In this document: piece after piece, positions 1-63,953 of the stretch
Layout of the letters: every line of letters starts with the position of its first letter
Position numbering within the stretch: position 1 is the first letter of the stretch
From: a virus
Virus record (IMG/VR): IMGVR_UViG_3300030329_001933
Span: 1 to 63,953 of that record
Length of the DNA: 63,953 nucleotides
Strand: one strand, 5' to 3'
Program-made: the position numbers and the translations under genes
The notes under the pieces: generated by a model
Told to the model about the DNA's origin: nothing
The model's database searches: none
The model's input: the letters and a program-made list of their open reading frames with translations, nothing else

Positions 1-99
1 CCTTATAGTAGAAATATATAGACCTAATAAAGATATTAACGAAGACTTAATGGTTTACTACGAGGTAGGAGATAAGTACCCTATTATAAACGCTGGTGA
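1..99. repeat. Left copy of 99-bp terminal direct repeat
   Basis: The first 99 bases are identical to 63855-63953. The repeat lies inside a reading frame that continues in phase across the junction. This is what an assembler leaves when it closes a circular or circularly permuted genome. A true packaged terminal repeat placed in the middle of a gene would be unusual. Confidence 0.97.
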
Positions 100-2395
100 A
101 GCTAATAGGTCTCATTCTGGTGATGGTAACCAAACTAGTGATTACACGTTTAATAAAGATTTAAACTTAGACCTTTCTGTTACTCCAGCTGTTATAAATA
201 TAACCTCAGGTGATATATACCTTAAGCCTAGAAATATGGCTACTAGTAACGATGGTGGAACATCTGAAACTTTCTTCCCTGAAGATTACTACCTAAACGA
301 TTTCCATAGGACTAATCACTACAGTAAGGGTAGAATAAACGTTATTAATAATAACGCTGCTGAGAGACATTTAGAGGCATCTGTTTATTACTCAGAGACG
401 TACTCTAGTACAGCCTCTATAAATGGTTTATCTAGCTTTAACTTAGCTAACGTACCTTACTTTGATTATAACAAAAACTTCGGTTCTATACAGTCTTTAA
501 TGATGAAGGATGATGACCTACTTATATTCCACGAGAATAAGGTTGGTAGAGTTCTAGTTCAGAAAGACATACTAAGAACAGCCTCTGGAGAGGGTATGGT
601 TTCTTTATCTAATAATATTATAGATAACTACGTGTCCCTTTACTCAGGTGAGTACGGATGTTGTTTACAACCTGAGAGTATTGTCAAGTTTGGAAACAGG
701 TTCTACTTTGTTGATATTAAAAGAGGTGCTGTTTTAAGGTTATCTGCTGATGGTTTAACAGTAATCTCAGACCAAGGTATGAGAGATTACTTTAGAGACC
801 TTGGTGAGATGTACGTTATAAACGACCCTGAAGGGCAAAAAGAATACAGCTTTAGTATTGTCGCTGGATACGACCCTAAGTACGATGAGTATATAGTTAC
901 CTTCCCTGATGTTTACGAAAAAGATGATGATGGTAGATGGAGTGGTGAGAGAACCTTGTGGGATTCTAACTACAGTATCTATAAGAATATGGATAATAGA
1001 AGCACTAAAGTTTTTGAATCTAAAACTGTTGCGTTTAACGAGAGGGTAAATAGATGGACATCTTTCTACACCTTCTATCCAGAGTACTATGGTAGAGTGG
1101 GTAGACAGTTTATAGGGTTTAAAAATGGTAGGTTATGGAAGCATAACATGACTGATAGAGGGTATCAGAATATTCATACTGGTTTAGGTGACTGGGAATC
1201 CAAGTTCAATTATATATATGGAACGCAATACGGTTCTACAATACAATTCCCTTTTAATGCTGAGCCTTCATCTGTAAAGACATACAACGCTATATCTTTA
1301 GAGAGTGATGTCAAGCTATTTACATCCATGCACTCTAATATAGGTCAAACAATTACAGGGCCGTATATGACAGATGGCTATGATCAAACTATAAATACAG
1401 AGATAGGTTACAGAAAGGTTGAAGGTGTTTTACAAAATGATATTCAAGAGGTAGGTGAAGGTCAGTTTGTGGGGTCGACAGCTATAATTAAAGGAGAAGG
1501 AACAAAGTTCTTTGAAGACGTTAAAAAGGGTGATGCTGTTAGGATTTGGGGTGTAAACTCTAACGGTAATAAAACATGGGTTAATAGAATAATAAAAAGC
1601 GTAATTTCAAATAATATTTTACTCCTTAATGAACATGTTGATTTAGATGTTGAAAATTTCTATATGGAGGTTATCGACTATAAAACAAAAGAGGGTATTC
1701 AATACACTCACATTCCTTTTGTTAGTTCTGATATAGATTTAGGTAGGAACCCTACGTCTTACACCCTCTTAGAAGAGGGTTATGGAGATGGTTCTGAGTT
1801 CCATGGCATAGGTCCAGTAGATCACTCTAGTTCTGACGTTATGACCTCAGATACTGAGGTTAGCTCTGGTAATCTTGGTAGCTTTCTTGGAGCCTCTATA
1901 AATGAAAAAATTAATCCAAAAAGGATTAAACCAAGCTTAATGATTGTTGGTGCTGAGTATGCTTTATATGATATTGGAGATTCTGATGCTAGTATCTTGG
2001 GTGAATTTGGTGTTAATGCTATAGGCGATGTGTTTACGTATACTAAAGAGGTTAGCTTTAGTGGGGAACAAGATAATGAGATTAGTGTTATATCAACAGG
2101 CTACAAGTTGTACCTTCAAAAAGAAGATGGAAGTATTGAATTTTTAGGATACGTTTGGGGTGCTGGAGATAATGTACGTTTTGTGAAGGCTGATTCTTAC
2201 ACTCCTCCTGCACAAATTAAAGGGTTCTTATTTGTAGTTAAAAATGGAACTGTAGAAGGAGAAAAGATGAAGGGTCAGTATATGATGACAACATTAAGTA
2301 CTGGGGAATTAGGGTCACAACGTTTATCAAAATATAAGTTTAACTTATACGCTGCTAACGCTGACGTAGACAAGAGTGAGCTTAGCAACAAATAA
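1..2395 (+). CDS. Giant tail/stabilisation protein, C-terminal part (continues from 55636)
   Basis: This is the C-terminal part (about 797 codons) of the gene that begins at 55636. The frame entering base 1 from the right end is the same frame, so the apparent ATG at 50 is internal. The segment is rich in Asp, Gly, Tyr and beta-strand-like sequence without Cys-rich or catalytic motifs. It matches the style of long tail or stabilisation proteins that close the structural block of Bacteroidetes podoviruses, where propeller-like repeats are common. It is followed after a short gap by a promoter-like TACATTTG and the cargo genes. The exact role (tail hub, fibre or stabilising collar) is inference. 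Confidence 0.85.
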   Translation, partial: LIVEIYRPNKDINEDLMVYYEVGDKYPIINAGEANRSHSGDGNQTSDYTFNKDLNLDLSVTPAVINITSGDIYLKPRNMATSNDGGTSETFFPEDYYLNDFHRTNHYSKGRINVINNNAAERHLEASVYYSETYSSTASINGLSSFNLANVPYFDYNKNFGSIQSLMMKDDDLLIFHENKVGRVLVQKDILRTASGEGMVSLSNNIIDNYVSLYSGEYGCCLQPESIVKFGNRFYFVDIKRGAVLRLSADGLTVISDQGMRDYFRDLGEMYVINDPEGQKEYSFSIVAGYDPKYDEYIVTFPDVYEKDDDGRWSGERTLWDSNYSIYKNMDNRSTKVFESKTVAFNERVNRWTSFYTFYPEYYGRVGRQFIGFKNGRLWKHNMTDRGYQNIHTGLGDWESKFNYIYGTQYGSTIQFPFNAEPSSVKTYNAISLESDVKLFTSMHSNIGQTITGPYMTDGYDQTINTEIGYRKVEGVLQNDIQEVGEGQFVGSTAIIKGEGTKFFEDVKKGDAVRIWGVNSNGNKTWVNRIIKSVISNNILLLNEHVDLDVENFYMEVIDYKTKEGIQYTHIPFVSSDIDLGRNPTSYTLLEEGYGDGSEFHGIGPVDHSSSDVMTSDTEVSSGNLGSFLGASINEKINPKRIKPSLMIVGAEYALYDIGDSDASILGEFGVNAIGDVFTYTKEVSFSGEQDNEISVISTGYKLYLQKEDGSIEFLGYVWGAGDNVRFVKADSYTPPAQIKGFLFVVKNGTVEGEKMKGQYMMTTLSTGELGSQRLSKYKFNLYAANADVDKSELSNK

Positions 2396-2410
2396 TAAGA
2401 AAAAAATTAG

Positions 2411-2418
2411 TACATTTG
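2411..2418 (+). promoter_or_regulatory. Bacteroidetes-type -7 box before internal protein gene
   Basis: TACATTTG fits the Bacteroidetes -7 consensus TAnnTTTG and lies 16 bases before the ATG at 2434. No clear TTTG sits 19 bases upstream, so it is either a weak promoter or one needing a phage factor. Confidence 0.4.
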
Positions 2419-2433
2419 TAAAAATTCAATAAT

Positions 2434-3591
2434 ATGGCACGAAGAGTGAAACCTAAGATAAAGTATAAGAAAAATAAAAAAACCCCTAAAGCTTTTGTTG
2501 GAGCTACCATGGCAGCCTTAGGTGCAGCTAAAATGATTACTGGAGCTATACAAAAAAGAAGAGCTAAGAAAGCTGAAGCAGCTTTTGATAAAAGTAGGTT
2601 AGAAACTCAGGTTAGTAAAGCCACTAAAGAAATGGCTGACGAACCTATAGACCAAGGCTACATAGAGAACATACAACAACAACAAGCCTCTGATAGGGCC
2701 TCTGCTATGGGTGCTTTATCTAAAGACCCTAGAAATATATTACCAGGAGTAATGGGCTTAGAGGGTCAAAAGAGGAAGGAAGATATAGCTTTATTAAAAT
2801 TACAGCAAGACGCTAAAACTGAAGCTATGAGTAACCTAGCTAAAGAGCAGCAGGCTGTAGATAAAAGAAAGGCTGAGATTGCAGAACAAGAGCTTGCAGG
2901 TATTGTGGGTGAGAAAGCTGCAGGGCAACAAAACTTGTTTGGCGGTGCTGAAGATGTTGTTAGTGGATTTGGAGCTATGGCTAAAAAAGGTGCTAAGATA
3001 GATGCTGAAGATGGTGGAGTAACTCCAGGAGAGTTTAGCCACGATGAAAACCCTATTGATATGGTTCAAGATGGAGAGAAGATTGGTGAGGCTACAGGTG
3101 GTGAGCTAATCCTTCCTCCTGATGATGTTGAAGAAATTAGATCAGCTCTTAGTAGTGGAGATAAGAATATTGCTTTTCAACTTATGGAGGATTTAGTTGC
3201 CAAGTATGATAAGAACGTTATAGGTGACGATGAAGACCCTGAAGCTCAAGAAGGGGCTAAGGTTCAGGAACCTACTGTACCACCTTTAGATAGCGATAGA
3301 GCTAATGAGATTGTTAAGGTTATGAAGGAGAACGCTACGCAGGTTAGAAACGTTGGAGAACTTCCTTTTGATGAAGACCCTACAAACCCAGCAGGTTTAG
3401 TTAACTACATAGGAGGGAAACTTTCATTTGATATAGACTCAACTAACGTAGCTGAGATTGACTTTATCAAGAACTACAGAGAGCATTTAATTAAAGAAAA
3501 AGGTAGAGCTGACTCACCTGAAATGAAGCATGGAGGCTATCTAGCAAAGGTTAAAGCTAGAATAGGGTCGTACATGAAATCAAAATACTAA
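2434..3591 (+). CDS. Internal virion (cargo-like) protein, 385 aa
   Basis: The N-terminus is very basic (MARRVKPKIKYKKNKK), followed by an Ala/Gly hydrophobic stretch (about residues 22-38) and a long charged helical region. A central GEF-SHDENPID segment leads to TGGELILPPDDVEEI. The C-terminal half is acidic. This arrangement resembles a family of structural proteins in Bacteroidetes podoviruses found next to giant tail and polyvalent proteins. It is probably packaged in the head or tail and ejected. The next gene starts 3 bases after the stop, so the two are likely translationally linked. Family assignment is from recall of the GGE...P motif context; catalytic residues are not seen. Confidence 0.7.
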   Translation: MARRVKPKIKYKKNKKTPKAFVGATMAALGAAKMITGAIQKRRAKKAEAAFDKSRLETQVSKATKEMADEPIDQGYIENIQQQQASDRASAMGALSKDPRNILPGVMGLEGQKRKEDIALLKLQQDAKTEAMSNLAKEQQAVDKRKAEIAEQELAGIVGEKAAGQQNLFGGAEDVVSGFGAMAKKGAKIDAEDGGVTPGEFSHDENPIDMVQDGEKIGEATGGELILPPDDVEEIRSALSSGDKNIAFQLMEDLVAKYDKNVIGDDEDPEAQEGAKVQEPTVPPLDSDRANEIVKVMKENATQVRNVGELPFDEDPTNPAGLVNYIGGKLSFDIDSTNVAEIDFIKNYREHLIKEKGRADSPEMKHGGYLAKVKARIGSYMKSKY

Positions 3592-3594
3592 AAC

Positions 3595-5025
3595 ATGGCT
3601 GGAGAAGGTTTATTTTTCACAGGGCAGGTTCTTAAAAACAATCGTGATCTTTTAAAGGAAGAGAATGCTAGGCAAAAACTTGCCCTGCAAAGAGAGCAAC
3701 TTGAACTTCAAAAACAAGCTGCCGCAGACAAGAGAAGAGCTGATAGAGAGAAAGGGAAGAAGGATTTAGCTCAGACTTTTTCTATAGAAGATATTAATGC
3801 CGACTACGTTCCATTTATAAATAACTCTATATCAGACTATAAGGGTTTTGTCTCTGATAACTATCAAGCTATACAGGATGGTGATAGCGAAGTCCTTAGA
3901 CAGAAAAGAGAGATGGAGAGGGACCTTACAAACAATACAGCCCTTTTAAAGCAAAGATCTACAAGTCTTCAAAACTACAGAACAACAGTAGACGAAGGTG
4001 AGGATTTAATAAACTTTAATGTAGATGATGATGGTAATTACATGCACGAAAATTATCATCAACAGTTTTTAGATGGTCTATCCCAAGGGCTTGATATTTC
4101 AGAACTTAATAAGCAGTATAACATAGATTCAAAAATGACTGTTGAAGGCAAGTGGGAAGACCCTTCTATGCTTTTAATTAAAGGTGTCATAAATAAGCCT
4201 ACAGGTTTTTACGTTAACGAAAAAACAGGGGAAGAGTTTAATATAGTGTCTGGTAAACAAAAGGACGAATCTAGACAAGAAATTGCTAGAGGGTTAACTA
4301 TTAGTGATAACCTTAGTTGGGATAACCTAGACTACAGAAGAATATATAACAGGAAAAGAGTTAGAGTTTCTGACGGAACTACAGTTAATGCTCAAGAAGC
4401 TTTTTTCGCAGAGTCTTATCAGGGTGGTGGAAATACTAATCCATCTCCAGAACTACTTGCTAAGCTAGACCCGTCTAATGAAAATTTATTTGATAGAAAG
4501 GTTGCTGATGAGTACGCAAACTACTTGGCAGGTAAGATAACTGAAGAAGGATTTAAAAACGCTCCATCAGTTAGTAAAGGAATACCTTCTAAGGGTAAAG
4601 GAAAAGGTGATAAGTCAGTGGATACCTCTTTTTATTACGGTCAATCTAAGAACGTTTTACCATTTGGTGATGTCCAGGTTAAGAGTGATGAAGGGTTCTA
4701 TGACGAGTCCGCAACAGGTAAGGTTTCTATAGGTCCTGAAAGCTTACTTCCAGGTCAGGCTGGATTATCTGAGGAGTTTAATAAAGAGTTTCAAAGCTTA
4801 GTTGGTAGTGGAGATCAGCGTACAGTACCTGCTAATGTTATAGGTGTTTACGTAACCTCTAACAATGTCCCTGTTGCTAAAGTTCAATTGGAGGGAGGTA
4901 ACCAACAAGTCTTGGTTCCTTTATCTAATTTAAGTAACTTCGCAGAGAAGCTAAAGGGTAGAGCAGGAGAAATATACAGTATGTCTAAGCAATCTGCAGT
5001 AGCGATAGATACATCAAAATATTAA
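3595..5025 (+). CDS. Internal virion protein with N-terminal coiled coil, 476 aa
   Basis: Residues about 12-60 form a strongly charged Lys/Glu/Gln helix, a likely coiled coil. A mixed region with no recognised motif follows, including a Gly/Lys-rich linker near residue 335. It has no signal peptide or membrane segment. It lies between the 385-residue cargo-like protein and the giant polyvalent protein and ends 10 bases before the latter. This suggests it is co-produced with them and is part of the ejected protein set. The function is inferred from position only. Confidence 0.65.
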   Translation: MAGEGLFFTGQVLKNNRDLLKEENARQKLALQREQLELQKQAAADKRRADREKGKKDLAQTFSIEDINADYVPFINNSISDYKGFVSDNYQAIQDGDSEVLRQKREMERDLTNNTALLKQRSTSLQNYRTTVDEGEDLINFNVDDDGNYMHENYHQQFLDGLSQGLDISELNKQYNIDSKMTVEGKWEDPSMLLIKGVINKPTGFYVNEKTGEEFNIVSGKQKDESRQEIARGLTISDNLSWDNLDYRRIYNRKRVRVSDGTTVNAQEAFFAESYQGGGNTNPSPELLAKLDPSNENLFDRKVADEYANYLAGKITEEGFKNAPSVSKGIPSKGKGKGDKSVDTSFYYGQSKNVLPFGDVQVKSDEGFYDESATGKVSIGPESLLPGQAGLSEEFNKEFQSLVGSGDQRTVPANVIGVYVTSNNVPVAKVQLEGGNQQVLVPLSNLSNFAEKLKGRAGEIYSMSKQSAVAIDTSKY

Positions 5026-5035
5026 GAAACGAATA

Positions 5036-8000
5036 ATGAACGAAGAAGCATTAAAAGATGCCTACAGCTTGTTTACACAATCAGGCTACAGCGGCTCACA
5101 AGATGAGTTTTACACTTTATTATCTGACAACGCTGAAGCGTTTGCAGACTCTTATGCTTTATTTAAAGGATCTGGATATAAGGGGTCTGAAGATAATTAC
5201 AAAGAGTTATTAGGCTTAAAAAAAAAAGATTCTTCAGCATTACAAGATGCGGCTGCTCAGATGGCTTCAGGGGATACTCCATCAACATCGGATCTTTCTC
5301 AGTCTTCTTTGGAACAAGACGTTCAAGCTAGTTTAGAGGAAAGATTATCTGGGTTTAGAGACCTTCCTGAACAGGAGCAATTAAATGCTGTAAATAACGA
5401 AGCTAAAAAACCTTTCTACGAGGCTCAAGGTATTGACTACCAAGAGATGCTTAACTTTCAATCTGTACTTGACAATCAAAAGCAAGAAAAGCAGGAAGAA
5501 GAAGAGGTTAGCGAAGAGTCTAGCTTCCTATCAAATCTATACGACAAAATAACAAGTACCGAAGATTTAGAGCAGGATATGTTTACTACAGACGTAGACC
5601 TGGCTAATCAATATTTTGCTGACAACAGAGATAAAATGAGGTCAGCTAAAGCTCAATACTCTAGAGCTAGATTTGACGATATACTTAAAACGTCAAAGGA
5701 TAACCAAGAATTTGCTAAAAGAATAGAAGACGCAGACATTGACACCAATGATCTTGCAATGCCAGAACTAAATATTGATGGTCAATCTAAATCCTTTAAC
5801 GAGTGGTTAGACTATTGGATGGAGGGTGACAATGTTGAGGATCAGCAAAAAGCTATTAAAGAGCAGGAGGAGTATGATAACGCTATAAAAGAAGGTATGA
5901 GTGCCGAAGAGGCTTCTGAAAAGTTCCTCAAAACTCAGGTTCCTGATATATCTATTAATGTTCCCAAAGAGTCTGACCCCAATTACAAAGCGTTAAAGTA
6001 TGCTGACGATCTAATGAACAGACAATTAGGTTCTGGTAGTAGCAGAACCTTTGATGCTTTTGAAGGTCTTTTAGCTACTACTGTTGATTTAGGAGCAGGA
6101 TTATTAGAACAAGTTGAGAAAGTTGGGGCACTTTCTGCGTCTGCTCAGTCAGGTAGCACTATGCCTTGGGATTTGTATATGATGAAGGGTGGTCACTTTG
6201 CTAACAAGGTTAGGGATTACGCAAACGATATAAGAGAAAACACAAGAATACCTGAAGAGGGTTCTATATCTGAGGCTATATTAAATGGTAACGTTGAAGA
6301 TGCTGTGTACCAAACAGCAAGTGGCGTAGCTAATGCTATCCCTTTTACTGTTGCTGTGGCTTTAGCCGCACCTGTCGCAGGGCCTACTGGGGCTTTAGTT
6401 CTTGGTGGTGCGTCAGCAGCAGGTATGAAGTCTTTAGAGCTCAAAGAGAGGAGAAGAGTTGGTATAGAAGAGGGTACTAAAGATGCTGATATAAAGAATT
6501 GGCAAATACTTGTTAGTGAAACCGTTACAGGTGTAGCGGAAGGGTTTTTTGAGAGGTATACTCAAAGAATATTGCGAGCTGCTAAACTTGCAGGAGCCAA
6601 TAAAAATGTAGTATTTGAAAGTTACATAGAGGGTATAAAAAAGTCTATTAAACAAGAGGTTCCTAGTGAGGTGGCTACAGAGTTATCTACTTACTTTACA
6701 GATGTTGGGCTTGAGTTAGAAGAATTTGACTCAGGAGAGTTTGCAATTAGAGTAGTAGACACAAGTATTATATCATCCTTATTCGGTGGTAGTACTTATG
6801 TTTCAACCAGAGGTGCTACATCTATGGTTAATAAACTAAATATAATCAACGACAACACCTCTGTAATCTTTACTAACGAGAAAGGTGAGACAAAGGAAGT
6901 GTCTAGAGGTGAAGCTATAAACTTTGCTAAAGACCCAGAGATAGCTCAACAGATTAGAGATGGTAAGCTTAAGGTTGACTACTCTATGAATGACGCAGCT
7001 AAACAAGCTATAGAAGATTTAGTTTATGGATACACTGCCCCTGATGCTCAACAAGCTAGAGCTGAGATGTTCGAGAAGGAGAAGGTTGTATCTAATCTAT
7101 CTAGAAAAATTAATAAAGCTAAAGAAGAAGGTACTGAAATATCTAACGAGGATGTTTCTAACCTAGCTCAAGCTTTATCTGAGATGGAATCTGAAGGCAA
7201 GAAGTCTAAGTATAACGTTACTAAAAGCACTAAGGCTGCTAGAAGCGAGGCTAACAAAGTCCTTAAAGATAATAACATAGAGATAGTAGATGCTGTAAAC
7301 TCTCAAAATACATCTATATCTAACGTTACAGAAACTGTAGAGGCTACAAAGATAGACAATCAAAAGCAGTACGACTCTGTTAAGAAACAGTTAAAGGATG
7401 GTAAAGGAAAGCCAACTATAGTTCAGTCTCAAAATCAAAGTGGTGTTAGGATTGACGGAGAGGTGTCTCAAACTTCAGATATAACTCAAGGTGAGTTTAA
7501 AAATGCTTCTGTAGCTAAGAATGCTATGAAGGAGTTCGAGGCTAAGAGAGATGCTGCTAAGAGAGGGGAGATGATTGAAAGCGAATTGTTTCCTGCTAAC
7601 AATAAGTTGTTTACAAACACCAAGAAAGAAACCCTTGACGAAATACCTCAAGAGGTTATAGATAATAACGATTACCACATACTAACTTCAGAAAAAGAAG
7701 GTTTAACAGAGCAAGAAAGAGCCTCTAGAATGGAGGAGCTTAAATCTATGCTAGATGAGGCTGACGCAACTTATTATACCGTTCAGGGTGTTTATAACGG
7801 GGTTGCTGAAGAAAGCCTTGTGGTAACAGGAATAGATAACGCTACCGCTTTAAATATAGGTAATCAGTTCCAACAAGAGTCTATTTTCTCGTCTAAGGAT
7901 GGGTTAATGTTTGGTGATGGTAGTGTAGTTCCTTTAGATGGTGATGTATCAAAGGGTCCAGACGCTAGGAAAAGAGACGCTCTAACTATAATGAATGTTG

Positions 8001-11000
8001 GGGGTAGAAAATCCTCTATACATACAGGTCTTAACTGGGGTAATATGAGTTACGGTAAAAACTTTAACTCAGATAACATTCACAGGTTAGACGAGAGCGA
8101 TCCTAATTATGATAGTGAACTGTTCCAGGGATTAACTGACAGTAGAAAGAGAGCTTTAGGTTTTGCTTTTAAATTACTTAACTCTATTGGTGGCCTTAAC
8201 GTTACTATTGTTAGAAATAGTAAAGCTATGGAAGGTCAGCTTGAAGCTTTAGGTTACGACACAGCAAACAGAAACGCATCTTTCTTTAGGGGTGCTGACA
8301 AAACTATATACGTAAACCTTGAAACTGTTCGTGGCAATACTTTATTCCACGAGATAGTTCACCCAATGGTTGACTTTATTAAGAAGACTGATCCTGAGTT
8401 ATATAAGAGAATAGAGGGAGAGGTTTCTCAAGGTAAGGTTAAGAGAAGAGTGTTAAAGAATGGTCGTAAGGTAAAAGGATCTTACCTTCAGTGGGCTGAA
8501 GAAAACTACGCTGACTTATCTAAAGAAGGTCAAATAGAAGAGGCTTTTGCTGAGATGATGGGTGATGCTGCTTATGGTCACTTTAATAAGAGTCAATCTA
8601 CACTTAATAGAATTTTAGATATTGTTAGAGCTATGTTAGGTAAGCTTAACATAACTACTAATAAAGAAAACCCAGCAGCTATAAACCTAGATGAGATGTC
8701 TTTATCTGACATGAGAAAAAACTTAGCTGGTGCTTTAGTTGATGGTAGAAAGATTAACGTTGGGGGAATTGAATTTGAAGTTGGAGAGGTGAAGGTTGAT
8801 AAAGATAAGGTTAACAACTCAATTAGAACTCAGGTAGATAAATCAGAGCCTAACTCTGATCTTGGTGTTGTAAACGTAAACATACCAGACAACGTTCAAA
8901 CTCAAGAGATACGATTCCAAACTCCTGAATACTATCCAAACTTTGATATATCAAAAGTCAAAAGAGGTAGTATAAAAGAGTTTAATGGTCAGAAGGCTTT
9001 ACTTATGTTGACTGATAGATCGGCATCTGGTATGGTTGTATCTCCAACGGGTGTTAAGCATGAATTTGACGGAGGGGTGTTTTACCCTTACCAAGAAGAT
9101 ACAGGTGTTTGGGCATTCTCAGATAAGTCTGCAGCAACTAGAATGATTAACGCAGCAAAGGAGAGTGATGGTTTAGTATTCTTAACGGCTATGGCTCCAG
9201 GTTCTATTGATGGTAGCGTTAACATGTTTGATTACGTTATGAAAGAACTTGATCAAGCTATAAAAGATAAGAGAGCTACTAAGAAAGAGGTTCTAGACTT
9301 CCTTAATAAGAAGATGACTATAAAGTCTTTTGACTCTAAAGTTAAAGGTGAAGGGATAAAAACAGCTAAAGTTAAATCTGTAAAAGAGTTTAGTAATTTA
9401 GTTTTATCTATGCCTCAAGCTTTTGGTGTTAGGAAAGATATAATAAGGAAGTCTATCCAGAGTAAGATATTTGAGAAGTGGGGCGTACCTTCTATGCAGG
9501 AAATGTATGATGTTGTAAATCAAGATATTGTAAAAAACCTTAAGGGTAACCCTATAGTGTCTGCTATTAGGATAGATACAGAGGCTGGATATGTAGATTC
9601 TAGAACTGACGAAAGTATTAAAGATCACCCTACCTACCCATACGTTGTTAAAGGAGAGCCCTTAATGATATTTGACGAATCTATTGACGCTTCAGAAGTT
9701 TGGGATGAGCTCAACTTAGCTGATAAGTTTTTAATAGATTCTAAGACAGGAGAAAAACTAAGTGAAGGTACAACTCAAGCTAGAAGACAAAGAAAGATTG
9801 AGATGGCTAGACCTGTTGTTGAGATTAGAATGCAGGCTGCTGAAGTAGCAGAAGAATATGTAAATGACTTAGATCAGAAAATTAAATCTACGAGAAACTC
9901 TAAAGAATTACAAAGACTATTAGATATTAAATCTGGTTTAGCTTTTAGGTCTGGAGATTTAACAACTAAGGCTGAATATAAATTTAAAATGAGACCAGGC
10001 AGGAGCACTGGGCACTTTGGAACAGGTTTTTATTTTTTCAGCGACCTTAATAGAGCTAAGGCTTATGATGACAGAAGAGTTTCTGTTATTAACTTAAATA
10101 ATTATAATTTAGCTCCTGGTACTATTGAGCTGCACGATGCTCTTAAATTTATAAACAATACATCTTACAGCTATGACTATAATAAATACACTGTAGATAG
10201 ACAACACCTTGGTCGTATAGCTTCTATTGTAGGAGTTGAACTACCTATTGGTAAAGATTTAAATCCTTACAAAGAACTTTTTGCCCCTAAAGGTGCTAAA
10301 GCTTATGCTGAAAAGTATAATGCTTTAGTAGCAGAGTTTGGTGAGGATCTTGTTAATGAAAATTATTATAAATATATAGACTTTGAACAAAAAAGATATA
10401 GTAACGTTAATCAACTGGTTAACGATATTAACTCAAAGTTAAACGATTCAAATAATATTGATAGTCCTTCGACTCTTGTAATGAAGGCCTTAGGTTTTGA
10501 AGGTATAGATTCTAGGTACAATAAAGATACTGACAACTCAATCTATGGTACTGTAGTTTATGATATAAAATCTGATCAAATAGGTGGTATTAGAATGCAG
10601 GCTCCTCAAGTAGAAGAAGTGCAGTGGCAAAAATCTAAGATAGGTAGAGGTGATTTAGCTATCACTAATAGAAGAGAAGAGGTTAGAGAGGCTGCGCAGG
10701 ATTATTTCGATGGTAAGATAAACCAGGAGGAGTATCTGGAGATCGTTCAAGAGAATAGCCCTATTAAGCCTATAACCCAATTTATAGACCCTGCAAGCCT
10801 ACAAGATATTAAAACTGCTGTAGGATCGAAGATCGAAGGTAGATTAGACGTTCCTATAGAAGAGGGAACTAAGGTTGGTTTACGATTAGATATTCCTGCT
10901 TACACAAATAAAAATATATGGGCTATTACCGTACACGAAGATGGCAGAGGTAAAGCTATGTCTTATACAAATGTTGCTAGAATAAACAACGTTGAGTTTA

Positions 11001-14000
11001 TATCTAGTCCTAAAGTTGCTTTAGGTATAGCTAGAGGAAGATTAAGTAAGTCTACCATTGCTAGAATGCTAGGTAGCTGGAGTCCTATTGAGGGGGCTGA
11101 CGCTAAATCTAGAGGTGAGAACGCTAAACAGATTGTAGCTAATGTAATGAACGATCCTTCTTGGGTGCAAGTTGGTATGAATCCATTTAGACACTCTTAC
11201 TTTTACGATAGATTAGATGGTATGCCAGTTGTAAGTGCAGAGCAGGTTATTCAGATTGGTGGGTTAGTTTACGCTAAGAACGCTGAGAAGACTACTCCTT
11301 TTGATGAGAGATTTGAAGACGCAAGAACAGGATTAAGATTCCAAGCTCCTACATACGATATGGAGTACACACCTAACGCTTTAGTATCTTTAGCTATGTT
11401 ATCTGATAACAACAGACAACCAGAACAGTGGGTTAAGGAGATAGGTAAAGGACTTAAGGGTGCTTCAAGGGATGTTGACACCATGGGATTACTAGACCTC
11501 CTTAAAGCTTATAAAAAGGACGCTAAGGTTAAGAGTATCCCTAAAGAAATGGTAGAGAGAATTATCGCTACCAATATGGCTCAGATAGAGACTAACATCT
11601 TAGATAAATGGTTAGTCCAGTATCCTGGAGCTGCTCTTCCTGGAGGTAAAAACTACAGAGAGTTCCTTATAAATGACAAATCTCCTGAGGATATATTTAC
11701 TGCTGGTCATTATTTTGGATTACCCTACGCATCGAAAAACCTTATAGCTTCTGCTAGGGTAGATGATAGAGTTGGTCCTAATGGGGAGAAGATTCTATTT
11801 GTTCAAGAGATACAATCTGATTGGGTTCAAGGAACTAATAAAGGTGACTTCAAGACTAAGGATGAGATTGCACAATTAGAGCGTGAAAAAGATGATTTAA
11901 TCGGAAAAAACGATATTCTAAAAAACGAAATAAGGTTTATTACAAATAAGTATTATAGAGAGTTTTTTAAAAACTTACCTGATGGAAAAATAAAAAGTGC
12001 TTTTCAAGAGCTCTATGAAGAAAATAATAAAGAAGATTTAATTAGCAGAAAATTGGGCTCAAAAGCGTCAGAGATAGCACCTATTCTTGTATCTCTTAAA
12101 TCAGAGTACGATAAATTAGATAAAGAGCGAGATAGTAATATTGATAGATTTCAAGACATAAAAAGTAGTTTAAAGAGTCTTAAACCCTACCTCCCTTGGA
12201 ATCAAACAGACCTATGGGTTGGTTTAACTATTAGAAAGTTAATCAATCAAGCCTCTAAAGAGGGGTACGATCAGATAGCCTTTGTTAATGGAGAGCAATC
12301 TGATATTATTCAAGGACATAGTGATGGTAGAACAGCAGAGTTCTATAACAAGATCGTTCCTAAAAATATCAACAACGAACTTAAGAGGTTAGTTAAAGGG
12401 ATGAAGTATGGGGTTGAAAGTATAATAGATATTTCTGACTTCCAGTCACTTAAACCTGATGCCTTCTTAGAATCTAGAAGATATTCACATACCTTATTCT
12501 TATCTCCGTTAGGACCAACTACTGGAGATACTGACGTTCACACGTTTGATTTTGACGCTTTAAAACCTTACAAACCCAAGTTAAATGTTTTTAACAGCGA
12601 AGACGGAAATACATATATAAGAACTGAGTTTACAGATCCTAATACTGAAGAGTTATTTGAAAAAACTTACAATAAATTTGATGAGGGTGGAAAAGATATG
12701 TCTGACATGCATTTTTACAATTTGACAAGTGCTATTCTATTTAAGTCTATTAACGAAAGGTTTACTTTACCTAAAAAAGAATACCCTAACGCAGTAATAA
12801 ACCTAACCCCAGAGCTTAAAGCTGCCACTGATAAGGTTGGTCCACTTAGGTTTCAAGTAGCTGGAGAGAGAGCCTCTTTAAGTGAAAAGATACAGGATAA
12901 CTTGATTATTGCTAACGAGATGGAGGAGCTTAATCAAGATGATAAACTATTTATTAAAAGAGCTACAGGTTGGGAAAGAGGTGCAGATGGCAAGTGGAGA
13001 TACGAGCTAGAACCTATTAAATTTAGAGAGGACATAATATCTTTAAGTGATGGTAAGCCAGATTTTACAAAGTTTAAGCGAACAACTAAAGAACAAGAGG
13101 ATGATTGGCTTGGACCTTTCGAGGGTGATTACGTTGCAAAATTAAAAGATATAATTGACGCTAAAGACTTATTTGAAGCTTACGGAGAAAAGAAAAAGAA
13201 TCCTAACGAGAAGTCTTTTATTGGATTTTACAAAGCTGTACCTGACTTAAATGTTTTCCTTAGACCTGGCAGGTCAGAGGGTGGTTCTTATATGCCTTTA
13301 AATCAAGCAATCACAGTAGAATATACCAAGAATACTAGTAAGAAAGAAATTCTTGGAACTATAGCTCACGAAGTGCAACACCATATACAAAAGATAGAAG
13401 GTTTTAGTAAGGGTCAAACATTTACGAAACAATACTACAAAGGTAAGCCAACTAAATCTTACTTAGAGTATTTTAGAAGTGCAGGAGAGGTTGAGGCTAG
13501 AAACGTAGAGACTAGGCTATCTATGGATCCTGTTCGTAGAAGAAACACCTTACTATCTTTAACTGAAGATGTTGCAAGGGAGGATCAGATAAGACTTCAA
13601 GCCCCTCAAGAGGAAGGAGAGGCTAACGTGTACACTTCAGGTTTAGCTACTATAGCTTGGGATGTATCTAAGTTTGTTGTAGATAAAGATTATCAACTTG
13701 GTACCTACCTGTCTAACATAAAGAATAAAGAGCTTAGGTATGACGCTAGGATGTCTGACCTTATATTTAGATCTCATGGTGAACACACTAATCAGGAGAT
13801 AAAAGAAATTATGGTTAGAAGTAAGGGTGAAGTTAACGCTGAACTCTTAAAGACAAGTATGATCGTAGAAGAGGTTAAGGCAGCTAACAAAGAGGCTAAC
13901 TTATCTAGGGAAGAGGTTGATAGACTTCTACATAACCTTGAAGAGGTTAAGGCTATGGAAGATTCAGACCTTAAGGTTGCTCTAATAAAGATGAGAGAGC

Positions 14001-16309
14001 ATATTGATTCCCTAAGTAGAACCCTTATAAGAGAAGGGCTCGTTAATGGTAAAACTCAGTTTACTATAGACGAAAACCTTGGTGTTTACGTAAACAGATC
14101 GTACAAGCAATTTGAGGTTGAAGGATGGAAGCAGACTGATAACGATATTATTAGAAAAGCTAAGTCTTTCCTTTACGCAGAGATTAAAGCTCAAAACGAA
14201 AAAGATGTTGAAGCAGGTCGTAAAGAGCCTATGACTGACAAAGATATAACAGCTAAGGTTAATGCTGAGTATAAAAAACTTATATCTAAAGAAGGTTTCC
14301 GTTACGCTTCTGGTAAGTCAACTCAAAGCGATAACCTAACTATGGTTCAATCTATCTTCAAAAGAAGAAAGAATGTTCCTGTTGAAATAAGAGATCTTTG
14401 GGGAGAGATAGATAACCCTTACTACAACTACGTTACAAGCGTAAACCAAATATCTAGAACTATAGCTGCTCAAAGAATGTTTAGAGAGCTTAACTTTATT
14501 GGTGAAGGTAAGTTTATATCTAAGGACGCTACAGATTTTGCTGACAACGAGTTGTTAGGTGCTAAGTATGGCGATCTTGAAGGTATGTACGTAGATAACG
14601 AAATGTACGCAGTACTTAATAAGTCAGTTGAAAATCTAAACAACCCTGAGTGGTTGAACCTGTACTTAACAGCTGTACTCTTTAATAAGAAAATGAAGAC
14701 TGTATGGAATATAGGTACTCACGCTAAAAACATTATAGGTAACACCTCTTTTGCTACCATGAATGGTCACATAGGTTTTAATGGTGATATGTATAAAAAC
14801 ATTTCAACATCACTAAAAGCTTTTAAATCTATGAAGGAGGGTGAGTTTGCAGATCTTTACAGTGAACTTACTAGACTTGGTGTTGTATCTTCGTCTGCTT
14901 CTTTACAAGAGATTAGAGAGATAGCTAACGATATACAAATGTCTAAGTTCGATCTTACTGAGTATCTAGATGAGAATAGAGGTCCTATAAGTAAGAGAAT
15001 GGCTAAGACATCCAGGTTCTTCAAAGAGGGTGTAAAAGGCTTAGATAATATGTTAACAAAAGCCTACCAAGCTGAGGATGATATGTTTAAGATATTTGGA
15101 TTCTTATCTGAAAAGCAGAGGTATATTAAAGCTGGTATAGATCCTGTAACAGCTAAAGACATGGCTGCTAGAAACATAATAAACCTTTACCCTAACTACA
15201 ACGAGATACCAGGATTTATAAGAAAGCTAGGTAGATCTCCTGTAGTAGGATCATTCGTTGCTTTCCAGGCTGAAGCTGTTCGTAACACTAAGAACGCTGT
15301 TAAACTTGGATTTGAAGAGCTTGGTAGTAGTAACCCTAAAATAAGAAAGATAGGTGCTACTAGAGTCGCAGGTACTATATCTGTATTTGCCCTTATAGAG
15401 AGTCTTCAAATGGCTACCATACAAGCCCTTGGCGGGGCACTTGGTTTTACAGGTGGAGACGAAGAGGAGTTAGAGGATAGAGCTATTAGGCTTTTGCTCC
15501 CTGAATGGGACTCTACAGGTAAACTAGCGACAGTCGAAAGAGGCCGATTAGATAGTAGACAGGTAGAAGGTCAATCTGAACCTGATAAGTATTTTGACTA
15601 CGTAAATCTATCTAATACCTCTGGTGTTGGTTATATTAAAGATATTATGAGACTCGCTTTTACAGATATAGATTCTGAATTAGGGAAAGAAGAGTTTGAT
15701 GATACAGTAATGAATATACTAGAAGATGTGTACAAACCTTTCTTGGGAGAGGAGATGACTTTAATAGCGTTTAGAGAGGCTATTGATAATAGAGGTAAAA
15801 AGGTTTACAACCCTACGGACTCTTGGTACGAAAAGCTTGGTAAGATTATGTTATACGCAGGTAAGAAAATACAGCCTGGTATCACCAAAACAGCTTACAG
15901 AAACATAGAGTCTAGATGGGATTCAGACTCAGAGCTAGTACCTGAATACGAAACTTTAGCTGTCCTTGGTCTTAGAGTATCTAGGATAAACGTCAACAAA
16001 GGTTTAGCTATTAAGAGTAGGTTCCTTGTTAATGATATGAACGATATAGTGGGTAAGGCTACTATGAGAAACAAGATGGACATAATAAATGCTTACACTC
16101 AAAATAGTAAGTTCAATGGGTTTATAGACGAGATGGCTGATCTTTATTCTACAGCTAGACTTAACCAGGTGGCAGGTATAGATATAGAAAACATCTTAAG
16201 AAAGTCGGGTATTAGCGAGAAAATGTTAGATATTGTTAGAACTAGGTACTACAACAATTACTCAGAAGATGTAATTAATGTTGATGAAACCTACGGATTT
16301 GACAAATAA
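5036..16309 (+). CDS. Giant polyvalent protein, 3,757 aa, with two zincin motifs, ART-like and LPD-type domains
   Basis: This protein is probably injected with the DNA, acting on host targets and processing virion proteins. The N-terminus has two tandem repeats of the form YxLFxxSGY-GS (about residues 8-55). Hydrophobic Ala-rich segments lie near 430-470. A first metallopeptidase-like motif HEIVH is at 1105-1109, with an EEAFAEMM downstream. An ADP-ribosyltransferase-like block (MRPGRSTGHFGTGFYFFSD, about 1652) follows. Next is a block with EIQSDWVQG (about 2258), common in giant phage and plasmid proteins. A second zincin motif HEVQH is at 2778-2782 with GEVEARN after it, like the LPD23 type. 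A C-terminal helical region with NIGTHAKNIIGN (about 3224) is LPD38-like. Six copies of [IL]RxQ[ATV] separate blocks. The polyvalent-protein concept is established for phages and conjugative elements; activity here is inferred. Confidence 0.85.
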   Translation: MNEEALKDAYSLFTQSGYSGSQDEFYTLLSDNAEAFADSYALFKGSGYKGSEDNYKELLGLKKKDSSALQDAAAQMASGDTPSTSDLSQSSLEQDVQASLEERLSGFRDLPEQEQLNAVNNEAKKPFYEAQGIDYQEMLNFQSVLDNQKQEKQEEEEVSEESSFLSNLYDKITSTEDLEQDMFTTDVDLANQYFADNRDKMRSAKAQYSRARFDDILKTSKDNQEFAKRIEDADIDTNDLAMPELNIDGQSKSFNEWLDYWMEGDNVEDQQKAIKEQEEYDNAIKEGMSAEEASEKFLKTQVPDISINVPKESDPNYKALKYADDLMNRQLGSGSSRTFDAFEGLLATTVDLGAGLLEQVEKVGALSASAQSGSTMPWDLYMMKGGHFANKVRDYANDIRENTRIPEEGSISEAILNGNVEDAVYQTASGVANAIPFTVAVALAAPVAGPTGALVLGGASAAGMKSLELKERRRVGIEEGTKDADIKNWQILVSETVTGVAEGFFERYTQRILRAAKLAGANKNVVFESYIEGIKKSIKQEVPSEVATELSTYFTDVGLELEEFDSGEFAIRVVDTSIISSLFGGSTYVSTRGATSMVNKLNIINDNTSVIFTNEKGETKEVSRGEAINFAKDPEIAQQIRDGKLKVDYSMNDAAKQAIEDLVYGYTAPDAQQARAEMFEKEKVVSNLSRKINKAKEEGTEISNEDVSNLAQALSEMESEGKKSKYNVTKSTKAARSEANKVLKDNNIEIVDAVNSQNTSISNVTETVEATKIDNQKQYDSVKKQLKDGKGKPTIVQSQNQSGVRIDGEVSQTSDITQGEFKNASVAKNAMKEFEAKRDAAKRGEMIESELFPANNKLFTNTKKETLDEIPQEVIDNNDYHILTSEKEGLTEQERASRMEELKSMLDEADATYYTVQGVYNGVAEESLVVTGIDNATALNIGNQFQQESIFSSKDGLMFGDGSVVPLDGDVSKGPDARKRDALTIMNVGGRKSSIHTGLNWGNMSYGKNFNSDNIHRLDESDPNYDSELFQGLTDSRKRALGFAFKLLNSIGGLNVTIVRNSKAMEGQLEALGYDTANRNASFFRGADKTIYVNLETVRGNTLFHEIVHPMVDFIKKTDPELYKRIEGEVSQGKVKRRVLKNGRKVKGSYLQWAEENYADLSKEGQIEEAFAEMMGDAAYGHFNKSQSTLNRILDIVRAMLGKLNITTNKENPAAINLDEMSLSDMRKNLAGALVDGRKINVGGIEFEVGEVKVDKDKVNNSIRTQVDKSEPNSDLGVVNVNIPDNVQTQEIRFQTPEYYPNFDISKVKRGSIKEFNGQKALLMLTDRSASGMVVSPTGVKHEFDGGVFYPYQEDTGVWAFSDKSAATRMINAAKESDGLVFLTAMAPGSIDGSVNMFDYVMKELDQAIKDKRATKKEVLDFLNKKMTIKSFDSKVKGEGIKTAKVKSVKEFSNLVLSMPQAFGVRKDIIRKSIQSKIFEKWGVPSMQEMYDVVNQDIVKNLKGNPIVSAIRIDTEAGYVDSRTDESIKDHPTYPYVVKGEPLMIFDESIDASEVWDELNLADKFLIDSKTGEKLSEGTTQARRQRKIEMARPVVEIRMQAAEVAEEYVNDLDQKIKSTRNSKELQRLLDIKSGLAFRSGDLTTKAEYKFKMRPGRSTGHFGTGFYFFSDLNRAKAYDDRRVSVINLNNYNLAPGTIELHDALKFINNTSYSYDYNKYTVDRQHLGRIASIVGVELPIGKDLNPYKELFAPKGAKAYAEKYNALVAEFGEDLVNENYYKYIDFEQKRYSNVNQLVNDINSKLNDSNNIDSPSTLVMKALGFEGIDSRYNKDTDNSIYGTVVYDIKSDQIGGIRMQAPQVEEVQWQKSKIGRGDLAITNRREEVREAAQDYFDGKINQEEYLEIVQENSPIKPITQFIDPASLQDIKTAVGSKIEGRLDVPIEEGTKVGLRLDIPAYTNKNIWAITVHEDGRGKAMSYTNVARINNVEFISSPKVALGIARGRLSKSTIARMLGSWSPIEGADAKSRGENAKQIVANVMNDPSWVQVGMNPFRHSYFYDRLDGMPVVSAEQVIQIGGLVYAKNAEKTTPFDERFEDARTGLRFQAPTYDMEYTPNALVSLAMLSDNNRQPEQWVKEIGKGLKGASRDVDTMGLLDLLKAYKKDAKVKSIPKEMVERIIATNMAQIETNILDKWLVQYPGAALPGGKNYREFLINDKSPEDIFTAGHYFGLPYASKNLIASARVDDRVGPNGEKILFVQEIQSDWVQGTNKGDFKTKDEIAQLEREKDDLIGKNDILKNEIRFITNKYYREFFKNLPDGKIKSAFQELYEENNKEDLISRKLGSKASEIAPILVSLKSEYDKLDKERDSNIDRFQDIKSSLKSLKPYLPWNQTDLWVGLTIRKLINQASKEGYDQIAFVNGEQSDIIQGHSDGRTAEFYNKIVPKNINNELKRLVKGMKYGVESIIDISDFQSLKPDAFLESRRYSHTLFLSPLGPTTGDTDVHTFDFDALKPYKPKLNVFNSEDGNTYIRTEFTDPNTEELFEKTYNKFDEGGKDMSDMHFYNLTSAILFKSINERFTLPKKEYPNAVINLTPELKAATDKVGPLRFQVAGERASLSEKIQDNLIIANEMEELNQDDKLFIKRATGWERGADGKWRYELEPIKFREDIISLSDGKPDFTKFKRTTKEQEDDWLGPFEGDYVAKLKDIIDAKDLFEAYGEKKKNPNEKSFIGFYKAVPDLNVFLRPGRSEGGSYMPLNQAITVEYTKNTSKKEILGTIAHEVQHHIQKIEGFSKGQTFTKQYYKGKPTKSYLEYFRSAGEVEARNVETRLSMDPVRRRNTLLSLTEDVAREDQIRLQAPQEEGEANVYTSGLATIAWDVSKFVVDKDYQLGTYLSNIKNKELRYDARMSDLIFRSHGEHTNQEIKEIMVRSKGEVNAELLKTSMIVEEVKAANKEANLSREEVDRLLHNLEEVKAMEDSDLKVALIKMREHIDSLSRTLIREGLVNGKTQFTIDENLGVYVNRSYKQFEVEGWKQTDNDIIRKAKSFLYAEIKAQNEKDVEAGRKEPMTDKDITAKVNAEYKKLISKEGFRYASGKSTQSDNLTMVQSIFKRRKNVPVEIRDLWGEIDNPYYNYVTSVNQISRTIAAQRMFRELNFIGEGKFISKDATDFADNELLGAKYGDLEGMYVDNEMYAVLNKSVENLNNPEWLNLYLTAVLFNKKMKTVWNIGTHAKNIIGNTSFATMNGHIGFNGDMYKNISTSLKAFKSMKEGEFADLYSELTRLGVVSSSASLQEIREIANDIQMSKFDLTEYLDENRGPISKRMAKTSRFFKEGVKGLDNMLTKAYQAEDDMFKIFGFLSEKQRYIKAGIDPVTAKDMAARNIINLYPNYNEIPGFIRKLGRSPVVGSFVAFQAEAVRNTKNAVKLGFEELGSSNPKIRKIGATRVAGTISVFALIESLQMATIQALGGALGFTGGDEEELEDRAIRLLLPEWDSTGKLATVERGRLDSRQVEGQSEPDKYFDYVNLSNTSGVGYIKDIMRLAFTDIDSELGKEEFDDTVMNILEDVYKPFLGEEMTLIAFREAIDNRGKKVYNPTDSWYEKLGKIMLYAGKKIQPGITKTAYRNIESRWDSDSELVPEYETLAVLGLRVSRINVNKGLAIKSRFLVNDMNDIVGKATMRNKMDIINAYTQNSKFNGFIDEMADLYSTARLNQVAGIDIENILRKSGISEKMLDIVRTRYYNNYSEDVINVDETYGFDK

Positions 16310-16315
16310 TATTTA

Positions 16316-16323
16316 TATATTTG
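16316..16323 (+). promoter_or_regulatory. Possible -7 box after the polyvalent gene
   Basis: TATATTTG matches TAnnTTTG, but the nearest TTTG upstream (16298) is only 14 bases away instead of about 19. A terminator follows at 16372, so any transcript would be very short. Weak candidate. Confidence 0.25.
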
Positions 16324-16371
16324 TAATATTTCAAAAGTCTTTCATAGTTTTTTGATTTTATTGGTTTATAG

Positions 16372-16405
16372 AAGGGAGGGGTAGTTTCCTCCCTTTATTT
16401 TTTTT
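16372..16405 (+). terminator. Rho-independent terminator ending the late plus-strand block
   Basis: AAGGGAGG (16372-16379) pairs perfectly with CCTCCCTT (16388-16395) around an 8-base loop, followed by a long T run. It separates the rightward late genes from the leftward genes that converge on this point. Confidence 0.85.
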
Positions 16406-16409
16406 AATT

Positions 16410-16541
16410 ATGGAGATAGGCATACAGTTAGTTCAGGGATTTATATTAGGGATCAGAACTTTCCCTCCAACAGATGTTATGCCATACAACGAGGTCCAAC
16501 TATTTGTCGGACCTGTTTGCTTTTACATTATTTGGGATTAG
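16410..16541 (+). CDS. Small hydrophobic protein, 43 aa
   Basis: An open frame starting MEIGIQLVQGFILG and ending LFVGPVCFYIIWD. The alternation of hydrophobic blocks around a PYNEVQ turn looks like a real short phage protein with two short membrane-facing segments. It begins just after the terminator and overlaps the convergent minus-strand gene by 4 bases. No separate promoter is evident, so expression would need read-through. Function unknown. Confidence 0.5.
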   Translation: MEIGIQLVQGFILGIRTFPPTDVMPYNEVQLFVGPVCFYIIWD

Positions 16542-16867
16542 GAGTCTATACCGTATGGGCATATACTATTAAAGAACATTTCATCTAACTCCTTTATCTT
16601 ATTAGCTATCTTAGCCCAGGACTTTTCTCCTTCCTCTCTAGATTTATTATCTAAAGTAGTTCCAGTTCCAAGGTTACTCCATATTTTAGAGTTATCGTGT
16701 AGAAGTTTATCTATCTTTTCTTTGACAGCTTTATTTGTGTAGTACGGACTAGTACCATCTTTTCTTTTTTTCATACCACATTTACATTTGTTTTTACTTT
16801 TTCCATGTAAGGGCTTCTTGTTTGAGCAGTATTTACGATCCACAAGCCTCGCAGTCTTCGTTATCAA
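16538..16867 (-). CDS. Basic hypothetical protein with CxC motif, 109 aa
   Basis: Last gene of the leftward operon. The first third is Lys-rich with YCSNKK and CKCGMKKRK; the rest is helical and charged. The cysteines could bind metal but are too few for a confident zinc finger. The given start overlaps the preceding 51-residue gene by 35 bases. An internal Met at MKKRKDG would avoid this but loses the cysteines. Function unknown. Confidence 0.55.
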   Translation of the reverse strand: MITKTARLVDRKYCSNKKPLHGKSKNKCKCGMKKRKDGTSPYYTNKAVKEKIDKLLHDNSKIWSNLGTGTTLDNKSREEGEKSWAKIANKIKELDEMFFNSICPYGIDS

Positions 16868-16988
16868 TAGAACAAGCTTCAGGTTGATCTTTATCTTCTA
16901 GGTCAACTATCCACGATTCAAACGTGTTTTGTGCTGCTTCTTCTGATTTTTTTAATGCGTCTCTTAACGCTTCGTCTCTTTCGTTCAT
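16833..16988 (-). CDS. Small acidic protein with C-terminal cysteines, 51 aa
   Basis: It starts with ATGA overlapping the stop of the upstream nuclease gene, a typical coupled arrangement. The sequence begins MNERDEALRDALKK and ends DNEDCEACGS. It is helical and acidic with three Cys near the C-terminus. Its end overlaps the start of the next gene in another frame, which itself opens with Cys-containing sequence. Function unknown. Confidence 0.6.
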   Translation of the reverse strand: MNERDEALRDALKKSEEAAQNTFESWIVDLEDKDQPEACSIDNEDCEACGS

Positions 16989-17467
16989 TTCTTTTTTGTT
17001 TTTTTCTTGTTAAAAAACCCCCTGCCTAAGATGGTATCGACTGTAATATCGACCTCCTTTTGATTTGATGGGACATATACGTCTAATTTTTGATCGGTAT
17101 CATAAAGATACTTTAAAAACAGCTTGAATCGCATCTTAAATTCAGGGGTTCTTATTCCTTTAGTCTCTATGATAAAACCCTTCTCTAAATTAATAAAGTC
17201 TGGCGTGTAAGATATATTTCTTATATTGCCAAGCTTCTGCTTAAATGTGGTTTTACCTTTTGTTTTACCCTTATCCATAAGGAGACCCTCGAACTTGAAT
17301 TTCTCTACAAGCTCAAAGGTCTTTCCTTCATATTCATTGGGGATTTTTGCTTTTTTAAGGGCTCTGTAGCAGTAAAGCTCTAGTCCTGAGGCAAATGTTA
17401 TTCCATCTGCTGTATGCTTTTTAGCTCTCGTTATCTGCCTACCCTTTCTTCTCTTGAATCGCATCAA
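16985..17467 (-). CDS. PD-(D/E)XK nuclease of the DUF1064 type
   Basis: A 160-residue protein with the nuclease core in order: a Glu in the first helix (SGLELYCYRAL, E30), then YTPDF (D90), then IIETKG (E101, K103). This is the arrangement seen in DUF1064-type phage endonucleases related to restriction and Holliday-junction-resolving enzymes. Both ends are strongly basic, suiting DNA binding. It probably trims or resolves replication or packaging intermediates. It lies in the minus-strand operon with two other small basic or nuclease-like genes. The fold call is firm; the exact substrate is inference. Confidence 0.75.
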   Translation of the reverse strand: MMRFKRRKGRQITRAKKHTADGITFASGLELYCYRALKKAKIPNEYEGKTFELVEKFKFEGLLMDKGKTKGKTTFKQKLGNIRNISYTPDFINLEKGFIIETKGIRTPEFKMRFKLFLKYLYDTDQKLDVYVPSNQKEVDITVDTILGRGFFNKKKTKKK

Positions 17468-17485
17468 ACTAAGGTAAGGAAAATA

Positions 17486-17758
17486 TTATTTCTTCCCTCT
17501 ATTTCTTGCACGATTTTTTGATTGGCTCTCTAAAACTGTACCTCCACCCTTGGTGTGAGATACATCTTTCTTATCACCCTTCTTACCCTTCTTTTTATTT
17601 AAAGCGTTAAGGAAGGCTCTATAAAGTTTCCTAGCTAAAGTAGCTCCATACTTTTTATTGTACTCATCCTTTTTCTTTTTAGATTCAGGATTTTCAGCGT
17701 AATGCTTAGAGCTCTTGCTTTTGCCGTTAATCTTTCCAGCTAATTTATTCCTTGCCAT
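17486..17758 (-). CDS. Small basic nucleic-acid-binding protein, 90 aa
   Basis: A highly Lys/Arg/Asn-rich protein beginning MARNKLAGKINGKSKSS, with an SHTKGGGTVLE segment and ending NRARNRGKK. Short proteins with the same S-x-HYxxNP...SHTxxGG...NRxRN pattern are widespread in marine phages and have no assigned function. Charge suggests DNA or RNA binding. It lies 18 bases upstream of the DUF1064 nuclease gene, so the pair may act together. Confidence 0.75.
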   Translation of the reverse strand: MARNKLAGKINGKSKSSKHYAENPESKKKKDEYNKKYGATLARKLYRAFLNALNKKKGKKGDKKDVSHTKGGGTVLESQSKNRARNRGKK

Positions 17759-17789
17759 ATCAAACTATATTAAAGGTGCAAGATACGAA

Positions 17790-17981
17790 TTATTTCTTTT
17801 CCTTAGGTAGCTCTGGAATACCAAATATATACTTAGAAATCTTTCCAGCATTTTCTATAAGAGATTTGGCATTCTTACTTGTTGATAATGAGGAAGCTAA
17901 CTCAACCGCTCTAGCCCTCATCTCGCAGTCAAACTTTAAATATTTATACTGCTGTTCTTGATCTTTTTGAACTTTGTTCAT
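17790..17981 (-). CDS. Hypothetical protein, 63 aa
   Basis: A helical, charged protein beginning MNKVQKDQEQQYKYLKFDC and ending in a Pro/Lys tail (PELPKEKK). No motif is recognised. It sits 2 bases after the upstream nuclease-like gene, so it belongs to the same transcript. Confidence 0.65.
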   Translation of the reverse strand: MNKVQKDQEQQYKYLKFDCEMRARAVELASSLSTSKNAKSLIENAGKISKYIFGIPELPKEKK

Positions 17982-17983
17982 GT

Positions 17984-18427
17984 CTAAAATTTAATTATAG
18001 TTAGTAAATCTAAATCTATATAAAACAGGAGTTCCCTATCCCATATAGATCCTGGTCGTGGGTTTTTCATACCACCCCACTCAACTGTGGCTCTTGTTAT
18101 TTCGTGCATCCATATATAACCGATTCCATCTAAGAATCTCCAGGCTATACATAAAGGTAAATCTTTATGAAGGGCTTCCTTCTGACAATGCTGTATCTTT
18201 CTTACAGAAGTTCTAACCCTTTTTATATCCTTCATACTTAAAGACATTGTTTTTATCTCACACAAAGAGACAACCTTCATAGTCTTATTGTTTATAATCT
18301 CAGCGTCTACTGGTGCGTACTTACCTAACTGTTCAAAGGTTAGATCTTTACCTTCAAGGAGGATTCGGAGAGTCTCTGCCTCTCTTTCTCTATCCTCTTC
18401 GTTTTCAAATCGGGGTTCCAGTCTCAT
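17984..18427 (-). CDS. Restriction-nuclease-fold (PD-(D/E)XK-like) protein, 147 aa
   Basis: The segment KYAPVDAEI followed by VVSLCEIKTMS gives the D41 ... E57-x-K59 pattern of PD-(D/E)XK nucleases, with an acidic helix before it. The C-terminal half contains aromatic beta-strand-like sequence (IGYIWMHEITR). It probably cuts or processes DNA, but the family is not recognised beyond the fold motif. Its start overlaps the upstream gene by 23 bases. Confidence 0.6.
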   Translation of the reverse strand: MRLEPRFENEEDREREAETLRILLEGKDLTFEQLGKYAPVDAEIINNKTMKVVSLCEIKTMSLSMKDIKRVRTSVRKIQHCQKEALHKDLPLCIAWRFLDGIGYIWMHEITRATVEWGGMKNPRPGSIWDRELLFYIDLDLLTIIKF

Positions 18428-18764
18428 CGTTGTTGTTTATATCGTACTTATAGTTGAACGGTGTCTCGTTTCCTTGGTAAGATTCAGCAGACTTTATTGT
18501 CTGATTCATCTTTCTATCCACCTCATCCATGTGTACCTGAAGGAGAATAAGGTAACCTGTAAGATCCATAAGATCGTTCTCACTCATGTAAGTTTCTTTA
18601 CTCTTAATACGATTAAGCTTGTCGTTTATACGAGCCTGGATAGCATACATAGGATCGACATTGAACAGAACTCCCTTATCAAATACTGAGTTCCCGTAGG
18701 ATTTGTTTTTTTCTATGAGAAGATCCCTGATCTCATCACACTTTTTTCTTATTTCGTCTTGCAT
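18405..18764 (-). CDS. DUF1599 / nucleotide-modification-associated protein, 119 aa
   Basis: The segment EKNKSYGNSVFDKG, then ARINDKLNRIKS and DLMDLTGYLILL, is the signature of the DUF1599 family, also called nucleotide modification associated domain 1. These are all-helical proteins related in style to MazG-like pyrophosphohydrolases and are frequent in phages with altered nucleotide pools or modified bases. A role in nucleotide metabolism is inferred from the family. It overlaps both neighbours, consistent with a tight operon. Confidence 0.8.
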   Translation of the reverse strand: MQDEIRKKCDEIRDLLIEKNKSYGNSVFDKGVLFNVDPMYAIQARINDKLNRIKSKETYMSENDLMDLTGYLILLQVHMDEVDRKMNQTIKSAESYQGNETPFNYKYDINNNDETGTPI

Positions 18765-19002
18765 TTTTCTTTACTTTAGATTCGATAGCCTTTTTCTTAG
18801 CGTTTTTGTACTTGCGTTTATTCGATACTTGATCTTCAGAAGCCTCTGTACTACTCTTAGGCTTACATTTCTTTTCTTCGCTACACTGAGTAACTCTGTT
18901 ATTATACCTTTCATTTTCTCTAACTTGTTTAGCGTAATTTATCATACTCCAAGCTATATAGAAGGATATTAAACAAACTACTATTAATACTGCTTTAATC
19001 AT
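18736..19002 (-). CDS. Single-pass membrane protein with basic tail, 88 aa
   Basis: An N-terminal membrane helix (IKAVLIVVCLISFYIAWSMI) is followed by a charged tail with two Cys and many Lys/Arg/Ser. The cytoplasmic side is probably the basic C-terminus. It overlaps the DUF1599 gene by 29 bases. No family is recognised; it may be an early envelope-acting protein. Confidence 0.6.
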   Translation of the reverse strand: MIKAVLIVVCLISFYIAWSMINYAKQVRENERYNNRVTQCSEEKKCKPKSSTEASEDQVSNKRKYKNAKKKAIESKVKKNARRNKKKV

Positions 19003-19007
19003 TTTTT

Positions 19008-19061
19008 TTAAAATTTAGTTAATATTACTTTTTTACACTTACTACATTTAAACTTTGCCAT
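19008..19061 (-). CDS. Possible 17-aa CxxC micropeptide
   Basis: A short frame MAKFKCSKCKKVILTKF fits exactly between two genes, 3 bases after the stop of the upstream one. The CSKC knuckle is like half of a zinc ribbon. It could be a decayed zinc-ribbon protein, a micropeptide, or chance. Low confidence. Confidence 0.25.
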   Translation of the reverse strand: MAKFKCSKCKKVILTKF

Positions 19062-19064
19062 AAC

Positions 19065-19328
19065 TTAGTGAACATCATGTGACATACATATAAAATCATA
19101 ATCAGTTATTTGATCTATTTTTATTTGCACATCGTTAGTTGATTTATGTTTTATCTCAAGGCTTCTTATAAAGTACTTAACATTCTGTAATTTTTCAGGA
19201 TCTAACTCTGTTATACAGGTTCTATGAGAGGATTCTTTCCAGGTTTTAGCTGGCTTCTCCACTCCCTTTACAAATCTTACTGTCCTCCACCTGTAGTGAA
19301 CAGTTGCATGGTATATCTCTTTTCTCAT
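19065..19328 (-). CDS. Hypothetical protein, 87 aa
   Basis: Begins MRKEIYHATVHYRWRTVRF, a basic beta-strand-like N-terminus, followed by a mixed region ending in CMSHDVH. No known motif. Its start lies 83 bases inside the end of the DnaA-like gene, an unusually long overlap. It has no later Met that would remove the overlap. Confidence 0.55.
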   Translation of the reverse strand: MRKEIYHATVHYRWRTVRFVKGVEKPAKTWKESSHRTCITELDPEKLQNVKYFIRSLEIKHKSTNDVQIKIDQITDYDFICMSHDVH

Positions 19329-19716
19329 TTAACAATATATTTATTATCTCATCTAACCTAGCACTATGAGATTCTTTATACCTCTTCATAACGTTAAGTA
19401 ATTTATTTCTTAAGATCATTGAGTCACTTTTATCCAAGCTATCTATCTCTAACTTATAATATCGAGACAGCTTATCAAATTTACTCTCATTTAAGAAAGT
19501 TTTATACATGTGGATTATACTGGCATGACTCATGTCAAACATTCTAGATGTCTCAGTCCAGTTTAAGCTGTATTTACTTCTCATATAGTAAACAGATAGC
19601 TTTCTAGCGTCAACTATGTTTCTCTTTCTACTCTTTTTTAATATACTACCCTTACTAACATGCGTTAGTTTGCTAGCAATATCTAAAGCTTCTTCAAAAA
19701 TATCCTTTATTGTCAT
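19246..19716 (-). CDS. Protein with DnaA domain IV-like DNA-binding domain, 156 aa
   Basis: Residues about 20-75 resemble the C-terminal DNA-binding domain of DnaA: a basic loop (KSRKRN), a helix with ARKLSVYYMR, then the helix-turn-helix with WTETSRMFDMSHASIIHMYK, where the DnaA signature would have DHSTV. There is no AAA+ ATPase domain, so this is a stand-alone DnaA-box-type binder. Next to DnaB helicase it may mark the phage origin, compete with host DnaA, or help load the helicase. The remainder is helical. It is translationally coupled (ATGA) to a 28-residue frame upstream. Confidence 0.75.
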   Translation of the reverse strand: MTIKDIFEEALDIASKLTHVSKGSILKKSRKRNIVDARKLSVYYMRSKYSLNWTETSRMFDMSHASIIHMYKTFLNESKFDKLSRYYKLEIDSLDKSDSMILRNKLLNVMKRYKESHSARLDEIINILLNEKRDIPCNCSLQVEDSKICKGSGEAS

Positions 19717-19799
19717 AATAAACTCTTTAAAATTTCTTTAATAAAATAATATGTAAACCCAAGTCCCAGCACTATATAAAATATATCAAAAAGAATCAT
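19713..19799 (-). CDS. Possible 28-aa single-helix membrane peptide
   Basis: The frame MILFDIFYIVLGLGFTYYFI plus a short KEILKSLL tail fills the gap between dnaB and the DnaA-like gene. It starts inside the dnaB stop region and ends with an ATGA overlap to the next start. The exact fit and the clean membrane helix support a real peptide, possibly a membrane tether or toxin-like peptide. There is no homology support. Confidence 0.45.
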   Translation of the reverse strand: MILFDIFYIVLGLGFTYYFIKEILKSLL

Positions 19800-21108
19800 T
19801 TGGCTCTGCTGTTATATATTTCTCACTATAATCCTGGGGATCTACAAACTTAGTGTACTCTTTCTTAAATTTTAAAGGTAGGGTTCCAGTACCTATGTTT
19901 CTACCTTTAGCAAATATAAGGTCTACTAAGCCCTCTGTTGATTGACCACTATCATCAGTAGTAATCCCATAGTATTCAGGTCTGTACACTAACATAACAA
20001 CATCAGATGCCTGTTCGATCTCACCACTCTCACGAAGGTCGGAGAGGCTAGGTCTACACCCATCTCTACGCTCTACACCTCTACTAAGCTGAGATAGAGC
20101 AACTATTGTGATGTTAAGTTCTTTAGCTAAGTTCTTAAGTTCACGAGCCACCAGGGCTACCTCTTGCTCTCTAGAATGACCACTACCCTTAACAAGTTGT
20201 AGGTAGTCTACTAGAACAAACTTAACCTCTTTAGTTATTACGTACTGCCGTATCTTATTTAATAGGTATCTAAGGGATGAGTCTTTACACTCGTCTATAA
20301 ATAAGCTGACACCTTCTAGTTTGCCTATAGCTTTATCTACTCTAGAAAGTTCACTACTCTCTAGTGCCCCCTTCATTATATACCTATTATTAACCTCACT
20401 CTCTAAGGATACTAACCTCTGAAGAAGCTGTGTATCCCCCATCTCGTAAGAGAATACTGCGGCAGGTATCCCTACCTTAGCACAGTTATAGCAGAACGCT
20501 AAACCAAGTGATGTTTTTCCCATAGATGATGCCCCACCAATAACAATAAAGTCAGTCTCTTGCCAGCCGCCAGTAAACTTATCTACAGATTGAAAACCCG
20601 TAGGCAGACCCACCATATTTTCAGAAGACATCCTTCTCTGTATATCGTCATGTAATACCTTTAATTGTTTTTTAATATCAGGTATATCACTACCTCTAAT
20701 CTCAGAGATAGACTTCATCTGTTCCTCTACAAACTCTATAACGTCAAATAGATCACCTCCATTATCAATCTTCTTTGTAGTTAATTCTGCTAATTTTTTC
20801 AGCCTTATCTTCTTATCTTCCTGAGATAGATATAAAACTATGTTTTTGGTCAGGTAGGCATAGTGATCAGATGACATACACTCAGCCACCCTTAGATCGA
20901 CTAATGGATCTTTAATAGCAGAGGATATGACAATCATGTCAGCTTTATCTCCCTTGTCTAATTTACCTGATACAACCCTATATATTTTTCTATTTAAAGG
21001 ATCAGAAAATATATCCTCAGACATAAGGCTATGACAGTCATAGTAATCCCTTGGATGAGATATAATCTTACCGATAAGCCTCTTCTCCATCTCCATATTA
21101 TCTTTCAT
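19786..21108 (-). CDS. dnaB: Replicative DNA helicase (DnaB family), 440 aa
   Basis: The N-terminal helical domain (about 1-140) is followed by the RecA-like motor. Walker A is GGASSMGKTS (191-200), preceded by GLPTGFQSVDKFTGG. Walker B is KFVLVDYLQLV, and downstream are LSQLSRGVERR and the SDLRESGEIEQASD segment typical of DnaB. Length is normal for the family. It unwinds DNA at the phage fork as a hexamer. The gene directly follows the helicase loader gene (11-base overlap). No phage DNA polymerase or primase is seen, so it likely recruits host enzymes. Confidence 0.95.
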   Translation of the reverse strand: MKDNMEMEKRLIGKIISHPRDYYDCHSLMSEDIFSDPLNRKIYRVVSGKLDKGDKADMIVISSAIKDPLVDLRVAECMSSDHYAYLTKNIVLYLSQEDKKIRLKKLAELTTKKIDNGGDLFDVIEFVEEQMKSISEIRGSDIPDIKKQLKVLHDDIQRRMSSENMVGLPTGFQSVDKFTGGWQETDFIVIGGASSMGKTSLGLAFCYNCAKVGIPAAVFSYEMGDTQLLQRLVSLESEVNNRYIMKGALESSELSRVDKAIGKLEGVSLFIDECKDSSLRYLLNKIRQYVITKEVKFVLVDYLQLVKGSGHSREQEVALVARELKNLAKELNITIVALSQLSRGVERRDGCRPSLSDLRESGEIEQASDVVMLVYRPEYYGITTDDSGQSTEGLVDLIFAKGRNIGTGTLPLKFKKEYTKFVDPQDYSEKYITAEPNDSF

Positions 21109-21592
21109 CTGAAATGTATTTAGGTTTAACGTATCGGTTAGTTTTCTTTTTATCTAAATTGACTTCATCCTCCCAACCCCTAGCGTTAAGCCAAGTTCTA
21201 GGAAATTTTCTGTAAGTTCTGTCAGGTGTTGAATCAACGTAAGCCTTCACTCCTTTTATAGCTTTACCCATTTGAGTTAAGGTTAAGTTCATAAATGTCT
21301 TCCTTGTGTTAGGCTTATCTTTCTTGTAGTCGTATAAATTCCAAAACATTTCAAATGCTTTTTCTTTTCTTTGCTTTTCAGTCTTAGGTTTAACATCTCC
21401 AGTAAGCCTTAAATCCATAGTGTTAAAGTGATTAACAATATTGTTAAACACACAACTGGATTCTATCTCGTTGTTATAAACAGATTGGTGAACATTTGAT
21501 GAGGTATGAAAGTTAATAGAGCGACCATCAACCTCAATAAATTCTACTTTATCTATGTTAATAATGTCTGTATCCGACACTCTATATTTCAT
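21098..21592 (-). CDS. Helicase loader / replisome-organiser-like protein, 164 aa
   Basis: The C-terminal half has the pattern FWNLYDYKKDKPNTRKTF ... RKFPRTWLNARGWEDEV. This is the W-x-LY-x-KK ... TWLN-x-x-W-D module common at the C-terminus of phage replication initiators and helicase loaders. The N-terminal part is beta-rich and not recognised. It overlaps dnaB by 11 bases, fitting a loader made with its helicase. Confidence 0.75.
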   Translation of the reverse strand: MKYRVSDTDIINIDKVEFIEVDGRSINFHTSSNVHQSVYNNEIESSCVFNNIVNHFNTMDLRLTGDVKPKTEKQRKEKAFEMFWNLYDYKKDKPNTRKTFMNLTLTQMGKAIKGVKAYVDSTPDRTYRKFPRTWLNARGWEDEVNLDKKKTNRYVKPKYISDER

Positions 21593-21620
21593 AATTTTTA
21601 GTTTATTGGTTGGTAGTTAA

Positions 21621-21700
21621 AAAGAGAGGGGCACACAACTTGTAGTCTTATTGGTATTGTTGATCCACATTCCTCTAGTTGTGATAGACCCCCTCAATCT
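21621..21700 (-). terminator. Long stem with T run between ssb-like and loader genes (terminator or attenuator)
   Basis: On the minus strand GAGGGG (21690-21695) pairs with CCCCTC (21626-21631), and inside it CACAACT (21677-21683) pairs with AGTTGTG (21634-21640). TCTTTTT follows. It would reduce transcription of the loader, helicase and downstream genes relative to the SSB-like gene. Confidence 0.5.
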
Positions 21701-21970
21701 TTAGAACGGTAAGTCGTCAGCTACTGGCTCAGCCTTCTTAGCTTCAGGCTTAAAGGTATTCACCTCAACGTAGTGAGTCTTACCATAATCATTGGTTTCT
21801 TTCATCTTAGCTACCTTTAGCTTGATGAATTTTTCACCATTGTACTCGAACATGTGTTCGGTTGCCTCCTTACCTAACTTAGTTAAGTTTAAAGAGAACT
21901 CTACCATGTCTCCATCAAATTTCTCTACTCCGTTTCCTACGTAGATTCTGTCAGTTGTCTTGTTGCTCAT
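21701..21970 (-). CDS. SSB-like protein with DDLPF C-terminal tip, 89 aa
   Basis: A short beta-rich protein with alternating strands (MVEFSLNLTKL, EKFIKLKVAKM, HYVEVNTFKP), an Ala/Lys linker and a terminal DDLPF. The acidic-Pro-Phe tip is the partner-docking tail of bacterial single-stranded DNA-binding proteins (DDDIPF in E. coli). The gene sits between recombination and replication genes, where an SSB belongs. It is shorter than classical SSBs and the OB fold is not provable by eye. It probably coats ssDNA and recruits host partners. Confidence 0.65.
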   Translation of the reverse strand: MSNKTTDRIYVGNGVEKFDGDMVEFSLNLTKLGKEATEHMFEYNGEKFIKLKVAKMKETNDYGKTHYVEVNTFKPEAKKAEPVADDLPF

Positions 21971-21974
21971 AGTT

Positions 21975-22172
21975 TTAAGCTTTTGTAAAATAATTAACTA
22001 GTGCCTCCCTTTCTGTTACGTGAATTAACTTAGATATTTTTCTAACGTGCTTAATTCTAAACTCGTCAGGTTTATCTAAGTATTTATCTAGGGTAGGTCG
22101 GCTTAACCCTAATCTTTCAGCTAACCAAATTTTACTAATCTGATTCTCTGTTAGTTTTTCTTTTAGTGTCAT
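21975..22172 (-). CDS. XRE/Cro-like helix-turn-helix protein, 65 aa
   Basis: Residues about 10-35 (QISKIWLAERLGLSRPTLDK) form a classical helix-turn-helix with the LGLSRPTL turn, and the rest is helical as in Cro-type regulators. With 65 residues it is a single domain. It is a natural candidate to bind the 9-bp inverted repeat overlapping the promoter at 23541-23572, at the head of the same transcript, giving autoregulation. The start overlaps the exonuclease stop as ATGA. Confidence 0.8.
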   Translation of the reverse strand: MTLKEKLTENQISKIWLAERLGLSRPTLDKYLDKPDEFRIKHVRKISKLIHVTEREALVNYFTKA

Positions 22173-22936
22173 AAGGTTTCCATTATTAAGTGTTCGTCTA
22201 CGGACTCCTCATTATCTATAAAGAACCTCTTATAAAGCCCTAAAAGATATTTATACTCTTGTCTACCTCTCTCTATAAACTCATCGCCAGCATAGAAGAT
22301 CGACACGTTATAAGGTCTTTCTTTCTCTTGAGTTATAAATATAAACTCATCACAGCCAAAGCCATCCATATAGAAAGCTGATTGTCTGTCGTATCCATAC
22401 TTCTTGCAAGAGTTAGAGAAACCATAAAAGCTTCCATCTGCCGTAGTCTTAAGGTCTATAAGTACAGATCCGTTCCTATAATCAGCCTTACCTTTACAAA
22501 ATACGTCAGTATCCTCATCCTTCCAAGCGTTAGCTATTTCCCTTTTACCTTCCTTCTGTAGTAGGTCGTTAACCTCGTTATGAGAGAATAAAACATCTTG
22601 CATATACATAATCTTATCGTACTCTTTCTGTAAGATTATGGTAGTAGCATCAGGGTTGTTAGCCTTAAACTCCTTATAACCTTTAGTAGCCCTTGTAGAT
22701 GAGTCGAATACTAAAACCTTATTATTAAAATCGTTAGGTTCTAACATAGCTACATGATAAGCCCTTCCAAAGATCATGGGTAAGGTCTCTTTATTGAGTT
22801 CAGGATGATCCCTCATCATTCTGTAAGTTCTAACGTCCTGCTTTATTAACCCTAACTGCGAGTTTGTAACAAACTCGTAGTCAGAGTAATAAAAGGAGTC
22901 ATCGACCAACTTACTTATAAAGCTGTCTAAACTCAT
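22169..22936 (-). CDS. RecE/exonuclease VIII-like PD-(D/E)XK exonuclease, 255 aa
   Basis: The segment FGRAYHVAMLEP (57-67), then KGKADYRNGSVLIDLKT with D152, D161 and K163, followed by YDRQSAFYMDG, is the order of the RecE/exonuclease VIII type. It degrades one strand of a double-strand end to expose ssDNA for annealing. The gene shares its start base region with the end of the ERF annealase gene, so the two form a two-component recombination unit. Confidence 0.85.
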   Translation of the reverse strand: MSLDSFISKLVDDSFYYSDYEFVTNSQLGLIKQDVRTYRMMRDHPELNKETLPMIFGRAYHVAMLEPNDFNNKVLVFDSSTRATKGYKEFKANNPDATTIILQKEYDKIMYMQDVLFSHNEVNDLLQKEGKREIANAWKDEDTDVFCKGKADYRNGSVLIDLKTTADGSFYGFSNSCKKYGYDRQSAFYMDGFGCDEFIFITQEKERPYNVSIFYAGDEFIERGRQEYKYLLGLYKRFFIDNEESVDEHLIMETL

Positions 22937-23505
22937 TATACTAGGGTTTTAGATATTTTAAGGACTTTATTAAGGTTGTCTTGTTGTGTCTTAGTCATGG
23001 TGTATCCACCCATTTTTTGCTCAACAACACTACCCTTACCATCCTCAATAGCCTTCATCATACTCTTATATTGAGAGTCTGTTAGCTTAGGTTTAGATGT
23101 AGCTTTCTTAGTGTTAGGGCTAGTTCCCTTAACTGCCATATTGCCATCATCATCATCTCCAGTAACTACACCTACGAATGATGCTAAAGCATATCTTCTT
23201 GCATAGGATATTGCAGAGCCTACGCCATGCGCATCTTCTTTTGCAGGTATGTAGCATGTTGATGCTAAATATTCTCCACTAGAATGTGATAGGATTGTTG
23301 TTACTCCACCTACATCTGTAGGCATCTGAATGATAGCTAACTCGTTGTCTGCTAGTAATTTACGAACAGAGTCCCATACTGATCCAAGATCGGCATAGCT
23401 TGACTTGAAGAAAGGATTTTTTGAGTTTTCTTTAGCGGGTCTTAGTTGAGACTGCACTTTCGATAAGGCAAGGGTTAGCTTGCCAATTGTTTCTGACTTT
23501 TCCAT
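22936..23505 (-). CDS. erf: ERF-family single-strand annealing protein, 189 aa
   Basis: The sequence NPFFKSSYADLGSVWDSVRK followed by an IQMP strand, STCYIPAKEDAHGVGSAIS, YARRYALAS and the DDDDG segment is typical of the ERF recombination family. It anneals complementary ssDNA for recombination and genome circularisation. A helical C-terminal extension follows a Lys/Thr linker. It is the first gene after the 23541-23572 promoter and is coupled to the RecE-like exonuclease. Confidence 0.92.
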   Translation of the reverse strand: MEKSETIGKLTLALSKVQSQLRPAKENSKNPFFKSSYADLGSVWDSVRKLLADNELAIIQMPTDVGGVTTILSHSSGEYLASTCYIPAKEDAHGVGSAISYARRYALASFVGVVTGDDDDGNMAVKGTSPNTKKATSKPKLTDSQYKSMMKAIEDGKGSVVEQKMGGYTMTKTQQDNLNKVLKISKTLV

Positions 23506-23540
23506 AGTTTTTGGTCTTTAAATTTAATTAACTTGTGATG

Positions 23541-23572
23541 CAAATATAGTGAATTTTTTTTACAATTCACTA
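23541..23572 (-). promoter_or_regulatory. Leftward promoter -7 box with overlapping 9-bp inverted-repeat operator
   Basis: On the minus strand TATATTTG (23548-23541) is a perfect TAnnTTTG box, 36 bases before the erf start. TAGTGAATT (23547-23555) and AATTCACTA (23564-23572) form a perfect 9-bp inverted repeat with an 8-base spacer that overlaps the box by two bases. A dimeric repressor bound here would block transcription of the recombination and replication genes. Confidence 0.7.
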
Positions 23573-23579
23573 AGGTTTT

Positions 23580-23942
23580 TTAGATAATTCCTAAAATATT
23601 ATAGGATAAACCTTCAGGTATTATCTTGTCTAGACTTTCAGCCATACCTTCCATAACGTTTTCTATATCGTCATTCTGATTAACTACCATAAGGATGCTA
23701 ATACCATCTTCTGAAGGCATCATTAAGGTGTGGCAAAGAAGGTTATGTCTCCCTATATCAACTTGCGTTACTGCTAAGCTATCTGTCTGAGGGAAATACA
23801 TATAGTTCACACCATTTATTTTTAAGGCTACCTCTAGCTTTTTCATATACGGGTGCTTATTAGGTTTTATTCTATTGTCTAGCCTATGATTTATACCCGA
23901 CTCTCTAAGTAACTCCTCAATCATTTCTCTTTCGTATTGCAT
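23580..23942 (-). CDS. Hypothetical early protein, 120 aa
   Basis: Last gene of the small-gene array before the recombination promoter. It has an acidic N-terminal helix (YEREMIEELLRESGIN), then beta-like strands with hydrophobic residues and a helical acidic end. No motif is recognised. Its start overlaps the upstream gene by 26 bases. Confidence 0.7.
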   Translation of the reverse strand: MQYEREMIEELLRESGINHRLDNRIKPNKHPYMKKLEVALKINGVNYMYFPQTDSLAVTQVDIGRHNLLCHTLMMPSEDGISILMVVNQNDDIENVMEGMAESLDKIIPEGLSYNILGII

Positions 23943-24243
23943 GGGCTTTGTGGATAAATTCTACTAAAGATAAGTCTTTTTGTAGTAATTCCTCAAAATC
24001 CTCTGTTCTAAAATGCCTATCCATATACTCTATTGTTGAGTATATTTTATTTCTATTAATTGTTGCACTCTTAGTGAATATGCCTTGATTTTTATATCTC
24101 TTAGATATTAACACCATATCTTTATATATAGGTTGTATATACTTCTTGTTAACCTTAGCATATAGAGTATACTTGTAGCAAGGATCTTTTTCCCCCCTCA
24201 TCCATATCTGATCAACATCAATCGTCTTCACTTGATTACTCAT
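23917..24243 (-). CDS. Hypothetical early protein, 108 aa
   Basis: A mixed basic protein with aromatic strands (CYKYTLYAKVNKKYIQPIY) and a helical acidic C-terminal third (DFEELLQKDLSLVEFIHK). No recognised family. It overlaps both neighbours, as expected in this packed array. Confidence 0.7.
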   Translation of the reverse strand: MSNQVKTIDVDQIWMRGEKDPCYKYTLYAKVNKKYIQPIYKDMVLISKRYKNQGIFTKSATINRNKIYSTIEYMDRHFRTEDFEELLQKDLSLVEFIHKAHAIRKRND

Positions 24244-24457
24244 CTTCTTTAAATTTATCTAGTTCTACTTCTAGCTCTGTTATAATGCTTCTATACATTT
24301 CTCTATCTAGGTCTATAGTTAACTCTAGGTCTTTAATTTTCTTCTCCATAGCTTCTATTCTAACTCTTTGAAATTCTTCTACATCCATAATTAGTTTCTT
24401 TACTTTATTAATATTTCCTTGATGTACCCATTGGTGTTTTGTGAAATCCACTATCAT
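24236..24457 (-). CDS. Small coiled-coil protein, 73 aa
   Basis: After a short N-terminus, residues about 20-70 form a heptad-rich acidic helix (RIEAMEKKIKDLELTIDLD) likely to dimerise. No other motif. Function unknown. Confidence 0.65.
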   Translation of the reverse strand: MIVDFTKHQWVHQGNINKVKKLIMDVEEFQRVRIEAMEKKIKDLELTIDLDREMYRSIITELEVELDKFKEDE

Positions 24458-24461
24458 CCCT

Positions 24462-24653
24462 TTAAAGTTTAGTATATGAAAGGACTTGAAATTCTCCTAT
24501 CGGATCTTCAAGGGTAAATGATTCTATCTCATCCTCGTTTTCAAATGTGTAGAAGATAGTATCATCATCTACAGATGCTGGACTTGTAGAGACAATCTTT
24601 GTTTCGGTGTAAAGATCGTCCCACCATTTTATTTCCACTTCGTATAGTGCCAT
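24462..24653 (-). CDS. Small acidic beta-rich protein, 63 aa
   Basis: Begins MALYEVEIKWWDDLYTETKI, a strand pattern with tandem Trp, and is strongly acidic. This shape is common among phage-encoded binding or mimic proteins, but no family is recognised. The stop lies 4 bases from the next start. Confidence 0.65.
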   Translation of the reverse strand: MALYEVEIKWWDDLYTETKIVSTSPASVDDDTIFYTFENEDEIESFTLEDPIGEFQVLSYTKL

Positions 24654-24654
24654 A

Positions 24655-24900
24655 TTAATTATCGTTTATTAGTTCGTTATTACTATGTATGTTTAAGGTG
24701 TTGATAAGCATTGTTTCCACCCAATCATACTGCTCGTTATAAAAGTCTTGAGCATCCTCCTGAAACATCATTACATGCTCTTGACCAACCTCTGATGAGG
24801 GTGCGTAAGTATCCTCTCCAAATCTCTGTATGGTAATCTGCGTTGCTATCTCATCTATAAATTCCATATAGCGTGAGTTATCTATAAATATCTTAGCCAT
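24655..24900 (-). CDS. Hypothetical acidic protein, 81 aa
   Basis: A helical acidic protein (RYMEFIDEIATQITIQRFG near the start) with Tyr/Trp/Gln-rich middle sequence. Its ATG overlaps the last base of the upstream stop, indicating coupled translation. Function unknown. Confidence 0.65.
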   Translation of the reverse strand: MAKIFIDNSRYMEFIDEIATQITIQRFGEDTYAPSSEVGQEHVMMFQEDAQDFYNEQYDWVETMLINTLNIHSNNELINDN

Positions 24901-25295
24901 TATAAATGTCCCCCATAGTTTTCGTTATTAACATCGTACCTTGTTTCTCTATTTGCTTCAGGCTCATTCATATTAGGTACTTCCTCAACCCCTGTTCCAT
25001 ATTCAAGTTCAGCATGATTAAACTCATTATCTAAGGCTTGTTCCCAAGCATCATTACCCCATAGCCACTCATCAGTATCTTCTAGCGGTATATCTTTAGG
25101 TATTTCAATTGTTATCTTAGCTACCTTATGATATACTCTGCGTTCAGTTATTGTAACGCTACGCATACCGAAATGCTTTATATCATTAGTTAGTAAGGCT
25201 CTGTTAAGTTCAGCCATATCTTTAACGTGCTTTTCGATAGGTCTGTTTCGATTGTATTGGTCAATCAAAAATTGTTGGTGTTCTTTACTTCTCAT
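24900..25295 (-). CDS. Hypothetical protein with acidic tail, 131 aa
   Basis: The N-terminal half is basic and helical, followed by a beta-like block (RRVYHKVAKITIEIPKDIPL). A low-complexity acidic/Asn-rich C-terminus ends in NYGGHL. No motif is recognised. Confidence 0.65.
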   Translation of the reverse strand: MRSKEHQQFLIDQYNRNRPIEKHVKDMAELNRALLTNDIKHFGMRSVTITERRVYHKVAKITIEIPKDIPLEDTDEWLWGNDAWEQALDNEFNHAELEYGTGVEEVPNMNEPEANRETRYDVNNENYGGHL

Positions 25296-25311
25296 TGTTT
25301 TAAATTTAAGG

Positions 25312-25713
25312 TTATTGTAATTCTACAACCATATTAATATTAAATATCTCGTAGTAGTCTCCTACCTCTGAATGTATAGCGTTGTCCTCTCCTACACATA
25401 CCATAGTTCTACCACCCTCTCCATTATTGTCATCACAACAATCGTAGATTTTATCCATTATAAAAGAGGTTACTGCATCTACATCCTTGTACCCCTCGTA
25501 CCATTTGAGGTGTCCACCATAATAGATGACAAACTTTGTTGTCTCCTCGATCATCTCATTATTATCGTTATACTTATTCCACCTCTGTGTGTAATCCTCT
25601 TTAGTAAAGGCAGGGTAATCTCCCTCAAGTAAATCGTGTTCGTTCATAATAGCATCTAACTCTACTTCATCTTTTTTTGGTACTGCTATATGTACCTCGC
25701 TTCTGTATCCCAT
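25312..25713 (-). CDS. Widespread phage protein of the MGYRSEV type, 133 aa
   Basis: The start MGYRSEVHIAVPKKDEVELD and the later KFVIYYGGHLKWYEGYKDVDA match a family found in many unrelated phages with N-terminus MGYRSxV. Function is unknown. It is compact, acidic and probably alpha/beta. The initiation context here is ATTATG rather than ACTATG. Confidence 0.75.
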   Translation of the reverse strand: MGYRSEVHIAVPKKDEVELDAIMNEHDLLEGDYPAFTKEDYTQRWNKYNDNNEMIEETTKFVIYYGGHLKWYEGYKDVDAVTSFIMDKIYDCCDDNNGEGGRTMVCVGEDNAIHSEVGDYYEIFNINMVVELQ

Positions 25714-25718
25714 AATTT

Positions 25719-26084
25719 TTAATTGTTTGGTGTATTTAATTCATCATCTTCGCAATAGTGTTCTAATACATCCCCATTATCATCAAGGTTATCGTAAGAA
25801 CATTTATCGCAAGTCTTATATTCTGTATTGTTTTGGTTATAATCTTTAATAAATTCTACCACCCTATCGTAAACTACCTCTATATTGCAAGTTAGTAGTG
25901 CATCGTTTATAAAATAATGCTGACCATCTGTATTTTCATCTGAGGTTAAGCATTTTTCGGCTACTGGCATAAGCCAATCCCAAGAGGTGTGGTATTTTAA
26001 TTGACCATACTCTTCGATAGCACAATCAATATCAACTTCATCAACCCCCATAAATTCTGCTATAAGTTTATTTGTCTTTTCCAT
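25719..26084 (-). CDS. NKLIAEFMG / YHTSWDWL family protein, 121 aa (copy 1)
   Basis: It carries NKLIAEFMGVDEVD near the N-terminus and LKYHTSWDWLMPVAEKC in the middle, a recurrent phage family of unknown function. A diverged paralogue lies upstream at 26280-26630, separated by one small gene. The C-terminus adds CDKCSYDNLDDNG, a possible half zinc-binding element that the other copy lacks. Confidence 0.75.
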   Translation of the reverse strand: MEKTNKLIAEFMGVDEVDIDCAIEEYGQLKYHTSWDWLMPVAEKCLTSDENTDGQHYFINDALLTCNIEVVYDRVVEFIKDYNQNNTEYKTCDKCSYDNLDDNGDVLEHYCEDDELNTPNN

Positions 26085-26244
26085 TTTTAGTTGTATTTGT
26101 TACGTGTTTAGTTGTATTTTCTTTCTTATAGATAGAGTATCTATACTGCTCATCAGCCATTCTTCGAGCCATTTGTTTCTCGATACTGATACCTTCCATT
26201 ATTCCCTCTCTCATAGAGGTAAATAGTTCTTTCATCTTTCCCAT
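26068..26244 (-). CDS. Small protein, 58 aa
   Basis: A frame starting MGKMKELFTSMREGIMEGIS in the context AAAAACTATGG, with helical Met/Arg-rich sequence (IEKQMARRMADEQYRYSIYK) and a Thr/Lys tail. The ADEQYRY segment resembles small helical proteins seen in other Bacteroidetes phages. It overlaps the next gene by 17 bases and fills a gap that would otherwise be empty. Confidence 0.65.
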   Translation of the reverse strand: MGKMKELFTSMREGIMEGISIEKQMARRMADEQYRYSIYKKENTTKHVTNTTKNGKDK

Positions 26245-26279
26245 AGTTTTTAATTGTTTTGATTTTTAATAAATTCTAC

Positions 26280-26630
26280 TTAAAAAGTAGTTACAATAGG
26301 TTTTCTTTCGTACCACTTTATAAACTCAATAATGTTGTTATAAGTCCCAAGCAAGTCTAAAGTAAAAAATGTAAAGTTTATATTATCTATAAGCCTTTGT
26401 TTTCCTATTTCACGATTTTTATCAACCTCTGTTGTTCTACATTTTTTTATTACTGGTATAAGCCAATCCCAAGAGGTGTGATATTCTAATGATTTAGTTG
26501 GCGTAACTAATACACCTATTGGTGCTTTCTCTACCATCAATGAATCATCATTAGGGATATAATAAGTCATCTCCATAAATTCTGCTATTAGTTTGTTATC
26601 TTTCATAGTGTTAGTCTCTTGAGTTATCAA
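26280..26630 (-). CDS. NKLIAEFM / YHTSWDWL family protein, 116 aa (copy 2)
   Basis: It shares NKLIAEFM and EYHTSWDWLIPVIKKC with the 25719-26084 protein, and both have an IIEFIKWYE-like helix near the end, so the pair arose by duplication or separate capture. The start used may lie a few codons downstream at MKDNKLIAEFM, because the preceding residues overlap the upstream gene. Unknown function. Confidence 0.75.
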   Translation of the reverse strand: MITQETNTMKDNKLIAEFMEMTYYIPNDDSLMVEKAPIGVLVTPTKSLEYHTSWDWLIPVIKKCRTTEVDKNREIGKQRLIDNINFTFFTLDLLGTYNNIIEFIKWYERKPIVTTF

Positions 26631-26823
26631 TTATTTTCTGTTCCATATCGTTTATAGATGCAGTATCTAGAAAGTCATACAGAAAGTCTGTAATGTCTAT
26701 TGCTTGAGCAGACTTGTTGCAATGGTAAGTGATATTAGAAATCTCTAAGTCTTCCTCTGTAATGTAGGCATCCACTACTACCTCGTAGTTCTCCCTATAA
26801 ATAAGTGTTGTTGATGTGTTCAT
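26611..26823 (-). CDS. Hypothetical acidic protein, 70 aa
   Basis: Starts MNTSTTLIYRENYEVVVDAY in the context TAAAAACTATGAA. Alternating strands are followed by an acidic helix (DFLYDFLDTASINDMEQKII). No family is recognised. Confidence 0.65.
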   Translation of the reverse strand: MNTSTTLIYRENYEVVVDAYITEEDLEISNITYHCNKSAQAIDITDFLYDFLDTASINDMEQKIIDNSRD

Positions 26824-26828
26824 AGTTT

Positions 26829-26981
26829 TTAGTTTTCTTCAGCGTTATTAAAGTCCCGCACAATTTCGATCGGAACTCTATATAGTATCTCTGTCTTGGG
26901 GTCTATCCACATCTCAAACTCTATCCCATCCCCCATATCGTACCATTCTAGTCGGTGTATAATTTCATCAGTTATTTCCAT
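26829..26981 (-). CDS. Small acidic protein, 50 aa
   Basis: The frame MEITDEIIHRLEWYDMGDGI continues with a Trp- and Glu-rich strand region and ends NNAEEN. It fills the gap between two array genes and overlaps the upstream gene by 14 bases. The compact acidic composition matches its neighbours. Function unknown. Confidence 0.6.
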   Translation of the reverse strand: MEITDEIIHRLEWYDMGDGIEFEMWIDPKTEILYRVPIEIVRDFNNAEEN

Positions 26982-27171
26982 CTTCGTTATTTAATTCATT
27001 TTTAATTCTACTTAATTTATTGTTTAGTTTTATAATCATACTTCTGTATACTTCATCATCTTCTTTTATTTCTTCATTATGCAAGTTCTGTTGTATAATC
27101 ATTTGTAGATACAAAACTTCATCTATATTTAAATAGTTGTAATCTTCCATAGTTTCTTTAGTTATCTTCAT
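26968..27171 (-). CDS. Small helical protein, 67 aa
   Basis: All-helical, acidic (NYLNIDEVLYLQMIIQQNLH then a charged second helix). It starts in the context AAACTATGG and overlaps both neighbours. No family is recognised. Confidence 0.65.
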   Translation of the reverse strand: MKITKETMEDYNYLNIDEVLYLQMIIQQNLHNEEIKEDDEVYRSMIIKLNNKLSRIKNELNNEDGNN

Positions 27172-27376
27172 CTTCGTTTTGGTCTATTAGTTCTTGTATA
27201 TCTTCTATGTCGTGATTATCAGTAATCTCTTTACATAGTTTTATTAAGTAGATTAATGATTCTTTCTCGTCTGCACTCATATCTTGAATCTCCTCATAGA
27301 TATTGTTTAACGCTTCGTTGCAGTCTAATAAATCTTCAAGAGTATTCTCAAATCTGCAGTAGTTCATGTTTGCCAT
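27158..27376 (-). CDS. Widespread phage protein of the YCRFENT type, 72 aa
   Basis: The N-terminus MANMNYCRFENTLEDLLDC matches a small protein family (M-x-NMSYCRFENT) present in many phages. The remainder is an acidic helical bundle ending in a DEDN tail. Function is unknown, but its wide spread suggests a conserved early host-interaction role. Confidence 0.8.
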   Translation of the reverse strand: MANMNYCRFENTLEDLLDCNEALNNIYEEIQDMSADEKESLIYLIKLCKEITDNHDIEDIQELIDQNEDEDN

Positions 27377-27390
27377 AATGTTTAGTTTTT

Positions 27391-27672
27391 TTATTGGTTA
27401 GTTGATTTCTTTTTAAATACTACTCTACCCATTGTCGCACCATAGAATAGTGGCATAAAGGTTTCGTGTTCTGTTTTACAATTAGGACAGATACCATCTT
27501 GTGTATCCATAAATTCCCCTACGTGAACGTGATGCCCACACTGACCTCTACACTCGCTTATCCAATTATAAAAGCTATCTGCATAAGCATCTTGTTTTTC
27601 TACTTCAGTCATAAAATCTAAATCTGCTTTTGTACGACTTGTCTCGTTCCAAATTCTTGTTCTCTTTTCCAT
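27391..27672 (-). CDS. Zinc-ribbon-like protein, 93 aa
   Basis: The segment CRGQCGHHVHVGEF followed by GICPNCKTEHE supplies two Cys/His pairs about 20 residues apart, as in a zinc ribbon. The N-terminus is helical, and the end is strand-like and basic. It could bind nucleic acid or a host transcription component; no family is recognised. Confidence 0.65.
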   Translation of the reverse strand: MEKRTRIWNETSRTKADLDFMTEVEKQDAYADSFYNWISECRGQCGHHVHVGEFMDTQDGICPNCKTEHETFMPLFYGATMGRVVFKKKSTNQ

Positions 27673-27829
27673 CTTTAATTTCTTTTAGCGGTTTTCTATT
27701 GTTATTTTTTTTAAATTCCTTGACTTTATAAAATATTTCTTGTAACTTCGCCTTCCTATGTAATAGCAGTTCGATTACATAATCCTCTTTTAAATTTTTA
27801 AATAATCTCTCTGCGATAAACAACATCAA
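27605..27829 (-). CDS. Doubtful basic helical protein, up to 74 aa
   Basis: An open frame starting MMLFIAERLFKNLKEDYVIE covers otherwise empty sequence 27673-27829, but its last third overlaps the zinc-ribbon gene by 68 bases and reads as low-complexity Lys/Asn. The first 45 residues look protein-like (amphipathic helices). Possibly real with a different end, or a decayed gene. Confidence 0.35.
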   Translation of the reverse strand: MMLFIAERLFKNLKEDYVIELLLHRKAKLQEIFYKVKEFKKNNNRKPLKEIKDGKENKNLERDKSYKSRFRFYD

Positions 27830-27839
27830 TGGAGTATGA

Positions 27840-27950
27840 CTACAAATTATGAGGTCTGAGATTGGTGTTGTGTTCGCAATAACGATTGCTACTTACTAGA
27901 GGAATACAAGTTGTTCGGCAAAGGTTACAATAGAATTTTATCAAGCCCAT
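27840..27950 (-). CDS. Cys-rich mini-protein, 36 aa
   Basis: The frame MGLIKFYCNLCRTTCIPLV followed by an NRYCEH segment gives C-x2-C-x3-C and C-x-H, a compact zinc-knuckle pattern. It lies in a gap between small genes. The metal-binding spacing and absence of other coding sequence here favour a real gene. Confidence 0.5.
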   Translation of the reverse strand: MGLIKFYCNLCRTTCIPLVSSNRYCEHNTNLRPHNL

Positions 27951-27974
27951 ACTATATCCTATTGGTAATAGATA

Positions 27975-28229
27975 CTATACTTCGTAATAGTATTTTTCAA
28001 ATTGCTGTTTCAAGGCTCTACCCTCTCTCGTGTTAAACCCATAGTTATGAGAGATTATCCCACTACTTATAGGTAGTGGTCTATTCTCCACCATAAAGAA
28101 GAAGATGTCTTCTGCTTTTATATCGTGTAGGTTTGCAAGTTCTGAACAAGCGTATTCCATATTGTCCATATCGTGTACTACCTTACCATAGGTTTCAAGA
28201 AGATAGTTTTCCATTTGTTTTGCTTTCAT
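27975..28229 (-). CDS. Hypothetical protein, 84 aa
   Basis: Helical N-terminus (QMENYLLETYGKVVHDMDN), then HDIKAEDIFFFMVENRPLP and a C-terminal aromatic helix. It starts in an ACTATG context. No family is recognised. Confidence 0.65.
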   Translation of the reverse strand: MKAKQMENYLLETYGKVVHDMDNMEYACSELANLHDIKAEDIFFFMVENRPLPISSGIISHNYGFNTREGRALKQQFEKYYYEV

Positions 28230-28233
28230 AGTA

Positions 28234-28449
28234 TTATTGTTTTGTTTTTAGGAAATCTCCAAGTAATCCTGAGATTTCGGTTTCCACACTTTCTACAAAA
28301 ATTGTCTTGTAATCATCTGAGCTACATTGAGTGTGAATACTTGCGTATGGTACATCAATAACCTCAGCTAATTTTTTTACTACCTCTCTTACCTCTGAAA
28401 CATCCTCAGCGTAATAAGGAATATTGATAATAAACCTTTTGTTTTCCAT
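28234..28449 (-). CDS. Hypothetical protein, 71 aa
   Basis: An alpha/beta pattern: strand RFIINIPYYAED, helix EVREVVKKLAEVI, strand YASIHTQC, then an acidic helix. The arrangement resembles a small ferredoxin-like fold, but this is by eye only. It starts in an ACTATG context. Confidence 0.6.
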   Translation of the reverse strand: MENKRFIINIPYYAEDVSEVREVVKKLAEVIDVPYASIHTQCSSDDYKTIFVESVETEISGLLGDFLKTKQ

Positions 28450-28466
28450 AGTATTGGTTGTTTAGT

Positions 28467-28613
28467 TTAATGTTCTATTTTATTAAAGTCGATAAACCCA
28501 TTCTCATCTTTAGGTATATCTGTTGATTGAAATGTTTCTTCATCTGAAAGGTTATTATCTTCAATAAACTCTCTCATCTTTTTAATTTTCTCAAGCAATT
28601 CTTTATCTTTCAT
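28467..28613 (-). CDS. Small acidic protein, 48 aa
   Basis: The likely start is the ATG at 28613 (MKDKELLEKIKKMREFIED), because the sequence upstream belongs to another small gene. A helix is followed by an acidic segment with the unstructured motif PKDENGFIDFN. Function unknown. Confidence 0.65.
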   Translation of the reverse strand: MKDKELLEKIKKMREFIEDNNLSDEETFQSTDIPKDENGFIDFNKIEH

Positions 28614-28618
28614 AACCC

Positions 28619-28771
28619 TTAGTTTAAGTTGTCTAAAAGGTTTTCTAATAAGGTTTCGTATCCACAAAACTCTGTAAGGAGTTCCGATCGGATTGATGAT
28701 AGTGGAATTTCCACCACCTGATAGTCAGGTAGTAGAATTTCCGTATGGTTAGTTAGCCATTGTTGTTTCAT
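28619..28771 (-). CDS. Small protein, 50 aa
   Basis: The frame MKQQWLTNHTEILLPDYQVV continues to an acidic helix ending LLENLLDNLN. It starts with an ATGA overlap to the upstream gene in an AGAACTATG context and ends 5 bases before the next start. Coding is supported by the exact fit between neighbours. Confidence 0.65.
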   Translation of the reverse strand: MKQQWLTNHTEILLPDYQVVEIPLSSIRSELLTEFCGYETLLENLLDNLN

Positions 28772-29082
28772 AGTTCTAAATCTTCTCTCATTTGTTTAAC
28801 ATCAGCACCCCAATCTTCAAGGCAATTAACGACCTCTTCATCTAATGAGAATACTCCATCGTACCCATCTAATGTTGTACCTGTAAAGTCAAGTCCCCCT
28901 TCAGCGTAGTAATCTTCTCCACCACTTTCTTTATCGTACATTTCAAACCAGCCACGCTGATTGTCTTTGTCCCATCCAACGCTATACTGCATTGTTTTCT
29001 TCTCACGTTCTACGATAGGGGACATTGAGGTCTCCCACCCTACGTAGCGTACCTTACTAAATTTCTTTTCTAGTGTTTTCAT
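28768..29082 (-). CDS. Hypothetical phage protein with GWFEMYD motif, 104 aa
   Basis: It contains YVGWETSMSP, SVGWDKDNQRGWFEMYD and DYYAEGGLDFTG, followed by LDGYDGVFSLDEEVVNCL. This is a recurrent pattern in small phage proteins of unknown function that keep aromatic strands followed by a YDG-VF-L turn and a final helix. Acidic overall. Confidence 0.7.
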   Translation of the reverse strand: MKTLEKKFSKVRYVGWETSMSPIVEREKKTMQYSVGWDKDNQRGWFEMYDKESGGEDYYAEGGLDFTGTTLDGYDGVFSLDEEVVNCLEDWGADVKQMREDLEL

Positions 29083-29086
29083 AGTG

Positions 29087-29374
29087 TTAATCTTCTATTT
29101 CAATTAGTTTTCCGTTTACCTCTTCATACTGCAAGTCATCCTCACATTCCCACTCTGTCCAGTAGTAGTAGTCATCATTATAGTATACGCTTAAGAGTTC
29201 TTCATCTAAAGGAGTTCTTAAAGATAATTCTTCATCGAACTCTCTAAGGTGTTTAATCATATCTTTCTCGTACTTGATGTACATTAGTCCATCTTGTATG
29301 CAGTAGCCTTCGTTCATACCTTCTCCTGTAATATCGCATTGTCTAGCGTATAGTATTCTGTCTGTTGCTTTCAT
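29087..29374 (-). CDS. Hypothetical protein of the CDITGEGMNEGY type, 95 aa
   Basis: The segment CDITGEGMNEGYCIQDGLMY, then KHLREF and YYNDDYYYWTEWECEDD, matches a small acidic family common in Bacteroidetes phages and mobile elements. The Cys before TG-GM suggests a metal or structural role. Function is unknown. Confidence 0.75.
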   Translation of the reverse strand: MKATDRILYARQCDITGEGMNEGYCIQDGLMYIKYEKDMIKHLREFDEELSLRTPLDEELLSVYYNDDYYYWTEWECEDDLQYEEVNGKLIEIED

Positions 29375-29378
29375 AGCC

Positions 29379-29600
29379 TTAGTCGTTTAATAGGTTATCT
29401 GTATCATTCATCTCTTCTATAACTCTGATAGCGTGAAGCAATCTCCAATGTTCATCTGTCGTACCAAAAAGGTCAATATAGTCTATAATCTCTTGCACAG
29501 ATGATAACGAGTTGATGTCCTCGTTCCAATTCGTGTTTAGGTTTAGTGGCATACGAATCATCTTAGATTGTAGGTAGCCTATTGTAGTGTGTTGTCCCAT
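29379..29600 (-). CDS. Hypothetical protein, 73 aa
   Basis: Begins MGQHTTIGYLQSKMIRMPLN; the second half is helical (SVQEIIDYIDLFG and AIRVIEEMND). The gene is spaced 4 bases from each neighbour. No family is recognised. Confidence 0.65.
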   Translation of the reverse strand: MGQHTTIGYLQSKMIRMPLNLNTNWNEDINSLSSVQEIIDYIDLFGTTDEHWRLLHAIRVIEEMNDTDNLLND

Positions 29601-29603
29601 AGC

Positions 29604-29825
29604 TTATAGTTTTATGGTTTCTATTCCGTACTTAGTAGTGTGCATCCATTCGCAATCTTTTATACGAGGAATATTCTCTCTCTCATCTTGTATGGTGTAT
29701 AACCAATCTTCCCAATCTCCATCGTGAAACTCTACAATGTACTCTCTTGTTGGTAGGTTTTCTAGTACGACTACATCTCCATTTGTGTAGTCTAGCAATA
29801 CGATTTTATCATCTGTTGTTTCCAT
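29604..29825 (-). CDS. Hypothetical Trp-rich acidic protein, 73 aa
   Basis: It begins with acidic strands (DDKIVLLDYTNGDVVVLENL), followed by DGDWEDWLYTIQDE and a C-terminal strand. This is the first full-length array gene after the 29826-30006 structured element, so that element is its 5' neighbourhood. Starts in the context AGAAACTATGG. Confidence 0.65.
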   Translation of the reverse strand: METTDDKIVLLDYTNGDVVVLENLPTREYIVEFHDGDWEDWLYTIQDERENIPRIKDCEWMHTTKYGIETIKL

Positions 29826-29860
29826 AGTTTCTAGTTATTAGCTTAATGTAAAGAGTGGGA

Positions 29861-29998
29861 ACAATAGGTTGCTTACTTTCGCATTATATCTAACCATACC
29901 AATCAGGCTTTGCCTTTAATGATTGTATGGTATCAGATTTCAGCCTACCTATTGTCCATCTCTGTTCATCCCCAAGACCTCTTGATGCCTTATCAAGA
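29861..29998 (-). ncRNA. Structured RNA element upstream of the 29604-29825 gene
   Basis: Nested inverted repeats are seen. ACAATAGGT pairs perfectly with ACCTATTGT over 9 bp and closes the region 29869-29956. Inside, ACCATACAATCA pairs with TGATTGGTATGGT over 12 bp with one bulged base, capped by GGC-AAA-GCC. A separate hairpin CTTGAT/ATCAAG is at 29980-29996. An alternative pairing of AGGCT with AGCCT could compete with the cap. This could be a leader, processing site or switch. An open frame also runs through it, so coding is the competing explanation. Confidence 0.5.
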
Positions 29999-30006
29999 TA
30001 CCAATC

Positions 30007-30174
30007 TTAGTTGCGTGGATGCTTATTTATCTTGTTAAGTAATTCTCTTAAATCATTTTCAGTCTCGAACATCATCTCTCCAATAGTTCTGTTATATAAT
30101 AATTCTACTGCTTGAGATAGTAAGTTAATTTCTTCAGTATTAAACTTCATTGTTACGATTTCTTTCTTGTTCAT
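30007..30174 (-). CDS. Small helical protein, 55 aa
   Basis: The frame MNKKEIVTMKFNTEEINLLS continues as a second acidic helix to NKINKHPRN. It starts in the context AGAAACTATGA used by its neighbours. After its TAA the same frame stays open for 38 more codons through the structured element, so it may be a truncated version of a 94-codon gene. Function unknown. Confidence 0.6.
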   Translation of the reverse strand: MNKKEIVTMKFNTEEINLLSQAVELLYNRTIGEMMFETENDLRELLNKINKHPRN

Positions 30175-30184
30175 AGTTTCTAAT

Positions 30185-30875
30185 TTAGTTGATTTGTTTC
30201 CTCTGCTCTGCTTTTATGTCGACTTGCAACGACCATCGGTAGCATTAAAGGAAAAACGTAAGGTTGGCTCAAGCACCACCATATTAAGTTACTGCGAGTA
30301 ACCCTTACATTGTCCCATCAAATCAAAAGGATTGTGTGTTGTCATTCGTCACGCATTAACACACAAATGCGTGTTGTCTATCTTGCTTCAGAGTATCTGT
30401 CACTTACTCTCATACCTATCAACGTACTGCTACATTACTCAGTACATATCATCGGTATCCCCTCTGATAGACTTCCCATATTAATCGGTACGGATTTCTT
30501 ACATCCCCTATGGTGCTTTACCTAACTTGATGACAGCCTATTGGTCTGTCCAAGCCCACTTGGTTATCGGCAGTGGTTTCCGTCAAGCTATTCGATGCTT
30601 ACAAACGCTGATTGAATTATTGCTCTGATACACTTAGGTAGGCAATGCTACTGCTATGTATCGTTACTAAGACTTACGACCTTCAATCAAGCTAAAGGTC
30701 TATTATACTTGGCTATCTCAACACTCTCGAAAGAGACTTGATAGTCAGATGCTATTCTAAGGATTATATGTAAGCCTTACTGCAATGCCTAAGCACGTTG
30801 CTTACTCCTACGCTGAACGCTGTATCTGAATAAGTATGTTAAAGAACGAACAACGATACTGAATCATTGTTGGGA
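30185..30875 (-). ncRNA. Candidate large structured non-coding RNA (about 690 nt)
   Basis: No convincing reading frame occurs, base composition is more GC-rich than the flanks, and inverted repeats are dense. Perfect pairs include 30189-30196 with 30319-30326, 30258-30263 with 30303-30308, 30288-30293 with 30297-30302, 30390-30395 with 30405-30410, 30416-30421 with 30465-30470, 30424-30429 with 30440-30445, 30526-30530 with 30583-30587, and 30609-30616 with 30682-30689. An H-type pseudoknot lies at 30332-30373. A strong minus-strand promoter at 30877-30908 would start the RNA at a 5' hairpin. Size and phage location recall GOLLD or ROOL RNAs, but no sequence match can be claimed. An origin of replication is the main alternative. 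Confidence 0.55.
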
Positions 30876-30876
30876 A

Positions 30877-30908
30877 CAAAGATAAGGAAAAATAATAATA
30901 CGTGTCAA
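30877..30908 (-). promoter_or_regulatory. Strong leftward early promoter
   Basis: On the minus strand TTGACA (30908-30903), an 18-base spacer and TATCTTTG (30884-30877) satisfy both the sigma70 pattern and the Bacteroidetes TAnnTTTG box. The predicted start is followed at once by a hairpin (30843-30870). It faces the structured RNA and the whole small-gene array. Confidence 0.7.
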
Positions 30909-31325
30909 GTTTTTTTACAAAGTATTTCAAAGAATGTACTGATAGCAAGGGATTGAAAGGGTAAACTTTTTTGACAGATAATTGTGTGGTGTGGGGAATA
31001 GTGGTGGAATGTGGGATATTATGCCCTATATCCCTACTACTCTCCCTATATAGTGGTAGGGAATTACACTCTCTCGCTTCATTAGGGGCTATGTGAGAGC
31101 ATATCTGCACACCTATGTACGTATGGATACATTAGATAGAGATAGTTAGTGTATAGGTGCGTAAATAGAAAACGACATTTGTATTCAGTGCATACGATTT
31201 GGTTCAGACCACCCCCTTTGGAGATTTGGGTTTCGGTCTTGGGATTGTGTGTCTAGTATATATATATAACCCCCACCCTTTTCCTTTCTCAAAAAAATTT
31301 TATAAATTGCAAAAAATCAAAATCT
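30909..31325. other. Gene-free divergent region with hairpins
   Basis: No reading frame is supported. An 11-bp hairpin (31031-31041 with 31052-31062) and a second long hairpin (31110-31116 with 31153-31159, or 31127-31134 with 31147-31154) both contain a pair that is G-U only if the plus strand is transcribed. Neither is followed by a T run. AGACC/GGTCT pairing is present near 31206-31240. It probably holds the rightward leader of the 31326 gene and possibly an origin. Confidence 0.45.
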
Positions 31326-31490
31326 ATGTTTGAGAACTTGTGCGGTAGTATAGATCCTAAAAACGAAGATTATTTTATAATGGCCTCTGGTTTTTATATA
31401 GGTAACTCTCACTACGTAATAGTAATTCAATCTATGTTGGGTAAAGTATTAGATTTAAATGTTACGGATTTAACTGAAGAGACCTTTTAG
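31326..31490 (+). CDS. Small protein before HNH gene, 54 aa
   Basis: The frame MFENLCGSIDPKNEDYFIMA continues with strand-like hydrophobic sequence (YVIVIQSMLGKVL) and ends TEETF. It ends 2 bases before the TTG start of the HNH gene, which suggests coupled translation. First rightward gene after the divergent region. Function unknown. Confidence 0.55.
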   Translation: MFENLCGSIDPKNEDYFIMASGFYIGNSHYVIVIQSMLGKVLDLNVTDLTEETF

Positions 31491-31492
31491 TT

Positions 31493-31861
31493 TTGGGAGT
31501 AAAGCAAGAAAAGAAAAGACAGCTAGGAATGGATCCTGGTACTGCGTCAAACAGGTTAAAGAAAGATTTGTTATTTGAGTTTACGAAGAGATTAGGTATG
31601 CACTGGTGTTTTCAGTGTGGTGCGGAGATAGAATCGTGTGATGATTTTACTGTAGAACATAAAACCCCTTGGCTTCATTCAGAAGATCCTAAGGGGTTAT
31701 TTTTTGATATAGACAATATAGCCTTCTCTCACAAGAGTTGTAACTATAGAGCTGCTAGGGCAGGTACTGCTAAGCCTTGCCCCTCAACGACAGCGTATAG
31801 AAACGGTTGTCGATGTGAGGGGTGTAAGGACGCACAGAATAAGGCCAGGAAAAAGGAGTGA
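31493..31861 (+). CDS. HNH-type endonuclease-like protein, 122 aa
   Basis: C39-x2-C42 is followed by VEHKTPWL (H56), DIDNIAFSH (N75, H80) and C83, the order of an HNH finger with structural zinc. Residues 2-30 (the LGMDPGTASNRLKKDLLFEF region) match the N-terminal extension of a recurrent phage HNH family, so the TTG at 31493 is preferred over the ATG ten codons later. A second Cys cluster lies near the C-terminus. It may be a homing-type nuclease or help DNA packaging. Confidence 0.8.
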   Translation: MGVKQEKKRQLGMDPGTASNRLKKDLLFEFTKRLGMHWCFQCGAEIESCDDFTVEHKTPWLHSEDPKGLFFDIDNIAFSHKSCNYRAARAGTAKPCPSTTAYRNGCRCEGCKDAQNKARKKE

Positions 31862-31863
31862 TC

Positions 31864-32265
31864 TTATTGATCAGTTCCAAATACCATCCACTCTACAATT
31901 GGGTTACTACCACCTGGTGAGTAAGCCTTTAAAGTTTTATCTCCATGCATAGGGATAAAAGCGAACTCTCCACCCTGGAGTTGCATCCATATAGGATCTC
32001 CAGTTGAGGTATCATCGTATATGTATATTTTATTTGCCGCTGTAGTGTTTGTATTTTTAACAAACAAGTAAGCTATCGCTGCATAATCATCTGCGGTATA
32101 TAGTGTGACCTGTCCAGATGCTGTTCCTTTAGCAGTCGATGTAACTGCAGCTCTTGCCAAACCTGTTGTATGAGATGCCGTTATAGACTTAGTTAAAGAT
32201 AGGCTTAACGATTGCGATGTTAAGTCTGAACTTGTTAGTGTTAATTTAGATGTTACTGTTGCCAT
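31864..32265 (-). CDS. Virion appendage-like protein, 133 aa
   Basis: Thr/Ser/Ala-rich beta protein (MATVTSKLTLTSSDLTSQSL) with AAIAYLFVKNTN, DPIWMQLQGGEFAFIP and a PIVEWMVFG end. Such a composition, with a loop of the form GEFAFIPM, is typical of small phage structural or decoration proteins. It is last in a leftward cassette of fibre-like genes and converges on the HNH gene with 2 bases between stops. Confidence 0.65.
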   Translation of the reverse strand: MATVTSKLTLTSSDLTSQSLSLSLTKSITASHTTGLARAAVTSTAKGTASGQVTLYTADDYAAIAYLFVKNTNTTAANKIYIYDDTSTGDPIWMQLQGGEFAFIPMHGDKTLKAYSPGGSNPIVEWMVFGTDQ

Positions 32266-32289
32266 TTTCGTTTTAAATTAAGTGTTCTG

Positions 32290-32297
32290 CAAATATA
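32290..32297 (-). promoter_or_regulatory. -7 box before the 133-aa virion gene
   Basis: Minus-strand TATATTTG, 25 bases before the ATG at 32265, in the gap between two structural genes. No TTTG lies at the expected distance, so strength is uncertain. Confidence 0.4.
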
Positions 32298-32308
32298 TAA
32301 AAATTATT

Positions 32309-32860
32309 TTAGACTCCTATTACTTTATCAATATCTGCTGTAGCTACTCCGTTTACTTTCCCAATATTAGCAGAGGCAACACCTATTACGTCATTTCCAT
32401 ACCCTCCAGGGGTGTAATCTACTGTTACAAATAACTCGTATAACGTCATACCTTGATTGTTTGGGTCTATTTTAACACTACAATCATTTATATATGCGTA
32501 AGTCAAAGCTGACGAACCATCTTGTTGAGTAGTTCTAGCAGTAGTTGTTCTCGTACCTTGAGTACCAGTCCAAGCCTCTACTTCAGCAGCAAATGCACCA
32601 TCAGAATTATGAACTAAAGATAGCCACGCATTACAAGCTCCAGCTCTACCAGCTTTTGCGTTTGCTGATATTGTAAAGCTATTTATCGTGGCACCACTGA
32701 GCCCTGAATCTAGATCTGCCAATACTGCTGTCCAGTTGCAGGTTGAATTGTTTTGTACAACTCCTGTAGACGTGTTATTATCAGCAGCAGTTCCTATTGG
32801 ATCTGCAACCCATCCCGTTTGAGATGTTGTTGATGACGGTCTAATTATTACTGTTGGCAT
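32309..32860 (-). CDS. Fibre-like structural protein with GVA repeats, 183 aa
   Basis: The beta-rich body (SFTISANAKAGRAGACNAW and LYELFVTVDYTPGG) is followed at the C-terminus by three short repeats (VIGVASANIG, VNGVATADID, VIGV) of the form I-x-KV-x-GVA. This tail is common in marine phage structural proteins and may form a short trimeric helix or spike. It sits between the 383-residue fibre and the 133-residue protein. Confidence 0.65.
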   Translation of the reverse strand: MPTVIIRPSSTTSQTGWVADPIGTAADNNTSTGVVQNNSTCNWTAVLADLDSGLSGATINSFTISANAKAGRAGACNAWLSLVHNSDGAFAAEVEAWTGTQGTRTTTARTTQQDGSSALTYAYINDCSVKIDPNNQGMTLYELFVTVDYTPGGYGNDVIGVASANIGKVNGVATADIDKVIGV

Positions 32861-32861
32861 A

Positions 32862-34013
32862 TTATGCTATTTCTACCCAACTTCCAGACGGGTTAAACCA
32901 TATTTGCTCACTCGTAGATAACGCATAACCAATCACTCTAACTATATCTCCACTAGCTGAAGGTGCTGTTATTGTTGCTGTTGCTGCAGTTGTATCTAAA
33001 TATAATTTACTACCAACAGCTTCAGTTCCACCTATCTCCTCAGATAGCGTAACCATACCCCTTAAAAGCACTCCAACCGTACCTGCGGCTCCAGTCCCAC
33101 AAGCTACACCTATTAACCCTGTTGACGTACCAGAAGCACCTGCGTTTGTCTCATTCCATTGCTCGTTGCTTCTTAGATAATATATTTTACCCGCTGTTAG
33201 CATACCAGCTCCTATATATACAATGTCACCTATAGCATCTCCATCTGTTGAAGAGTCTGTAGTATCAAAAGCTCTAATATTAATAGTCTTTTTGCCAGTG
33301 AAAGCTTGAGTCCCACTTAAATGTGCAGTATCTGCATCTAAGTAAGCACTAGCAATAGCAGTACCCTGCCATGTCCCTGTATCTACAGTACCAACAGTTG
33401 TTATAGCAAGACCATTAATATCAGCTTGAGTTTGATCAGCAGTAGCACCTGCCTCTATTCCGTCTAATTTATCGTGATGTGCAGTAGACATAAGCCCTTC
33501 TGCAGAGCTTGTAGCCTCAGAATATGTTGTGTTTGTATAATTAGTAGCGTGTATAGTACCAGCACTAGCTCCTGTCCAATCTATATGCTCATTAGCTACA
33601 AAGTTTGTGGCAGCATCATGATCAACAACAAAGTCTATATCCCCTGTTCCGTCTTGGTACGTTACAGAGATACCTGTCTTAGTACCTCCAGTAGCAATTA
33701 ATGCTCCTGCAAAATCTTCTACCTGTTCTTGAGTTAAGGTTGAGTCTGCAGCACTAAGCTCTACCTCTGCAACCTCGTTACTCTTGTAGTAGAGTTTACC
33801 ATCTGCACTTTTAGTATATATAATACCTCCAGCTCCATCTGTTGGAGTGTTTGGAACTGATGCTGACTCTTTAGTCCTGAAGGTTTGGGCTTTTATATCC
33901 CCGTAAAAATCGAAAAGGCTACGTCCTAGTAGCCCTTTCTTTATAACCTTCATCACCTTAGCACCATATTCGGTGACTACTTCACCTATACCTTTTACCT
34001 TTGGTGATTTCAT
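32862..34013 (-). CDS. Tail-fibre-like protein, 383 aa
   Basis: It contains the LTQEQVEDFAGALIATGG and EGLMSTAHHDKLDGIEAGA segments that recur in phage tail fibres and spikes, with Thr/Ala/Gly-rich beta sequence. The C-terminus resembles the capsid-decoration-type domain with GLIGVACGTGAAGTVGVLLR and IWFNPSGSWVEIA. It is probably a receptor-binding or adaptor fibre. It is encoded opposite to the rest of the virion genes, together with two other beta-rich proteins. Confidence 0.75.
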   Translation of the reverse strand: MKSPKVKGIGEVVTEYGAKVMKVIKKGLLGRSLFDFYGDIKAQTFRTKESASVPNTPTDGAGGIIYTKSADGKLYYKSNEVAEVELSAADSTLTQEQVEDFAGALIATGGTKTGISVTYQDGTGDIDFVVDHDAATNFVANEHIDWTGASAGTIHATNYTNTTYSEATSSAEGLMSTAHHDKLDGIEAGATADQTQADINGLAITTVGTVDTGTWQGTAIASAYLDADTAHLSGTQAFTGKKTINIRAFDTTDSSTDGDAIGDIVYIGAGMLTAGKIYYLRSNEQWNETNAGASGTSTGLIGVACGTGAAGTVGVLLRGMVTLSEEIGGTEAVGSKLYLDTTAATATITAPSASGDIVRVIGYALSTSEQIWFNPSGSWVEIA

Positions 34014-34019
34014 TTAGAT

Positions 34020-34571
34020 TTATTTTCCTTTTTTAATAGCCTTTACTTTACCCCCATATTTGAGGACATTAGATTTTTGTCTCTTAACTTTTTCGTCTCC
34101 CTTTATTACTCTTGACTTTGTTCCGTCAGGATTTATAACTATATAAATCTCACCCTTCTTAGCAGCCTCTCTTGCAGCTTTATTCTTATTCCCTCTTATA
34201 GCAGCTTTTTCTAGCTCTTTCATTTTCTTTTGCTTAGCGGGGTCTTGCACTTCAACTTTAGCTACTTTGGTTTTTTTAACTACTCTGGGCTTTACTTGAG
34301 CTTCAGCAGCTTTTTTCACAGCAGCCTCTTTGTCTCTACTTTCTTGTTCTTTATCTCTTCTTTCAAAGTATTGTCTTTGCTCGTCAGATAAAAGAGCAGC
34401 CTTAACATCTCTTCGTTTAACCCTTCCTTTTCGGCCAGTTCCTTTAACACCTTCAAACCCACCTTCAGATATTAATTCTTTAACGTCACCAATCTCCCCT
34501 GATTTTTTAAGGGTTTTAAATCTAGCTTTTGCTCGACTCTTAGTAGTACTTCTTTTTTTAGCTTTTGCCAT
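34020..34571 (-). CDS. Lys-rich basic protein, 183 aa
   Basis: Extremely basic (MAKAKKRSTTKSRAKARFK), with alternating Lys/Ala/Glu helices and a strand IYIVINPDGTKSRVI near the C-terminus, ending YGGKVKAIKKGK. The C-terminal KYGGKVK tail occurs on several Bacteroidetes phage proteins. It may be packaged with or bind the genome. It follows the MarR-like gene by 1 base, so both share a transcript. Confidence 0.6.
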   Translation of the reverse strand: MAKAKKRSTTKSRAKARFKTLKKSGEIGDVKELISEGGFEGVKGTGRKGRVKRRDVKAALLSDEQRQYFERRDKEQESRDKEAAVKKAAEAQVKPRVVKKTKVAKVEVQDPAKQKKMKELEKAAIRGNKNKAAREAAKKGEIYIVINPDGTKSRVIKGDEKVKRQKSNVLKYGGKVKAIKKGK

Positions 34572-34572
34572 T

Positions 34573-34896
34573 TTATATTTCTTCTTGCCCTTCTAGGACG
34601 TTATAAAATTTATTAATTAATCTACGAGTCTTACTTGTAACCCTATACTGATTAGGTAGATTAGAGTTCCAAGCTCGTTTCTCAAATACAAATACGTAAT
34701 CTCTTTTAACTAACTCAGGAAACATTCTGTCGTTGAAATTTTTGCTAACGTACATACTCTCTCTTATAAACCTTTTGGTGAAGGACCCCTTCTCGTCATT
34801 TATGAAAAGGAGGAACCTCATCTGATTGTCCGTAAGATCGTATTTCCTTTGGAAGGAGTACATGGTATCACTGAGATACTTCAGGTAATTCCTCAT
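34573..34896 (-). CDS. MarR-like winged-helix regulator, 107 aa
   Basis: Residues about 18-95 read as a MarR-type winged helix: DLTDNQMRFLLFIND, then KRFIRESMYVSKNF as the recognition region, then VFVFEKRAW as the wing and a closing helix. It is short, lacking the long dimerisation helices. It is divergently transcribed from the 34995 virion gene with promoter boxes for both directions between them, so it probably controls one or both. The order of early or late switching is not known. Confidence 0.65.
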   Translation of the reverse strand: MRNYLKYLSDTMYSFQRKYDLTDNQMRFLLFINDEKGSFTKRFIRESMYVSKNFNDRMFPELVKRDYVFVFEKRAWNSNLPNQYRVTSKTRRLINKFYNVLEGQEEI

Positions 34897-34916
34897 TAGC
34901 TTAGATTAAATTAGGT

Positions 34917-34924
34917 CAAAGATA
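34917..34924 (-). promoter_or_regulatory. Leftward -7 box for MarR-like gene
   Basis: Minus-strand TATCTTTG in the 98-base divergent gap, about 20 bases before the ATG at 34896. The -33 element is weak. Confidence 0.45.
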
Positions 34925-34954
34925 ATAATTTTATTATAATTAAAAAATTATCCT

Positions 34955-34962
34955 TACATTTG
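34955..34962 (+). promoter_or_regulatory. Rightward -7 box for the 229-aa virion gene
   Basis: TACATTTG in the divergent gap, 32 bases before the ATG at 34995, followed by an A-rich leader as is usual for Bacteroidetes. The -33 element is weak, so activation may be required. Confidence 0.5.
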
Positions 34963-34994
34963 CGTATAAAATAAAAATATTAAAATAAAAAATA

Positions 34995-35684
34995 ATGGCT
35001 GGAAGAAAATTTTATTCAGTAACAGTTAAACCTACAATGACAGCTTCTAAGTTAGCTGTAGCTTATGGAGATGGAGATGTGTTATTTCCATGGACAGAAG
35101 TTCCTGTAGATAGAGGAGCTAGTAGGTTAATATCAATTACCGCTGTAGTTAGGGGTACAAACGGTGCTAGACAAGAGTTTCCTATGGATTTAGTTTTTTC
35201 TAAATCAAGTTCTGAAAATTCTTTAGGAACAGAAAATGCTACAGCATCAATGTATCCTAGTAATAATATAATAGGGGGGCATAAAATTCTTGCTACCGAC
35301 TATGGCGATGGGCTAGATACATTCGCAGTAACAAATAGTTCTTCTGCAAAGCCAGATCTAGTTGTGGCTGCAGATAGCGGTGAGTCTATATATGTTGGTG
35401 GTATTGCAAATGGTGCTTTTGATTTTCAAAGTACAGTTCAAGTTGGCACAGAAACAGCTACCAATACAACTGCTGTTGTAGTTAAAACTACCTCTGCGTT
35501 AATTAATTTTGCTGCTGGAGATGTTTTGCATGATGAGGATGATCAACTTATAGGCACTATTTCAAGTGTAACAGATGCTACAAATCTTGTACTAACAGCG
35601 AACTGTGCTAATGTTAGTGCTGTAAATAAAGATTTATATAATATCAATCCAATAACCCTAATCTTTGGGTTTGAGTGTGCTTAA
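34995..35684 (+). CDS. Virion structural protein, 229 aa
   Basis: Beta-rich protein beginning MAGRKFYSVTVKPTMTASKL, with GNxIGGHKI-like loops and a C-terminal strand block (DQLIGTISSVTDATNLVLT and NINPITLIFGFE). The IGTI-SV ... LxxN-A ... INPIxLxxxFE ending recurs in phage structural proteins near lysis genes. It is likely a capsid-decoration or tail component. It is the first gene of the rightward lysis region, driven by its own promoter, and 2 bases from the holin-like gene. Confidence 0.65.
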   Translation: MAGRKFYSVTVKPTMTASKLAVAYGDGDVLFPWTEVPVDRGASRLISITAVVRGTNGARQEFPMDLVFSKSSSENSLGTENATASMYPSNNIIGGHKILATDYGDGLDTFAVTNSSSAKPDLVVAADSGESIYVGGIANGAFDFQSTVQVGTETATNTTAVVVKTTSALINFAAGDVLHDEDDQLIGTISSVTDATNLVLTANCANVSAVNKDLYNINPITLIFGFECA

Positions 35685-35686
35685 TT

Positions 35687-35899
35687 ATGGAAATTTTTAA
35701 GGATAACAATAACTGGAACGAGAAAGCTATCGTAGGGTTTATAGCGTTTACTATAATGTGCCTTATAATGATAGCTGACCTCTTAACAGGATGGGTTGGA
35801 ACAGACCTAGTAATAAACGAATTTGTATACGACTCCTTTGTTTGGGTAGTACTTGGCTGCTTTGGAATATCTGGAGTGGAAAAGTTTGCCAAAAAATGA
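35687..35899 (+). CDS. Holin-like membrane protein, 70 aa
   Basis: Starts MEIFKDNNNWNEKAIVGFIA. Two membrane helices are seen (about 14-38, AFTIMCLIMIADLL; and 46-66, FVWVVLGCFGISG), with a short charged tail FAKK. The ATG at 35687 lies 2 bases after the preceding stop, so earlier Met codons are rejected. The length and two-helix topology fit a class II holin or a related lysis regulator. The stop overlaps the next start as ATGA. Confidence 0.65.
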   Translation: MEIFKDNNNWNEKAIVGFIAFTIMCLIMIADLLTGWVGTDLVINEFVYDSFVWVVLGCFGISGVEKFAKK

Positions 35900-38277
35900 G
35901 AAAACTATTTTACTTACTAGTATTTATTACTATTAACGCATTCCCTCAAGACAGTTTATTTGTAGATTGCAATGGGACACCATCTCCTGAAAATTGGGTG
36001 GGTGATGGATACTGCGATGACGGTTCTTATTCTTGGAATGGGAACCTTATTTTTTTTGATTGCGAAGAGTTTAATTATGATGGAGGCGACTGTGAAGCAC
36101 CTTTAGAGGAGGGTGTGTATGGTTGTACAGACCCCGAAGCAGTTAACTATAACCCTTTAGCAGAGATAGATAATGGTGGTTGTGCTAACGTAGCTTGCGA
36201 TGACGGAGAAGCTAAAATGCTTTTTGAAATCACATTAGACCAATACCCTAGTGAAACAGGGTGGATACTTACAGATATATCTAACGGTCAACCTATAGCT
36301 AGCGTGACAGCAGGCGAGTACTCTTACGAACAATCAAACACTACAATACCTTATCAGTTCTGTGTTCCTGAAACAGGTGTTGAACTTATATTAAGCGATA
36401 CATACGGTGACGGTATAGCTGGTTCGTTGTGGGGAGGAACAGATGGTAACTTTGTTATACTAGCTGATTTAGAGCCTTGTGGTAGTCCTGATGTTATTTG
36501 GGAACTTCCCGATCCTAATTTTGGAAGTGCCGCTTATTCTGGTCCTATATGGATAGAGCACTGTGATATACCTATCGTTTATGGATGCACAGATAATAGC
36601 TATTTAGAGTTTAATCCTTCTGCTCAAGTTGATGATGGTAGCTGTGAGAATCTACACACGCTAGGTTGTTTAAACTGGACATCATTTAATTATAATCCAG
36701 AGGCTACGTTAAACGAAATAATCCCTACTTGTGATTATACCTTGACAATAGGAGATGCTGCAGCTGATGGCTGGGGAGAATCCTATTTAGTTGTTACGCA
36801 AGAAGACAGTATTGTAGGAATATATACTATGGGTCCTGGGTATTACTACCAAGAGTTTAGTATACAGTTAGAAACAGATAAAGCTGTCAACGTATATTAT
36901 TTTGAAGTTGGAGGTTTACAGCAACCACAAGCAGAGGTTGAGTTTCAAACAATGCATAATTCTTTTGAATTAATAAATGCAGATGATATTATAACCTTAC
37001 AAGGTGGAGTCTTTCCCTTTTCAAACAATGGTAACGGTGCTTTACAACCATTTGAACCACCATTCTGGCACGTATACAGTGCTATGCCTTACTGTGGAGA
37101 CTATTGTATTCCATCAGTATATGGTTGTTTAATTGAAGAATCTTTGAATTATAACCCTGAAGCTAATACATCTGACGATAGCTGTATAGAAATTATAGAA
37201 GGTTGTACTTCACCTTTTGCGTTTAACTATGATGATATTGCTAATACTGATGACGGTAGTTGTGTAGCTGTAATAGTAGGTTGCATGGATAACCTAGCTT
37301 GGAACTACAACGTAGACGCAAATACAGCAGACGAGTCTTGCTTATACTTTGGTTGTACTGACGAGCTAGCTCTTAACTACGATAGTACCGCTAATGTAAA
37401 TAACGATAACTGTATATATCCTATTCCAGGGTGTACAGATCCTTTTGCTTTTAATTTTGAGGTAGATGCTAACGTTAATGACGGTAGTTGCATCCCCGTT
37501 GTAATAGGATGCATGGACCCATCAATGTATAACTATAATGAACAAGCAAATACAGAAAGCGATAACTGTATTCCTTTTATATTTGGCTGTACTGATCCAA
37601 CTGCATTTAACTACGACCCCGTAGCCAATACAGATAACGAATCATGTATCCCAGTAACACCTGGTTGCACTGATCCAAACGCTTTTAATTATAACGCAGA
37701 AGCTAACACAGAAGACTTTTCTTGTATTGACATAGTTTATGGATGTACAGATTCAACTTCTTTTAATTACGACCCTTTAGCTAACACAGATAACGAAAGC
37801 TGTATAGATGTTTTAGAAGGTTGCATGGATCCTTTGGCGTTTAATTATGACGCTATATATAATACAGATGATGGAAGTTGTTTATATGATGCGGGGTGTG
37901 TAGGAGATCCTGGAGATCCTTTCTGGTTAAACGACACGTGTTATGCCTGGGTAATAATGGTGGATCCTTATTGCTGTAATAACGAGTGGGATATTAAATG
38001 TCAAGAGTTATACTGGAGCTGTTCAGAGGATAGCGATCTCAATACGGAGGAGTTATTAGAGAATAACGCTATAATTATATACCCTAACCCTACAGAGAAT
38101 ATCTTAAATATCTCTAGTAGAGAAAACGTAAAGGTTAACTTGTTTGACCTTTTAGGGAACTTAATTTTATCTACAACAGAGAGCAAAATAAATATATCTC
38201 AACTATCTAATGGAACATATATATTAAATATAGAGTACAGAGGTGAGGTTATTAATAAGAAAATAATCAAGCAATGA
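35896..38277 (+). CDS. Exported Cys-rich repeat protein with T9SS C-terminal sorting domain, 793 aa
   Basis: The start at 35896 gives a Sec signal peptide (MRKLFYLLVFITINAFPQ). Residues about 25-66 form a Lin-Notch-type module (GDGYCDD ... FNYDGGDC). Three scattered and ten tandem repeats of about 26 residues follow, with pattern GC[TM]DPxAFNYNPxANTDDGSC; two SDTYGDG/ADGWGES modules lie among the early ones. Residues about 723-793 are a type A Por sorting domain: IIIYPNPTENIL ... VNLFDLLGNLI ... ISQLSNGTYIL ... KKIIKQ. The family knowledge is that such tails send proteins through the type IX secretion system and often onto the cell surface. The protein lies between a holin-like gene and an outer-membrane barrel gene. 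Confidence 0.88.
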   Translation: MRKLFYLLVFITINAFPQDSLFVDCNGTPSPENWVGDGYCDDGSYSWNGNLIFFDCEEFNYDGGDCEAPLEEGVYGCTDPEAVNYNPLAEIDNGGCANVACDDGEAKMLFEITLDQYPSETGWILTDISNGQPIASVTAGEYSYEQSNTTIPYQFCVPETGVELILSDTYGDGIAGSLWGGTDGNFVILADLEPCGSPDVIWELPDPNFGSAAYSGPIWIEHCDIPIVYGCTDNSYLEFNPSAQVDDGSCENLHTLGCLNWTSFNYNPEATLNEIIPTCDYTLTIGDAAADGWGESYLVVTQEDSIVGIYTMGPGYYYQEFSIQLETDKAVNVYYFEVGGLQQPQAEVEFQTMHNSFELINADDIITLQGGVFPFSNNGNGALQPFEPPFWHVYSAMPYCGDYCIPSVYGCLIEESLNYNPEANTSDDSCIEIIEGCTSPFAFNYDDIANTDDGSCVAVIVGCMDNLAWNYNVDANTADESCLYFGCTDELALNYDSTANVNNDNCIYPIPGCTDPFAFNFEVDANVNDGSCIPVVIGCMDPSMYNYNEQANTESDNCIPFIFGCTDPTAFNYDPVANTDNESCIPVTPGCTDPNAFNYNAEANTEDFSCIDIVYGCTDSTSFNYDPLANTDNESCIDVLEGCMDPLAFNYDAIYNTDDGSCLYDAGCVGDPGDPFWLNDTCYAWVIMVDPYCCNNEWDIKCQELYWSCSEDSDLNTEELLENNAIIIYPNPTENILNISSRENVKVNLFDLLGNLILSTTESKINISQLSNGTYILNIEYRGEVINKKIIKQ

Positions 38278-39308
38278 AAAGGATACTATTAATATTATTG
38301 CTAATTCCTTTTTTAGGAAACGCACAAGGCGTTAAAAGTATATTTAAGTACTCTACATTTTACGCAGCAGTAAATGGTGGTACATCCTTATCTGACGATC
38401 AGGTTTGGTCTGTAACGTCAGGTACTTTAGATGAAGAAGTTATAGAGACACCGTTTGATTATACTTTCTCTCTAGGTATTAGAAAGATAAAAAGATTTGG
38501 ATACGAGAATAGAGCGAATACATTCTACAACGGTACTGAGAACTCGTACTCAGACGCAGCAACATTAGGTCGGTTGGACGGCTTTGAATATTTATTTGAG
38601 GCTGACTTCGTGAGACGGTTGGGCGTTAACTATGTAAACCAAAATCACTTTATAAGATATGTTGCAGATAGCTGGGTAGCTAAGGTAGCATACCTTGAGG
38701 ATGGATTCGCTGATATTAAATACTTTGAAGCGTCACAAAGATATAGGTTAAAAGTAAGGGATGGCAAGTTATCTTTAAACTGGGGGGCCGTTCAAAGGCT
38801 TGCCGAACCTTACGGATTTAATCCTTTAGAGGATTGGGTTCTAGATAACGGAACCCTGCATTATACTTATTTAGCCCTTCAAGAAGGGTATTCTATATCC
38901 TTAGATGGTGAGTATTTCTCTCCAGAAGGAGACCTCGTAGCAAACAGTCAAGCTGTATGGGAGGAGGTTGTTATACCACAAGTTATAAATAATTATGTAG
39001 AAAAACAAAGAAATGCTTTATCAAACATTGTAGAGTATTCTTTTGTAATGGGATTAGACTATTATCATTTTACAAAAGATTTCTGGTTTCACACTTGGGG
39101 AAATGTTATGCCGTACCATATAGACACTGATAATTTATACTCTTACCATAAGTTTAATAATGGTCAATGGATGGATTATTCTGTTGGTTTAATTTATGGT
39201 TACAGATTTAATAAAAGTTTTGGTATATTTGTGGAGGGTAAGTACAATAAGTACTGGAATAGAAAGTGGCACAACTTTAGTGTTGGTCTTAATTACGTAA
39301 TATTTTAA
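38274..39308 (+). CDS. Exported beta-barrel-like outer-membrane protein, 344 aa
   Basis: Signal peptide MKRILLILLLIPFLGNAQG. Regular amphipathic strands ending in aromatic residues follow (FDYTFSLGIRKIKRFGY, YSVGLIYGYRF, GIFVEGKYNKYW), and the protein ends NFSVGLNYVIF with a C-terminal Phe, the signature of outer-membrane barrels. Similar proteins occur in marine Bacteroidetes phages next to lysis genes. It may alter receptor exposure or outer-membrane stability. It overlaps the T9SS gene by 4 bases (ATGA), so the two are made together. Confidence 0.75.
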   Translation: MKRILLILLLIPFLGNAQGVKSIFKYSTFYAAVNGGTSLSDDQVWSVTSGTLDEEVIETPFDYTFSLGIRKIKRFGYENRANTFYNGTENSYSDAATLGRLDGFEYLFEADFVRRLGVNYVNQNHFIRYVADSWVAKVAYLEDGFADIKYFEASQRYRLKVRDGKLSLNWGAVQRLAEPYGFNPLEDWVLDNGTLHYTYLALQEGYSISLDGEYFSPEGDLVANSQAVWEEVVIPQVINNYVEKQRNALSNIVEYSFVMGLDYYHFTKDFWFHTWGNVMPYHIDTDNLYSYHKFNNGQWMDYSVGLIYGYRFNKSFGIFVEGKYNKYWNRKWHNFSVGLNYVIF

Positions 39309-39310
39309 AG

Positions 39311-39595
39311 ATGGCAAAAGAATTAAATGAAGATACTACTCTAAAGCTAAGTATAAAAACCCTAGCTGGTATAGCTGTATTAATATTTACTTTAGTTGGT
39401 ATGTGGTTTACTCTACAGGCAGATATAACAGAGGCAAAGGAGTTACCAATGCCTCCAGATCCAGAGATTACTCGAATGGAGTATGATATGAAAGATCAAT
39501 TGATTCGTCAAACTATTATGACTACTCAAGATGATGTTAAAGAAATAAAAACACAAATGCTGAGGATGGAGGATAAGATTGATCAACTAAAATAA
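39311..39595 (+). CDS. Membrane protein with coiled-coil tail (holin- or spanin-like), 94 aa
   Basis: A charged N-terminus, one membrane helix (KTLAGIAVLIFTLVGMWFTL, about 17-37), a Pro-rich linker and a helical coiled-coil tail (MKDQLIRQTIM ... MLRMEDKIDQLK). This is the layout of inner-membrane spanin-like or holin-like lysis proteins. It starts 2 bases after the barrel gene. Confidence 0.6.
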   Translation: MAKELNEDTTLKLSIKTLAGIAVLIFTLVGMWFTLQADITEAKELPMPPDPEITRMEYDMKDQLIRQTIMTTQDDVKEIKTQMLRMEDKIDQLK

Positions 39596-39599
39596 TCTT

Positions 39600-39935
39600 A
39601 TGAAAAAGTTATTATTCTTACTTCTTATCTCTACTACCGCTATATCTCAAGATTTTCCAGATGGATTAGTCGTTGTAGAGTTTAACGCTAGCTTTAATAA
39701 GTCCAACGAAGTAGAGTGGTTATCTAAGCTTACAGATTGTGAAACGCAAAGAATAGATATAACTGCAGACGCAAGGTGGTCAAAAGAATATAAGATTGTA
39801 GTTGTACCTACACTAGTTGTTTTTAATAACAACGAAGAATCAAAAAGATTTCAAGCAAACATTATGATGACTATGGAGGCTACCAGGAAAGAGGTCCAAG
39901 AGTCTCTTGATGAAATAATAATGGAAGCTTTTTAA
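39600..39935 (+). CDS. Secreted thioredoxin-fold protein without CxxC, 111 aa
   Basis: Signal peptide MKKLLFLLLISTTAISQ. The body follows a thioredoxin order: strand GLVVVEFNASF, helix, strand TQRIDITAD, helix, then VVVPTLVVFNN with the cis-Pro position and a closing helix. The normal WCxxC is replaced by SFNKSNEVEW, so it cannot be a disulfide oxidoreductase. It may be a chaperone-like or binding protein in the periplasm. Confidence 0.65.
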   Translation: MKKLLFLLLISTTAISQDFPDGLVVVEFNASFNKSNEVEWLSKLTDCETQRIDITADARWSKEYKIVVVPTLVVFNNNEESKRFQANIMMTMEATRKEVQESLDEIIMEAF

Positions 39936-39973
39936 ATTAAGTAAATCAAGTTAAATCTAAATAAATTAAAGTC

Positions 39974-40498
39974 ATGAAAAAAGAAAGTTTAAGTAAAGTA
40001 CAGGTAATTGTTTTATGTTTGGCAGTTGTATTTTTATTCATTGTTAGTATAAGTAAGGCTAACGCACAAACAACCTCTACATTTATAAAATGTTTAGACG
40101 GCAACGATCCTGAAGAGGTTTCGTGGAAAATCGCAAAATGTAGTGGGGAAGTATTAGTTGAAGGCGGAGCTTCATTTATGGCGAGTATGAGTTTACCTGA
40201 AAATTATCGGGTAGTAATGGAAGATAGTTATGGAGACGGATGGAGTGATAGTTTTTTATTTATAGGTGATGAGGTCTATGACTTTTACCCTAAGAAAGGT
40301 TTAGTTAAAAACAATAAATATAAAGAGGTAAATGTAGGTTGCTCTAATTCAGATCTTAAAAAGCCTATCTATTACTTGGAAGATTTGAGTTTTAACCCTA
40401 CAATGTTTTATAATCAGTTAGGGAATAGAGTATACAGTAAACCAGATACAGGGTGGTATGTAGCATCTGACGGTATTATAACAAAATTAATAGATTAA
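39974..40498 (+). CDS. Secreted protein with SYGDGWSDS motif, 174 aa
   Basis: A longer Sec signal (VQVIVLCLAVVFLFIVSIS, cleavage after ANA) is followed by a beta protein containing VVMEDSYGDGWSDSFLFIG, like the T/SYGDG modules in the T9SS protein at 35896. The C-terminus (LGNRVYSKPDTGWYVASDGI) resembles the end of sorting-tail-like domains but lacks the YPNP start, so T9SS export is not claimed. A short A/T-rich gap before it may hold its leader. Confidence 0.65.
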   Translation: MKKESLSKVQVIVLCLAVVFLFIVSISKANAQTTSTFIKCLDGNDPEEVSWKIAKCSGEVLVEGGASFMASMSLPENYRVVMEDSYGDGWSDSFLFIGDEVYDFYPKKGLVKNNKYKEVNVGCSNSDLKKPIYYLEDLSFNPTMFYNQLGNRVYSKPDTGWYVASDGIITKLID

Positions 40499-40499
40499 A

Positions 40500-40967
40500 A
40501 TGAGATTAAGTAAGAATTTTGTATTATCAGAAATAACTCGAAGTAATACAGCGAAAAGATTAGGTATAAGTAATGAGCCAACAAAGAAACATTTGGAGAG
40601 CATGCAAAGGCTTATATCTAATCTTATACAACCTATGCGTAACGAGCTTGGCCCTATTCGGATCACTAGTGGTTATCGCAGCCCGCAACTTAATCGTTCA
40701 ATTGGTGGGAGTAATAAAAGCCAACATTGTAAAGGTGAAGCTTTAGACCTCCAGTTTTGGAAGGATGGCCAGATGTGTAATAAAGAAATTTATTACTGGA
40801 TTTTAAAGTCTGGCTTAGAGTTCGATCAAATGATTAACGAGTTTGATTTTTCTTGGATACACGTATCCCTTAAGGAAAATGAGAATAGAAAAGACGTTTT
40901 AGAAGCTTATAAGGATGAAGATGGAGATACTAAGTATAGGTTTGCTCCAGATATAGCTACAATATAG
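40500..40967 (+). CDS. Peptidase M15-family endolysin, 155 aa
   Basis: The zinc-peptidase ligands are H76, D83 and H121 in SQHCKGEALDLQF and SWIHVSL, preceded by ITSGYRSPQLN, the signature of Peptidase_M15_3. It cleaves peptide cross-links in peptidoglycan at lysis. It lacks a signal peptide, so holins must release it, and the following gene is a 3TM-type holin starting at a GTG that overlaps its stop. Confidence 0.9.
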   Translation: MRLSKNFVLSEITRSNTAKRLGISNEPTKKHLESMQRLISNLIQPMRNELGPIRITSGYRSPQLNRSIGGSNKSQHCKGEALDLQFWKDGQMCNKEIYYWILKSGLEFDQMINEFDFSWIHVSLKENENRKDVLEAYKDEDGDTKYRFAPDIATI

Positions 40968-41353
40968 TGAGTAAGTTATTAGACATATTAGGTGGTGGAG
41001 TTGTAAAACAAGTCGGAGATGTTTTAGATAGTCTAACAACATCTAAGGATGAAAAGATGGCCGCTAAAAGAGCTATGGAAGAAATCCTAATGAAGGCAGA
41101 AAGCCAAGCTCAAGAGCAAGTTACAAGACGTTGGGAGGCTGATATGAAGTCAGATAACTGGCTTAGTAAAAACATTAGACCTCTAATATGTATATTTTTA
41201 ACTGCAATTTTTGTAGTTTTGTCAGTATTTGACGGGAATGTAGGAGGTTTTGTGATTCAAGAGAGTTATATTCCTATTTATCAAACGTTATTAATAACAG
41301 TATATGGGGCTTACTTCGCAGGTAGGTCTATAGAGAAAATAAAGAAAAAGTAA
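40967..41353 (+). CDS. Three-helix holin-type protein (3TM family), 128 aa
   Basis: GTG start overlapping the endolysin stop. An amphipathic N-terminal helical region with Ala/Glu/Lys (ESQAQEQVTRRWEADMKSDN) precedes the characteristic W-LSKNIRPL block and membrane helices (LICIFLTAIFVVLSVF and LLITVYGAYFAG), ending in IEKIKKK. It matches the holin-of-3TM superfamily. It would form the lesion that lets the M15 enzyme reach the wall. Confidence 0.8.
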   Translation: MSKLLDILGGGVVKQVGDVLDSLTTSKDEKMAAKRAMEEILMKAESQAQEQVTRRWEADMKSDNWLSKNIRPLICIFLTAIFVVLSVFDGNVGGFVIQESYIPIYQTLLITVYGAYFAGRSIEKIKKK

Positions 41354-41354
41354 A

Positions 41355-42911
41355 ATGGGTTCATTAAAAGGTAAATCTATATCGAAGACATATCAAAATA
41401 TACTTCAAACAAGTTCTGAAGTATTAGATTCAAATCTTAAAGGTGTTGAAACAGGTAAGGGTGGTTCTACTGCTATGAATCTTTCAACAGATAGAGCTGA
41501 GTTTTTAAAAGTAGGTATTGGTACAGGTGGTACTCAACCTGATGGTTTACTTCACGTAATGTCAGTTAGTGCTGGATCTGTAACCGCTAGTTCTTTTGCT
41601 AATCAGTTGATATTAGAAAACTCTGGAGACTCAGGTTTATCTATACTGTCGGGATCTTCAGCTTCAGGTAATATTTACTTTGGAGATGCAAGTGATAACG
41701 ATGTTGGTAGAATATTTTATGATCACGCTAACGACTCTATGAGCTTTGCAACCTCAGGGTCAGAGGTTATGAAATTAGATAAAGGGGGTAACCTTAACAT
41801 TAGTGGTACTCTGTCTCAGTCTGATGATAGATTTGAGCTTATAGAAATGTTTGAAAAGCTTCCTAGTTTAGGGGCAACAGATGCTGTTATAACTCAATCA
41901 TCTAGTGCTACAACAGCTGTAACTTTAAACTCTAAGTATGGTATTATTACTATGCAAGCTGTAGATTTAGCTGCAACAGACACTGTAGAGTTTACCTTCA
42001 ATAATGATTTTATATACGGAACAACATCTCAAGTTTTAGTTAACTTACAGGACGGGGGGACTATAGCTGATAACGCTATGATAAATATCCTTGTTCATGA
42101 TGTTGCTGATGGATCTTGCAAGATACGTCTTGGTACTAATGGTACTGACGTTGCTTCTCAAACTTTTAAGTTATTTTTTATAATAGATCCATATATAACC
42201 CCTAATCAAAACTTTGTTTTAGGTGGTACTGATACTGGAGGGGTTCAGGCATCTGATAATACTGGTAGACACACGTCTTTTGCTGGAATAAAACTAGTTA
42301 CAGGAGCCACAGATAATGATAAGACTATACTAACCCCAAGAGATGCTACTACTGAAATGCCAGGAGGGTATGACTCTTCAGCTTGGGCTTCTGTAGGGTT
42401 CGGGACAGAAAATAAAATAGAATTTTCTGCAGCTGTATCTACGGCAGCTTCAATAGCTGATGCTTCAATATGGGCTGGGGTAAAGTTAACTGAGACTGGG
42501 ACCTATATTACAGATGCAAATCAGGCTTACTTTTTGTACGCCTCAAACGATGATCTAGGAACTATAACTACAAACGCTAACCTACATTTTGTTTATAGTG
42601 TTGGGGGAGCGGATTACATAACAGATTTAGGTATAGCGGTTGCTGTTAATACAGTATATAGATTACGTATTGTTTTTGACGAGAATAGAAAGATTAGTGT
42701 TTTTGTAAACAACGTTCAGTATGGTTTAAATAATACGGTTATTAATGCAACAACTCCTGGGGGTGTAACTCAGGCTGTTAGAACAGAGAAGTCATTAGCT
42801 ATGACGGATGATATAGACCTGTTACCTTTTATAGGTGTCCAGACACACACAACAGCAACTAAAGGTATACAGATTGGATATGTTAAAATGTCAAGAGATT
42901 TATACGAGTAG
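41355..42911 (+). CDS. Tail-fibre-like protein with lectin-like C-terminal domain, 518 aa
   Basis: The N-terminus (MGSLKGKSISKTYQNILQTS) leads into a repetitive segment with LHVMSVSAG, NIYFGDASDN and MKLDKGGNLNI, as in fibre adaptor and chaperone-type fibre regions. The C-terminal two-thirds are beta-rich, with features of a concanavalin-like sandwich ending RIVFDENRKISVFVNN. It is likely a receptor-binding fibre. It is positioned directly after the lysis genes. Confidence 0.75.
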   Translation: MGSLKGKSISKTYQNILQTSSEVLDSNLKGVETGKGGSTAMNLSTDRAEFLKVGIGTGGTQPDGLLHVMSVSAGSVTASSFANQLILENSGDSGLSILSGSSASGNIYFGDASDNDVGRIFYDHANDSMSFATSGSEVMKLDKGGNLNISGTLSQSDDRFELIEMFEKLPSLGATDAVITQSSSATTAVTLNSKYGIITMQAVDLAATDTVEFTFNNDFIYGTTSQVLVNLQDGGTIADNAMINILVHDVADGSCKIRLGTNGTDVASQTFKLFFIIDPYITPNQNFVLGGTDTGGVQASDNTGRHTSFAGIKLVTGATDNDKTILTPRDATTEMPGGYDSSAWASVGFGTENKIEFSAAVSTAASIADASIWAGVKLTETGTYITDANQAYFLYASNDDLGTITTNANLHFVYSVGGADYITDLGIAVAVNTVYRLRIVFDENRKISVFVNNVQYGLNNTVINATTPGGVTQAVRTEKSLAMTDDIDLLPFIGVQTHTTATKGIQIGYVKMSRDLYE

Positions 42912-42928
42912 AAATTAAATTAAACTAA

Positions 42929-43207
42929 ATGGAAGCAATAAACCCTATTATAAGAAAGATAACAATAGGGGACTTAAAACAAGGTTTAACCTACCAGGTG
43001 GGTCAAACAATGTTGGGTGGTTCTCTAAAGGTTACAGCCATCATTCAAGATGAGGCAGCATGGTATAAGCATCAACAGGTAGTTTACGATGTATACGTAA
43101 AAAAAGAAACGGAAGAGTTTTCAAGACCTTGGAAAAGGTTTTTCTCTCAACCAACAGCTATAGAGTATAACACTTCGGTACTGGAAGAAGAGTACGAGGT
43201 TAAGTAA
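42929..43207 (+). CDS. Hypothetical protein, 92 aa
   Basis: A compact mixed protein (MEAINPIIRKITIGDLKQGL) with strand-rich middle sequence and an acidic/aromatic C-terminus. No motif is recognised. It is near the head genes and starts 17 bases after the fibre gene. Confidence 0.6.
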   Translation: MEAINPIIRKITIGDLKQGLTYQVGQTMLGGSLKVTAIIQDEAAWYKHQQVVYDVYVKKETEEFSRPWKRFFSQPTAIEYNTSVLEEEYEVK

Positions 43208-43232
43208 AGGGTAAACGTAAATACAATCAAAG

Positions 43233-43802
43233 ATGAAGCCAATTAAAGATGTCTACTGGATAGAGGTAGAAAAAGAAACAGAAGATACTATAATGTTAAA
43301 CGGAAAAGAGTTGTATAGAGATACCTCTTATGACCCTATGAAGTTAGCGAGACAATATGGTACGGTGTATAAGACACCAATGCAAGACACTAAAGAGACG
43401 GGAATACAGGAGGGTGATAAGGTTTGGTTTCACCATTTTATAGCTACCGATACAAACCTTGTAAAACATGCTGATAAAGATAATATATATCAAGCCTTTG
43501 CAGAGCAGGTATATCTTATTAAGAGAGATGAAGAGTATATTCCTGTAGGGGTTTGGAACTTTATGGAGCAGGAGATGAAAGATCCAGAGCAGTCTGAATC
43601 TGGAATATTTTTAGAAACTTCAGCCTCTGAAGTAGAGCTTCATGGAAAGGCAGTTATTCTAAATGACTGGATGAAAGATCAAGGAGTTAGTGAGGGAGAT
43701 AGGGTAATGTGGAGTGAGAACTCTGAGTACGATATGGATATAGATGGAAAGAAACTTCTTCGTATGCGTAACTTTGATGTTTTAGCTGTCTATGAAGGGT
43801 AA
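43233..43802 (+). CDS. Tandem GroES-like (co-chaperonin) protein, 189 aa
   Basis: Two GroES-type blocks are seen. The first (about 43-105) has GTVYKTP ... GIQEGDKVWFHHF. The second (about 137-189) has GKAVILND ... GVSEGDRVMW, a loop, GKKLLRMRNFDVLAVYEG. The GD-V motif and the DVLAV end are GroES marks. A fused pair is not the normal 97-residue single domain. It sits just before the terminase genes, so helping host GroEL fold the capsid protein is a good guess, as with T4 gp31. Confidence 0.8.
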   Translation: MKPIKDVYWIEVEKETEDTIMLNGKELYRDTSYDPMKLARQYGTVYKTPMQDTKETGIQEGDKVWFHHFIATDTNLVKHADKDNIYQAFAEQVYLIKRDEEYIPVGVWNFMEQEMKDPEQSESGIFLETSASEVELHGKAVILNDWMKDQGVSEGDRVMWSENSEYDMDIDGKKLLRMRNFDVLAVYEG

Positions 43803-44079
43803 TAATAAAAATTATGCTTTAGAGACTTTAGAGAAGTTAATAGAAGCAAGTAAAGGGGCTGTAGATCTTCTTATAGAAGAGATAGGTAAACCTTTAATAG
43901 AAGAAGATGACGCTAAAAGAAGACAAGCTATAAAAGCAAAAAGAGAATGCTTTGAGGACTGTCAAGAAATTCTTTTAGGAATAAAAAACCTTGAGGATAG
44001 AATCAAGGAAGGAGAATCCTTAATAGAAGAGAAAAAAGATTTTAAAGGATCTTTTGCTGAACGGTATGCAAAAAAGTGA
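43792..44079 (+). CDS. Coiled-coil protein upstream of terminase (possible small subunit), 95 aa
   Basis: Helical throughout (LIEASKGAVDLLIEEIGKPL and ILLGIKNLEDRIKEGESLIE), with acidic and basic patches and a FAERYAKK end. The gene overlaps the GroES-like gene by 11 bases and the large terminase by 14, a place typical of terS. A small-terminase role is by position; no helix-turn-helix is visible. Confidence 0.5.
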   Translation: MKGNNKNYALETLEKLIEASKGAVDLLIEEIGKPLIEEDDAKRRQAIKAKRECFEDCQEILLGIKNLEDRIKEGESLIEEKKDFKGSFAERYAKK

Positions 44080-46147
44080 TAAGATATATCTTACCGAAGG
44101 TAGTGAGGGAGAGGTCTTAGAGTTTGATAACTTAAAGATAGTTCTACCTAAAAAACCTAGATATAAGAAGGATATATTATATCACAACCTACCTAAGAAA
44201 CAACAAAGGTGGACTAGAGAGGATATACCAAAGGGGTTAACTAGAGAGAATGCTACAGATTATGTAGACTATATAGAAGAGGAATTTAGACGTAGAGAGG
44301 AAGGTTTGTGGTTTTACAACAACGGAGTCCCTACGTATATTACTGGATCTCATTATATGTTTATCCAGTGGAGTAAAATAGACGTTGGTTTTCCTGATTA
44401 CAGGGATGCCAACAGAACGTTCTTTATTTTTTGGGAAGCGTGTAAAAACGACAAGAACTCTTACGGGATGTGTTTCCTTAAGAACAGACGTAGTGGTTTT
44501 TCATATATGGCTAGTAGTGAGATAGTTAACTTAGCTACTCAGGTTTACGATAGTAATTTTGGATTATTATCTAAAACAGGAGCTGATGCTAAGACTATGT
44601 TTACTGACAAGGTAGTCCGTATATACAGAAACTACCCGTTCTTTTTTCAACCTATACAAGACGGTTCTAGTAATCCTCGTGTAGAGCTCGCATTTAGGGA
44701 GCCTGCTAAAAAGATTACAAAGAATCAGAAACATATAGAAAAGTCTGAGGCTTTAAACTCTATAATAGATTGGAAGAATACTGCTGATAATAGTTATGAT
44801 GGAATGAAGCTTAAACTTCTAGTTCATGATGAAGCTGGTAAGTGGACAGGTCAAAACTCTATTAAGAAGAATTGGGGTGTAACCCAAACCTGTTTACTAC
44901 TAGGTAGAAAGGTTGTAGGTAAGTGTATGATGGGATCTACTGCTAACAAGCAGCAGGATGGTGGTGCAGAGTTTAAAGATATATTCTACGATTCTGATAT
45001 GGGAGAGAAAGATCTTAACGGTAGGACTAAAAGTGGTTTATATAAATTATTTATTCCTGCTTACGATAATCTAGAGGGCTTTATTGATGAGTATGGTTAT
45101 AGTGTTATAGATACTCCAGATAAGCCAGTAATGGGTATTGATGAAATGGTTATTGATACTGGAGCTAGAGATTATATTCAGAATAGAAGAGAGGCTTTAA
45201 AGAACGATACAACAGCGTTATCAGAGTTTAAGCGTCAGTTTCCATTTACTGTAGAAGAGGCTTTTAGAAATGACACACAAAGTTGTATATTTGATGTCGA
45301 AAGAATCTATCAACAGATGGATTACAACGAGGTTAATAGCACTCCTACAACAAGGGGTGAGTTTGTTTGGAAGAATGGCGTACAGGATAGCGAGGTTATG
45401 TGGATACCTCACAGAAAGGGTAAGTGGGAGATTACTTGGGTTCCAGAGGCTCAAAACCAAAATATTGTTTCCTCTAGGTATAATAAAAAATTTCCTGGAA
45501 GGTCAAACGATTTGGTTGCAGGTTGTGACCCTTATGATCATGACACCACTACTGATGGTAGGAGATCTGATGCTGCTGCTCATGTTTTTCATAAGTTTAG
45601 TATGTCAAGTGATGCGTCTATGCAGTTTGTATGTGAGTACATTAATAGACCACCTAAGGCAGAAATATTTTACGAAGACATGATTAAGATGTGTGTGTTC
45701 TATGGTTGTCAGATATTAGTGGAGAATAATAAGGTCGGGATACTAAAGTACTTTGAAAATAGAGGATACTACGAGTACCTTATGGATAGACCAGACATGA
45801 CTCACACAGAGTGGAGTAGAGGAAAGCAAAAGACTAAGGGTATACCTGGATCAGGTGCTGCAGTAATTAATGCTCAAGCAGAGGCTATAGCTACTTATAT
45901 ATATGACCATGTCGGTTATAACGCAGATACAGGAGAGATAGGAAGATGTTTTTTTAACACGCTACTAGATGATTGGAGCAGATTTGAGATAGATAATAGA
46001 ACAAAGTACGATGCTAGTATATCGTCATCATTGGCTTTACTAGCGTCACAAAAGTATATAAAACCAAAAAAAGAATTAAAGGTATCATCCCCTTTAGTTA
46101 AAAGATATAGTAATAAGGGAATGTTTAGCAAACAGATAAAGACATGA
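44066..46147 (+). CDS. terL: Terminase large subunit, 693 aa
   Basis: The ATG at 44066 is preferred to the TTG twelve bases upstream. The N-terminal ATPase has a Walker A variant CFLKNRRSGFSYMAS, as in crAss-like phages, and a Walker B KLLVHDEAGKW. The C-terminal RNase H-type nuclease begins VAGCDPYDHD with further acidic residues (DGRRSDAAAH). An early segment WFYNNGVPTYITGSHYMF is a crAss-like mark. It packages DNA through the portal. The length is normal. Confidence 0.92.
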   Translation: MQKSDKIYLTEGSEGEVLEFDNLKIVLPKKPRYKKDILYHNLPKKQQRWTREDIPKGLTRENATDYVDYIEEEFRRREEGLWFYNNGVPTYITGSHYMFIQWSKIDVGFPDYRDANRTFFIFWEACKNDKNSYGMCFLKNRRSGFSYMASSEIVNLATQVYDSNFGLLSKTGADAKTMFTDKVVRIYRNYPFFFQPIQDGSSNPRVELAFREPAKKITKNQKHIEKSEALNSIIDWKNTADNSYDGMKLKLLVHDEAGKWTGQNSIKKNWGVTQTCLLLGRKVVGKCMMGSTANKQQDGGAEFKDIFYDSDMGEKDLNGRTKSGLYKLFIPAYDNLEGFIDEYGYSVIDTPDKPVMGIDEMVIDTGARDYIQNRREALKNDTTALSEFKRQFPFTVEEAFRNDTQSCIFDVERIYQQMDYNEVNSTPTTRGEFVWKNGVQDSEVMWIPHRKGKWEITWVPEAQNQNIVSSRYNKKFPGRSNDLVAGCDPYDHDTTTDGRRSDAAAHVFHKFSMSSDASMQFVCEYINRPPKAEIFYEDMIKMCVFYGCQILVENNKVGILKYFENRGYYEYLMDRPDMTHTEWSRGKQKTKGIPGSGAAVINAQAEAIATYIYDHVGYNADTGEIGRCFFNTLLDDWSRFEIDNRTKYDASISSSLALLASQKYIKPKKELKVSSPLVKRYSNKGMFSKQIKT

Positions 46148-48543
46148 TATTCAATAAACAAAAAGATAAGTTGAATGGTTACCCATCACCTTTGGCAACA
46201 AACGAGGAGAAGGCTACTAAAGAATACGGGCTTGAGTATTTCAAGACTATGTATTATGAGTGGCACAACAACGGTGACGTTTACTTTAGAGATCGTAAGA
46301 TGCGGTATAATCGTAATAGATCTTACGCTGAGGGTAACCAAGATGTAGGTAAGTATAAAGATTTACTTGACGTTCAGGGAGACTCTTCTTACCTTAATAT
46401 AGATTGGAGCCCTGTTTCCATTATCCCTAAGTTTGTTGACGTTATTGTTAATGGTATGGTTAACCAGGAGTATGATGTAAAAGCCAAATCTATAGATCCT
46501 ATTGCTGCCAACGAGAGGATGCAAAAGAAGAAGGAGATGTATGGTAATATGTTAACTAAAGATTTCTTAGAAGGACTTGAAGATGAGACTGGATTACCAT
46601 TAACCCCTAAAGGATTTGTTGCTGAAAGTTCTGAAGAGGTTGAGATGTTTATGGCACTTAACTACAAACAGAATGTTGAGATAGCTTTAGAGAAAGCTAT
46701 AGAGTATACCTTAGATGTTAATGATTATGACGAGGTAAAGCGACACATGATTCGTGACCTTGTTGTTTTAGGTTTATGTGCTGCTAAAACAGAAATGTCA
46801 AAAACAGAGGGTGTTAAAATAAGACACGTAGATCCTGTAAATCTTATCACTTCTTTCTCTGCTAAACCAGACTTTAAAAACATACGTCACGCAGGTGAGA
46901 TATACTCTATGACTATTGCTGATTTAAAGCAACAAGCTGGTGACGAGTTTAGTGAAGAGGATTATATTAAGATCGCTTCAGAGTATGCTGGGAAGAATAA
47001 CAACCCGTCCAACTATGGTACTCAAGCTTACTACGAGAATGGTAACGAGACTTATGACTATGATAAGTTTAGTGTTAATATATTAGACGCTGAGTTTATT
47101 ACAAGCCACTCTTTAAAATACGAGAAGAAAGATAATAAGTATGGTGGTTATTCTGTAAATAAAAAACCATCAAACTATAAGAAACCTAAAAAATCTAAAA
47201 CAAAAAGAGAGGACATAGGCTCTACAGTAAAGGTTATATATAAAGGAAAGTATATTGTGGGTACAGATTATGTCTTTAACTACGGCATGATGAAGGATAT
47301 GCCTAGACCTAAGTCTAACTTATCTGAAACAAGGTTGTCTTATATTATATATCAACCAAACCTTTACAAGATGAAGAGTCGTTCTTTAGTTGATAGAATG
47401 ATTCCTTTTGCTGACCAAATACAGTTAGCGCACCTTAAAATACAACACGTACTTGCTAAGGCTAGACCTAAGGGTGCAGCGTTTGAGATTGGCTCTTTAG
47501 AAAACGTTTCTAAAGGTGATGGTGGAACGTTTACCCCTATGGAGCTTCAAGAAATCTACGATCAAACTGGTAACATCTATTACAGACGTATAGATGATGA
47601 AGGTCAGATGACTGGAGCTATGCCTATACAGGAATTAGAGAATGGTATAGGTCGTGATTTCAACACCCTTATTGGAGTTTATAATCACAATATGCAGATG
47701 ATTCGTGACGTGACTGGTGTTAACGAAGCAAGAGATGCTTCTAAACCATCTAGTGAAGCTTTAGTTGGTGTTCAGAAATTATCTTTACTAGCGTCTAATA
47801 ACGCTACAAGAGATATTAACGATGCTTATCTTAATGTTACTAGAAGAGTGTCTCAAAGTGTTACTATACGTATGCAAGACTTAGTGAACTTTAAAGGTTT
47901 GCATAAGATGTATACTAACGTTATAGGGGATACTTCTATGCACTCTATAGATATGATGAAGAAGTTATCTATTCACGAGTTTGGTATTACACTCGATGTA
48001 GCCCCTAGTGAGGAAGAGAAGCAAATGATGGAGCAAAACATTCAGGTCTCTTTAGCTCAGAAAGAGCTTAGGCTTGAGGACGCTATTATGATTCGTTCTA
48101 TTAAGAACATTAAGATGGCTAACCAGATGTTAATCCTTCGTAGAACTAAGTATCAAAAAGAACAACAAGCTCAAGCTCAGCAAGCGTCAGAACAAAACGC
48201 TATGTTACAACAACAGTCAGCTCAACAGGCTGCGCAGCTTAAGCAGCAAGAGATGCAGGCAGAAATGCAGATAGAGCAGGCTCGTGTTCAAGCTAAAGCT
48301 CAGGCTGATATGGAGCTTAAGCAATTAGAGTTCCAATTAAAGGAGCAGTTTGAGCAGGCTCAACACCAAAGAAGACTTAGAGAAATAGAGCTTGGTAATC
48401 TTGGTAAAGAGGGTACTGCTAGTATTCAAGGAGAGGTTCGTAAAGCTGTTCAAGAGCAGTCTGCTATGAATCAATCTCAAATGATAGAGCAAAGAAAAGA
48501 TCGTAGAGGTCCTTTAGGTGAGGAACAAAATGTATCTCAATAG
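46144..48543 (+). CDS. Portal protein, 799 aa
   Basis: Large portal of the crAss-like type: acidic clip and wing regions (VDVIVNGMVNQEYDVKAKS), a long stem, and the LIPFADQIQLAHLKIQHVLA helix. The C-terminal tail (about 670-770) is Gln-rich and coiled-coil, rich in Ala/Glu/Gln. It forms the dodecameric portal to which the terminase docks. It overlaps terL as ATGA. Confidence 0.9.
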   Translation: MIFNKQKDKLNGYPSPLATNEEKATKEYGLEYFKTMYYEWHNNGDVYFRDRKMRYNRNRSYAEGNQDVGKYKDLLDVQGDSSYLNIDWSPVSIIPKFVDVIVNGMVNQEYDVKAKSIDPIAANERMQKKKEMYGNMLTKDFLEGLEDETGLPLTPKGFVAESSEEVEMFMALNYKQNVEIALEKAIEYTLDVNDYDEVKRHMIRDLVVLGLCAAKTEMSKTEGVKIRHVDPVNLITSFSAKPDFKNIRHAGEIYSMTIADLKQQAGDEFSEEDYIKIASEYAGKNNNPSNYGTQAYYENGNETYDYDKFSVNILDAEFITSHSLKYEKKDNKYGGYSVNKKPSNYKKPKKSKTKREDIGSTVKVIYKGKYIVGTDYVFNYGMMKDMPRPKSNLSETRLSYIIYQPNLYKMKSRSLVDRMIPFADQIQLAHLKIQHVLAKARPKGAAFEIGSLENVSKGDGGTFTPMELQEIYDQTGNIYYRRIDDEGQMTGAMPIQELENGIGRDFNTLIGVYNHNMQMIRDVTGVNEARDASKPSSEALVGVQKLSLLASNNATRDINDAYLNVTRRVSQSVTIRMQDLVNFKGLHKMYTNVIGDTSMHSIDMMKKLSIHEFGITLDVAPSEEEKQMMEQNIQVSLAQKELRLEDAIMIRSIKNIKMANQMLILRRTKYQKEQQAQAQQASEQNAMLQQQSAQQAAQLKQQEMQAEMQIEQARVQAKAQADMELKQLEFQLKEQFEQAQHQRRLREIELGNLGKEGTASIQGEVRKAVQEQSAMNQSQMIEQRKDRRGPLGEEQNVSQ

Positions 48544-48574
48544 TTTGACATTAATGTAAAAAAGTTTATATTTG
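48544..48574 (+). promoter_or_regulatory. Strong Bacteroidetes-type promoter for head genes
   Basis: TTTG (48544-48547), a 19-base spacer and TATATTTG (48567-48574) give the full Bacteroidetes -33/-7 consensus. It lies 30 bases before the scaffold ATG. It should provide extra transcription of scaffold and capsid, which are needed in bulk. Confidence 0.8.
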
Positions 48575-48603
48575 CGAAATTAACATAAATTAAATTTAAG
48601 ATA

Positions 48604-49695
48604 ATGGGAATAGAAGATCAATTTGCAAAAGCATTCGGTGGCGAAGTTGTCGGCACTGAAGCAGATAATAATAATACTGTTGATTTGACAACTGACCAAA
48701 ATCAGGAAGAGGTTCAACAGCAGGATCAATCTGCAACGCATGAGGAATCAAACGTTGTAGATTTGACGACAAATGAGAGTTCTTTAAATACTGAGGAAAC
48801 TACTAATGTTGACGAACCTCAAACTAGTCAACCAGAAGAGGGTCAAGGAATCAGTGATGAACAAGTTTTCAAATACCTTAGCGAGAAGCTTGGGCGAGAA
48901 TTAACATCTTATGATGATCTTAACACAACGAGTGAACAAACAGAAAGCAATGACTTTGCTAGCGAGCAGCTTCAAGTTATTAATGAGTATGTTAAAAACA
49001 CTGGTCGTACAGTTCAAGATTACCTAAACACTCAAACGGTTGATTTATCTAACGTGTCTGATGACGCTGTAATGAAGGAGTATCTTAAGCTAGAAAATCC
49101 AAGTTTAACTGAAGCTGAGTTAAATGACTACATTGCTGCAACATATAAAACAGACTCAGAGGAATATAGTTCTAGGGAGACCAACGCTGGTAAGGTTCAA
49201 CTTACTAAGGACGCTAAAACTGCTAGAGACTACTTTAATCAGATTAAAGAGGATTATGCTATGCCAATTAAGGCAGATGATCCTGGAGTATCTGAGGCAG
49301 AAAGAGGTGAATGGTTATCTCAAATGGAAGGGACAGTTAACGACCTAGAAGGTTTGTCTTTTTCTATGAATGACCAAGGTGAAGAGTTTGTTTATAATCT
49401 AGATGACGATGCTCGTCAGGAGATTAAAGGCTACAACTCTAACCTAGAAAACTTTTTCGATAAGTATGTTAATGAAAGTGGTGACTGGAACTTTGACGCT
49501 TTGAATACGGATATGTACATCTTAAACAATATAGACAAGATTGTTAGGGGTGTTGCTAATCAGTATAGAAGTAAAGGAACAGAAAGCGTAATTAACGAGA
49601 TTAAGAACCCTTCGTTTACACAAGATAAACAGGAGGCTCCTCAGAAGCAAAGAACTACTTTAGATATGCTCAGAAATGAGATATGGAATAAATAA
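48604..49695 (+). CDS. Head scaffolding-like protein, 363 aa
   Basis: The N-terminal ~110 residues are disordered, acidic and Gln/Thr-rich (NNTVDLTTDQNQEEVQQQ). Helical charged regions follow, and the C-terminus is short and basic (RTTLDMLRNEIWNK). That order (acidic helices then a basic capsid-binding tail) is typical of scaffolds. It lies between portal and major capsid genes, sharing their strong promoter. Confidence 0.8.
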   Translation: MGIEDQFAKAFGGEVVGTEADNNNTVDLTTDQNQEEVQQQDQSATHEESNVVDLTTNESSLNTEETTNVDEPQTSQPEEGQGISDEQVFKYLSEKLGRELTSYDDLNTTSEQTESNDFASEQLQVINEYVKNTGRTVQDYLNTQTVDLSNVSDDAVMKEYLKLENPSLTEAELNDYIAATYKTDSEEYSSRETNAGKVQLTKDAKTARDYFNQIKEDYAMPIKADDPGVSEAERGEWLSQMEGTVNDLEGLSFSMNDQGEEFVYNLDDDARQEIKGYNSNLENFFDKYVNESGDWNFDALNTDMYILNNIDKIVRGVANQYRSKGTESVINEIKNPSFTQDKQEAPQKQRTTLDMLRNEIWNK

Positions 49696-49724
49696 AGTAA
49701 TTAAATTTTTAAAATTAAAACAAA

Positions 49725-51119
49725 ATGGCAACAGTTTCTAATGCGGCTACTCATTTAACTCCGTCAGCAGTTCGTCAAGCCACTTCATTTAACTACGTTA
49801 GTTCTACTGATTTAGTTAATAGCGGTACTTCGGCAAACTTAATTCACTCACGTGATGTAGATGAGCAGCTAATTAAACGATACGGTGATCAAGGGATCAC
49901 TGGACTCCTTGAATTACATGGAGCAAAAAAAGAGTGTACAAACAACTTGTTTGAGCACTACGAAGAAGATTTTATTCATAACGGGTTTACAGCAGATGTA
50001 GCTGCAGCTAGTGGTAATCAAGGTACTTTAACTATTAATAGTTCTGATGATACAGCTGCAGGTTATACAGCTTTACGTGTTGGTGATTTAATTCAAAACG
50101 CTGGAGGAAACATGTATTTAGTTCAGTCTAGAACTAATGATTTAACATGGATGGTTCAGTTGGTAGGTACAGCTGAGACAGCTACTTTAGCTTCTTCTGA
50201 GTTTGCAATTATAGGTAACGCTTGGGCTGAAGGTAAAGCACAACCAGATGGATTAACACCAAGAGTTCACCACTACCAAAATTACACTCAGATTATTAAA
50301 GAAACATTTGAAGTTACAGGTTCTGAAGCTACAAATATTACTTACCTAAAGGTTAACTCTCCAGAGCATGGTTCTGGCTACTTGTGGTACTTAAAAGGTG
50401 AGGCTGATACTTACAAGCGATTCCAAGACTACTGTGAATTAGCTTGTGTTCTTGGACCTAACGGTGCAGGATCTGAAACAGTGGATACTGGAAATGGTGG
50501 TGATAGAGTTTATTTAACTGAAGGTCTTTTACCGTTTATTGAAAACAAAGGTCAATCTATGGATCTTGGTTCTTCTGCAATTACAATGGCTGACTTTGAT
50601 GCTGCTGTTAAGTCTTTAGATAAATACAGAGGTGCAAAAGAAATGGCTCTTTACGCTGGTATTAACTTATCTTTAGATATTGATGACTTATTAGCTGCAC
50701 AAGGAGCTTACGCTGCTGGTGGTGCTAACTATGGTACTTTCGCTAATAACAAAGATATGGCGTTGAATTTAGGTTTCAACTCGTTCTCTCGTGGTGGTTA
50801 CACTTTCCACAAGAAAACTTACGACCTATTTAATCACCCAGCTTTATTAGGTGCAGATGGCTTTAACTATAATGGTTATGGTATGTGTATTCCTATGGAT
50901 AGCTCTAAGGATGCTCGTTCTGGTGAGAAAATTCCTGCTTTACGTATGCGTTACAAAGCTGCGAATGGTTACTCTCGTGAGATGGAGCACTGGTTAACTG
51001 GTTCTGCTGTCCTACAAAACAAAACTAATCAAACAGATACGTTACAGTGTAACTACCGATCTGAGCGTGGTTTTGAAGGATTTGCTCCTAACCGTTTCTT
51101 ATTGTTCAAGAAATCATAA
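49725..51119 (+). CDS. Major capsid protein (HK97 fold, crAss-like), 464 aa
   Basis: Directly after the scaffold gene and before a terminator-like hairpin. The N-terminus (MATVSNAATHLTPSAVRQAT) and DVDEQLIKRYGDQGITGLLE match the type of major capsid proteins in Bacteroidetes and crAss-like podoviruses. A C-terminal block (ALRMRYKAANGYSREMEHWL ... ERGFEGFAPNRF) looks like the P-domain end. The length (464) fits. Confidence 0.85.
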   Translation: MATVSNAATHLTPSAVRQATSFNYVSSTDLVNSGTSANLIHSRDVDEQLIKRYGDQGITGLLELHGAKKECTNNLFEHYEEDFIHNGFTADVAAASGNQGTLTINSSDDTAAGYTALRVGDLIQNAGGNMYLVQSRTNDLTWMVQLVGTAETATLASSEFAIIGNAWAEGKAQPDGLTPRVHHYQNYTQIIKETFEVTGSEATNITYLKVNSPEHGSGYLWYLKGEADTYKRFQDYCELACVLGPNGAGSETVDTGNGGDRVYLTEGLLPFIENKGQSMDLGSSAITMADFDAAVKSLDKYRGAKEMALYAGINLSLDIDDLLAAQGAYAAGGANYGTFANNKDMALNLGFNSFSRGGYTFHKKTYDLFNHPALLGADGFNYNGYGMCIPMDSSKDARSGEKIPALRMRYKAANGYSREMEHWLTGSAVLQNKTNQTDTLQCNYRSERGFEGFAPNRFLLFKKS

Positions 51120-51134
51120 TTAATATAGATAGAT

Positions 51135-51170
51135 GGAGGGGAGAAGGTCTTCCCTCCTAAATCTTTTAAA
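51135..51170 (+). terminator. Terminator-like hairpin after the capsid gene
   Basis: GGAGGGGAG (51135-51143) pairs with CTTCCCTCC (51149-51157) as 9 bp including one G-U, followed by an A/T stretch with TTTT at 51163. A partial terminator that would limit read-through to downstream genes. Confidence 0.6.
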
Positions 51171-51181
51171 ACTTTTTAATT

Positions 51182-51838
51182 ATGACAAAAGAAAAATATG
51201 TTTACTTTAACTCAACTGCTGCAGCAACTGCAGCTATTGGAGAATTAACTTTTACTGCTGTTGATAAAAGTGCTAAGGGTAATTTAGTTTCTGTAGCTAT
51301 ACCAGAAAGCGGTACTGAAAGTCAAGTAACAGTTACTGTTTCAGGTAACGATATTACTTGTGCTATTGGTACTTCTAATGATATGGGTGGAGATGATGTA
51401 GTGACTGCTGTTGAGGCAAGTGCTGCAGCTTCTGCTTTAGTTGGGGTTGCTACTAGTGGTACTACGCATATAACATCTGCTGTTTCACAAACCTATTTAT
51501 CAGGTGGTGAAGCATCTGTATGTTTTCCTTTAAGTTCTTTTTGTGGTATGCAACCAACAGGAGACAGTGATTTAACTCTTTACTTTAAATCTATGAAAAA
51601 CCATGATGGTCATGACATAGGTGCTAATGGTATTGTAGTGTCCGACTCTGTTGTTTTGACTTTAGCTTCTGCTAATACTCATAGAGATGCTATGCAGGCT
51701 ATATGTGAAAGATTTAATTCTGCTCAAGCTGGATACGGAGATATTGTAATAGGTGATGATAAAAGTGGAGACACTGAGTATTTATCTAGTTTAATATCTG
51801 CAGTAGGTACAATAACTATAGCGGCTGCTAATTCTTAA
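51182..51838 (+). CDS. Virion paralogue 1 with N-terminal extension, 218 aa
   Basis: The C-terminal ~110 residues share LTLYFKSMKNHDGHDIG, VVLTLASANTHRDAM and the IGDDKSGDTEYLSSLI motif with the two following proteins. The N-terminal extension is Ala/Thr/Gly-rich beta sequence. The position after the capsid gene suggests a head decoration or fibre component. Confidence 0.75.
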   Translation: MTKEKYVYFNSTAAATAAIGELTFTAVDKSAKGNLVSVAIPESGTESQVTVTVSGNDITCAIGTSNDMGGDDVVTAVEASAAASALVGVATSGTTHITSAVSQTYLSGGEASVCFPLSSFCGMQPTGDSDLTLYFKSMKNHDGHDIGANGIVVSDSVVLTLASANTHRDAMQAICERFNSAQAGYGDIVIGDDKSGDTEYLSSLISAVGTITIAAANS

Positions 51839-51849
51839 AATATAAAGAC

Positions 51850-52233
51850 ATGAACGAAAAATATTTATACTTTAGAACTCAAGCCACTATTGGTGATGAT
51901 GATGGAACAGGTGAATCATGCTGTTTCCCGTTATCTGCTTTGGTAGGTATGCAACCAACAGCTGACAGCTCTTTAACATTATACTTTAAGTCGATGCTTA
52001 ATCGTGATGGTATGGATGTAGGATCTAATGCTGTTGTTGTTTCAGATTCGGTAGTCTTAACTTTAGCTACAGCTAACACTCATAGAGAAACTATGGAAGC
52101 TTTATGTGAAAAGTTTTTATCTCCGAAAGATGGTATGATTGTAGTTGGTGATGATTTATCAACTGATACGGAATACTTCTCCACTTTAATTAATGGAGTA
52201 GGTACGATAGCTGTAGCAGCTGCTAACTCTTAA
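51850..52233 (+). CDS. Virion paralogue 2, 127 aa
   Basis: Begins MNEKYLYFRTQATIGDDDG, with LTLYFKSMLNRDGMDVG, VVLTLATANTHRETM and VVGDDLSTDTEYFSTLIN. It lacks the extension of paralogue 1. A CC pair (GESCCFPLSAL) is kept in paralogue 3. It forms the middle member of a tandem triplet; a decoration role is inferred. Confidence 0.75.
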   Translation: MNEKYLYFRTQATIGDDDGTGESCCFPLSALVGMQPTADSSLTLYFKSMLNRDGMDVGSNAVVVSDSVVLTLATANTHRETMEALCEKFLSPKDGMIVVGDDLSTDTEYFSTLINGVGTIAVAAANS

Positions 52234-52244
52234 AATAAAATAAA

Positions 52245-52649
52245 ATGAACGAACTATATTTATATTTTAGAACTCAGGCTACCATTGCTGATGATGACGA
52301 TGCGGCACAATCTTGTTGTTTCCCATTATCTTCTTTAGCTGGTTATCAAGCAGGAAGTGCTTCTGGTACAAACACTGTAACATTATACTTTAAGTCAATG
52401 CTTAATTATGACGGTGCAGACCAGGCAACTGACGCTGTAACAATATCAGATTCTGTTGTGCTTAATTTATCTTCATCTGCAACACAAAGAGAGTTTAGAA
52501 AGCAATTTATTGCTACTATTAATAATGCTAAGGCAAAAATTAATAAAAACTTTTTAGTGATCGGTGATGATTTATCAACTGATACGGAATACTTTTCTAA
52601 TTTATTATCTAACGTGGGTACAATTACTGTAGCTGCAGTTCATAGTTAA
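52245..52649 (+). CDS. Virion paralogue 3, 134 aa
   Basis: Starts MNELYLYFRTQATIADDDD and keeps the CCFPLSS, LYFKSMLNYDG and VIGDDLSTDTEYFSNLL segments. The middle is diverged, with an added Gly/Ser loop (AGSASGTNTV) and a basic helix. The last of the triplet, followed by a perfect terminator. Confidence 0.75.
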   Translation: MNELYLYFRTQATIADDDDAAQSCCFPLSSLAGYQAGSASGTNTVTLYFKSMLNYDGADQATDAVTISDSVVLNLSSSATQREFRKQFIATINNAKAKINKNFLVIGDDLSTDTEYFSNLLSNVGTITVAAVHS

Positions 52650-52673
52650 TAGATAGAGATTATAACTAATACT

Positions 52674-52699
52674 GGAAGGGGCTAGTCCCCTTCCTTTTA
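52674..52699 (+). terminator. Rho-independent terminator after the paralogue triplet
   Basis: GGAAGGGG (52674-52681) and CCCCTTCC (52687-52694) form a perfect 8-bp stem with a 5-base loop, then TTTTAT. Confidence 0.85.
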
Positions 52700-52732
52700 T
52701 AAACTTTAAGTTAATTTTAGAAAATAATTATT

Positions 52733-53611
52733 ATGACACCAACAAAAACTCGTAAGGCTGTTACGCCTCCTACAACTACTAAGGTAGAAGCTAAAGCTCC
52801 CGTAGTAGAAAAAAAATTCACTCCTCGATTTACTGCAGGACCCAAAGAGGTTAAACCATCTGTTTACGAACTTCTGAAGGGCTCTAAAAGAAAAAATGGT
52901 ATGATGCAATACCCTGTAGTTTATATGATAAAATCAGAGGATATTATATTTGACCCTATAAAAGGAGAAAATAGAAAGATCAGGTACATTCCTGGAGAGA
53001 CATCCATATACGCTGATGAGCAATCTAAAAACGCTAAAATGAGAGAGCCTATTGCTTTTAATAAAGGGTTTTTATATGTAGACCATACAAACCCCACCCT
53101 TAAAAAATACTTAGACCATTGTAACGCTAATGTAAATAATCCTCATAGGATGAAGAATAAAACAGCATCATTTGGTTTAAGAGATAATGAAAGGAATGCT
53201 AAGCAAGAAATAGAAAAAGTGGCTACGTCTATGGAAGCTGTACAAGCTGCTCTTAAAATGCCTCTAAATGAGCTTATAGGGTACGCTAAGGTATTAGGTG
53301 TTAACACTAACAAAAGTACTGATGAGATTCGTTGGGATATGAAGGTTCAAGCAGAAAAGAATCCTACAACTTTCTTAGCAGGTATGAATGATCCTCGTAC
53401 AGAGATGAAGCAACTTTTATTAATGGCTGAGGAATCAGGTATTATCTCTATGAAGAAAACAGGTGTAACTTGGGTATCTTCAGGTAATACTATTTGTGTC
53501 CCTGCAATTGGAGTTAAGCCTATCGAAAGAATGGTAGACTTTTGCTCTGAAGGTGAGGGAGAGCAGATATACTCTGAGATAGAGCGTAGGCTCAAAGCGA
53601 TTAATGGATAA
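52733..53611 (+). CDS. Virion-associated protein, 292 aa
   Basis: The N-terminus is a Lys/Pro/Thr linker (about 1-45), followed by a mixed body (VVYMIKSEDIIFDPIKGENR) and a C-terminal helical region with DMKVQAEKNPTTFLAGMND. No catalytic motif is seen. It lies between two terminators, suggesting its own expression level. Its place among head genes makes a head-associated or DNA-binding structural role likely. Confidence 0.65.
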   Translation: MTPTKTRKAVTPPTTTKVEAKAPVVEKKFTPRFTAGPKEVKPSVYELLKGSKRKNGMMQYPVVYMIKSEDIIFDPIKGENRKIRYIPGETSIYADEQSKNAKMREPIAFNKGFLYVDHTNPTLKKYLDHCNANVNNPHRMKNKTASFGLRDNERNAKQEIEKVATSMEAVQAALKMPLNELIGYAKVLGVNTNKSTDEIRWDMKVQAEKNPTTFLAGMNDPRTEMKQLLLMAEESGIISMKKTGVTWVSSGNTICVPAIGVKPIERMVDFCSEGEGEQIYSEIERRLKAING

Positions 53612-53633
53612 TGTATTAATGTAATATATATAT

Positions 53634-53664
53634 AAAGGGGGACTTAACGGTCCTCCTTTTTTAT
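53634..53664 (+). terminator. Rho-independent terminator before the neck genes
   Basis: AAAGGGGGAC (53634-53643) pairs with GTCCTCCTTT (53650-53659) as 10 bp with one G-U, then a T run. The G-U pair works only for rightward transcription. Confidence 0.8.
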
Positions 53665-53681
53665 TATATCAATTTATTTTG

Positions 53682-53689
53682 TACTTTTG
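53682..53689 (+). promoter_or_regulatory. -7 box before the neck genes
   Basis: TACTTTTG fits TAnnTTTG, 22 bases before the ATG at 53712 and just after the terminator. The -33 element is poor (T-rich). Confidence 0.4.
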
Positions 53690-53711
53690 CTAGGGAATAA
53701 AATATAGAATA

Positions 53712-54443
53712 ATGACGATTGATGAAGTATATAGATTAGTACAAACCTTTGCTAATAAAGAACAGCGAGGTTTTATCACCCCATCTGAGTTTAACTTATT
53801 AGCAAAACAAGCAGAGATAGAGTTGTACAACAAAAGACTCTCTATAATAACGGAAAAGTCTCAACCTAAAAAGATTGAAGGGTATTACAATGAAAGTTTA
53901 TCTCCTGAACTTGCAGAACAAGATATATCAGGGTTTCTAAAGACAGATCCTATAACGTTATCTCTTGCTGATATACCTGACGCTGGGGCTGATAAACAAA
54001 TTAACGCAGATTACATTAAGTCAATTCATTTAATGCCTAGTAGGGAAAACAATATAAGAACTAACATTCCTGTGGAAATAGTTTCTCAAGATAATATTAA
54101 TCAAATTAGAAGAAGTAACCTAGCTGCACCATCCTTTGAGTACCCTATAGCTTTAATATCTCAGTATAGTACTAATGTCTCATCAAAAAAACTATCTATT
54201 TTTCCTGACACTATAACAAAGATTAGAGTATGGAGGTATTACTATGAAAACAATCCTACTTGGGGATATGTTACGATAGCTGGAAAACCAGTTTATGATG
54301 CCTCTAGTTCAAATCAGTTTACAATATCACCAAGATGTCATGGGGAGATAGTTATTAAAATATTAGAGTATTTAGGTGTTACTATTAGAGAGGCAGATGT
54401 TGTTCAATATTCTACAAATAAAGAAGTTAAAGCAGATAGTTAA
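53712..54443 (+). CDS. Neck/ring (head-to-tail connector) protein, 243 aa
   Basis: The start MTIDEVYRLVQTFANKEQRG and the helical block SEFNLLAKQAEIELYNKR match connector-type proteins that follow capsid genes in Bacteroidetes podoviruses. Beta-rich middle, with KKLSIFPDTITKIRVWRYYY near the end. It probably forms a ring below the portal. It is 2 bases from the next gene. Confidence 0.7.
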   Translation: MTIDEVYRLVQTFANKEQRGFITPSEFNLLAKQAEIELYNKRLSIITEKSQPKKIEGYYNESLSPELAEQDISGFLKTDPITLSLADIPDAGADKQINADYIKSIHLMPSRENNIRTNIPVEIVSQDNINQIRRSNLAAPSFEYPIALISQYSTNVSSKKLSIFPDTITKIRVWRYYYENNPTWGYVTIAGKPVYDASSSNQFTISPRCHGEIVIKILEYLGVTIREADVVQYSTNKEVKADS

Positions 54444-54445
54444 TT

Positions 54446-55633
54446 ATGGCAGTAGATTACACAAATATAGACGAGGTTGTAAATGACTTTCAGTTAATGA
54501 TAGATGATACCTCTTACGATAAGGAGGCACAAATTTATCAGTTAAGGTTGCTAGCACTACAAGGTTTAAGAGAGCTTACGTTTGATGTTGAGCAGGTTAT
54601 TAAAACAACAGTTAAAAGTATAAATAATTCAATAGCTTTTCCTTTACCAGATGATTACGTTAAGTTATTAAGAGTGGGATATAAGAATGACGATGGAGAT
54701 TTTGTATCGTTAGGGTATAGTTCTAATGTATCTTTAGATGCTTCTATAGAGTCTCAAGTTGGAACTAGCTCTTATGACGAGAATAACCCTTACTACCACA
54801 CAGATATAGGTAAGAAGTTTGGTGTAGGTGGTGGTAAAAACTCTTTAGGGTATTACAGGCTAAATAGAAACGATAACTCTATTAGTTTTTCTTCAGATGT
54901 TGAGGGTAAAGATGTCTTTATAGAGTATATATCTGATGGTATATCTAAACCTCAATATAGAGATCACGTTATTAAGCTTAAATTTAATAGTGCTGTGGCA
55001 GATAGTGGTGGTGTTATTGATGGCTCTGTGCTAAGAATACCTTTGTCTTCATCAAACACTCAAGCATACACCTTTATAACTGGAAATACAAAAACTAATA
55101 CTAATATAATATTTACTGTAGGTGATTCTTCTGGGGAAATTGCCAAGAAATTTGCTGACGTTATAAACCATGGGTATCCAGAAAACAACACAAGCCCTCT
55201 TAACTCTGACTTAAAAGCTTCACAAGTAGGAAACGAGGTTCATTTAGTTTATTCTAACCTTACATCAAATCTTGTAAATATTAATCATACTGTTTTTGAA
55301 GAAAACCATGATGGTTCTCAAATGGTTGGTTATGAGGCTGGTGTTACAGCAGGGGTTTCTTCAAGACCTTTAGATTCTGCAATAGAATTGGTTCAAAGAG
55401 TAAACGTATCTGAAGTACCTAGGGTTCATAAGTTTTGTGAAGAGGCTTTACGGTGTTACATGTACTATAAATACATTCAAAGAAAAAGAGGTATCCCTGC
55501 TAACGAGAAGCAGATGGCTAAAAGATCATACTACAACGAGAAAAGATTGGCTAGAGCTAGAATGATGAACTTCAATAAAGAGGCTGCTATGCAAGTTTCT
55601 AGAAAAGCATTTAAGCAATCTCCTAAAATATAA
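54446..55633 (+). CDS. Tail tubular/ring protein with inserted domain, 395 aa
   Basis: The N-terminal half has a helical and strand module (IYQLRLLALQGLRELTFDVE; LPDDYVKLLRVGYKND). The C-terminus is a helical CEEALRCYMYYKYIQRKRG block. Between them (about residues 175-310) lies an inserted beta domain with LRIPLSSSNTQAYTFITGN and FTVGDSSGEIAKKFAD that interrupts the fold. A ring or tail-tube role is inferred from order. It sits 2 bases before the giant tail gene. Confidence 0.7.
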   Translation: MAVDYTNIDEVVNDFQLMIDDTSYDKEAQIYQLRLLALQGLRELTFDVEQVIKTTVKSINNSIAFPLPDDYVKLLRVGYKNDDGDFVSLGYSSNVSLDASIESQVGTSSYDENNPYYHTDIGKKFGVGGGKNSLGYYRLNRNDNSISFSSDVEGKDVFIEYISDGISKPQYRDHVIKLKFNSAVADSGGVIDGSVLRIPLSSSNTQAYTFITGNTKTNTNIIFTVGDSSGEIAKKFADVINHGYPENNTSPLNSDLKASQVGNEVHLVYSNLTSNLVNINHTVFEENHDGSQMVGYEAGVTAGVSSRPLDSAIELVQRVNVSEVPRVHKFCEEALRCYMYYKYIQRKRGIPANEKQMAKRSYYNEKRLARARMMNFNKEAAMQVSRKAFKQSPKI

Positions 55634-55635
55634 TA

Positions 55636-58600
55636 ATGGCACAAGATAAGAGAGTATTCACAGGGGGAATGGATAAGGATTCTGATCCTCGCCTGATAAA
55701 AAATGGTGATTACAGACACGCAGAAAACATTAGGAATGTTGCGTCATCTGATGGTACCTCAGGCTCTGTAGAAAATATAGAAGGAACTAAGGAGGTTACA
55801 CATAACTTCCCAGGAGAGGATGTGAATATTATAACTACTCATGATGAAGGCGGGTTTATAGATGATGTAGAGCCAGCCTCTGTAGTGTACAAACAAAAAA
55901 TTATTCTTACTGGTAGAGAGGTAGAGGGGTATAAGTACAACTTTACTATAATAAATCATGTTGATAGTAACGGTACTTTAGCAACAGAGGGTATTGACCT
56001 TAGTTGGGATGGTAACGCAGACGGGACAAAGACTACAGAGTATTTATACGGTAAGTTTGGTCCAAATGGATCTCTTAGTGAGAATATAACTATTATAAAT
56101 AAAGGTACAGGAGACCTTAGTACGGCTCACGTAAATCAAGAAACCTTATTATTTTCTAGTGGGTCCCCTTCGATGAGTGCTGGGGGGTTTATCCTTGAAA
56201 TTGAAATCGTTGCTGACAACCCAGGTATAGACTTCGAGTTAAACTTTGTTAGCTCGTATAGTGCTGAAACTAATCAGTTATGGTCTTCGACTATAAATAA
56301 CCAACACCCTAACGGTCATCTTTTCATTCAGAATAATGGTGCTATGGTTTTAAGCTCTGCTTACGACTTTGGTGTAACTGAATCTGTTAATACTTTAACT
56401 AGTGACGATGGCTCTCCTATAGGTGATTTCCCAAATCAGATTGAAGGGGTAACTCAAGTGCTGTTAGAGTTTGAAGGTGTAGAGCCTACAACTGCAACAG
56501 ATGTTACTGGAACTACTATATTCTCTTATAACGAGAACGCAGATGGTACGTATAATGTTTTGCCTTTTGTAGAGATAGGGGCTGGACTATTTGGCTCAGG
56601 GGATGACTACGAGTTTGACGCTTCTCAAAACAATCTTGCAGAGGCTTTAGTCGACAAGTTTACAAACTTTGAGTCTCCTGTTTTAGAAACTAGTATAGGC
56701 CGACAAATCTTACTTAAATCAGGTCGTAACATTATAACTGGATTTAACAAAAGTACTAAGCTTAATGGTAATATTAGCTCTCAAAGTAGAAATGCAGCAA
56801 GTGCTAGTTCTGACGATTACTACTTACTAAATAGTTACGTTTCTACTGCTGACTTATTACCTAATATAGGTCCAGAGGTGACACTAGAAAATAATGCTTA
56901 TACTATAACTGGACAAAGTGTACAAGCAGATGATAATTTCTTTTTCCCAGCAAACATAGTTGGTGGTAAATACTACAGAATTGAAGGGACTCTTACCACA
57001 ATGGTAGCCTCTAACAGTATAAAATTTGTAGCTGGTAATGAAAAGAGCCAAATTTTCTCTACATCATCAGAAGCTATATCATTTACCTTTAAAGCTGAAG
57101 CTACTCTCTCAGGGTTTAGTTTTACGGTTAAAAACTCTTTTGCTACAGATACTGATCAGATAGTAATAACGGGTCTTACAATATCGGAATATCAAGAACC
57201 TAATAGTAAGTTACAAGTGTTGATACAGGGTAGCTCTAGGTTTGATTTCAATCTTTGTTTTGGGGTTAGTGAAGAACAGGTTAAGCAAAACTTAGATAGC
57301 GGAATCCATCCAGAAATATCTCTACCTGAATATATAGAAGGGATAGCGGCTAGAATAATAACCTATACCTCTACAGGTACTGGGTACGCTGATTTGACTG
57401 ATACACAACAGCTTCTTTTACTTATACAAGAGCTGGAAGCTGAAATAAAGGATTTGCAAGATCAAATTACCAACCTACAGCTTGATCACCAAACTGAACT
57501 TGACTTATTAAATGCTCAATTAGCTGCAAACTCTGAAGAAGCTGCCGCTACTATAGCTGCTCTAGAGGCTGAGATTGATAGTTTAAGCTCTCAGCTTTTT
57601 GACCTTCAGGATTCATATACCCTTATAAGTGGTCAAATTCAGGATGCAATTGCTGCGTCTGAAGCACTTACTGCTGATCTTGACGCTGCTGAAGCTTTAG
57701 TTGCTAGTTTAGAGGCTGAACTTGCTGCTGCTGAAGCTGATGCTACTACAGACGATTTAACTATTCAAAGTTTACAGACTCAACTTGCTCTTGCTGAAGC
57801 TGCCGCTGAAGAAGCTGCTGCTACTGCTGATACAACTATAGCTGATTTATATAATCAAATTCAAGATTTAGAGGATGATATTACATCCTTACAAGCCGAT
57901 GTAGATGGTGCTGTAGGTGCCGACTTAATAACTAATGGTGACTTTACTGATGTTACTACATTAAGTTTAATTGCTGGATCTTCAGGATGGAGGTCTCACT
58001 CAGATGCCTCACAAGATTCTGTAACTATAACTGATAACGGTGAGTTGTCTTTGGCAAGACCAGCATCTCCAGTTTCTGGAGAGGTTACAGGGGCTTATGC
58101 TAGAAACTCTGATGGTACATCAGACAATATAGTAGAGTCTGGTAAATTCTACAGGTTATCTTTTTATATTGCATCTATTACTGATAAGTTTGATGAACCA
58201 TCAACTGCCACAATATCTTATCATACTGGAGGCACATATATTGATTTGGGAGAATTTTCTTCTGGACAAAGTGTTGTAGAATACTACCAAGCAGCAGGTA
58301 CAATCCTTGTTATAAAGAATAATAGTAGTGCACAGACCGTACTTATAGATAACGTAGTCTTAGAACAGATAAGTTTTGCGACTATACAAGACTTTATAGA
58401 TTTAGAGAATCAGTTATATACCACTCAAAATCTTTTAAGTACTTCCGACACAAATCTTAATACTGCCCTTCAGGAGGTTACAGATCTTAATATAGACTGG
58501 GCTGACGCTTATAATGGTATTATAAATCAGCTCAACCCACTTTTAAGTTCTGCATCAGATACACTTTCTACACTAGAAAATGCAGATCTTGTTCAGGATA

Positions 58601-61600
58601 CTTTAACTGATAATCTTAATGCGATTACAGAACAATTAGGTGACGCAATAATAAATACGGGAGCTTTAGCTGCCAATATAGGCTCTACCTATTTTGACGA
58701 GTTAAGTATATCTGCAAATATATCTACTTTAAATGATGTGTTAAGTATTTTTGCAATACAAATTGATGGTATAACAAATACTTTACCTAATGATATAGAG
58801 AGCGTATCATCAACTACTTTAAATGATGCTGTGATTACATTAGATATCCAAGTTGACTACGCTATAACCTCTTTAAACGATGCAATATCTGCTAATAATG
58901 TTACTATTTCTGAATTAGAGAGTGACCTTGCCTCTGCTAACGATGCACTTGCTGTTGCTGAAGCTGCTACTGATGAAGCTAATACTGCTCTTACTACTGC
59001 ACAGGCTGCTTTAGATGCTGCAATTGCTGCTGGTATAGCTGACACTGATGCTCTAGAGGCTGAAGTTGTTGCTGCTGAAGCTGCTCAAGCTACTGCTGAA
59101 GCTGCTCAAGCTGCTGCCGAAGATGCTCAAGCTGCTGCTGAAGCTGCTCAAGCTGATACACAGGCTTTATTAGATGCTGCTCTAGCCCTTAACGATGCTT
59201 TAGTCGCACAAGTTGAAGTTTTAAACTCCACTATTGATACCTTACTGCAGGCAGTTAACTACGGATCAGAGAATATAACTAATGGAGGTTTCACAGAGGG
59301 GACAGACCATAAAGATGGTTGGAGTAACGATAGTGCTTGGACCGTTATAGATGGGGCCCTTTGTAGACCTTCAAATCCAGCCAACAGTTACACCCTTCTT
59401 CAGGTCCCCATTAACTTACCTGCAGGAGATTACGTTTTCTCAATAGATGTTGCACAGCACCCAGAAGAAAATATTTTACAAGGAAATATAAATCCTAAAG
59501 TCGCACAAGGAACTGACTTTTCAACAGAAGTAGAGTTAACCGATAATCCTATATCTACCTCAGGAACTCATATAACAACCCTTACTATTCCTGATGATGG
59601 TATTGATCGTAATTATTTCTGGTTTTTCACATCAAACGATTTTGTTGGGTCTATAGATAATGTCTCTCTTAGGTCTTATACTATTAGTAGTGGTACAGTA
59701 ACTCAAGAGCAGCTTGATGATTTACAGGCTGAATTAAATGAATTAGCAGCTACAAACACTCAAATTTCTAGTGACTTATATAATCTTCAAACTGAAAACG
59801 AGGCTTTAACTACTGAAAATAATGCCTTAGCAGCAGATGTAATTCTTCTTTGGAGCTATATGGATCAATTAGTTGTCAGTGTAAACAACTCTTTAGATCT
59901 TCAGCCGATGATTCTAGGTGATTTAACAGCCCAATCAGGTCTTGTAGATCAAGATTTTATTAACACCATAGTAGCTGCTTTTGAAACTACAATATTAGGC
60001 TTAAACAATACTATTGATGGCCTTAACACCACTATAGATAACCTTGAGGAGGAGTTATATGGTCCTGATCAAACGGCTAACCCTAGTAATGATGTATATA
60101 GGTTTACGATTGTTGGTAATATTCCTAGTTACCATACTGGAAATACATCCCAAGCTGCTGCAAATAATTTTCAGAACTCTCAAGGTGCTTATTGGGGATA
60201 TTGTTTAAGGGCGTTAGCTGTTTGTGGTATTACTAGTGATCACCCTACTGAAAGGTATTATAACCGTTACCACGTTAGCAATTCTGATGAAGATAGGGCA
60301 GGTATATTTTCGTTTAGCCTTGCTATACCTGGTGGTCCTTCTGGTAGTACCCCCGATGGTAACCCTATGCATTCTTCGACTAAAGGTTTTCCTGGGGCCT
60401 GGAGTCTTATAAATGGGTACAGTAGTACTCATCTAGATAATGTTATAGATCCCCGCTTTGCTATAGAAGTTCTTGGTAATAATAGTGTTATAATCACTAG
60501 AGAAACTCCAGAGGGGTATACAGAGTCGTATAAAATATCATTCCTTACAGGTAATGACCTCATGCTTACCAATACTAGTGCAGCTGATGATGAAGATAAT
60601 ACTGAAACCCCAAATAATAAATCTAGTAATGAGATTGGAAAGGCTGGGGGCTTATTAAACCCAGAGAATATAAGTGATTGGTTAGCAGCACAAACATTTA
60701 CCCATGCAGGGGAGGGTGTTACAACAGATATAACTAATGGTATTCAGGTACAGGTAGAGGTTCTTTCTGGTAGTCTTTCAGGGTTGTATTTAGACTCTGC
60801 TTACGAATCTAAGATATGGCATAGCGGAAGTGGATTAGGTGGCGGTGTTGTTATGGGCCCTGGACAACCTTATACTAATTTTCAATATACTTTAGCCGAC
60901 TTTAGCTTACCTGCTCACACGACTAGTGATTTAACGGCTAATCACCTTTACCCTGTTAAGGATGACGGATACCTTGTAGATTTTAGGTTAGATTGTTTTG
61001 TTGAGTTTTTTGCGGGGGGTACTCGATCTGCAGGCGATGAAGCATCAGAAGGAGAAGGGTCAAGATCTTATACAGGTGCCGCTAGAAGAATGTTCCAAAG
61101 CTTTACTACGGGGACTACATCTACCTCACCTATAGATTCCTCAGAGTTTGGTTGGAAGTGTATAGGCTCTTACGAGGATAAGCCTAAAGATTGCGTGTAT
61201 TATTTTATACATAGTGAGGCTGTAGAGGGTATAAAAAAGGACTGTATACTAGAGTATAACTTAATAAGAAACACTGTAGAGACTGTATACCAAGATGGTA
61301 GACCGTCAACAACAGGTAACCCTAACAATATCTTAAACTTTAGTGACAGATACCTGATAACTGGTGTTAACAAGGTTGATGACATTCTTTATTGGACTGA
61401 TGGTCTCAACAGACCTAGAAAAATAAACGTAGAGCTAGCAAAGCAAAACGAAAAAAACATCAAGAACGCTACATCGTTCCAAGATATACTATATAGAAAC
61501 AATCAAAGTAGTGTATTTATAGGGGTATCTGACAACCATGGGTTTGAGGTTGGTGACCACATATATACTCAGATTAATCAAAATAACACTTTACCTGGGG

Positions 61601-63953
61601 TAGAAGGTAATAATGGGTACACCAGAGTTACAGGTGTTATACCTAAGTTAAATGATGGTGTAACATTAAAAGTGACCGAAAATAGCCCTACTGTTGCAGT
61701 TTACGATTCTGAGGGTAACCTTACTGATGACTTTGGAGATTTGTCTGCTGGTCAGTTTATAGGGATTGAAGAGATGGTGTCTGGTGTATCAACAGACTTC
61801 CCTTACTACTACGAGGTAGAGTCTGTAAGTGGTTCTACAATTACTTTAACCACTCCGTATGGTCAGACAACAACGGAAGAGGCCCCATACGCTTACCCTC
61901 TTCAAAACCAAGATAATGCAAATGTAGGAGGGTTGATAACTGAGTGTCCTTGGGCTGGCTCTTTCTCTGCTTTACCAGGGAAAATACTTCACGCTAACCC
62001 TGAAGGAGCCTACTCTCCTTTAGTTAGTTTTGGAGATACTATAGAGAAGGCTAAGTACTTAGATGTTGTTAAACATCAACCTACACATAAGCCTACAACG
62101 GTGTTGGCTGTAGATGATAGTTTTGCTACAAATAATATCCTTGATAACGTGTTCCAGTTTAAGTACAGGTACCTACACGCTGATGAGGAGATGACATCCT
62201 ATAGCCCTATATCAGATGTATTTATTGACCCTGACTTTGCTTTAAACGCAGTAGTTAGTGCTAGTAATTACTCTAGTATGGCTAACAAGATTAGTATTAC
62301 GTATGATGACGCAACTCCTGACGTAGACACTATAGAGATTGTAGCTAGAAAGGGTAACGATGGAGAGTTCTTCCTTGTAGACACCCTTCAGAATAACTTT
62401 ATAAAATACCTTAAAAAACTAAAGAACGAGGTTATATCTAACAGTGAGTATGACTACACTGATTTAGACTCTACTTTATCCTTCTACAATAACGGTACGT
62501 ATCCTTTTGTAGATAAGGTAGACTCTAACAAGTTGTATGACGCTGTACCTAAAAAAGCTAAGTCTCAAACTATTCTATCGAATAATAGGTTGGCTTATGG
62601 TAATATTGTAGAGGGATATGATAACACTAAGATGGTGGCTTCCTCTAAGTTTACAAACGATGGAGCTGTAACTTTAACGTCTGAAAATGTTTCTATACCT
62701 GTTTTATCTGGGTGGTTAGATGATATAAGTAATTATTTTGATTTCAGTATAGGACAAAGTGTTGCAAGTCAGTTTACAATATCTGGAGGCGGTGGATACA
62801 CTAGACATACCATTAAATTTGACTTATCTAATTTATCTCTAAATTCTGATATAAATCAACAGGTAATGATAAACTACTCTTGGAACTTTAACAAGGGAGG
62901 GGTAGATAGAAATGGTTCGTACTCTACTGGTCCTGTGGATATTACTGGCTTTACAAATATAGATCAGGTAGGTTTACTTCTTCAAACCTATATAGGTGAT
63001 GACTTTGATAGCGTTGTATTTACTGGTAATAGTGGAAGTGCAATTTCTACTAATTACAATAGTAGCACGAAGGTTTTAAGAATTAGGTTTGATTATGGTC
63101 CTAATACTGGCTTAACTTATAATTTAGATAACGGAACGTTTAATCATACAAATAGCTCTAAATTCACACAGGGTGATGGTGGTTTATCATCCTTCAAAAC
63201 AGGTGCTTTCCACAACTTTGGTGTGGCCTACTTTGACGAGACAAACAGATGTTCTTTTGTCAACGTTGCTCCTGATTATAAAACCATAGATAGTGTTAAT
63301 TATAATGGTACAAGACCTTATAACCCTTTCTATACAGAAAATGGAGGTCCTGATTTAAGCACATCATCTAGTGTTAATATTAGTATATACAATAAACCTC
63401 CTGTTTGGGCAACACACTACCAGATGTATTACACAGGTAATACTACGGTGGATGAGTTTATACAGATGACGGTTGTAAACGCTATACCTGGTACTGGTAA
63501 TGATAAGCAGGTATATTTAAGCCTTCAATCCCTTAAGGGAGAAGAGTGGAGTTACAACGAGTCTAACAACTCTCAGTTAGAGTATAACTTTGTTAAGGGT
63601 GATAGGATTCGGTTTATAAGTCTTGACTCTGATAATGGTAGACGAAAGTTTACAGAGTATGTAGACTTAGAGATTGCAGGTGACGATCTTTACGTAGGCG
63701 AAGATGGGGAGCCAATTGAGGTAACAGATCCTACAACAGGCTTCTACATTAGAATAAACGACCCTGTTAACAGTGCGGTTAACACAGAGAGTGGCACTGT
63801 AGACTTGTCACACTCTGGGTTGTCAAGCGGTACAGATGGTACTGGTTATGAGAACCTTATAGTAGAAATATATAGACCTAATAAAGATATTAACGAAGAC
63901 TTAATGGTTTACTACGAGGTAGGAGATAAGTACCCTATTATAAACGCTGGTGA
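55636..63953 (+). CDS. Giant tail/stabilisation protein, N-terminal part (3,537 aa in total, continues at base 1)
   Basis: Start MAQDKRVFTGGMDKDSDPRL, like podovirus tail/stabilisation proteins. Three Ala/Glu/Gln coiled-coil stretches (about residues 591-761, 915-1207, 1355-1475) alternate with jelly-roll-like domains, for example ITNGDFTDVTTLSL and NITNGGFTEGTDHKDGW, each with an IDNV closing strand. Then propeller-like sequence follows (YWTDGLNRPRKINVE near residue 1919). Four copies of a heptad AEAAQAx are at 59074-59157. The frame is open to the end of the window and rejoins at base 1. It is probably an extended fibre or needle attached to a conserved tail core. Confidence 0.85.
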   Translation, partial: MAQDKRVFTGGMDKDSDPRLIKNGDYRHAENIRNVASSDGTSGSVENIEGTKEVTHNFPGEDVNIITTHDEGGFIDDVEPASVVYKQKIILTGREVEGYKYNFTIINHVDSNGTLATEGIDLSWDGNADGTKTTEYLYGKFGPNGSLSENITIINKGTGDLSTAHVNQETLLFSSGSPSMSAGGFILEIEIVADNPGIDFELNFVSSYSAETNQLWSSTINNQHPNGHLFIQNNGAMVLSSAYDFGVTESVNTLTSDDGSPIGDFPNQIEGVTQVLLEFEGVEPTTATDVTGTTIFSYNENADGTYNVLPFVEIGAGLFGSGDDYEFDASQNNLAEALVDKFTNFESPVLETSIGRQILLKSGRNIITGFNKSTKLNGNISSQSRNAASASSDDYYLLNSYVSTADLLPNIGPEVTLENNAYTITGQSVQADDNFFFPANIVGGKYYRIEGTLTTMVASNSIKFVAGNEKSQIFSTSSEAISFTFKAEATLSGFSFTVKNSFATDTDQIVITGLTISEYQEPNSKLQVLIQGSSRFDFNLCFGVSEEQVKQNLDSGIHPEISLPEYIEGIAARIITYTSTGTGYADLTDTQQLLLLIQELEAEIKDLQDQITNLQLDHQTELDLLNAQLAANSEEAAATIAALEAEIDSLSSQLFDLQDSYTLISGQIQDAIAASEALTADLDAAEALVASLEAELAAAEADATTDDLTIQSLQTQLALAEAAAEEAAATADTTIADLYNQIQDLEDDITSLQADVDGAVGADLITNGDFTDVTTLSLIAGSSGWRSHSDASQDSVTITDNGELSLARPASPVSGEVTGAYARNSDGTSDNIVESGKFYRLSFYIASITDKFDEPSTATISYHTGGTYIDLGEFSSGQSVVEYYQAAGTILVIKNNSSAQTVLIDNVVLEQISFATIQDFIDLENQLYTTQNLLSTSDTNLNTALQEVTDLNIDWADAYNGIINQLNPLLSSASDTLSTLENADLVQDTLTDNLNAITEQLGDAIINTGALAANIGSTYFDELSISANISTLNDVLSIFAIQIDGITNTLPNDIESVSSTTLNDAVITLDIQVDYAITSLNDAISANNVTISELESDLASANDALAVAEAATDEANTALTTAQAALDAAIAAGIADTDALEAEVVAAEAAQATAEAAQAAAEDAQAAAEAAQADTQALLDAALALNDALVAQVEVLNSTIDTLLQAVNYGSENITNGGFTEGTDHKDGWSNDSAWTVIDGALCRPSNPANSYTLLQVPINLPAGDYVFSIDVAQHPEENILQGNINPKVAQGTDFSTEVELTDNPISTSGTHITTLTIPDDGIDRNYFWFFTSNDFVGSIDNVSLRSYTISSGTVTQEQLDDLQAELNELAATNTQISSDLYNLQTENEALTTENNALAADVILLWSYMDQLVVSVNNSLDLQPMILGDLTAQSGLVDQDFINTIVAAFETTILGLNNTIDGLNTTIDNLEEELYGPDQTANPSNDVYRFTIVGNIPSYHTGNTSQAAANNFQNSQGAYWGYCLRALAVCGITSDHPTERYYNRYHVSNSDEDRAGIFSFSLAIPGGPSGSTPDGNPMHSSTKGFPGAWSLINGYSSTHLDNVIDPRFAIEVLGNNSVIITRETPEGYTESYKISFLTGNDLMLTNTSAADDEDNTETPNNKSSNEIGKAGGLLNPENISDWLAAQTFTHAGEGVTTDITNGIQVQVEVLSGSLSGLYLDSAYESKIWHSGSGLGGGVVMGPGQPYTNFQYTLADFSLPAHTTSDLTANHLYPVKDDGYLVDFRLDCFVEFFAGGTRSAGDEASEGEGSRSYTGAARRMFQSFTTGTTSTSPIDSSEFGWKCIGSYEDKPKDCVYYFIHSEAVEGIKKDCILEYNLIRNTVETVYQDGRPSTTGNPNNILNFSDRYLITGVNKVDDILYWTDGLNRPRKINVELAKQNEKNIKNATSFQDILYRNNQSSVFIGVSDNHGFEVGDHIYTQINQNNTLPGVEGNNGYTRVTGVIPKLNDGVTLKVTENSPTVAVYDSEGNLTDDFGDLSAGQFIGIEEMVSGVSTDFPYYYEVESVSGSTITLTTPYGQTTTEEAPYAYPLQNQDNANVGGLITECPWAGSFSALPGKILHANPEGAYSPLVSFGDTIEKAKYLDVVKHQPTHKPTTVLAVDDSFATNNILDNVFQFKYRYLHADEEMTSYSPISDVFIDPDFALNAVVSASNYSSMANKISITYDDATPDVDTIEIVARKGNDGEFFLVDTLQNNFIKYLKKLKNEVISNSEYDYTDLDSTLSFYNNGTYPFVDKVDSNKLYDAVPKKAKSQTILSNNRLAYGNIVEGYDNTKMVASSKFTNDGAVTLTSENVSIPVLSGWLDDISNYFDFSIGQSVASQFTISGGGGYTRHTIKFDLSNLSLNSDINQQVMINYSWNFNKGGVDRNGSYSTGPVDITGFTNIDQVGLLLQTYIGDDFDSVVFTGNSGSAISTNYNSSTKVLRIRFDYGPNTGLTYNLDNGTFNHTNSSKFTQGDGGLSSFKTGAFHNFGVAYFDETNRCSFVNVAPDYKTIDSVNYNGTRPYNPFYTENGGPDLSTSSSVNISIYNKPPVWATHYQMYYTGNTTVDEFIQMTVVNAIPGTGNDKQVYLSLQSLKGEEWSYNESNNSQLEYNFVKGDRIRFISLDSDNGRRKFTEYVDLEIAGDDLYVGEDGEPIEVTDPTTGFYIRINDPVNSAVNTESGTVDLSHSGLSSGTDGTGYENLIVEIYRPNKDINEDLMVYYEVGDKYPIINAG
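63855..63953. repeat. Right copy of 99-bp terminal direct repeat
   Basis: Exact second copy of bases 1-99. Dropping one copy gives a 63,854-bp circle. The giant gene starting at 55636 then has 10,614 bases, exactly 3,538 codons, and ends at the TAA at 2393-2395. Confidence 0.97.

What the first reader, a model, noticed from the sequence alone, without database searches (positions are those of the whole stretch)
5036..16309. A 3,757-residue injected effector candidate with two zincins and an ART-like domain
The chain combines two HExxH metallopeptidase-like sites (1105, 2778), an ART-like block, the EIQSDW block and C-terminal LPD38-like helices. Polyvalent proteins are known to carry such domains for host takeover. 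Here the gene follows directly after two cargo-like proteins, so it probably travels in the virion. It is the largest gene of the phage, about a sixth of the genome.
Basis: partly seen in the sequence, partly recalled or inferred. Interest (0 to 1): 0.7.

Follow-up and report, generated by a model that had tools for sequence, protein, structure and literature searches.

The report
Phage cargo protein with swappable cassettes
A crAss-like phage encodes a 3,757-residue protein, probably packed in the virion and ejected into the host; its two ends are fixed, the enzyme-like modules between them are swapped among close relatives, and the same short motif (R-F/M-Q-A-P) sits at almost every join, which suggests a set of injected counter-defence tools that may be cut apart after delivery.

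Summary
The 3,757-aa ORF is real and intact and lies at the slot where cultured crAss-like phages encode ejected virion proteins. Two zincin sites and the EIQSDW block are confirmed; the ART and LPD38 calls are not supported by Pfam; LPD23 is present. New findings: (1) It is a cassette array. In related giants an N-terminal and a C-terminal part are retained while modules between them are gained, lost and exchanged. One module is 87% identical to that of a phage whose core is only 37% identical; TerL is 88-95% identical across these phages. (2) Nearly every junction carries [IL]-R-[FM]-Q-[A/V]-P (62 R[FMYL]Q between the ends versus 6.3 expected), at domain boundaries, with left and right halves freely recombined. 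(3) The retained N-terminal core holds a domain with the fold and catalytic residues of phage SAM lyase (Pfam reaches it only as sub-threshold DUF3293), followed by an LF/PPEP-type zincin with an almost invariant active site. Best model: a virion-delivered polyvalent protein whose core disables SAM-dependent defences and whose zincin may cut the chain at the R-x-Q seams to free swappable effectors. Cleavage and delivery are inferred. New variant of the polyvalent-protein kind.

The parts
5036..16309 (+). giant polyvalent cargo gene, 3,757 aa
   Evidence: ORF; same genomic slot filled by giant genes in MW202828, elemoF, Panino and by ejected proteins in phi14:2
5036..7627 (+). N-terminal part (aa 1-864); begins with two ~38-aa repeats (aa 1-88)
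   Evidence: aa 1-88 shared with the giant of MW202828; kept, at 26-69% identity, in 13 of 13 relatives
7646..8035 (+). SAM-lyase-like domain (aa 871-1000) with G918-x-Y920, E925-E926, Q947-E948
   Evidence: AF2 model; T3 SAM lyase 8bb1 Z 12.6, 124 aligned, 2.8 A, Foldseek E 7.3e-4; profile alignment pairs the catalytic residues with T3 SAMase
8066..8599 (+). zincin 1 (aa 1011-1188), HEIVH at aa 1105-1109 and EEAFAEMM at 1168-1175
   Evidence: invariant in alignment A1; LF / PPEP-1-like fold, Z 5-6 only
8909..8923 (+). seam 1, IRFQT (aa 1292-1296)
8924..9823 (+). module B (aa 1297-1596), unknown function; related m2 replaces it in other phages
   Evidence: module clustering
9824..9838 (+). seam 2, IRMQA (aa 1597-1601)
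   Evidence: in a stretch of pLDDT below 50
9839..10588 (+). module C (aa 1602-1851), ART-looking by eye, unconfirmed
   Evidence: alignment A4; no Pfam ART match
10589..10603 (+). seam 3, IRMQA (aa 1852-1856)
10604..11332 (+). module D (aa 1857-2099); 87-93% identical in phages whose cores are 37-73% identical; also in MW202701 and Roseobacter phage CRP-9
11333..11347 (+). seam 4, LRFQA (aa 2100-2104)
11348..12844 (+). module E (aa 2105-2603) with EIQSDW (11807-11824) and an almost invariant tail INLTPELKAATDKVGPLRF
   Evidence: alignment A3
12845..12859 (+). seam 5, LRFQV (aa 2604-2608)
12860..13588 (+). module F (aa 2609-2851): LPD23 plus zincin 2 (HEVQH at 13367-13381)
   Evidence: Pfam LPD23; 80 viral loci with relatives listed; catalytic residues conserved
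13589..13603 (+). seam 6, IRLQA (aa 2852-2856)
13604..16306 (+). fixed C-terminal module G (aa 2857-3757), mainly helical by sequence; homologous to virion proteins of Cellulophaga phages
2434..3591 (+). cargo-like gene 1
   Evidence: weak similarity to a Panino protein annotated as virion structural
3595..5025 (+). cargo-like gene 2, found in all 13 relatives at 27-34% identity

Best explanation
It is a virion-packaged, ejected polyvalent protein built as a cassette array. The N-terminal part and the C-terminal module G are retained, and plausibly serve packaging or ejection. The retained core carries a SAM-lyase-like domain that would lower host SAM, and so blunt restriction-modification, BREX or SAM-AMP signalling at entry, and an LF/PPEP-type zincin. 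The middle carries two to six interchangeable effector modules joined at an R-[FM]-Q|A-P seam. Relatives swap modules by recombination at the seams. The embedded zincin most likely cuts at or near the seams after ejection (or in the capsid) and releases the modules. Shown by sequence: array, seams, swapping, SAM-lyase residues and predicted fold, intact zincins. Inferred: packaging and ejection of this protein, SAM lyase activity, cleavage.
For: Slot and synteny with ejected proteins (PMC10172136). MS-verified virion relatives of modules G and F. Cassette architectures A-B-G, A-B-E-G, A-m2-C-D-E-G, A-B-C-D-E-F-G and others. Seam statistics: strict motif 6 observed in the window protein, mean 0.032 and maximum 2 in 5,000 shuffles; 62 versus 6.3 across 27 giants, only 13 in 55,710 aa of the retained ends. 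Left and right halves of seams recombine freely. Module D 87% identical while core 37% and G 35% in L067. SAM-lyase fold and residues (PMC7877911, PMC12255297). Zincin 1 almost invariant in all giants. Autoprocessing of polyvalent proteins by such zincins was already proposed, with P1 DdrB processing as precedent (PMC5512222).
Against: No peptide or N-terminus data for cleavage. N4 vRNAP has a zincin of this class yet is packaged uncut (PMC5512222). Two relatives (L055, L074) have no R-x-Q before module G. AP codons at seams are biased (27/27 CCT against 66% background), so part of the conservation may be a DNA recombination seam. The zincin fold match is weak (Z 5-6). Most other giants carrying module F lack seams. 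The catalytic Glu of the SAM-lyase-like domain is missing in three distant cores.
Confidence: 0.55

Rival explanations
1. The seam is only a recombination joint or linker. Modules are exchanged by homologous or microhomology recombination at a short conserved stretch; the chain stays in one piece and acts as a multi-domain effector.
For: A and P codons at seams are nearly fixed (GCT/GCC CCT); seam halves track their neighbouring modules; N4 vRNAP is packaged uncut (PMC5512222).
Against: I, R, F and Q codons vary at the seams. Different residues with the same character appear in unrelated giants (RFS in L177 and L224, KFQ in L172), where module F is bounded by such motifs. The shared DNA is only about 6-9 nt.
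Confidence: 0.3
2. The motif is the last strand or tail of each domain fold and not a separate signal.
For: In module E the tail INLTPELKAATDKVGPLRF is more conserved than the preceding region; in module F relatives the tail TEDVAR.xQ..RF[SQ] recurs.
Against: Modules with no detectable similarity to each other (B, C, D, E, F) end in the same R-x-Q, and the following A-P belongs to the next module. Five of six seams were modelled; those at 1597, 1852, 2100 and 2604 lie in segments of pLDDT below 50, and the one at 1292 near 67, though model 2 is poor overall.
Confidence: 0.2
3. The protein is a virion RNA polymerase or another transcription protein like the giant proteins in this slot of other crAss-like phages.
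For: Same genomic slot as phi14:2 g066-g068.
Against: No RNAP DFDxD motif in the protein or elsewhere in the window, only an unrelated DEDGD at 40914; no family match to RNAP; different domains recognised.
Confidence: 0.03

Closest known systems
Polyvalent proteins (Iyer et al. 2017, PMC5512222)
   Same: giant multidomain chain next to virion genes; zincin MPTases; LPD23; mosaic effector domains; in relatives ART-PolyVal and methyltransferase modules in the same slot
   Different: one lineage with retained ends, a repeated R-[FM]-Q-A-P seam at nearly every module junction, and a SAM-lyase-like core; none of these came up in my term searches of that paper (not a full read)
Phage SAM lyases (T3 SAMase, Svi3-3; PMC7877911)
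   Same: predicted PII/ferredoxin-like fold (Z 12.6) and matching G-x-Y, Glu and Gln-acid residues
   Different: domain of a giant, probably virion-delivered protein rather than a small early-expressed enzyme
N4-type virion RNAP and P1 DdrB/DarB
   Same: large ejected proteins with embedded zincin (N4 vRNAP, DdrB) or antirestriction role (Dar proteins)
   Different: no RNAP, ParB or helicase found in the window protein; variable middle cassettes
PhicrAss001 cargo proteins and crAss-like RNAP proteins (gp45-gp50, PMC10172136)
   Same: position after the muzzle gene
   Different: no RNAP found; polyvalent effector content instead

Membership tests
Polyvalent proteins | several biochemically unrelated domains in one chain | tested here: met
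   SAM-lyase-like, zincin 1, LPD23/zincin 2 and other modules
Polyvalent proteins | zincin-like MPTase with HExxH and a third Glu ligand | tested here: met
   sequence conservation; the third ligand is inferred from the conserved Glu
Polyvalent proteins | encoded beside late virion genes | tested here: met
Polyvalent proteins | packaged and injected | not testable with these tools
   only relatives of single modules are MS-verified virion proteins
Phage SAM lyase | PII-like SAM lyase fold | tested here: met
   Z 12.6 to 8bb1, rank 1, rank 2 also a SAM lyase, next unrelated rows Z about 6
Phage SAM lyase | catalytic Glu (E69 Svi3-3, E68 T3) and active-site Gln | tested here: met
   E926 and Q947 by profile alignment; alignment P-value only 0.015 for one pair, so residue mapping is provisional
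Phage SAM lyase | SAM breakdown and trimer | not testable with these tools
   needs protein
ART-PolyVal (PF18760) | profile match above cut-off in the window protein | tested here: not met
   modules in the same region of L061 and L069 do match
ADP-ribosyltransferase fold | ART fold of module C | tested here: inconclusive
   model pLDDT mostly below 50 over the key part; no PDB sequence match
LPD38 (PF18857) | profile match in the C-terminal region | tested here: not met
   hmmscan (search had no positive control)
LPD23 (PF18838) | profile match above cut-off | tested here: met
   30.3-35 bits, cut-off 27
crAss-like phages | crAss muzzle, TerL and portal families | tested here: met
   crAss_MUZ E 1.7e-14; phrog_6681 and phrog_6547; formal order membership not tested

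The most novel reading that the evidence does not exclude
Phage polyprotein: R-[FM]-Q|A-P is a processing signal cut by the embedded zincin, and it lets any module be plugged in between fixed delivery ends, so that close relatives carry different injected counter-defence sets; RFS and KFQ seams in unrelated giants would be the same device.
Probability: 0.4. Interest if true: 0.88.

Novelty: new variant of a known kind. Interest (0 to 1): 0.7.

Why it matters
How giant ejected phage proteins act after passing a narrow tail is open. A repeated seam gives a directly testable processing site, and cassette swapping among phages with 88-95% identical terminases points to a hot spot of counter-defence. 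A SAM-lyase-like domain delivered with the virion would act before any phage gene is expressed, against SAM-dependent defences. The seams also give exact boundaries for expressing single modules of unknown function.

Tried and rejected
PLxRFG of Pseudomonas phage proteins as the same motif: H66 has a single PLSRFG inside its C-terminal part, so the link was dropped. AF2 of aa 1597-2606 was poor (pLDDT 53) and its structural matches were coiled-coil noise. No PDB sequence relatives for zincin 1 or module C. The genome-contig scan with modules E-F found nothing. First module clustering by single linkage merged everything and was redone with mutual coverage. One R-F-Q inside module E (aa 2371, DRFQD) is judged chance. 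Kinase-like (m20) and ParB-like (m24) readings of relatives' modules are by eye only; Pfam gave nothing. Alignment A8 used a wrong coordinate for one row and was not used. NCBIfam gave nothing for the protein. Papers found no earlier description of the seam; the library is open-access only.

Full report
What is there. The ORF at 5036-16309 (+) encodes 3,757 aa without interruption and starts 10 nt after the preceding gene. The window is a virus record with a 99-bp end repeat, so it reads as a closed genome of 63,854 bp; one long muzzle gene (about 3,540 aa) wraps across the ends. The muzzle matches crAss_MUZ (E 1.7e-14); TerL and portal match phrog_6681 and phrog_6547. Gene order is TerL-portal-...-muzzle-two cargo-like genes-giant. 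The same order, with a giant of 1,829-3,859 aa in last place, is found in MW202828, Flavobacterium phage elemoF and Maribacter phage Panino. In Cellulophaga phi14:2 the slot holds g068, g067 and the RNAP g066, all virion proteins by MS/MS. In PhicrAss001 the genes after the muzzle are ejected cargo (PMC10172136). No RNAP motif was found here.

Domains. Two zincin sites are real. HEIVH (1105) with EEAFAEMM is nearly invariant in relatives (one contig-end copy has YEIIH), and HEVQH (2778) is conserved in about 70 relatives from many viruses. LPD23 precedes the second site. ART-PolyVal and LPD38 are not found in the window, although two relatives carry ART-PolyVal modules in the same region. A structure model of aa 860-1606 (22 sequences, mean pLDDT 73.9) shows that aa 871-1000, which Pfam reaches only as sub-threshold DUF3293, has the phage SAM lyase fold: T3 SAM lyase 8bb1 is first by Foldseek (E 7.3e-4) and by VIA-align (Z 12.6, 124 residues, 2.8 A), and the second row is also a SAM lyase. 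A profile alignment to T3 SAMase pairs Y920 with T3 Y57, E925-E926 with T3 E67-E68, and Q947-E948 with T3 Q-D. Glu68 of T3 and Glu69 of Svi3-3 are the critical residues (PMC7877911); the Gln is shared by SAM and SAM-AMP lyases (PMC12255297). The Glu is present in 14 of 17 cores and the Gln in all. The pairing rests on a weak single-pair alignment that agrees with the fold match; activity is not shown. The zincin part resembles anthrax lethal factor and PPEP-1 (Z 5-6), in line with the published link of such zincins to LF (PMC5512222).

The seams. [IVL]R[FML]Q[AVT] occurs six times, at 1292, 1597, 1852, 2100, 2604 and 2852. Five thousand shuffles give a mean of 0.032 and a maximum of 2. The looser R[FMYL]Q is found 4 times in 13,140 aa of other ORFs of the window. 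The places were not chosen from domain data, yet similarity to unrelated phages stops at them: MW202701 matches 1882-2094 and H66 matches 2640-2846.

The cassettes. Scans of viral contigs gave relatives covering both ends. Splitting 27 giants at R-x-Q and clustering the pieces gives arrays such as A-B-G, A-B-E-G, A-m5-G, A-m5-C-G, A-m2-E-G, A-m2-C-D-E-G, A-m2-D-m21-E-G, A-B-D-m19-m20-m4-G and, in the window, A-B-C-D-E-F-G. Between the ends R[FMYL]Q occurs 62 times against 6.3 expected; in the ends themselves 13 times in 55,710 aa. The residues before the motif follow the upstream module (VVDI, VGPL, RTGL, SEKI) and those after it follow the downstream module (APQE, APTY, APEV, APQV); the combinations are free. 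Some modules moved recently: module D is 87% identical in L067, whose core is 37% and G 35% identical to the window. The phages themselves are close: TerL 88-95%, DnaB 73-93%, MCP 64-86%, against cargo-2 27-34% and giant N-terminus 26-69%. L061 has TerL 94% and MCP 86% but core 40%. Modules in relatives include ART-PolyVal (m8, m22), a methyltransferase (m12, Methyltransf_23) and a second DUF3293 (m19).

Seam outside this lineage. Among giants of unrelated viruses that carry module F, L177 has seven VRFS/IRFS/LRFS-type motifs, two of which bracket module F (about 1982 and 2313); L224 and L172 show RFS or KFQ at module F's end. Most such giants do not, so the device is not universal. elemoF gp18, from a cultured phage, has HEIFH and seam-like TSRFQ and SVRMQ.

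Mechanism. Shown by sequence: cassette array, seams, exchange, intact zincins, SAM-lyase-like fold (predicted) and residues. Inferred: packaging and ejection, supported by the slot and by MS-verified virion relatives of modules G (phi18:3 gp123) and F (H66 gp60); SAM breakdown; cleavage at the seams by zincin 1, the only enzyme besides the SAM-lyase-like domain that is retained in all arrays. The main alternative is that the seam is a recombination joint or linker: A and P codons are biased (27/27 CCT), while R, F and Q codons vary. Both can be true.

Relation to known systems. The protein is a polyvalent protein in the sense of Iyer et al. 2017, who proposed zincin autoprocessing; in my term searches of that paper and of the library I found no repeated seam and no SAM-lyase core. 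I file it as a new variant.

Noticed in passing
window 35791-38277 +: 828-aa phage protein ending in a type A T9SS sorting domain (TIGR04183 E 3e-12, PF18962 E 8e-13): a phage protein apparently exported through the host's type IX secretion system.
   Followed up: partly
window 55636-63953 and 1-2395: Muzzle gene wraps the genome ends and is about 3,540 aa, much longer than the 1,224-position Pfam model, with long Ala/Glu/Asp-rich coiled-coil-like insertions.
   Followed up: no
window, whole genome: No RNAP motif found although the phage is crAss-like; DnaB helicase (19786-21108 -), PDDEXK DUF3799 (22169-22936 -) and ERF (22936-23505 -) are present.
   Followed up: partly
window 2434-5025 and relatives: Cargo-like protein 2 is only 27-34% identical among phages whose TerL is 88-95% identical; ejected cargo evolves far faster than the rest.
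   Followed up: partly
L067 giant, aa 1909-2102 (L067:7961-8542 +): A second DUF3293/SAM-lyase-like copy occurs as a cassette, in a protein whose core copy has lost the catalytic Glu.
   Followed up: partly
G008 and G009 (records of L056, L073): MCP match is split in two pieces in these records (14340-15747 and 33798-35086): insertion, frameshift or assembly error.
   Followed up: no
L177:1-12933 +: Unrelated 4,311-aa giant with seven VRFS/IRFS/LRFS-type motifs, two of them bracketing its LPD23-zincin module.
   Followed up: partly
window 5036-5299: Two tandem ~38-aa repeats (YSLFxxSGYxGSxDxFxxLL) at the N-terminus, shared with MW202828; possible packaging signal.
   Followed up: no

Follow-up and report, generated by a model that had tools for sequence, protein, structure and literature searches.

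A viral record of 63,953 bases is analyzed here and called the window. It probably comes from a marine, flavobacterial phage of podovirus-like type, an assignment made because its portal protein shares 34-37% identity with the portals of Maribacter phage Panino and Cellulophaga phage phi38:1 (Pervagoviridae). Its closest relatives are uncultured IMG/VR contigs. Between about 29.8 and 16.5 kb the genes form a leftward row, and a structured RNA stands at its head. An HNH endonuclease gene (31493-31861; Pfam 1.8e-5; phrog_23251 6.7e-37) adjoins the leader and points in the opposite direction. Elsewhere, an 828-aa phage protein (35791-38277) carries at its C-terminus a Por_Secre_tail (Pfam E 8.4e-13), a domain by which a secretion system sorts its cargo, which is unusual in a phage. 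One open reading frame (5036-16309) encodes 3757 aa, and another, of at least 2772 aa (55636-63951), runs past the contig end. In neither the window nor eight other loci did ARAGORN call a tRNA or tmRNA.

The first-pass annotation had placed at 30185-30875, within the early leader, a phage RNA that is large and structured, of no named class and of uncertain strand. The description stands; the promoter and the covariation among homologues now place the RNA on the minus strand, and its limits are corrected. The body runs from about 30872 to 30247, with a predicted ribozyme continuing to 30200. On this evidence it is an untranslated leader of about 625 nt belonging to a leftward early operon. Read 5' to 3', the locus offers a promoter, a start hairpin, a boxA-like element, structured domains that are interchangeable, the 11-nt motif GAUUYGRUGGG, and a type-P1 twister. 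This stretch of about 690 nt had been called gene-poor, and rightly so. The longest open reading frames differ among the 17 RNAs compared, with no conserved coding signal, and a protein-coding reading was rejected.

The strong promoter that had been noticed at one end reads on the minus strand (30877-30908), combining TTGACA (30908-30903) with TATCTTTG (30884-30877); it aligns in the homologues and resembles the Bacteroidota consensus. At the predicted transcription start lies a minus-strand hairpin (30850-30870), part of the 30843-30870 hairpin already seen in the first pass. The homologues place hairpins of different sequence at the same site and keep the layout of promoter followed by start hairpin.

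The hairpin is followed by GTTCTTTAACA (30837-30847, minus strand), which fits the boxA antitermination consensus GYTCTTTAANA. That consensus is described for gammaproteobacteria (PMC5725501), and the window holds four matches to it, short as it is, where 1.05 are expected. Among Flavobacteriales, a close form of boxA stands upstream of 16S in 7 of 27 leaders, against 0 of 540 shuffled ones, while 20 of the 27 have none at one mismatch or fewer. This looser test was made after the exact spaced rrn pattern had matched only 1 of 148 genomes. Of 83 sites with the boxA pattern in genome contigs, 8 had TAnnTTTG upstream and 2 were followed by 16S; this tally is not used as evidence because the loci were fetched by the boxA pattern itself. 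Judged by its agreement with the consensus and by the presence of the element in rRNA leaders of the host type, GTTCTTTAACA qualifies as a predicted boxA. In rRNA leaders, a hairpin precedes boxA. Here likewise a hairpin and then GTTCTTTAACA open an untranslated, structured RNA, but the boxA heads a phage noncoding RNA and a protein operon, rather than rRNA.

How do we know that the RNA is structured? The first pass had argued from a set of inverted repeats that random sequence would not supply. Folding energy gives that argument no help, being unremarkable on either strand (z -1.81 minus and -1.63 plus, 20 shuffles per strand). The structure is accepted because of covariation and not because of helix counts, and folding energy by itself would not have revealed it. 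Two sets of 38 and 50 records were assembled by picking the longer contigs from about 165 loci. A consensus fold of the minus strand in 12 homologues, the window included, contains 132 pairs, with 96.8% of cells paired. Covariation on this strand is strong: 46 of the 132 pairs have changed on both sides, against a mean of 20.3 in shuffled alignments (0 of 500 as high) and 3-7 when the partners are slid.

This covariation defines a structured core, the type I domain, at 30332-30836 (minus strand). Within it, the long-range pairing of 30689-30682 with 30616-30609 (spanning 30609-30689), suspected earlier together with a pseudoknot, proves to be a real loop pseudoknot, with 97.6% of cells paired and both-sided change in two of seven pairs. 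The previously marked helix 30711-30717/30740-30746 is supported as helix 8, where two of four pairs have changed on both sides. Between core and 3' end, alignment shows an optional minus-strand hairpin domain (AAGGGTTACTCGCAGTAACTTAATATGGTGGTGCTTGAGCC...CCTT, 30256-30310), replaced in other homologues by a short hairpin. Helix 12 of the RNAalifold prediction, which would pair the 11-nt motif with ATTCAATCAG, was rejected; none of its pairs shows both-sided change, and the loop pseudoknot better explains the strand involved.

The last 52 nt of the RNA (30200-30251, minus strand) fit the stems and loop pseudoknot of the type-P1 twister model (Rfam RF03160, 39.5 bits, E 9.1e-7 with 1.6 kb searched), and are predicted to be a self-cleaving ribozyme that cuts, presumably, between 30247 and 30246. 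Six of the nine homologue loci submitted match as well, as do two further loci, L196 and L155 (E 1e-8 to 8e-6). These scores, 39-45 bits, lie under the RF03160 gathering score of 67.2, and one model stem is missing. Stems P1, P2 and P4 and the loop pseudoknot are paired in 99.5% of cells, and both-sided change is seen in 5 of 15 pairs, a pseudoknot pair among them. Of the 18 homologues extending that far, 16 have a twister by a model built from 14 copies, most of these 16 copies being in the model. Here, as distinct from the Rfam twister, the ribozyme terminates a large RNA that bears an antisense motif. If it works as its homologs do, it should release that RNA from the transcript.

No twister was found in the two remaining homologues, G035 and G020. 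In its place stands a conserved sequence (L164 2187-2335 in G035; the end of L166 in G020). In G035, this looks tRNA-like when folded, its ends being GGGAAU and AUUCCC and one arm GGUUCGAUUCC. The folds of the two hardly beat shuffles (z -0.18 and -1.12), with no call by ARAGORN. The element might be a substrate for RNase P, and thus an alternative way to end the RNA.

Between the core and the twister lies the element that suggests what the RNA does. When the RNA is compared with its own genome, one other match appears. It is 21 nt long, exact, and antisense to a gene on the same strand, 13 kb downstream, near the far end of the gene row. The element in the RNA is UCCUUUUGAUUUGAUGGGACA (30311-30331, minus strand), with core GAUUYGRUGGG; its target (17055-17075, minus strand) covers the codons of VPSNQKE. 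The target gene (16985-17467, minus strand) has profile matches to Pfam DUF1064 (2.8e-9) and to phrog_190, Holliday junction resolvase (1.9e-12), and appears to encode a nuclease that resembles phage endonuclease I and Holliday junction resolvases. Its phi38:1 homologue is annotated as a Holliday junction resolvase. The longest perfect match of shuffled RNAs to the rest of the window was at most 18 nt in 200 trials, against 21 nt for the real one. Among the best 14 matches listed per strand, only this one reaches at least 16 nt without G-U pairs.

All 18 homologues having that stretch contain the core (G022, whose RNA is cut off before the motif, was left out), and they do so in RNA bodies of two otherwise different kinds. 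The gene is found in 10 of 19 records; G052 had no RNA found, and the gene in G045 ends before the target. All records with both motif and target codons, the window included, make nine RNA-gene pairs, and in 9 of 9 the duplex has 15-21 contiguous base pairs, G-U allowed. This count takes the twister-adjacent motif copy of G042 (15 bp). The RNA of G042 has a second copy (GATTCGGTGGG) near its 5' end, at about 149-160 of L133.

Four of the 23 duplex positions have changed in both partners, and among these changes is a synonymous one in a serine codon (TCA/TCG). Genes with CATCAAATC are accompanied by RNAs with GATTTG(A/G)TG, and genes with CATCGAATC by RNAs with GATTCGATG. The computed duplex energies are -24 to -36 kcal/mol for a phage's own pairs and -18 to -25 for crossed types. 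Such compensatory changes support a pairing with the resolvase mRNA. Of course, the nine pairs fall into only two target classes (TCA/TCG), so few independent events stand behind them. When RNAs and genes were re-paired (here with the first motif copy of G042, 11 bp), 2880 of 362,880 re-pairings scored as high, a number equal to that of all within-class re-pairings.

The strongest sign that the match has been selected comes from two phages, G047 and G049. Their RNA cores are 89-94% identical to those of five T-type RNAs having a gene; between the resolvase genes of the two and of those five T-type phages, identity is 73-78%. Their motif is nevertheless C-type and fits their own gene. The motif follows the gene, not the RNA body. 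A tree of the RNA core, poorly resolved, joins G047 and G049 to the C-type pair G018 and G011 with support 35. A comparison of silent sites gave no clear signal of constraint in the target codons (0.27, versus 0.34 elsewhere in the gene).

The first pass had also proposed that 30189-30196 pairs with 30319-30326 to close a whole domain. The two sequences are indeed complementary. They do not form a general helix, because the pairing is confined to the T-type lineage (6 of 16 twister-bearing homologues). Segment 30319-30326 is part of the antisense element. The first of the two segments, CAAATCAA (window 30189-30196), stands directly after the twister in all six T-type homologues that have one, and is absent from the C-type. 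It could serve as a decoy, or give the mRNA leader a second target of its own.

Most of 46 distinct gene sequences conserve the target stretch, and phages that lack the RNA have the same one. It therefore seems that the RNA follows the gene and that the two have not co-evolved mutually. The same conservation would suit a guide that brings a host or phage protein (a nuclease or chaperone) to co-infecting relatives, at their resolvase gene or its mRNA, excluding them rather than regulating the phage itself; so would the RNA's being an optional insert. Such a guide would harm its own carrier, since the gene of the RNA's own phage is matched about as well as the others of its class, and no guide-using protein was recognized among the proteins scanned. 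We regard exclusion as quite improbable, and prefer regulation of the carrier's own resolvase.

Comparison of the homologues indicates clearly that RNA domains have been exchanged between phages. A second, type II interior (GTTCATTGACATA...TCGCAAAATTCAGCAGTCGGC) occurs in G012, G042, G021, G051 and G045, alone or behind type I parts. The RNAs that bear it retain the twister as well as the antisense motif. In a more distant phage, the leader RNA is a short type II form (L245 8304-8490) with a boxA-like start and a weak twister-like end (16.7 bits); no antisense motif was seen on reading that sequence. Searches beyond these contigs yielded little. A DNA search of annotated phages gave no close relative, only four sub-threshold scraps for the type II RNA. 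One RNA-core pattern matched nothing in bacterial genomes. None of five cultured relatives has a convincing twister (best E 0.30), and four of the five have the resolvase.

If domains are exchanged, the shared 15-21 nt might be explained at the level of DNA, by capture, by gene conversion between leader and gene, or by a recombination site, with no pairing of RNA at all. This is very improbable. The match breaks off abruptly, at points that vary from phage to phage on either side, yet the 11-nt core stays matched, and the orientation is antisense to the mRNA in 9 of 9 pairs. Both features argue against a DNA-level origin.

Three further phages, G025, G030 and G031, share their upstream region with the carriers of the RNA. 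Two of these sites, in G025 and G031, were read and proved empty: the promoter leads to a leader of about 40 nt and the first gene, with neither RNA nor boxA. The first gene in G025 is the gene that follows the RNA in G049. These empty sites bear on another reading, in which the RNA is mainly a cis-acting device for processive antitermination (a boxA with a polymerase-modifying RNA) and the antisense match is a side function. It is attractive that boxA opens the RNA, that the RNA heads an operon, and that phages without the RNA also lack boxA. Those same phages keep their early operon behind the same promoter, however, and an antitermination device has no need of a twister that cuts the nascent chain or of a conserved motif directed at a distant gene. 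Antitermination as the main role is thus unlikely, and the antisense role is preferred.

The first pass had raised kinship with GOLLD and ROOL as a possibility, and proposed a covariance search with their models. These are described as large, structured, phage-encoded RNAs of unknown function (PMC12286853). Neither model matched, even at E<=10 on the region, and over the whole window no Rfam match reached gathering. GOLLD and ROOL are thus rejected as identities. Size, structure and phage origin are common to them and to the RNA described here, but their description, as far as that source was seen (PMC12286853), mentions no leader position, boxA, ribozyme or antisense element. A hint of RAGATH-33 in L166 (E 1.4) was discarded, being absent from the window, L196 and L155.

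A closer parallel in working is C4 RNA. In P1 and P7, the C4 precursor and its target lie on one leader transcript. C4 is described as a phage antisense RNA processed from a larger transcript, with short complementarity to its target mRNA (PMC5320573). The short complementary stretches are shared, and so, if the twister cuts, would be the processing. C4, however, is about 77 nt long and cut by RNase P, whereas the RNA here is about 625 nt long, starts with boxA and ends with a twister, and its target lies 13 kb away inside a coding region. The Rfam C4 model matched nothing in the window, the region or the homologue loci, and no description of such an RNA was found in the open-access papers searched. 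The best reading of the comparisons is a ribozyme-released, trans-acting antisense regulator of the resolvase, C4-like in its working and belonging to a new, modular and much larger family. It is the antisense element to the phage's own resolvase gene, with its compensatory changes, that alters the likely function.

We think it probable, on balance, that the whole operates as a boxA-led, twister-freed leader RNA pairing with the phage's own resolvase mRNA, the likeliest outcome being repression or delay. Here, a large modular untranslated RNA, its fold derived by comparison, would form the 5' end of the leftward early transcript. Its boxA would recruit the host's rRNA-type antitermination (Nus) complex, allowing RNA polymerase to pass the untranslated stretch and enter the long operon. 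RNA and resolvase lie on the same strand, in the leader and at the far end of one gene row, with the ribozyme between them; presumably a single transcript covers both. The twister, its fold likewise comparative, would by homology cleave the nascent transcript, freeing an RNA of about 625 nt from the downstream mRNA. The freed RNA, its complementarity again known by comparison, would then pair in trans with the mRNA for the resolvase-like nuclease, over 15-21 bp that take in GAUUYGRUGGG and flanking sequence. The duplex, inside coding sequence (an uncommon place for repression), may repress or delay the nuclease, for example via RNase III, until replication has advanced. Repression or delay is favored because a resolvase acting early would cut branched, replicating DNA, as is known from T7 endonuclease I.

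A more general proposal is offered tentatively, as one that may well prove wrong: marine Bacteroidota phages would share a new class of mobile, modular, ribozyme-released guide RNAs, whose antisense guide is re-fitted to the recombination nuclease of each carrier. We are equally tentative in suggesting that members of this class have interchangeable bodies, an rRNA-type boxA start, and either a twister end or, in one lineage, a tRNA-like end that may be open to cutting by RNase P.

What the locus provides is a phage RNA similar in size to GOLLD and ROOL, with a named and testable target, an exactly predicted 3' end, and a natural comparison in the empty sites. If the account is true, a phage times its own Holliday junction resolvase with an antisense RNA that releases itself. 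Twister ribozymes would then gain a biological role, and the antitermination signal of rRNA would have been borrowed for a viral regulatory RNA.

Follow-up and report, generated by a model that had tools for sequence, protein, structure and literature searches.

The locus described here lies in a virus record from IMG/VR; this record, 63,953 bases long and linear at its ends, is referred to as a whole as the window. Terminase, portal, and virion structural genes, assigned with PHROG support, share this record with the gene of primary interest, which bears out its preliminary description as a phage gene. The terminase shares 36–47% identity with its counterparts in Maribacter phage Panino, MW202828 (Manatee Spring), and the elemo phages of Flavobacterium, and the gene order M15 endolysin, GroES, terminase, portal is common to the window and these relatives; the annotation of the M15 protein is endolysin in Panino but carboxypeptidase in elemo. 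The GroES-like co-chaperonin gene of the window (43233–43802) stands near the terminase, as in elemo and Panino, and an open reading frame (ORF) of 3757 aa at 5036–16309 is without any PHROG match. The late strand block, which comprises the lysis and structural genes, also contains a gene for a predicted cargo protein of the type IX secretion system (T9SS). The genes and features of this region are the following:

35675..35899, plus strand: TM74, a 74-aa protein with two transmembrane-like stretches (two hydrophobic windows), adjoining the cargo gene in most related loci.
35896..38277, plus strand: predicted T9SS cargo of 793 aa, with a signal-like start, a Cys-rich N-terminal part, 13 Cys repeats, a DPYCC..WD module, and a type A sorting domain.
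37123..37884, plus strand: ten tandem 26-residue GC..NY..C repeats of the cargo (residues 410–662, with one spacing of 24).
38077..38274, plus strand: type A T9SS sorting domain (Por_Secre_tail) of the cargo (residues 728–793), matched by TIGR04183, PF18962, and fold.
38274..39308, plus strand: OMP344, a putative outer-membrane β-barrel with a signal-like start, overlapping the cargo stop (ATGA).
39311..39595, plus strand: TM94, with a single N-terminal transmembrane stretch followed by a coiled-coil-like part.
39600..39935, plus strand: Trx111, a predicted exported thioredoxin-like protein lacking CxxC (weak thioredoxin match; alignment A3).
39974..40498, plus strand: mini-cargo, a small, predicted exported D.YGDG protein that has a hydrophobic stretch at its N-terminus and a short tail (DxLGR..DG).
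40500..40967, plus strand: endolysin, M15 peptidase (Pfam PF08291, phrog_894).
40967..41353, plus strand: holin with three transmembrane stretches (GTA_holin_3TM, phrog_3427).

The cargo gene is read from the ATG at 35896 to the stop codon at 38275–38277. A longer mechanical ORF starts at 35791; the ATG at 35896 overlaps the stop codon of the upstream 74-aa gene as ATGA, and the cargo gene overlaps both of its neighbours in this manner. The gene had been placed between lysis genes, and one side of this placement stands, since the M15 endolysin and the holin follow approximately 2.2 kb downstream; the other side does not, since TM74 matches no holin family. The similarity of TM74 to TssN was below the Pfam cut-off, and this assignment was rejected. 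On visual inspection, and from its conservation in homologues, the N-terminus of the cargo resembles a signal peptide with a typical start. The ten tandem Cys repeats reported previously were seen again, within a total of 13; shuffled bodies contain an average of 0.025. The Notch-like module of the preliminary description is a resemblance of cysteine patterns noted by eye, and no Pfam Notch (Notch/LNR) match was found in the cargo at E 0.1. Furthermore, Pfam yielded no domain of known ligand in the cargo of the window, and no receptor-binding domain was identified. The AlphaFold2 model of the cargo, based on 44 sequences, has a mean pLDDT of 75.5 and an overall pTM of only 0.37.

The complete type A Por tail claimed for the C-terminus was confirmed by a TIGR04183 search, which matched residues 728–793 over the whole model (1–72; E 3e-12, 46.4 bits, cut-off 23). 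Pfam PF18962 matches residues 728–791 (E 7.9e-13, 48.9 bits, cut-off 27), and this is the only Por tail within the record. The modelled tail, with a confidence of about 76–89 across its blocks, has its best PDB match in 8glk_D (TMt 0.81, 1.6 Å, 30% identity), the tail of the T9SS substrate NucA within the translocon complex; further fold matches include the tails of RgpB and mirolase and other translocon-bound tails. 8glk_D was again the best match in a sequence-only search of the PDB with the cargo (E 0.056). The tail family and fold are thus the same as those of the bacterial type A cargo proteins NucA, RgpB, and mirolase, whereas the protein of the window is phage-encoded, has a body that is not an enzyme, and lies in a phage late block. 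Por_Secre_tail is matched in all 44 divergent members of alignment A4 (the short-tailed L031, L032, L035, and L042 stand outside those 44), and nearly all complete homologues combine a signal-like start with a sorting tail at the C-terminus. Judged by these ends, export of the cargo by the host T9SS is very probable. It could instead be a component of the virion, its bacterial-looking ends being incidental, and a protein of the Synechococcus phage S-CAM3 with the annotation virion structural does contain similar Cys repeats (L129, record 36382–37932). This is very unlikely, however: the signal-like start and the complete sorting tail are retained across the family, and the gene lies outside the structural block, beside exported proteins. 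Among the functions first listed for the protein, virion decoration is the least likely.

Comparison with close homologues indicates that the tail has its own history. The cargo of the window is 74–76% identical to those of L006, L061, and L072 in the body and 30–34% identical in the tail, and the tails of these three are mutually 71–83% identical. On these identities, the tail of the window is one that was swapped for another of the same kind and is foreign to its body. That one such tail was exchanged for another speaks for retention of the sorting function itself. In the cargo of L031, L032, L035, L042, L182, L184, L186, L201, L205, L206, and L211, a short tail (DxLGRp...NKLLxYIYxDGTVEKK) replaces the Por tail and is possibly a reduced or different sorting signal.

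The neighbouring OMP344 is, according to its predicted structure, a putative phage-specific outer-membrane β-barrel. Its alignment (A1) comprises 32 members with 69% mean column identity, and in the model (pLDDT 71.6, pTM 0.62) long strands abound beyond the signal-like start. The best structural matches in the PDB are outer-membrane barrels of a generic kind, with TM to the query of 0.34 or less, and the best viral structural match is the unnamed protein A0A516LKJ4 (TM 0.67, 23% identity); no sequence match was found in the PDB. At E 0.1, none of the 32 members matched an NCBIfam model, and the OMP344 of the window has no Pfam match. An assignment to PorV or PorP/SprF was considered and is not supported, the family models being unmatched. 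No credible relative of OMP344, of the divergent barrels of L040, L029, L158, and L185, or of TM94 was found among 50,697 phage records, and the terminase relatives elemo, Panino, and MW202828 carry neither a Por tail nor a barrel. In bacteria, a cargo gene beside an outer-membrane barrel gene is familiar from SprB with SprF and from PorP–SprF partners. The window differs from SprB/SprF in having a type A rather than a type B tail and in the lack of NCBIfam matches for its barrel. The Trx111 family is tightly linked to TM94.

The association of cargo and barrel extends far beyond the window. A scan of IMG/VR for close relatives yielded 43 loci, and in related loci the cargo occurs with OMP344, TM94, the thioredoxin-like gene, and usually TM74, beside the M15 endolysin and holin. 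The terminase of the phages that carry this cassette is near-identical to that of the window, 43–48% identical to it, or undetected in the locus. The OMP344 profile detected at least 586 IMG/VR loci, and a search with TM94 at least 587. Among the best 80 of the OMP344 loci, which, as in all our 80-locus samples, are those most similar to the query and not a random draw, a Por-tail ORF lies within 6 kb of the barrel in 75, always on the same strand and adjacent in 69; in the remaining five, the barrel is within 0.8 kb of a contig end. Tail, barrel, and thioredoxin-like gene were found together in 51 of 75 further loci, many of which end at a contig edge; seven of the 75 carry a cargo with a short tail missed by the Por profile, and five (L158, L185, L188, L191, and L192) have the barrel without a large cargo. 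A small D.YGDG protein lies between the thioredoxin-like gene and M15 in L185, L191, and L192. Relatives of the mini-cargo of the window are found at the same place in L185, L191, L192, and L285, and a protein of this kind (L185:8640-9179) can stand where the large cargo is absent. TIGR04183 is matched in 39 of 43 larger module records, nearly always once. A contractile-tail sheath gene is present in 8 of 19 module records, chosen mostly for a weak or missing terminase match, and thus the module crosses phage types. Judged by gene content, the cargo is part of an accessory module with a phage-specific barrel that occurs in several phage lineages.

A further sample was anchored on the terminase, so that its loci were not chosen by the module, and comprises 27 loci in which the upstream sequence extends for 8.2 kb or more. 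Cargo, barrel, TM94, and the thioredoxin-like gene are all present in 18 of these 27, which are mutually related and do not count independent events. One locus has the barrel, TM94, the thioredoxin-like gene, and a 184-aa mini-cargo, and eight have neither barrel nor cargo: four retain only TM94 and the thioredoxin-like gene, two near-identical loci only TM94, and two none of the four genes. The M15 endolysin and the holin are retained in all nine exceptions. This pattern describes the barrel and the surface cargo as an accessory unit, jointly present or absent, in a constant lysis locus. It also bears on a proposal in which barrel and cargo, together with TM94 and the thioredoxin-like protein, would open the outer membrane when the cell lyses, as a functional counterpart of spanins. 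The set adjoins the M15 endolysin and holin in most loci, the barrel of L218 is directly beside M15, and TM94 resembles inner spanins in its single transmembrane stretch and its coiled-coil-like part. Such a role is nevertheless improbable, as barrel and cargo are not kept wherever the endolysin and holin are kept: close terminase relatives retain the latter pair without barrel or cargo (the 8 of 27 that lack both), including the two without all four genes. The loss pattern indicates that lysis does not depend on barrel or cargo. It is possible that TM94 and the thioredoxin-like protein alone act as lysis helpers.

The two main components differ in their apparent origin. Of 119 Flavobacteriales genomes, 98 encode proteins that match the cargo, chiefly in its repeats. 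OMP344 was found in 2 of 396 Flavobacteriales genomes, in one case on a MAG contig carrying the module and in the other beside M15, TM94, and the thioredoxin-like gene. Judged by these matches, the cargo is host-like and the barrel is phage-specific. Both MAGs with module contigs encode a full-length SprA, and one has 42 Por tails and the other 15, with the qualification that phage contigs are often mis-binned. Phages with a related terminase infect flavobacteria. The window is considered to represent a marine virus with a putative host among Bacteroidota. The resemblance of the body to host repeat proteins would also fit an artefact of assembly or the chance capture of a host gene, in either case with no role for the phage. 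This explanation is barely credible, as the same arrangement recurs in dozens of contigs and close pairs have dN < dS in both tail and body, a comparison that is weakly informative. The median tail dN/dS over all pairs (0.57) was set aside because it mixes saturated and swapped-tail pairs.

The best explanation overall, held at somewhat less than even confidence, is that a T9SS-exported cargo and its barrel form a unit that masks the surface of infected cells and their debris. The cargo would be made in the phage late gene block, use Sec to cross the inner membrane and the host T9SS to cross the outer one, and stay on or near the cell surface. Cargo and OMP344 would act as one unit, probably helped by TM94 and the thioredoxin-like protein, and this unit would be an accessory, exchangeable cassette adjoining the lysis genes. 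From gene linkage, a functional partnership of cargo and OMP344 is fairly probable. The occurrence of the barrel without a large cargo in L158 and L185 counts against the explanation as a whole. The likeliest task of the unit would be the remodelling or masking of the surfaces of infected cells and of their debris, leading to superinfection exclusion and sparing progeny wasted adsorption. Receptor masking, on infected cells as on debris, is itself a possibility short of likely, drawn from analogy with Llp of phage T5 and from the suggestion made for Cryophage. T5 Llp is an outer-membrane phage protein that keeps phage from adsorbing to infected cells and to debris (PMC9586334). The likeness is an analogy of role only: Llp is a small lipoprotein, is expressed early, works without T9SS, and has no sequence relation to the proteins described here. 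The late position of the cassette counts against masking, as it is atypical of superinfection exclusion, which acts early in many phages (PMC9586334).

The same exported protein may instead be adhesive, its N-terminal part and repeats binding glycans, particles, or neighbouring cells, so that aggregation keeps progeny near new hosts. The N-terminal part and the repeat number differ widely among cargo homologues, host proteins with similar repeats are large and repeat-rich, and matches to MAM, AMPK1_CBM, or TSP3_bac occur in single members; the homologues with MAM or CBM-like domains make this role a serious rival to masking. It is nonetheless rather unlikely, as each of these additional domains is found in only 1–2 of the 44 members and the protein of the window has no domain of known ligand. 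On a broader reading than masking, many uncultivated marine Bacteroidota phages might share an exchangeable two-part surface system, in which a T9SS cargo is received, anchored, or positioned by a phage-specific barrel, such that the phage would bring its own partner to the secretion system of the host; this wider scheme is conceivable and is put forward tentatively. The distribution of the module suggests that many viruses of Bacteroidota may restructure the host cell surface at a late stage of infection.

The idea of a phage T9SS cargo, previously presented as new for this locus, has precedents. In the available text on Cryophage, T9SS cargo genes are described, hijacking of the host T9SS is proposed, and superinfection exclusion is suggested (Bellas et al., 2020; PMC7468147). 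As in the window, type A sorting domains are borne by phage genes, there within the flexible part of the genome; unlike in the window, the cargo proteins are an endoglucanase, a GH39 protein, and a PA14 protein, and that text mentions no linked outer-membrane barrel (PMC7468147). In crAss-BACON cluster 2 phages, T9SS sorting-domain proteins are encoded upstream of head genes (de Jonge et al., 2019; PMC6949934); these differ in being BACON-containing proteins, and the portion of the article available describes no barrel module (PMC6949934). What appears new is the pairing of the cargo with a phage-specific barrel, usually with TM94 and a thioredoxin-like protein lacking CxxC, beside the endolysin and holin: this linkage, its scale, and the tail exchange were not found in the part of the literature searched. 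If the proposal holds, phages would display their own proteins through a secretion system particular to Bacteroidota and their near relatives, and would do so in at least hundreds of marine virus contigs, from phages with different tails. Hundreds of unannotated phage proteins would gain a testable role, a natural set of T9SS tails exchanged on a retained body would become available, and attention would be drawn to a phage-specific outer-membrane protein family with no named relative. Finally, the 642-kb uncultured phage LR756502 (L128), whose record contains no OMP344, encodes at 7716–8276 a protein of 186 aa whose start is signal-like and whose Por tail scores above the cut-off (49.1 bits), an unrelated second phage case.
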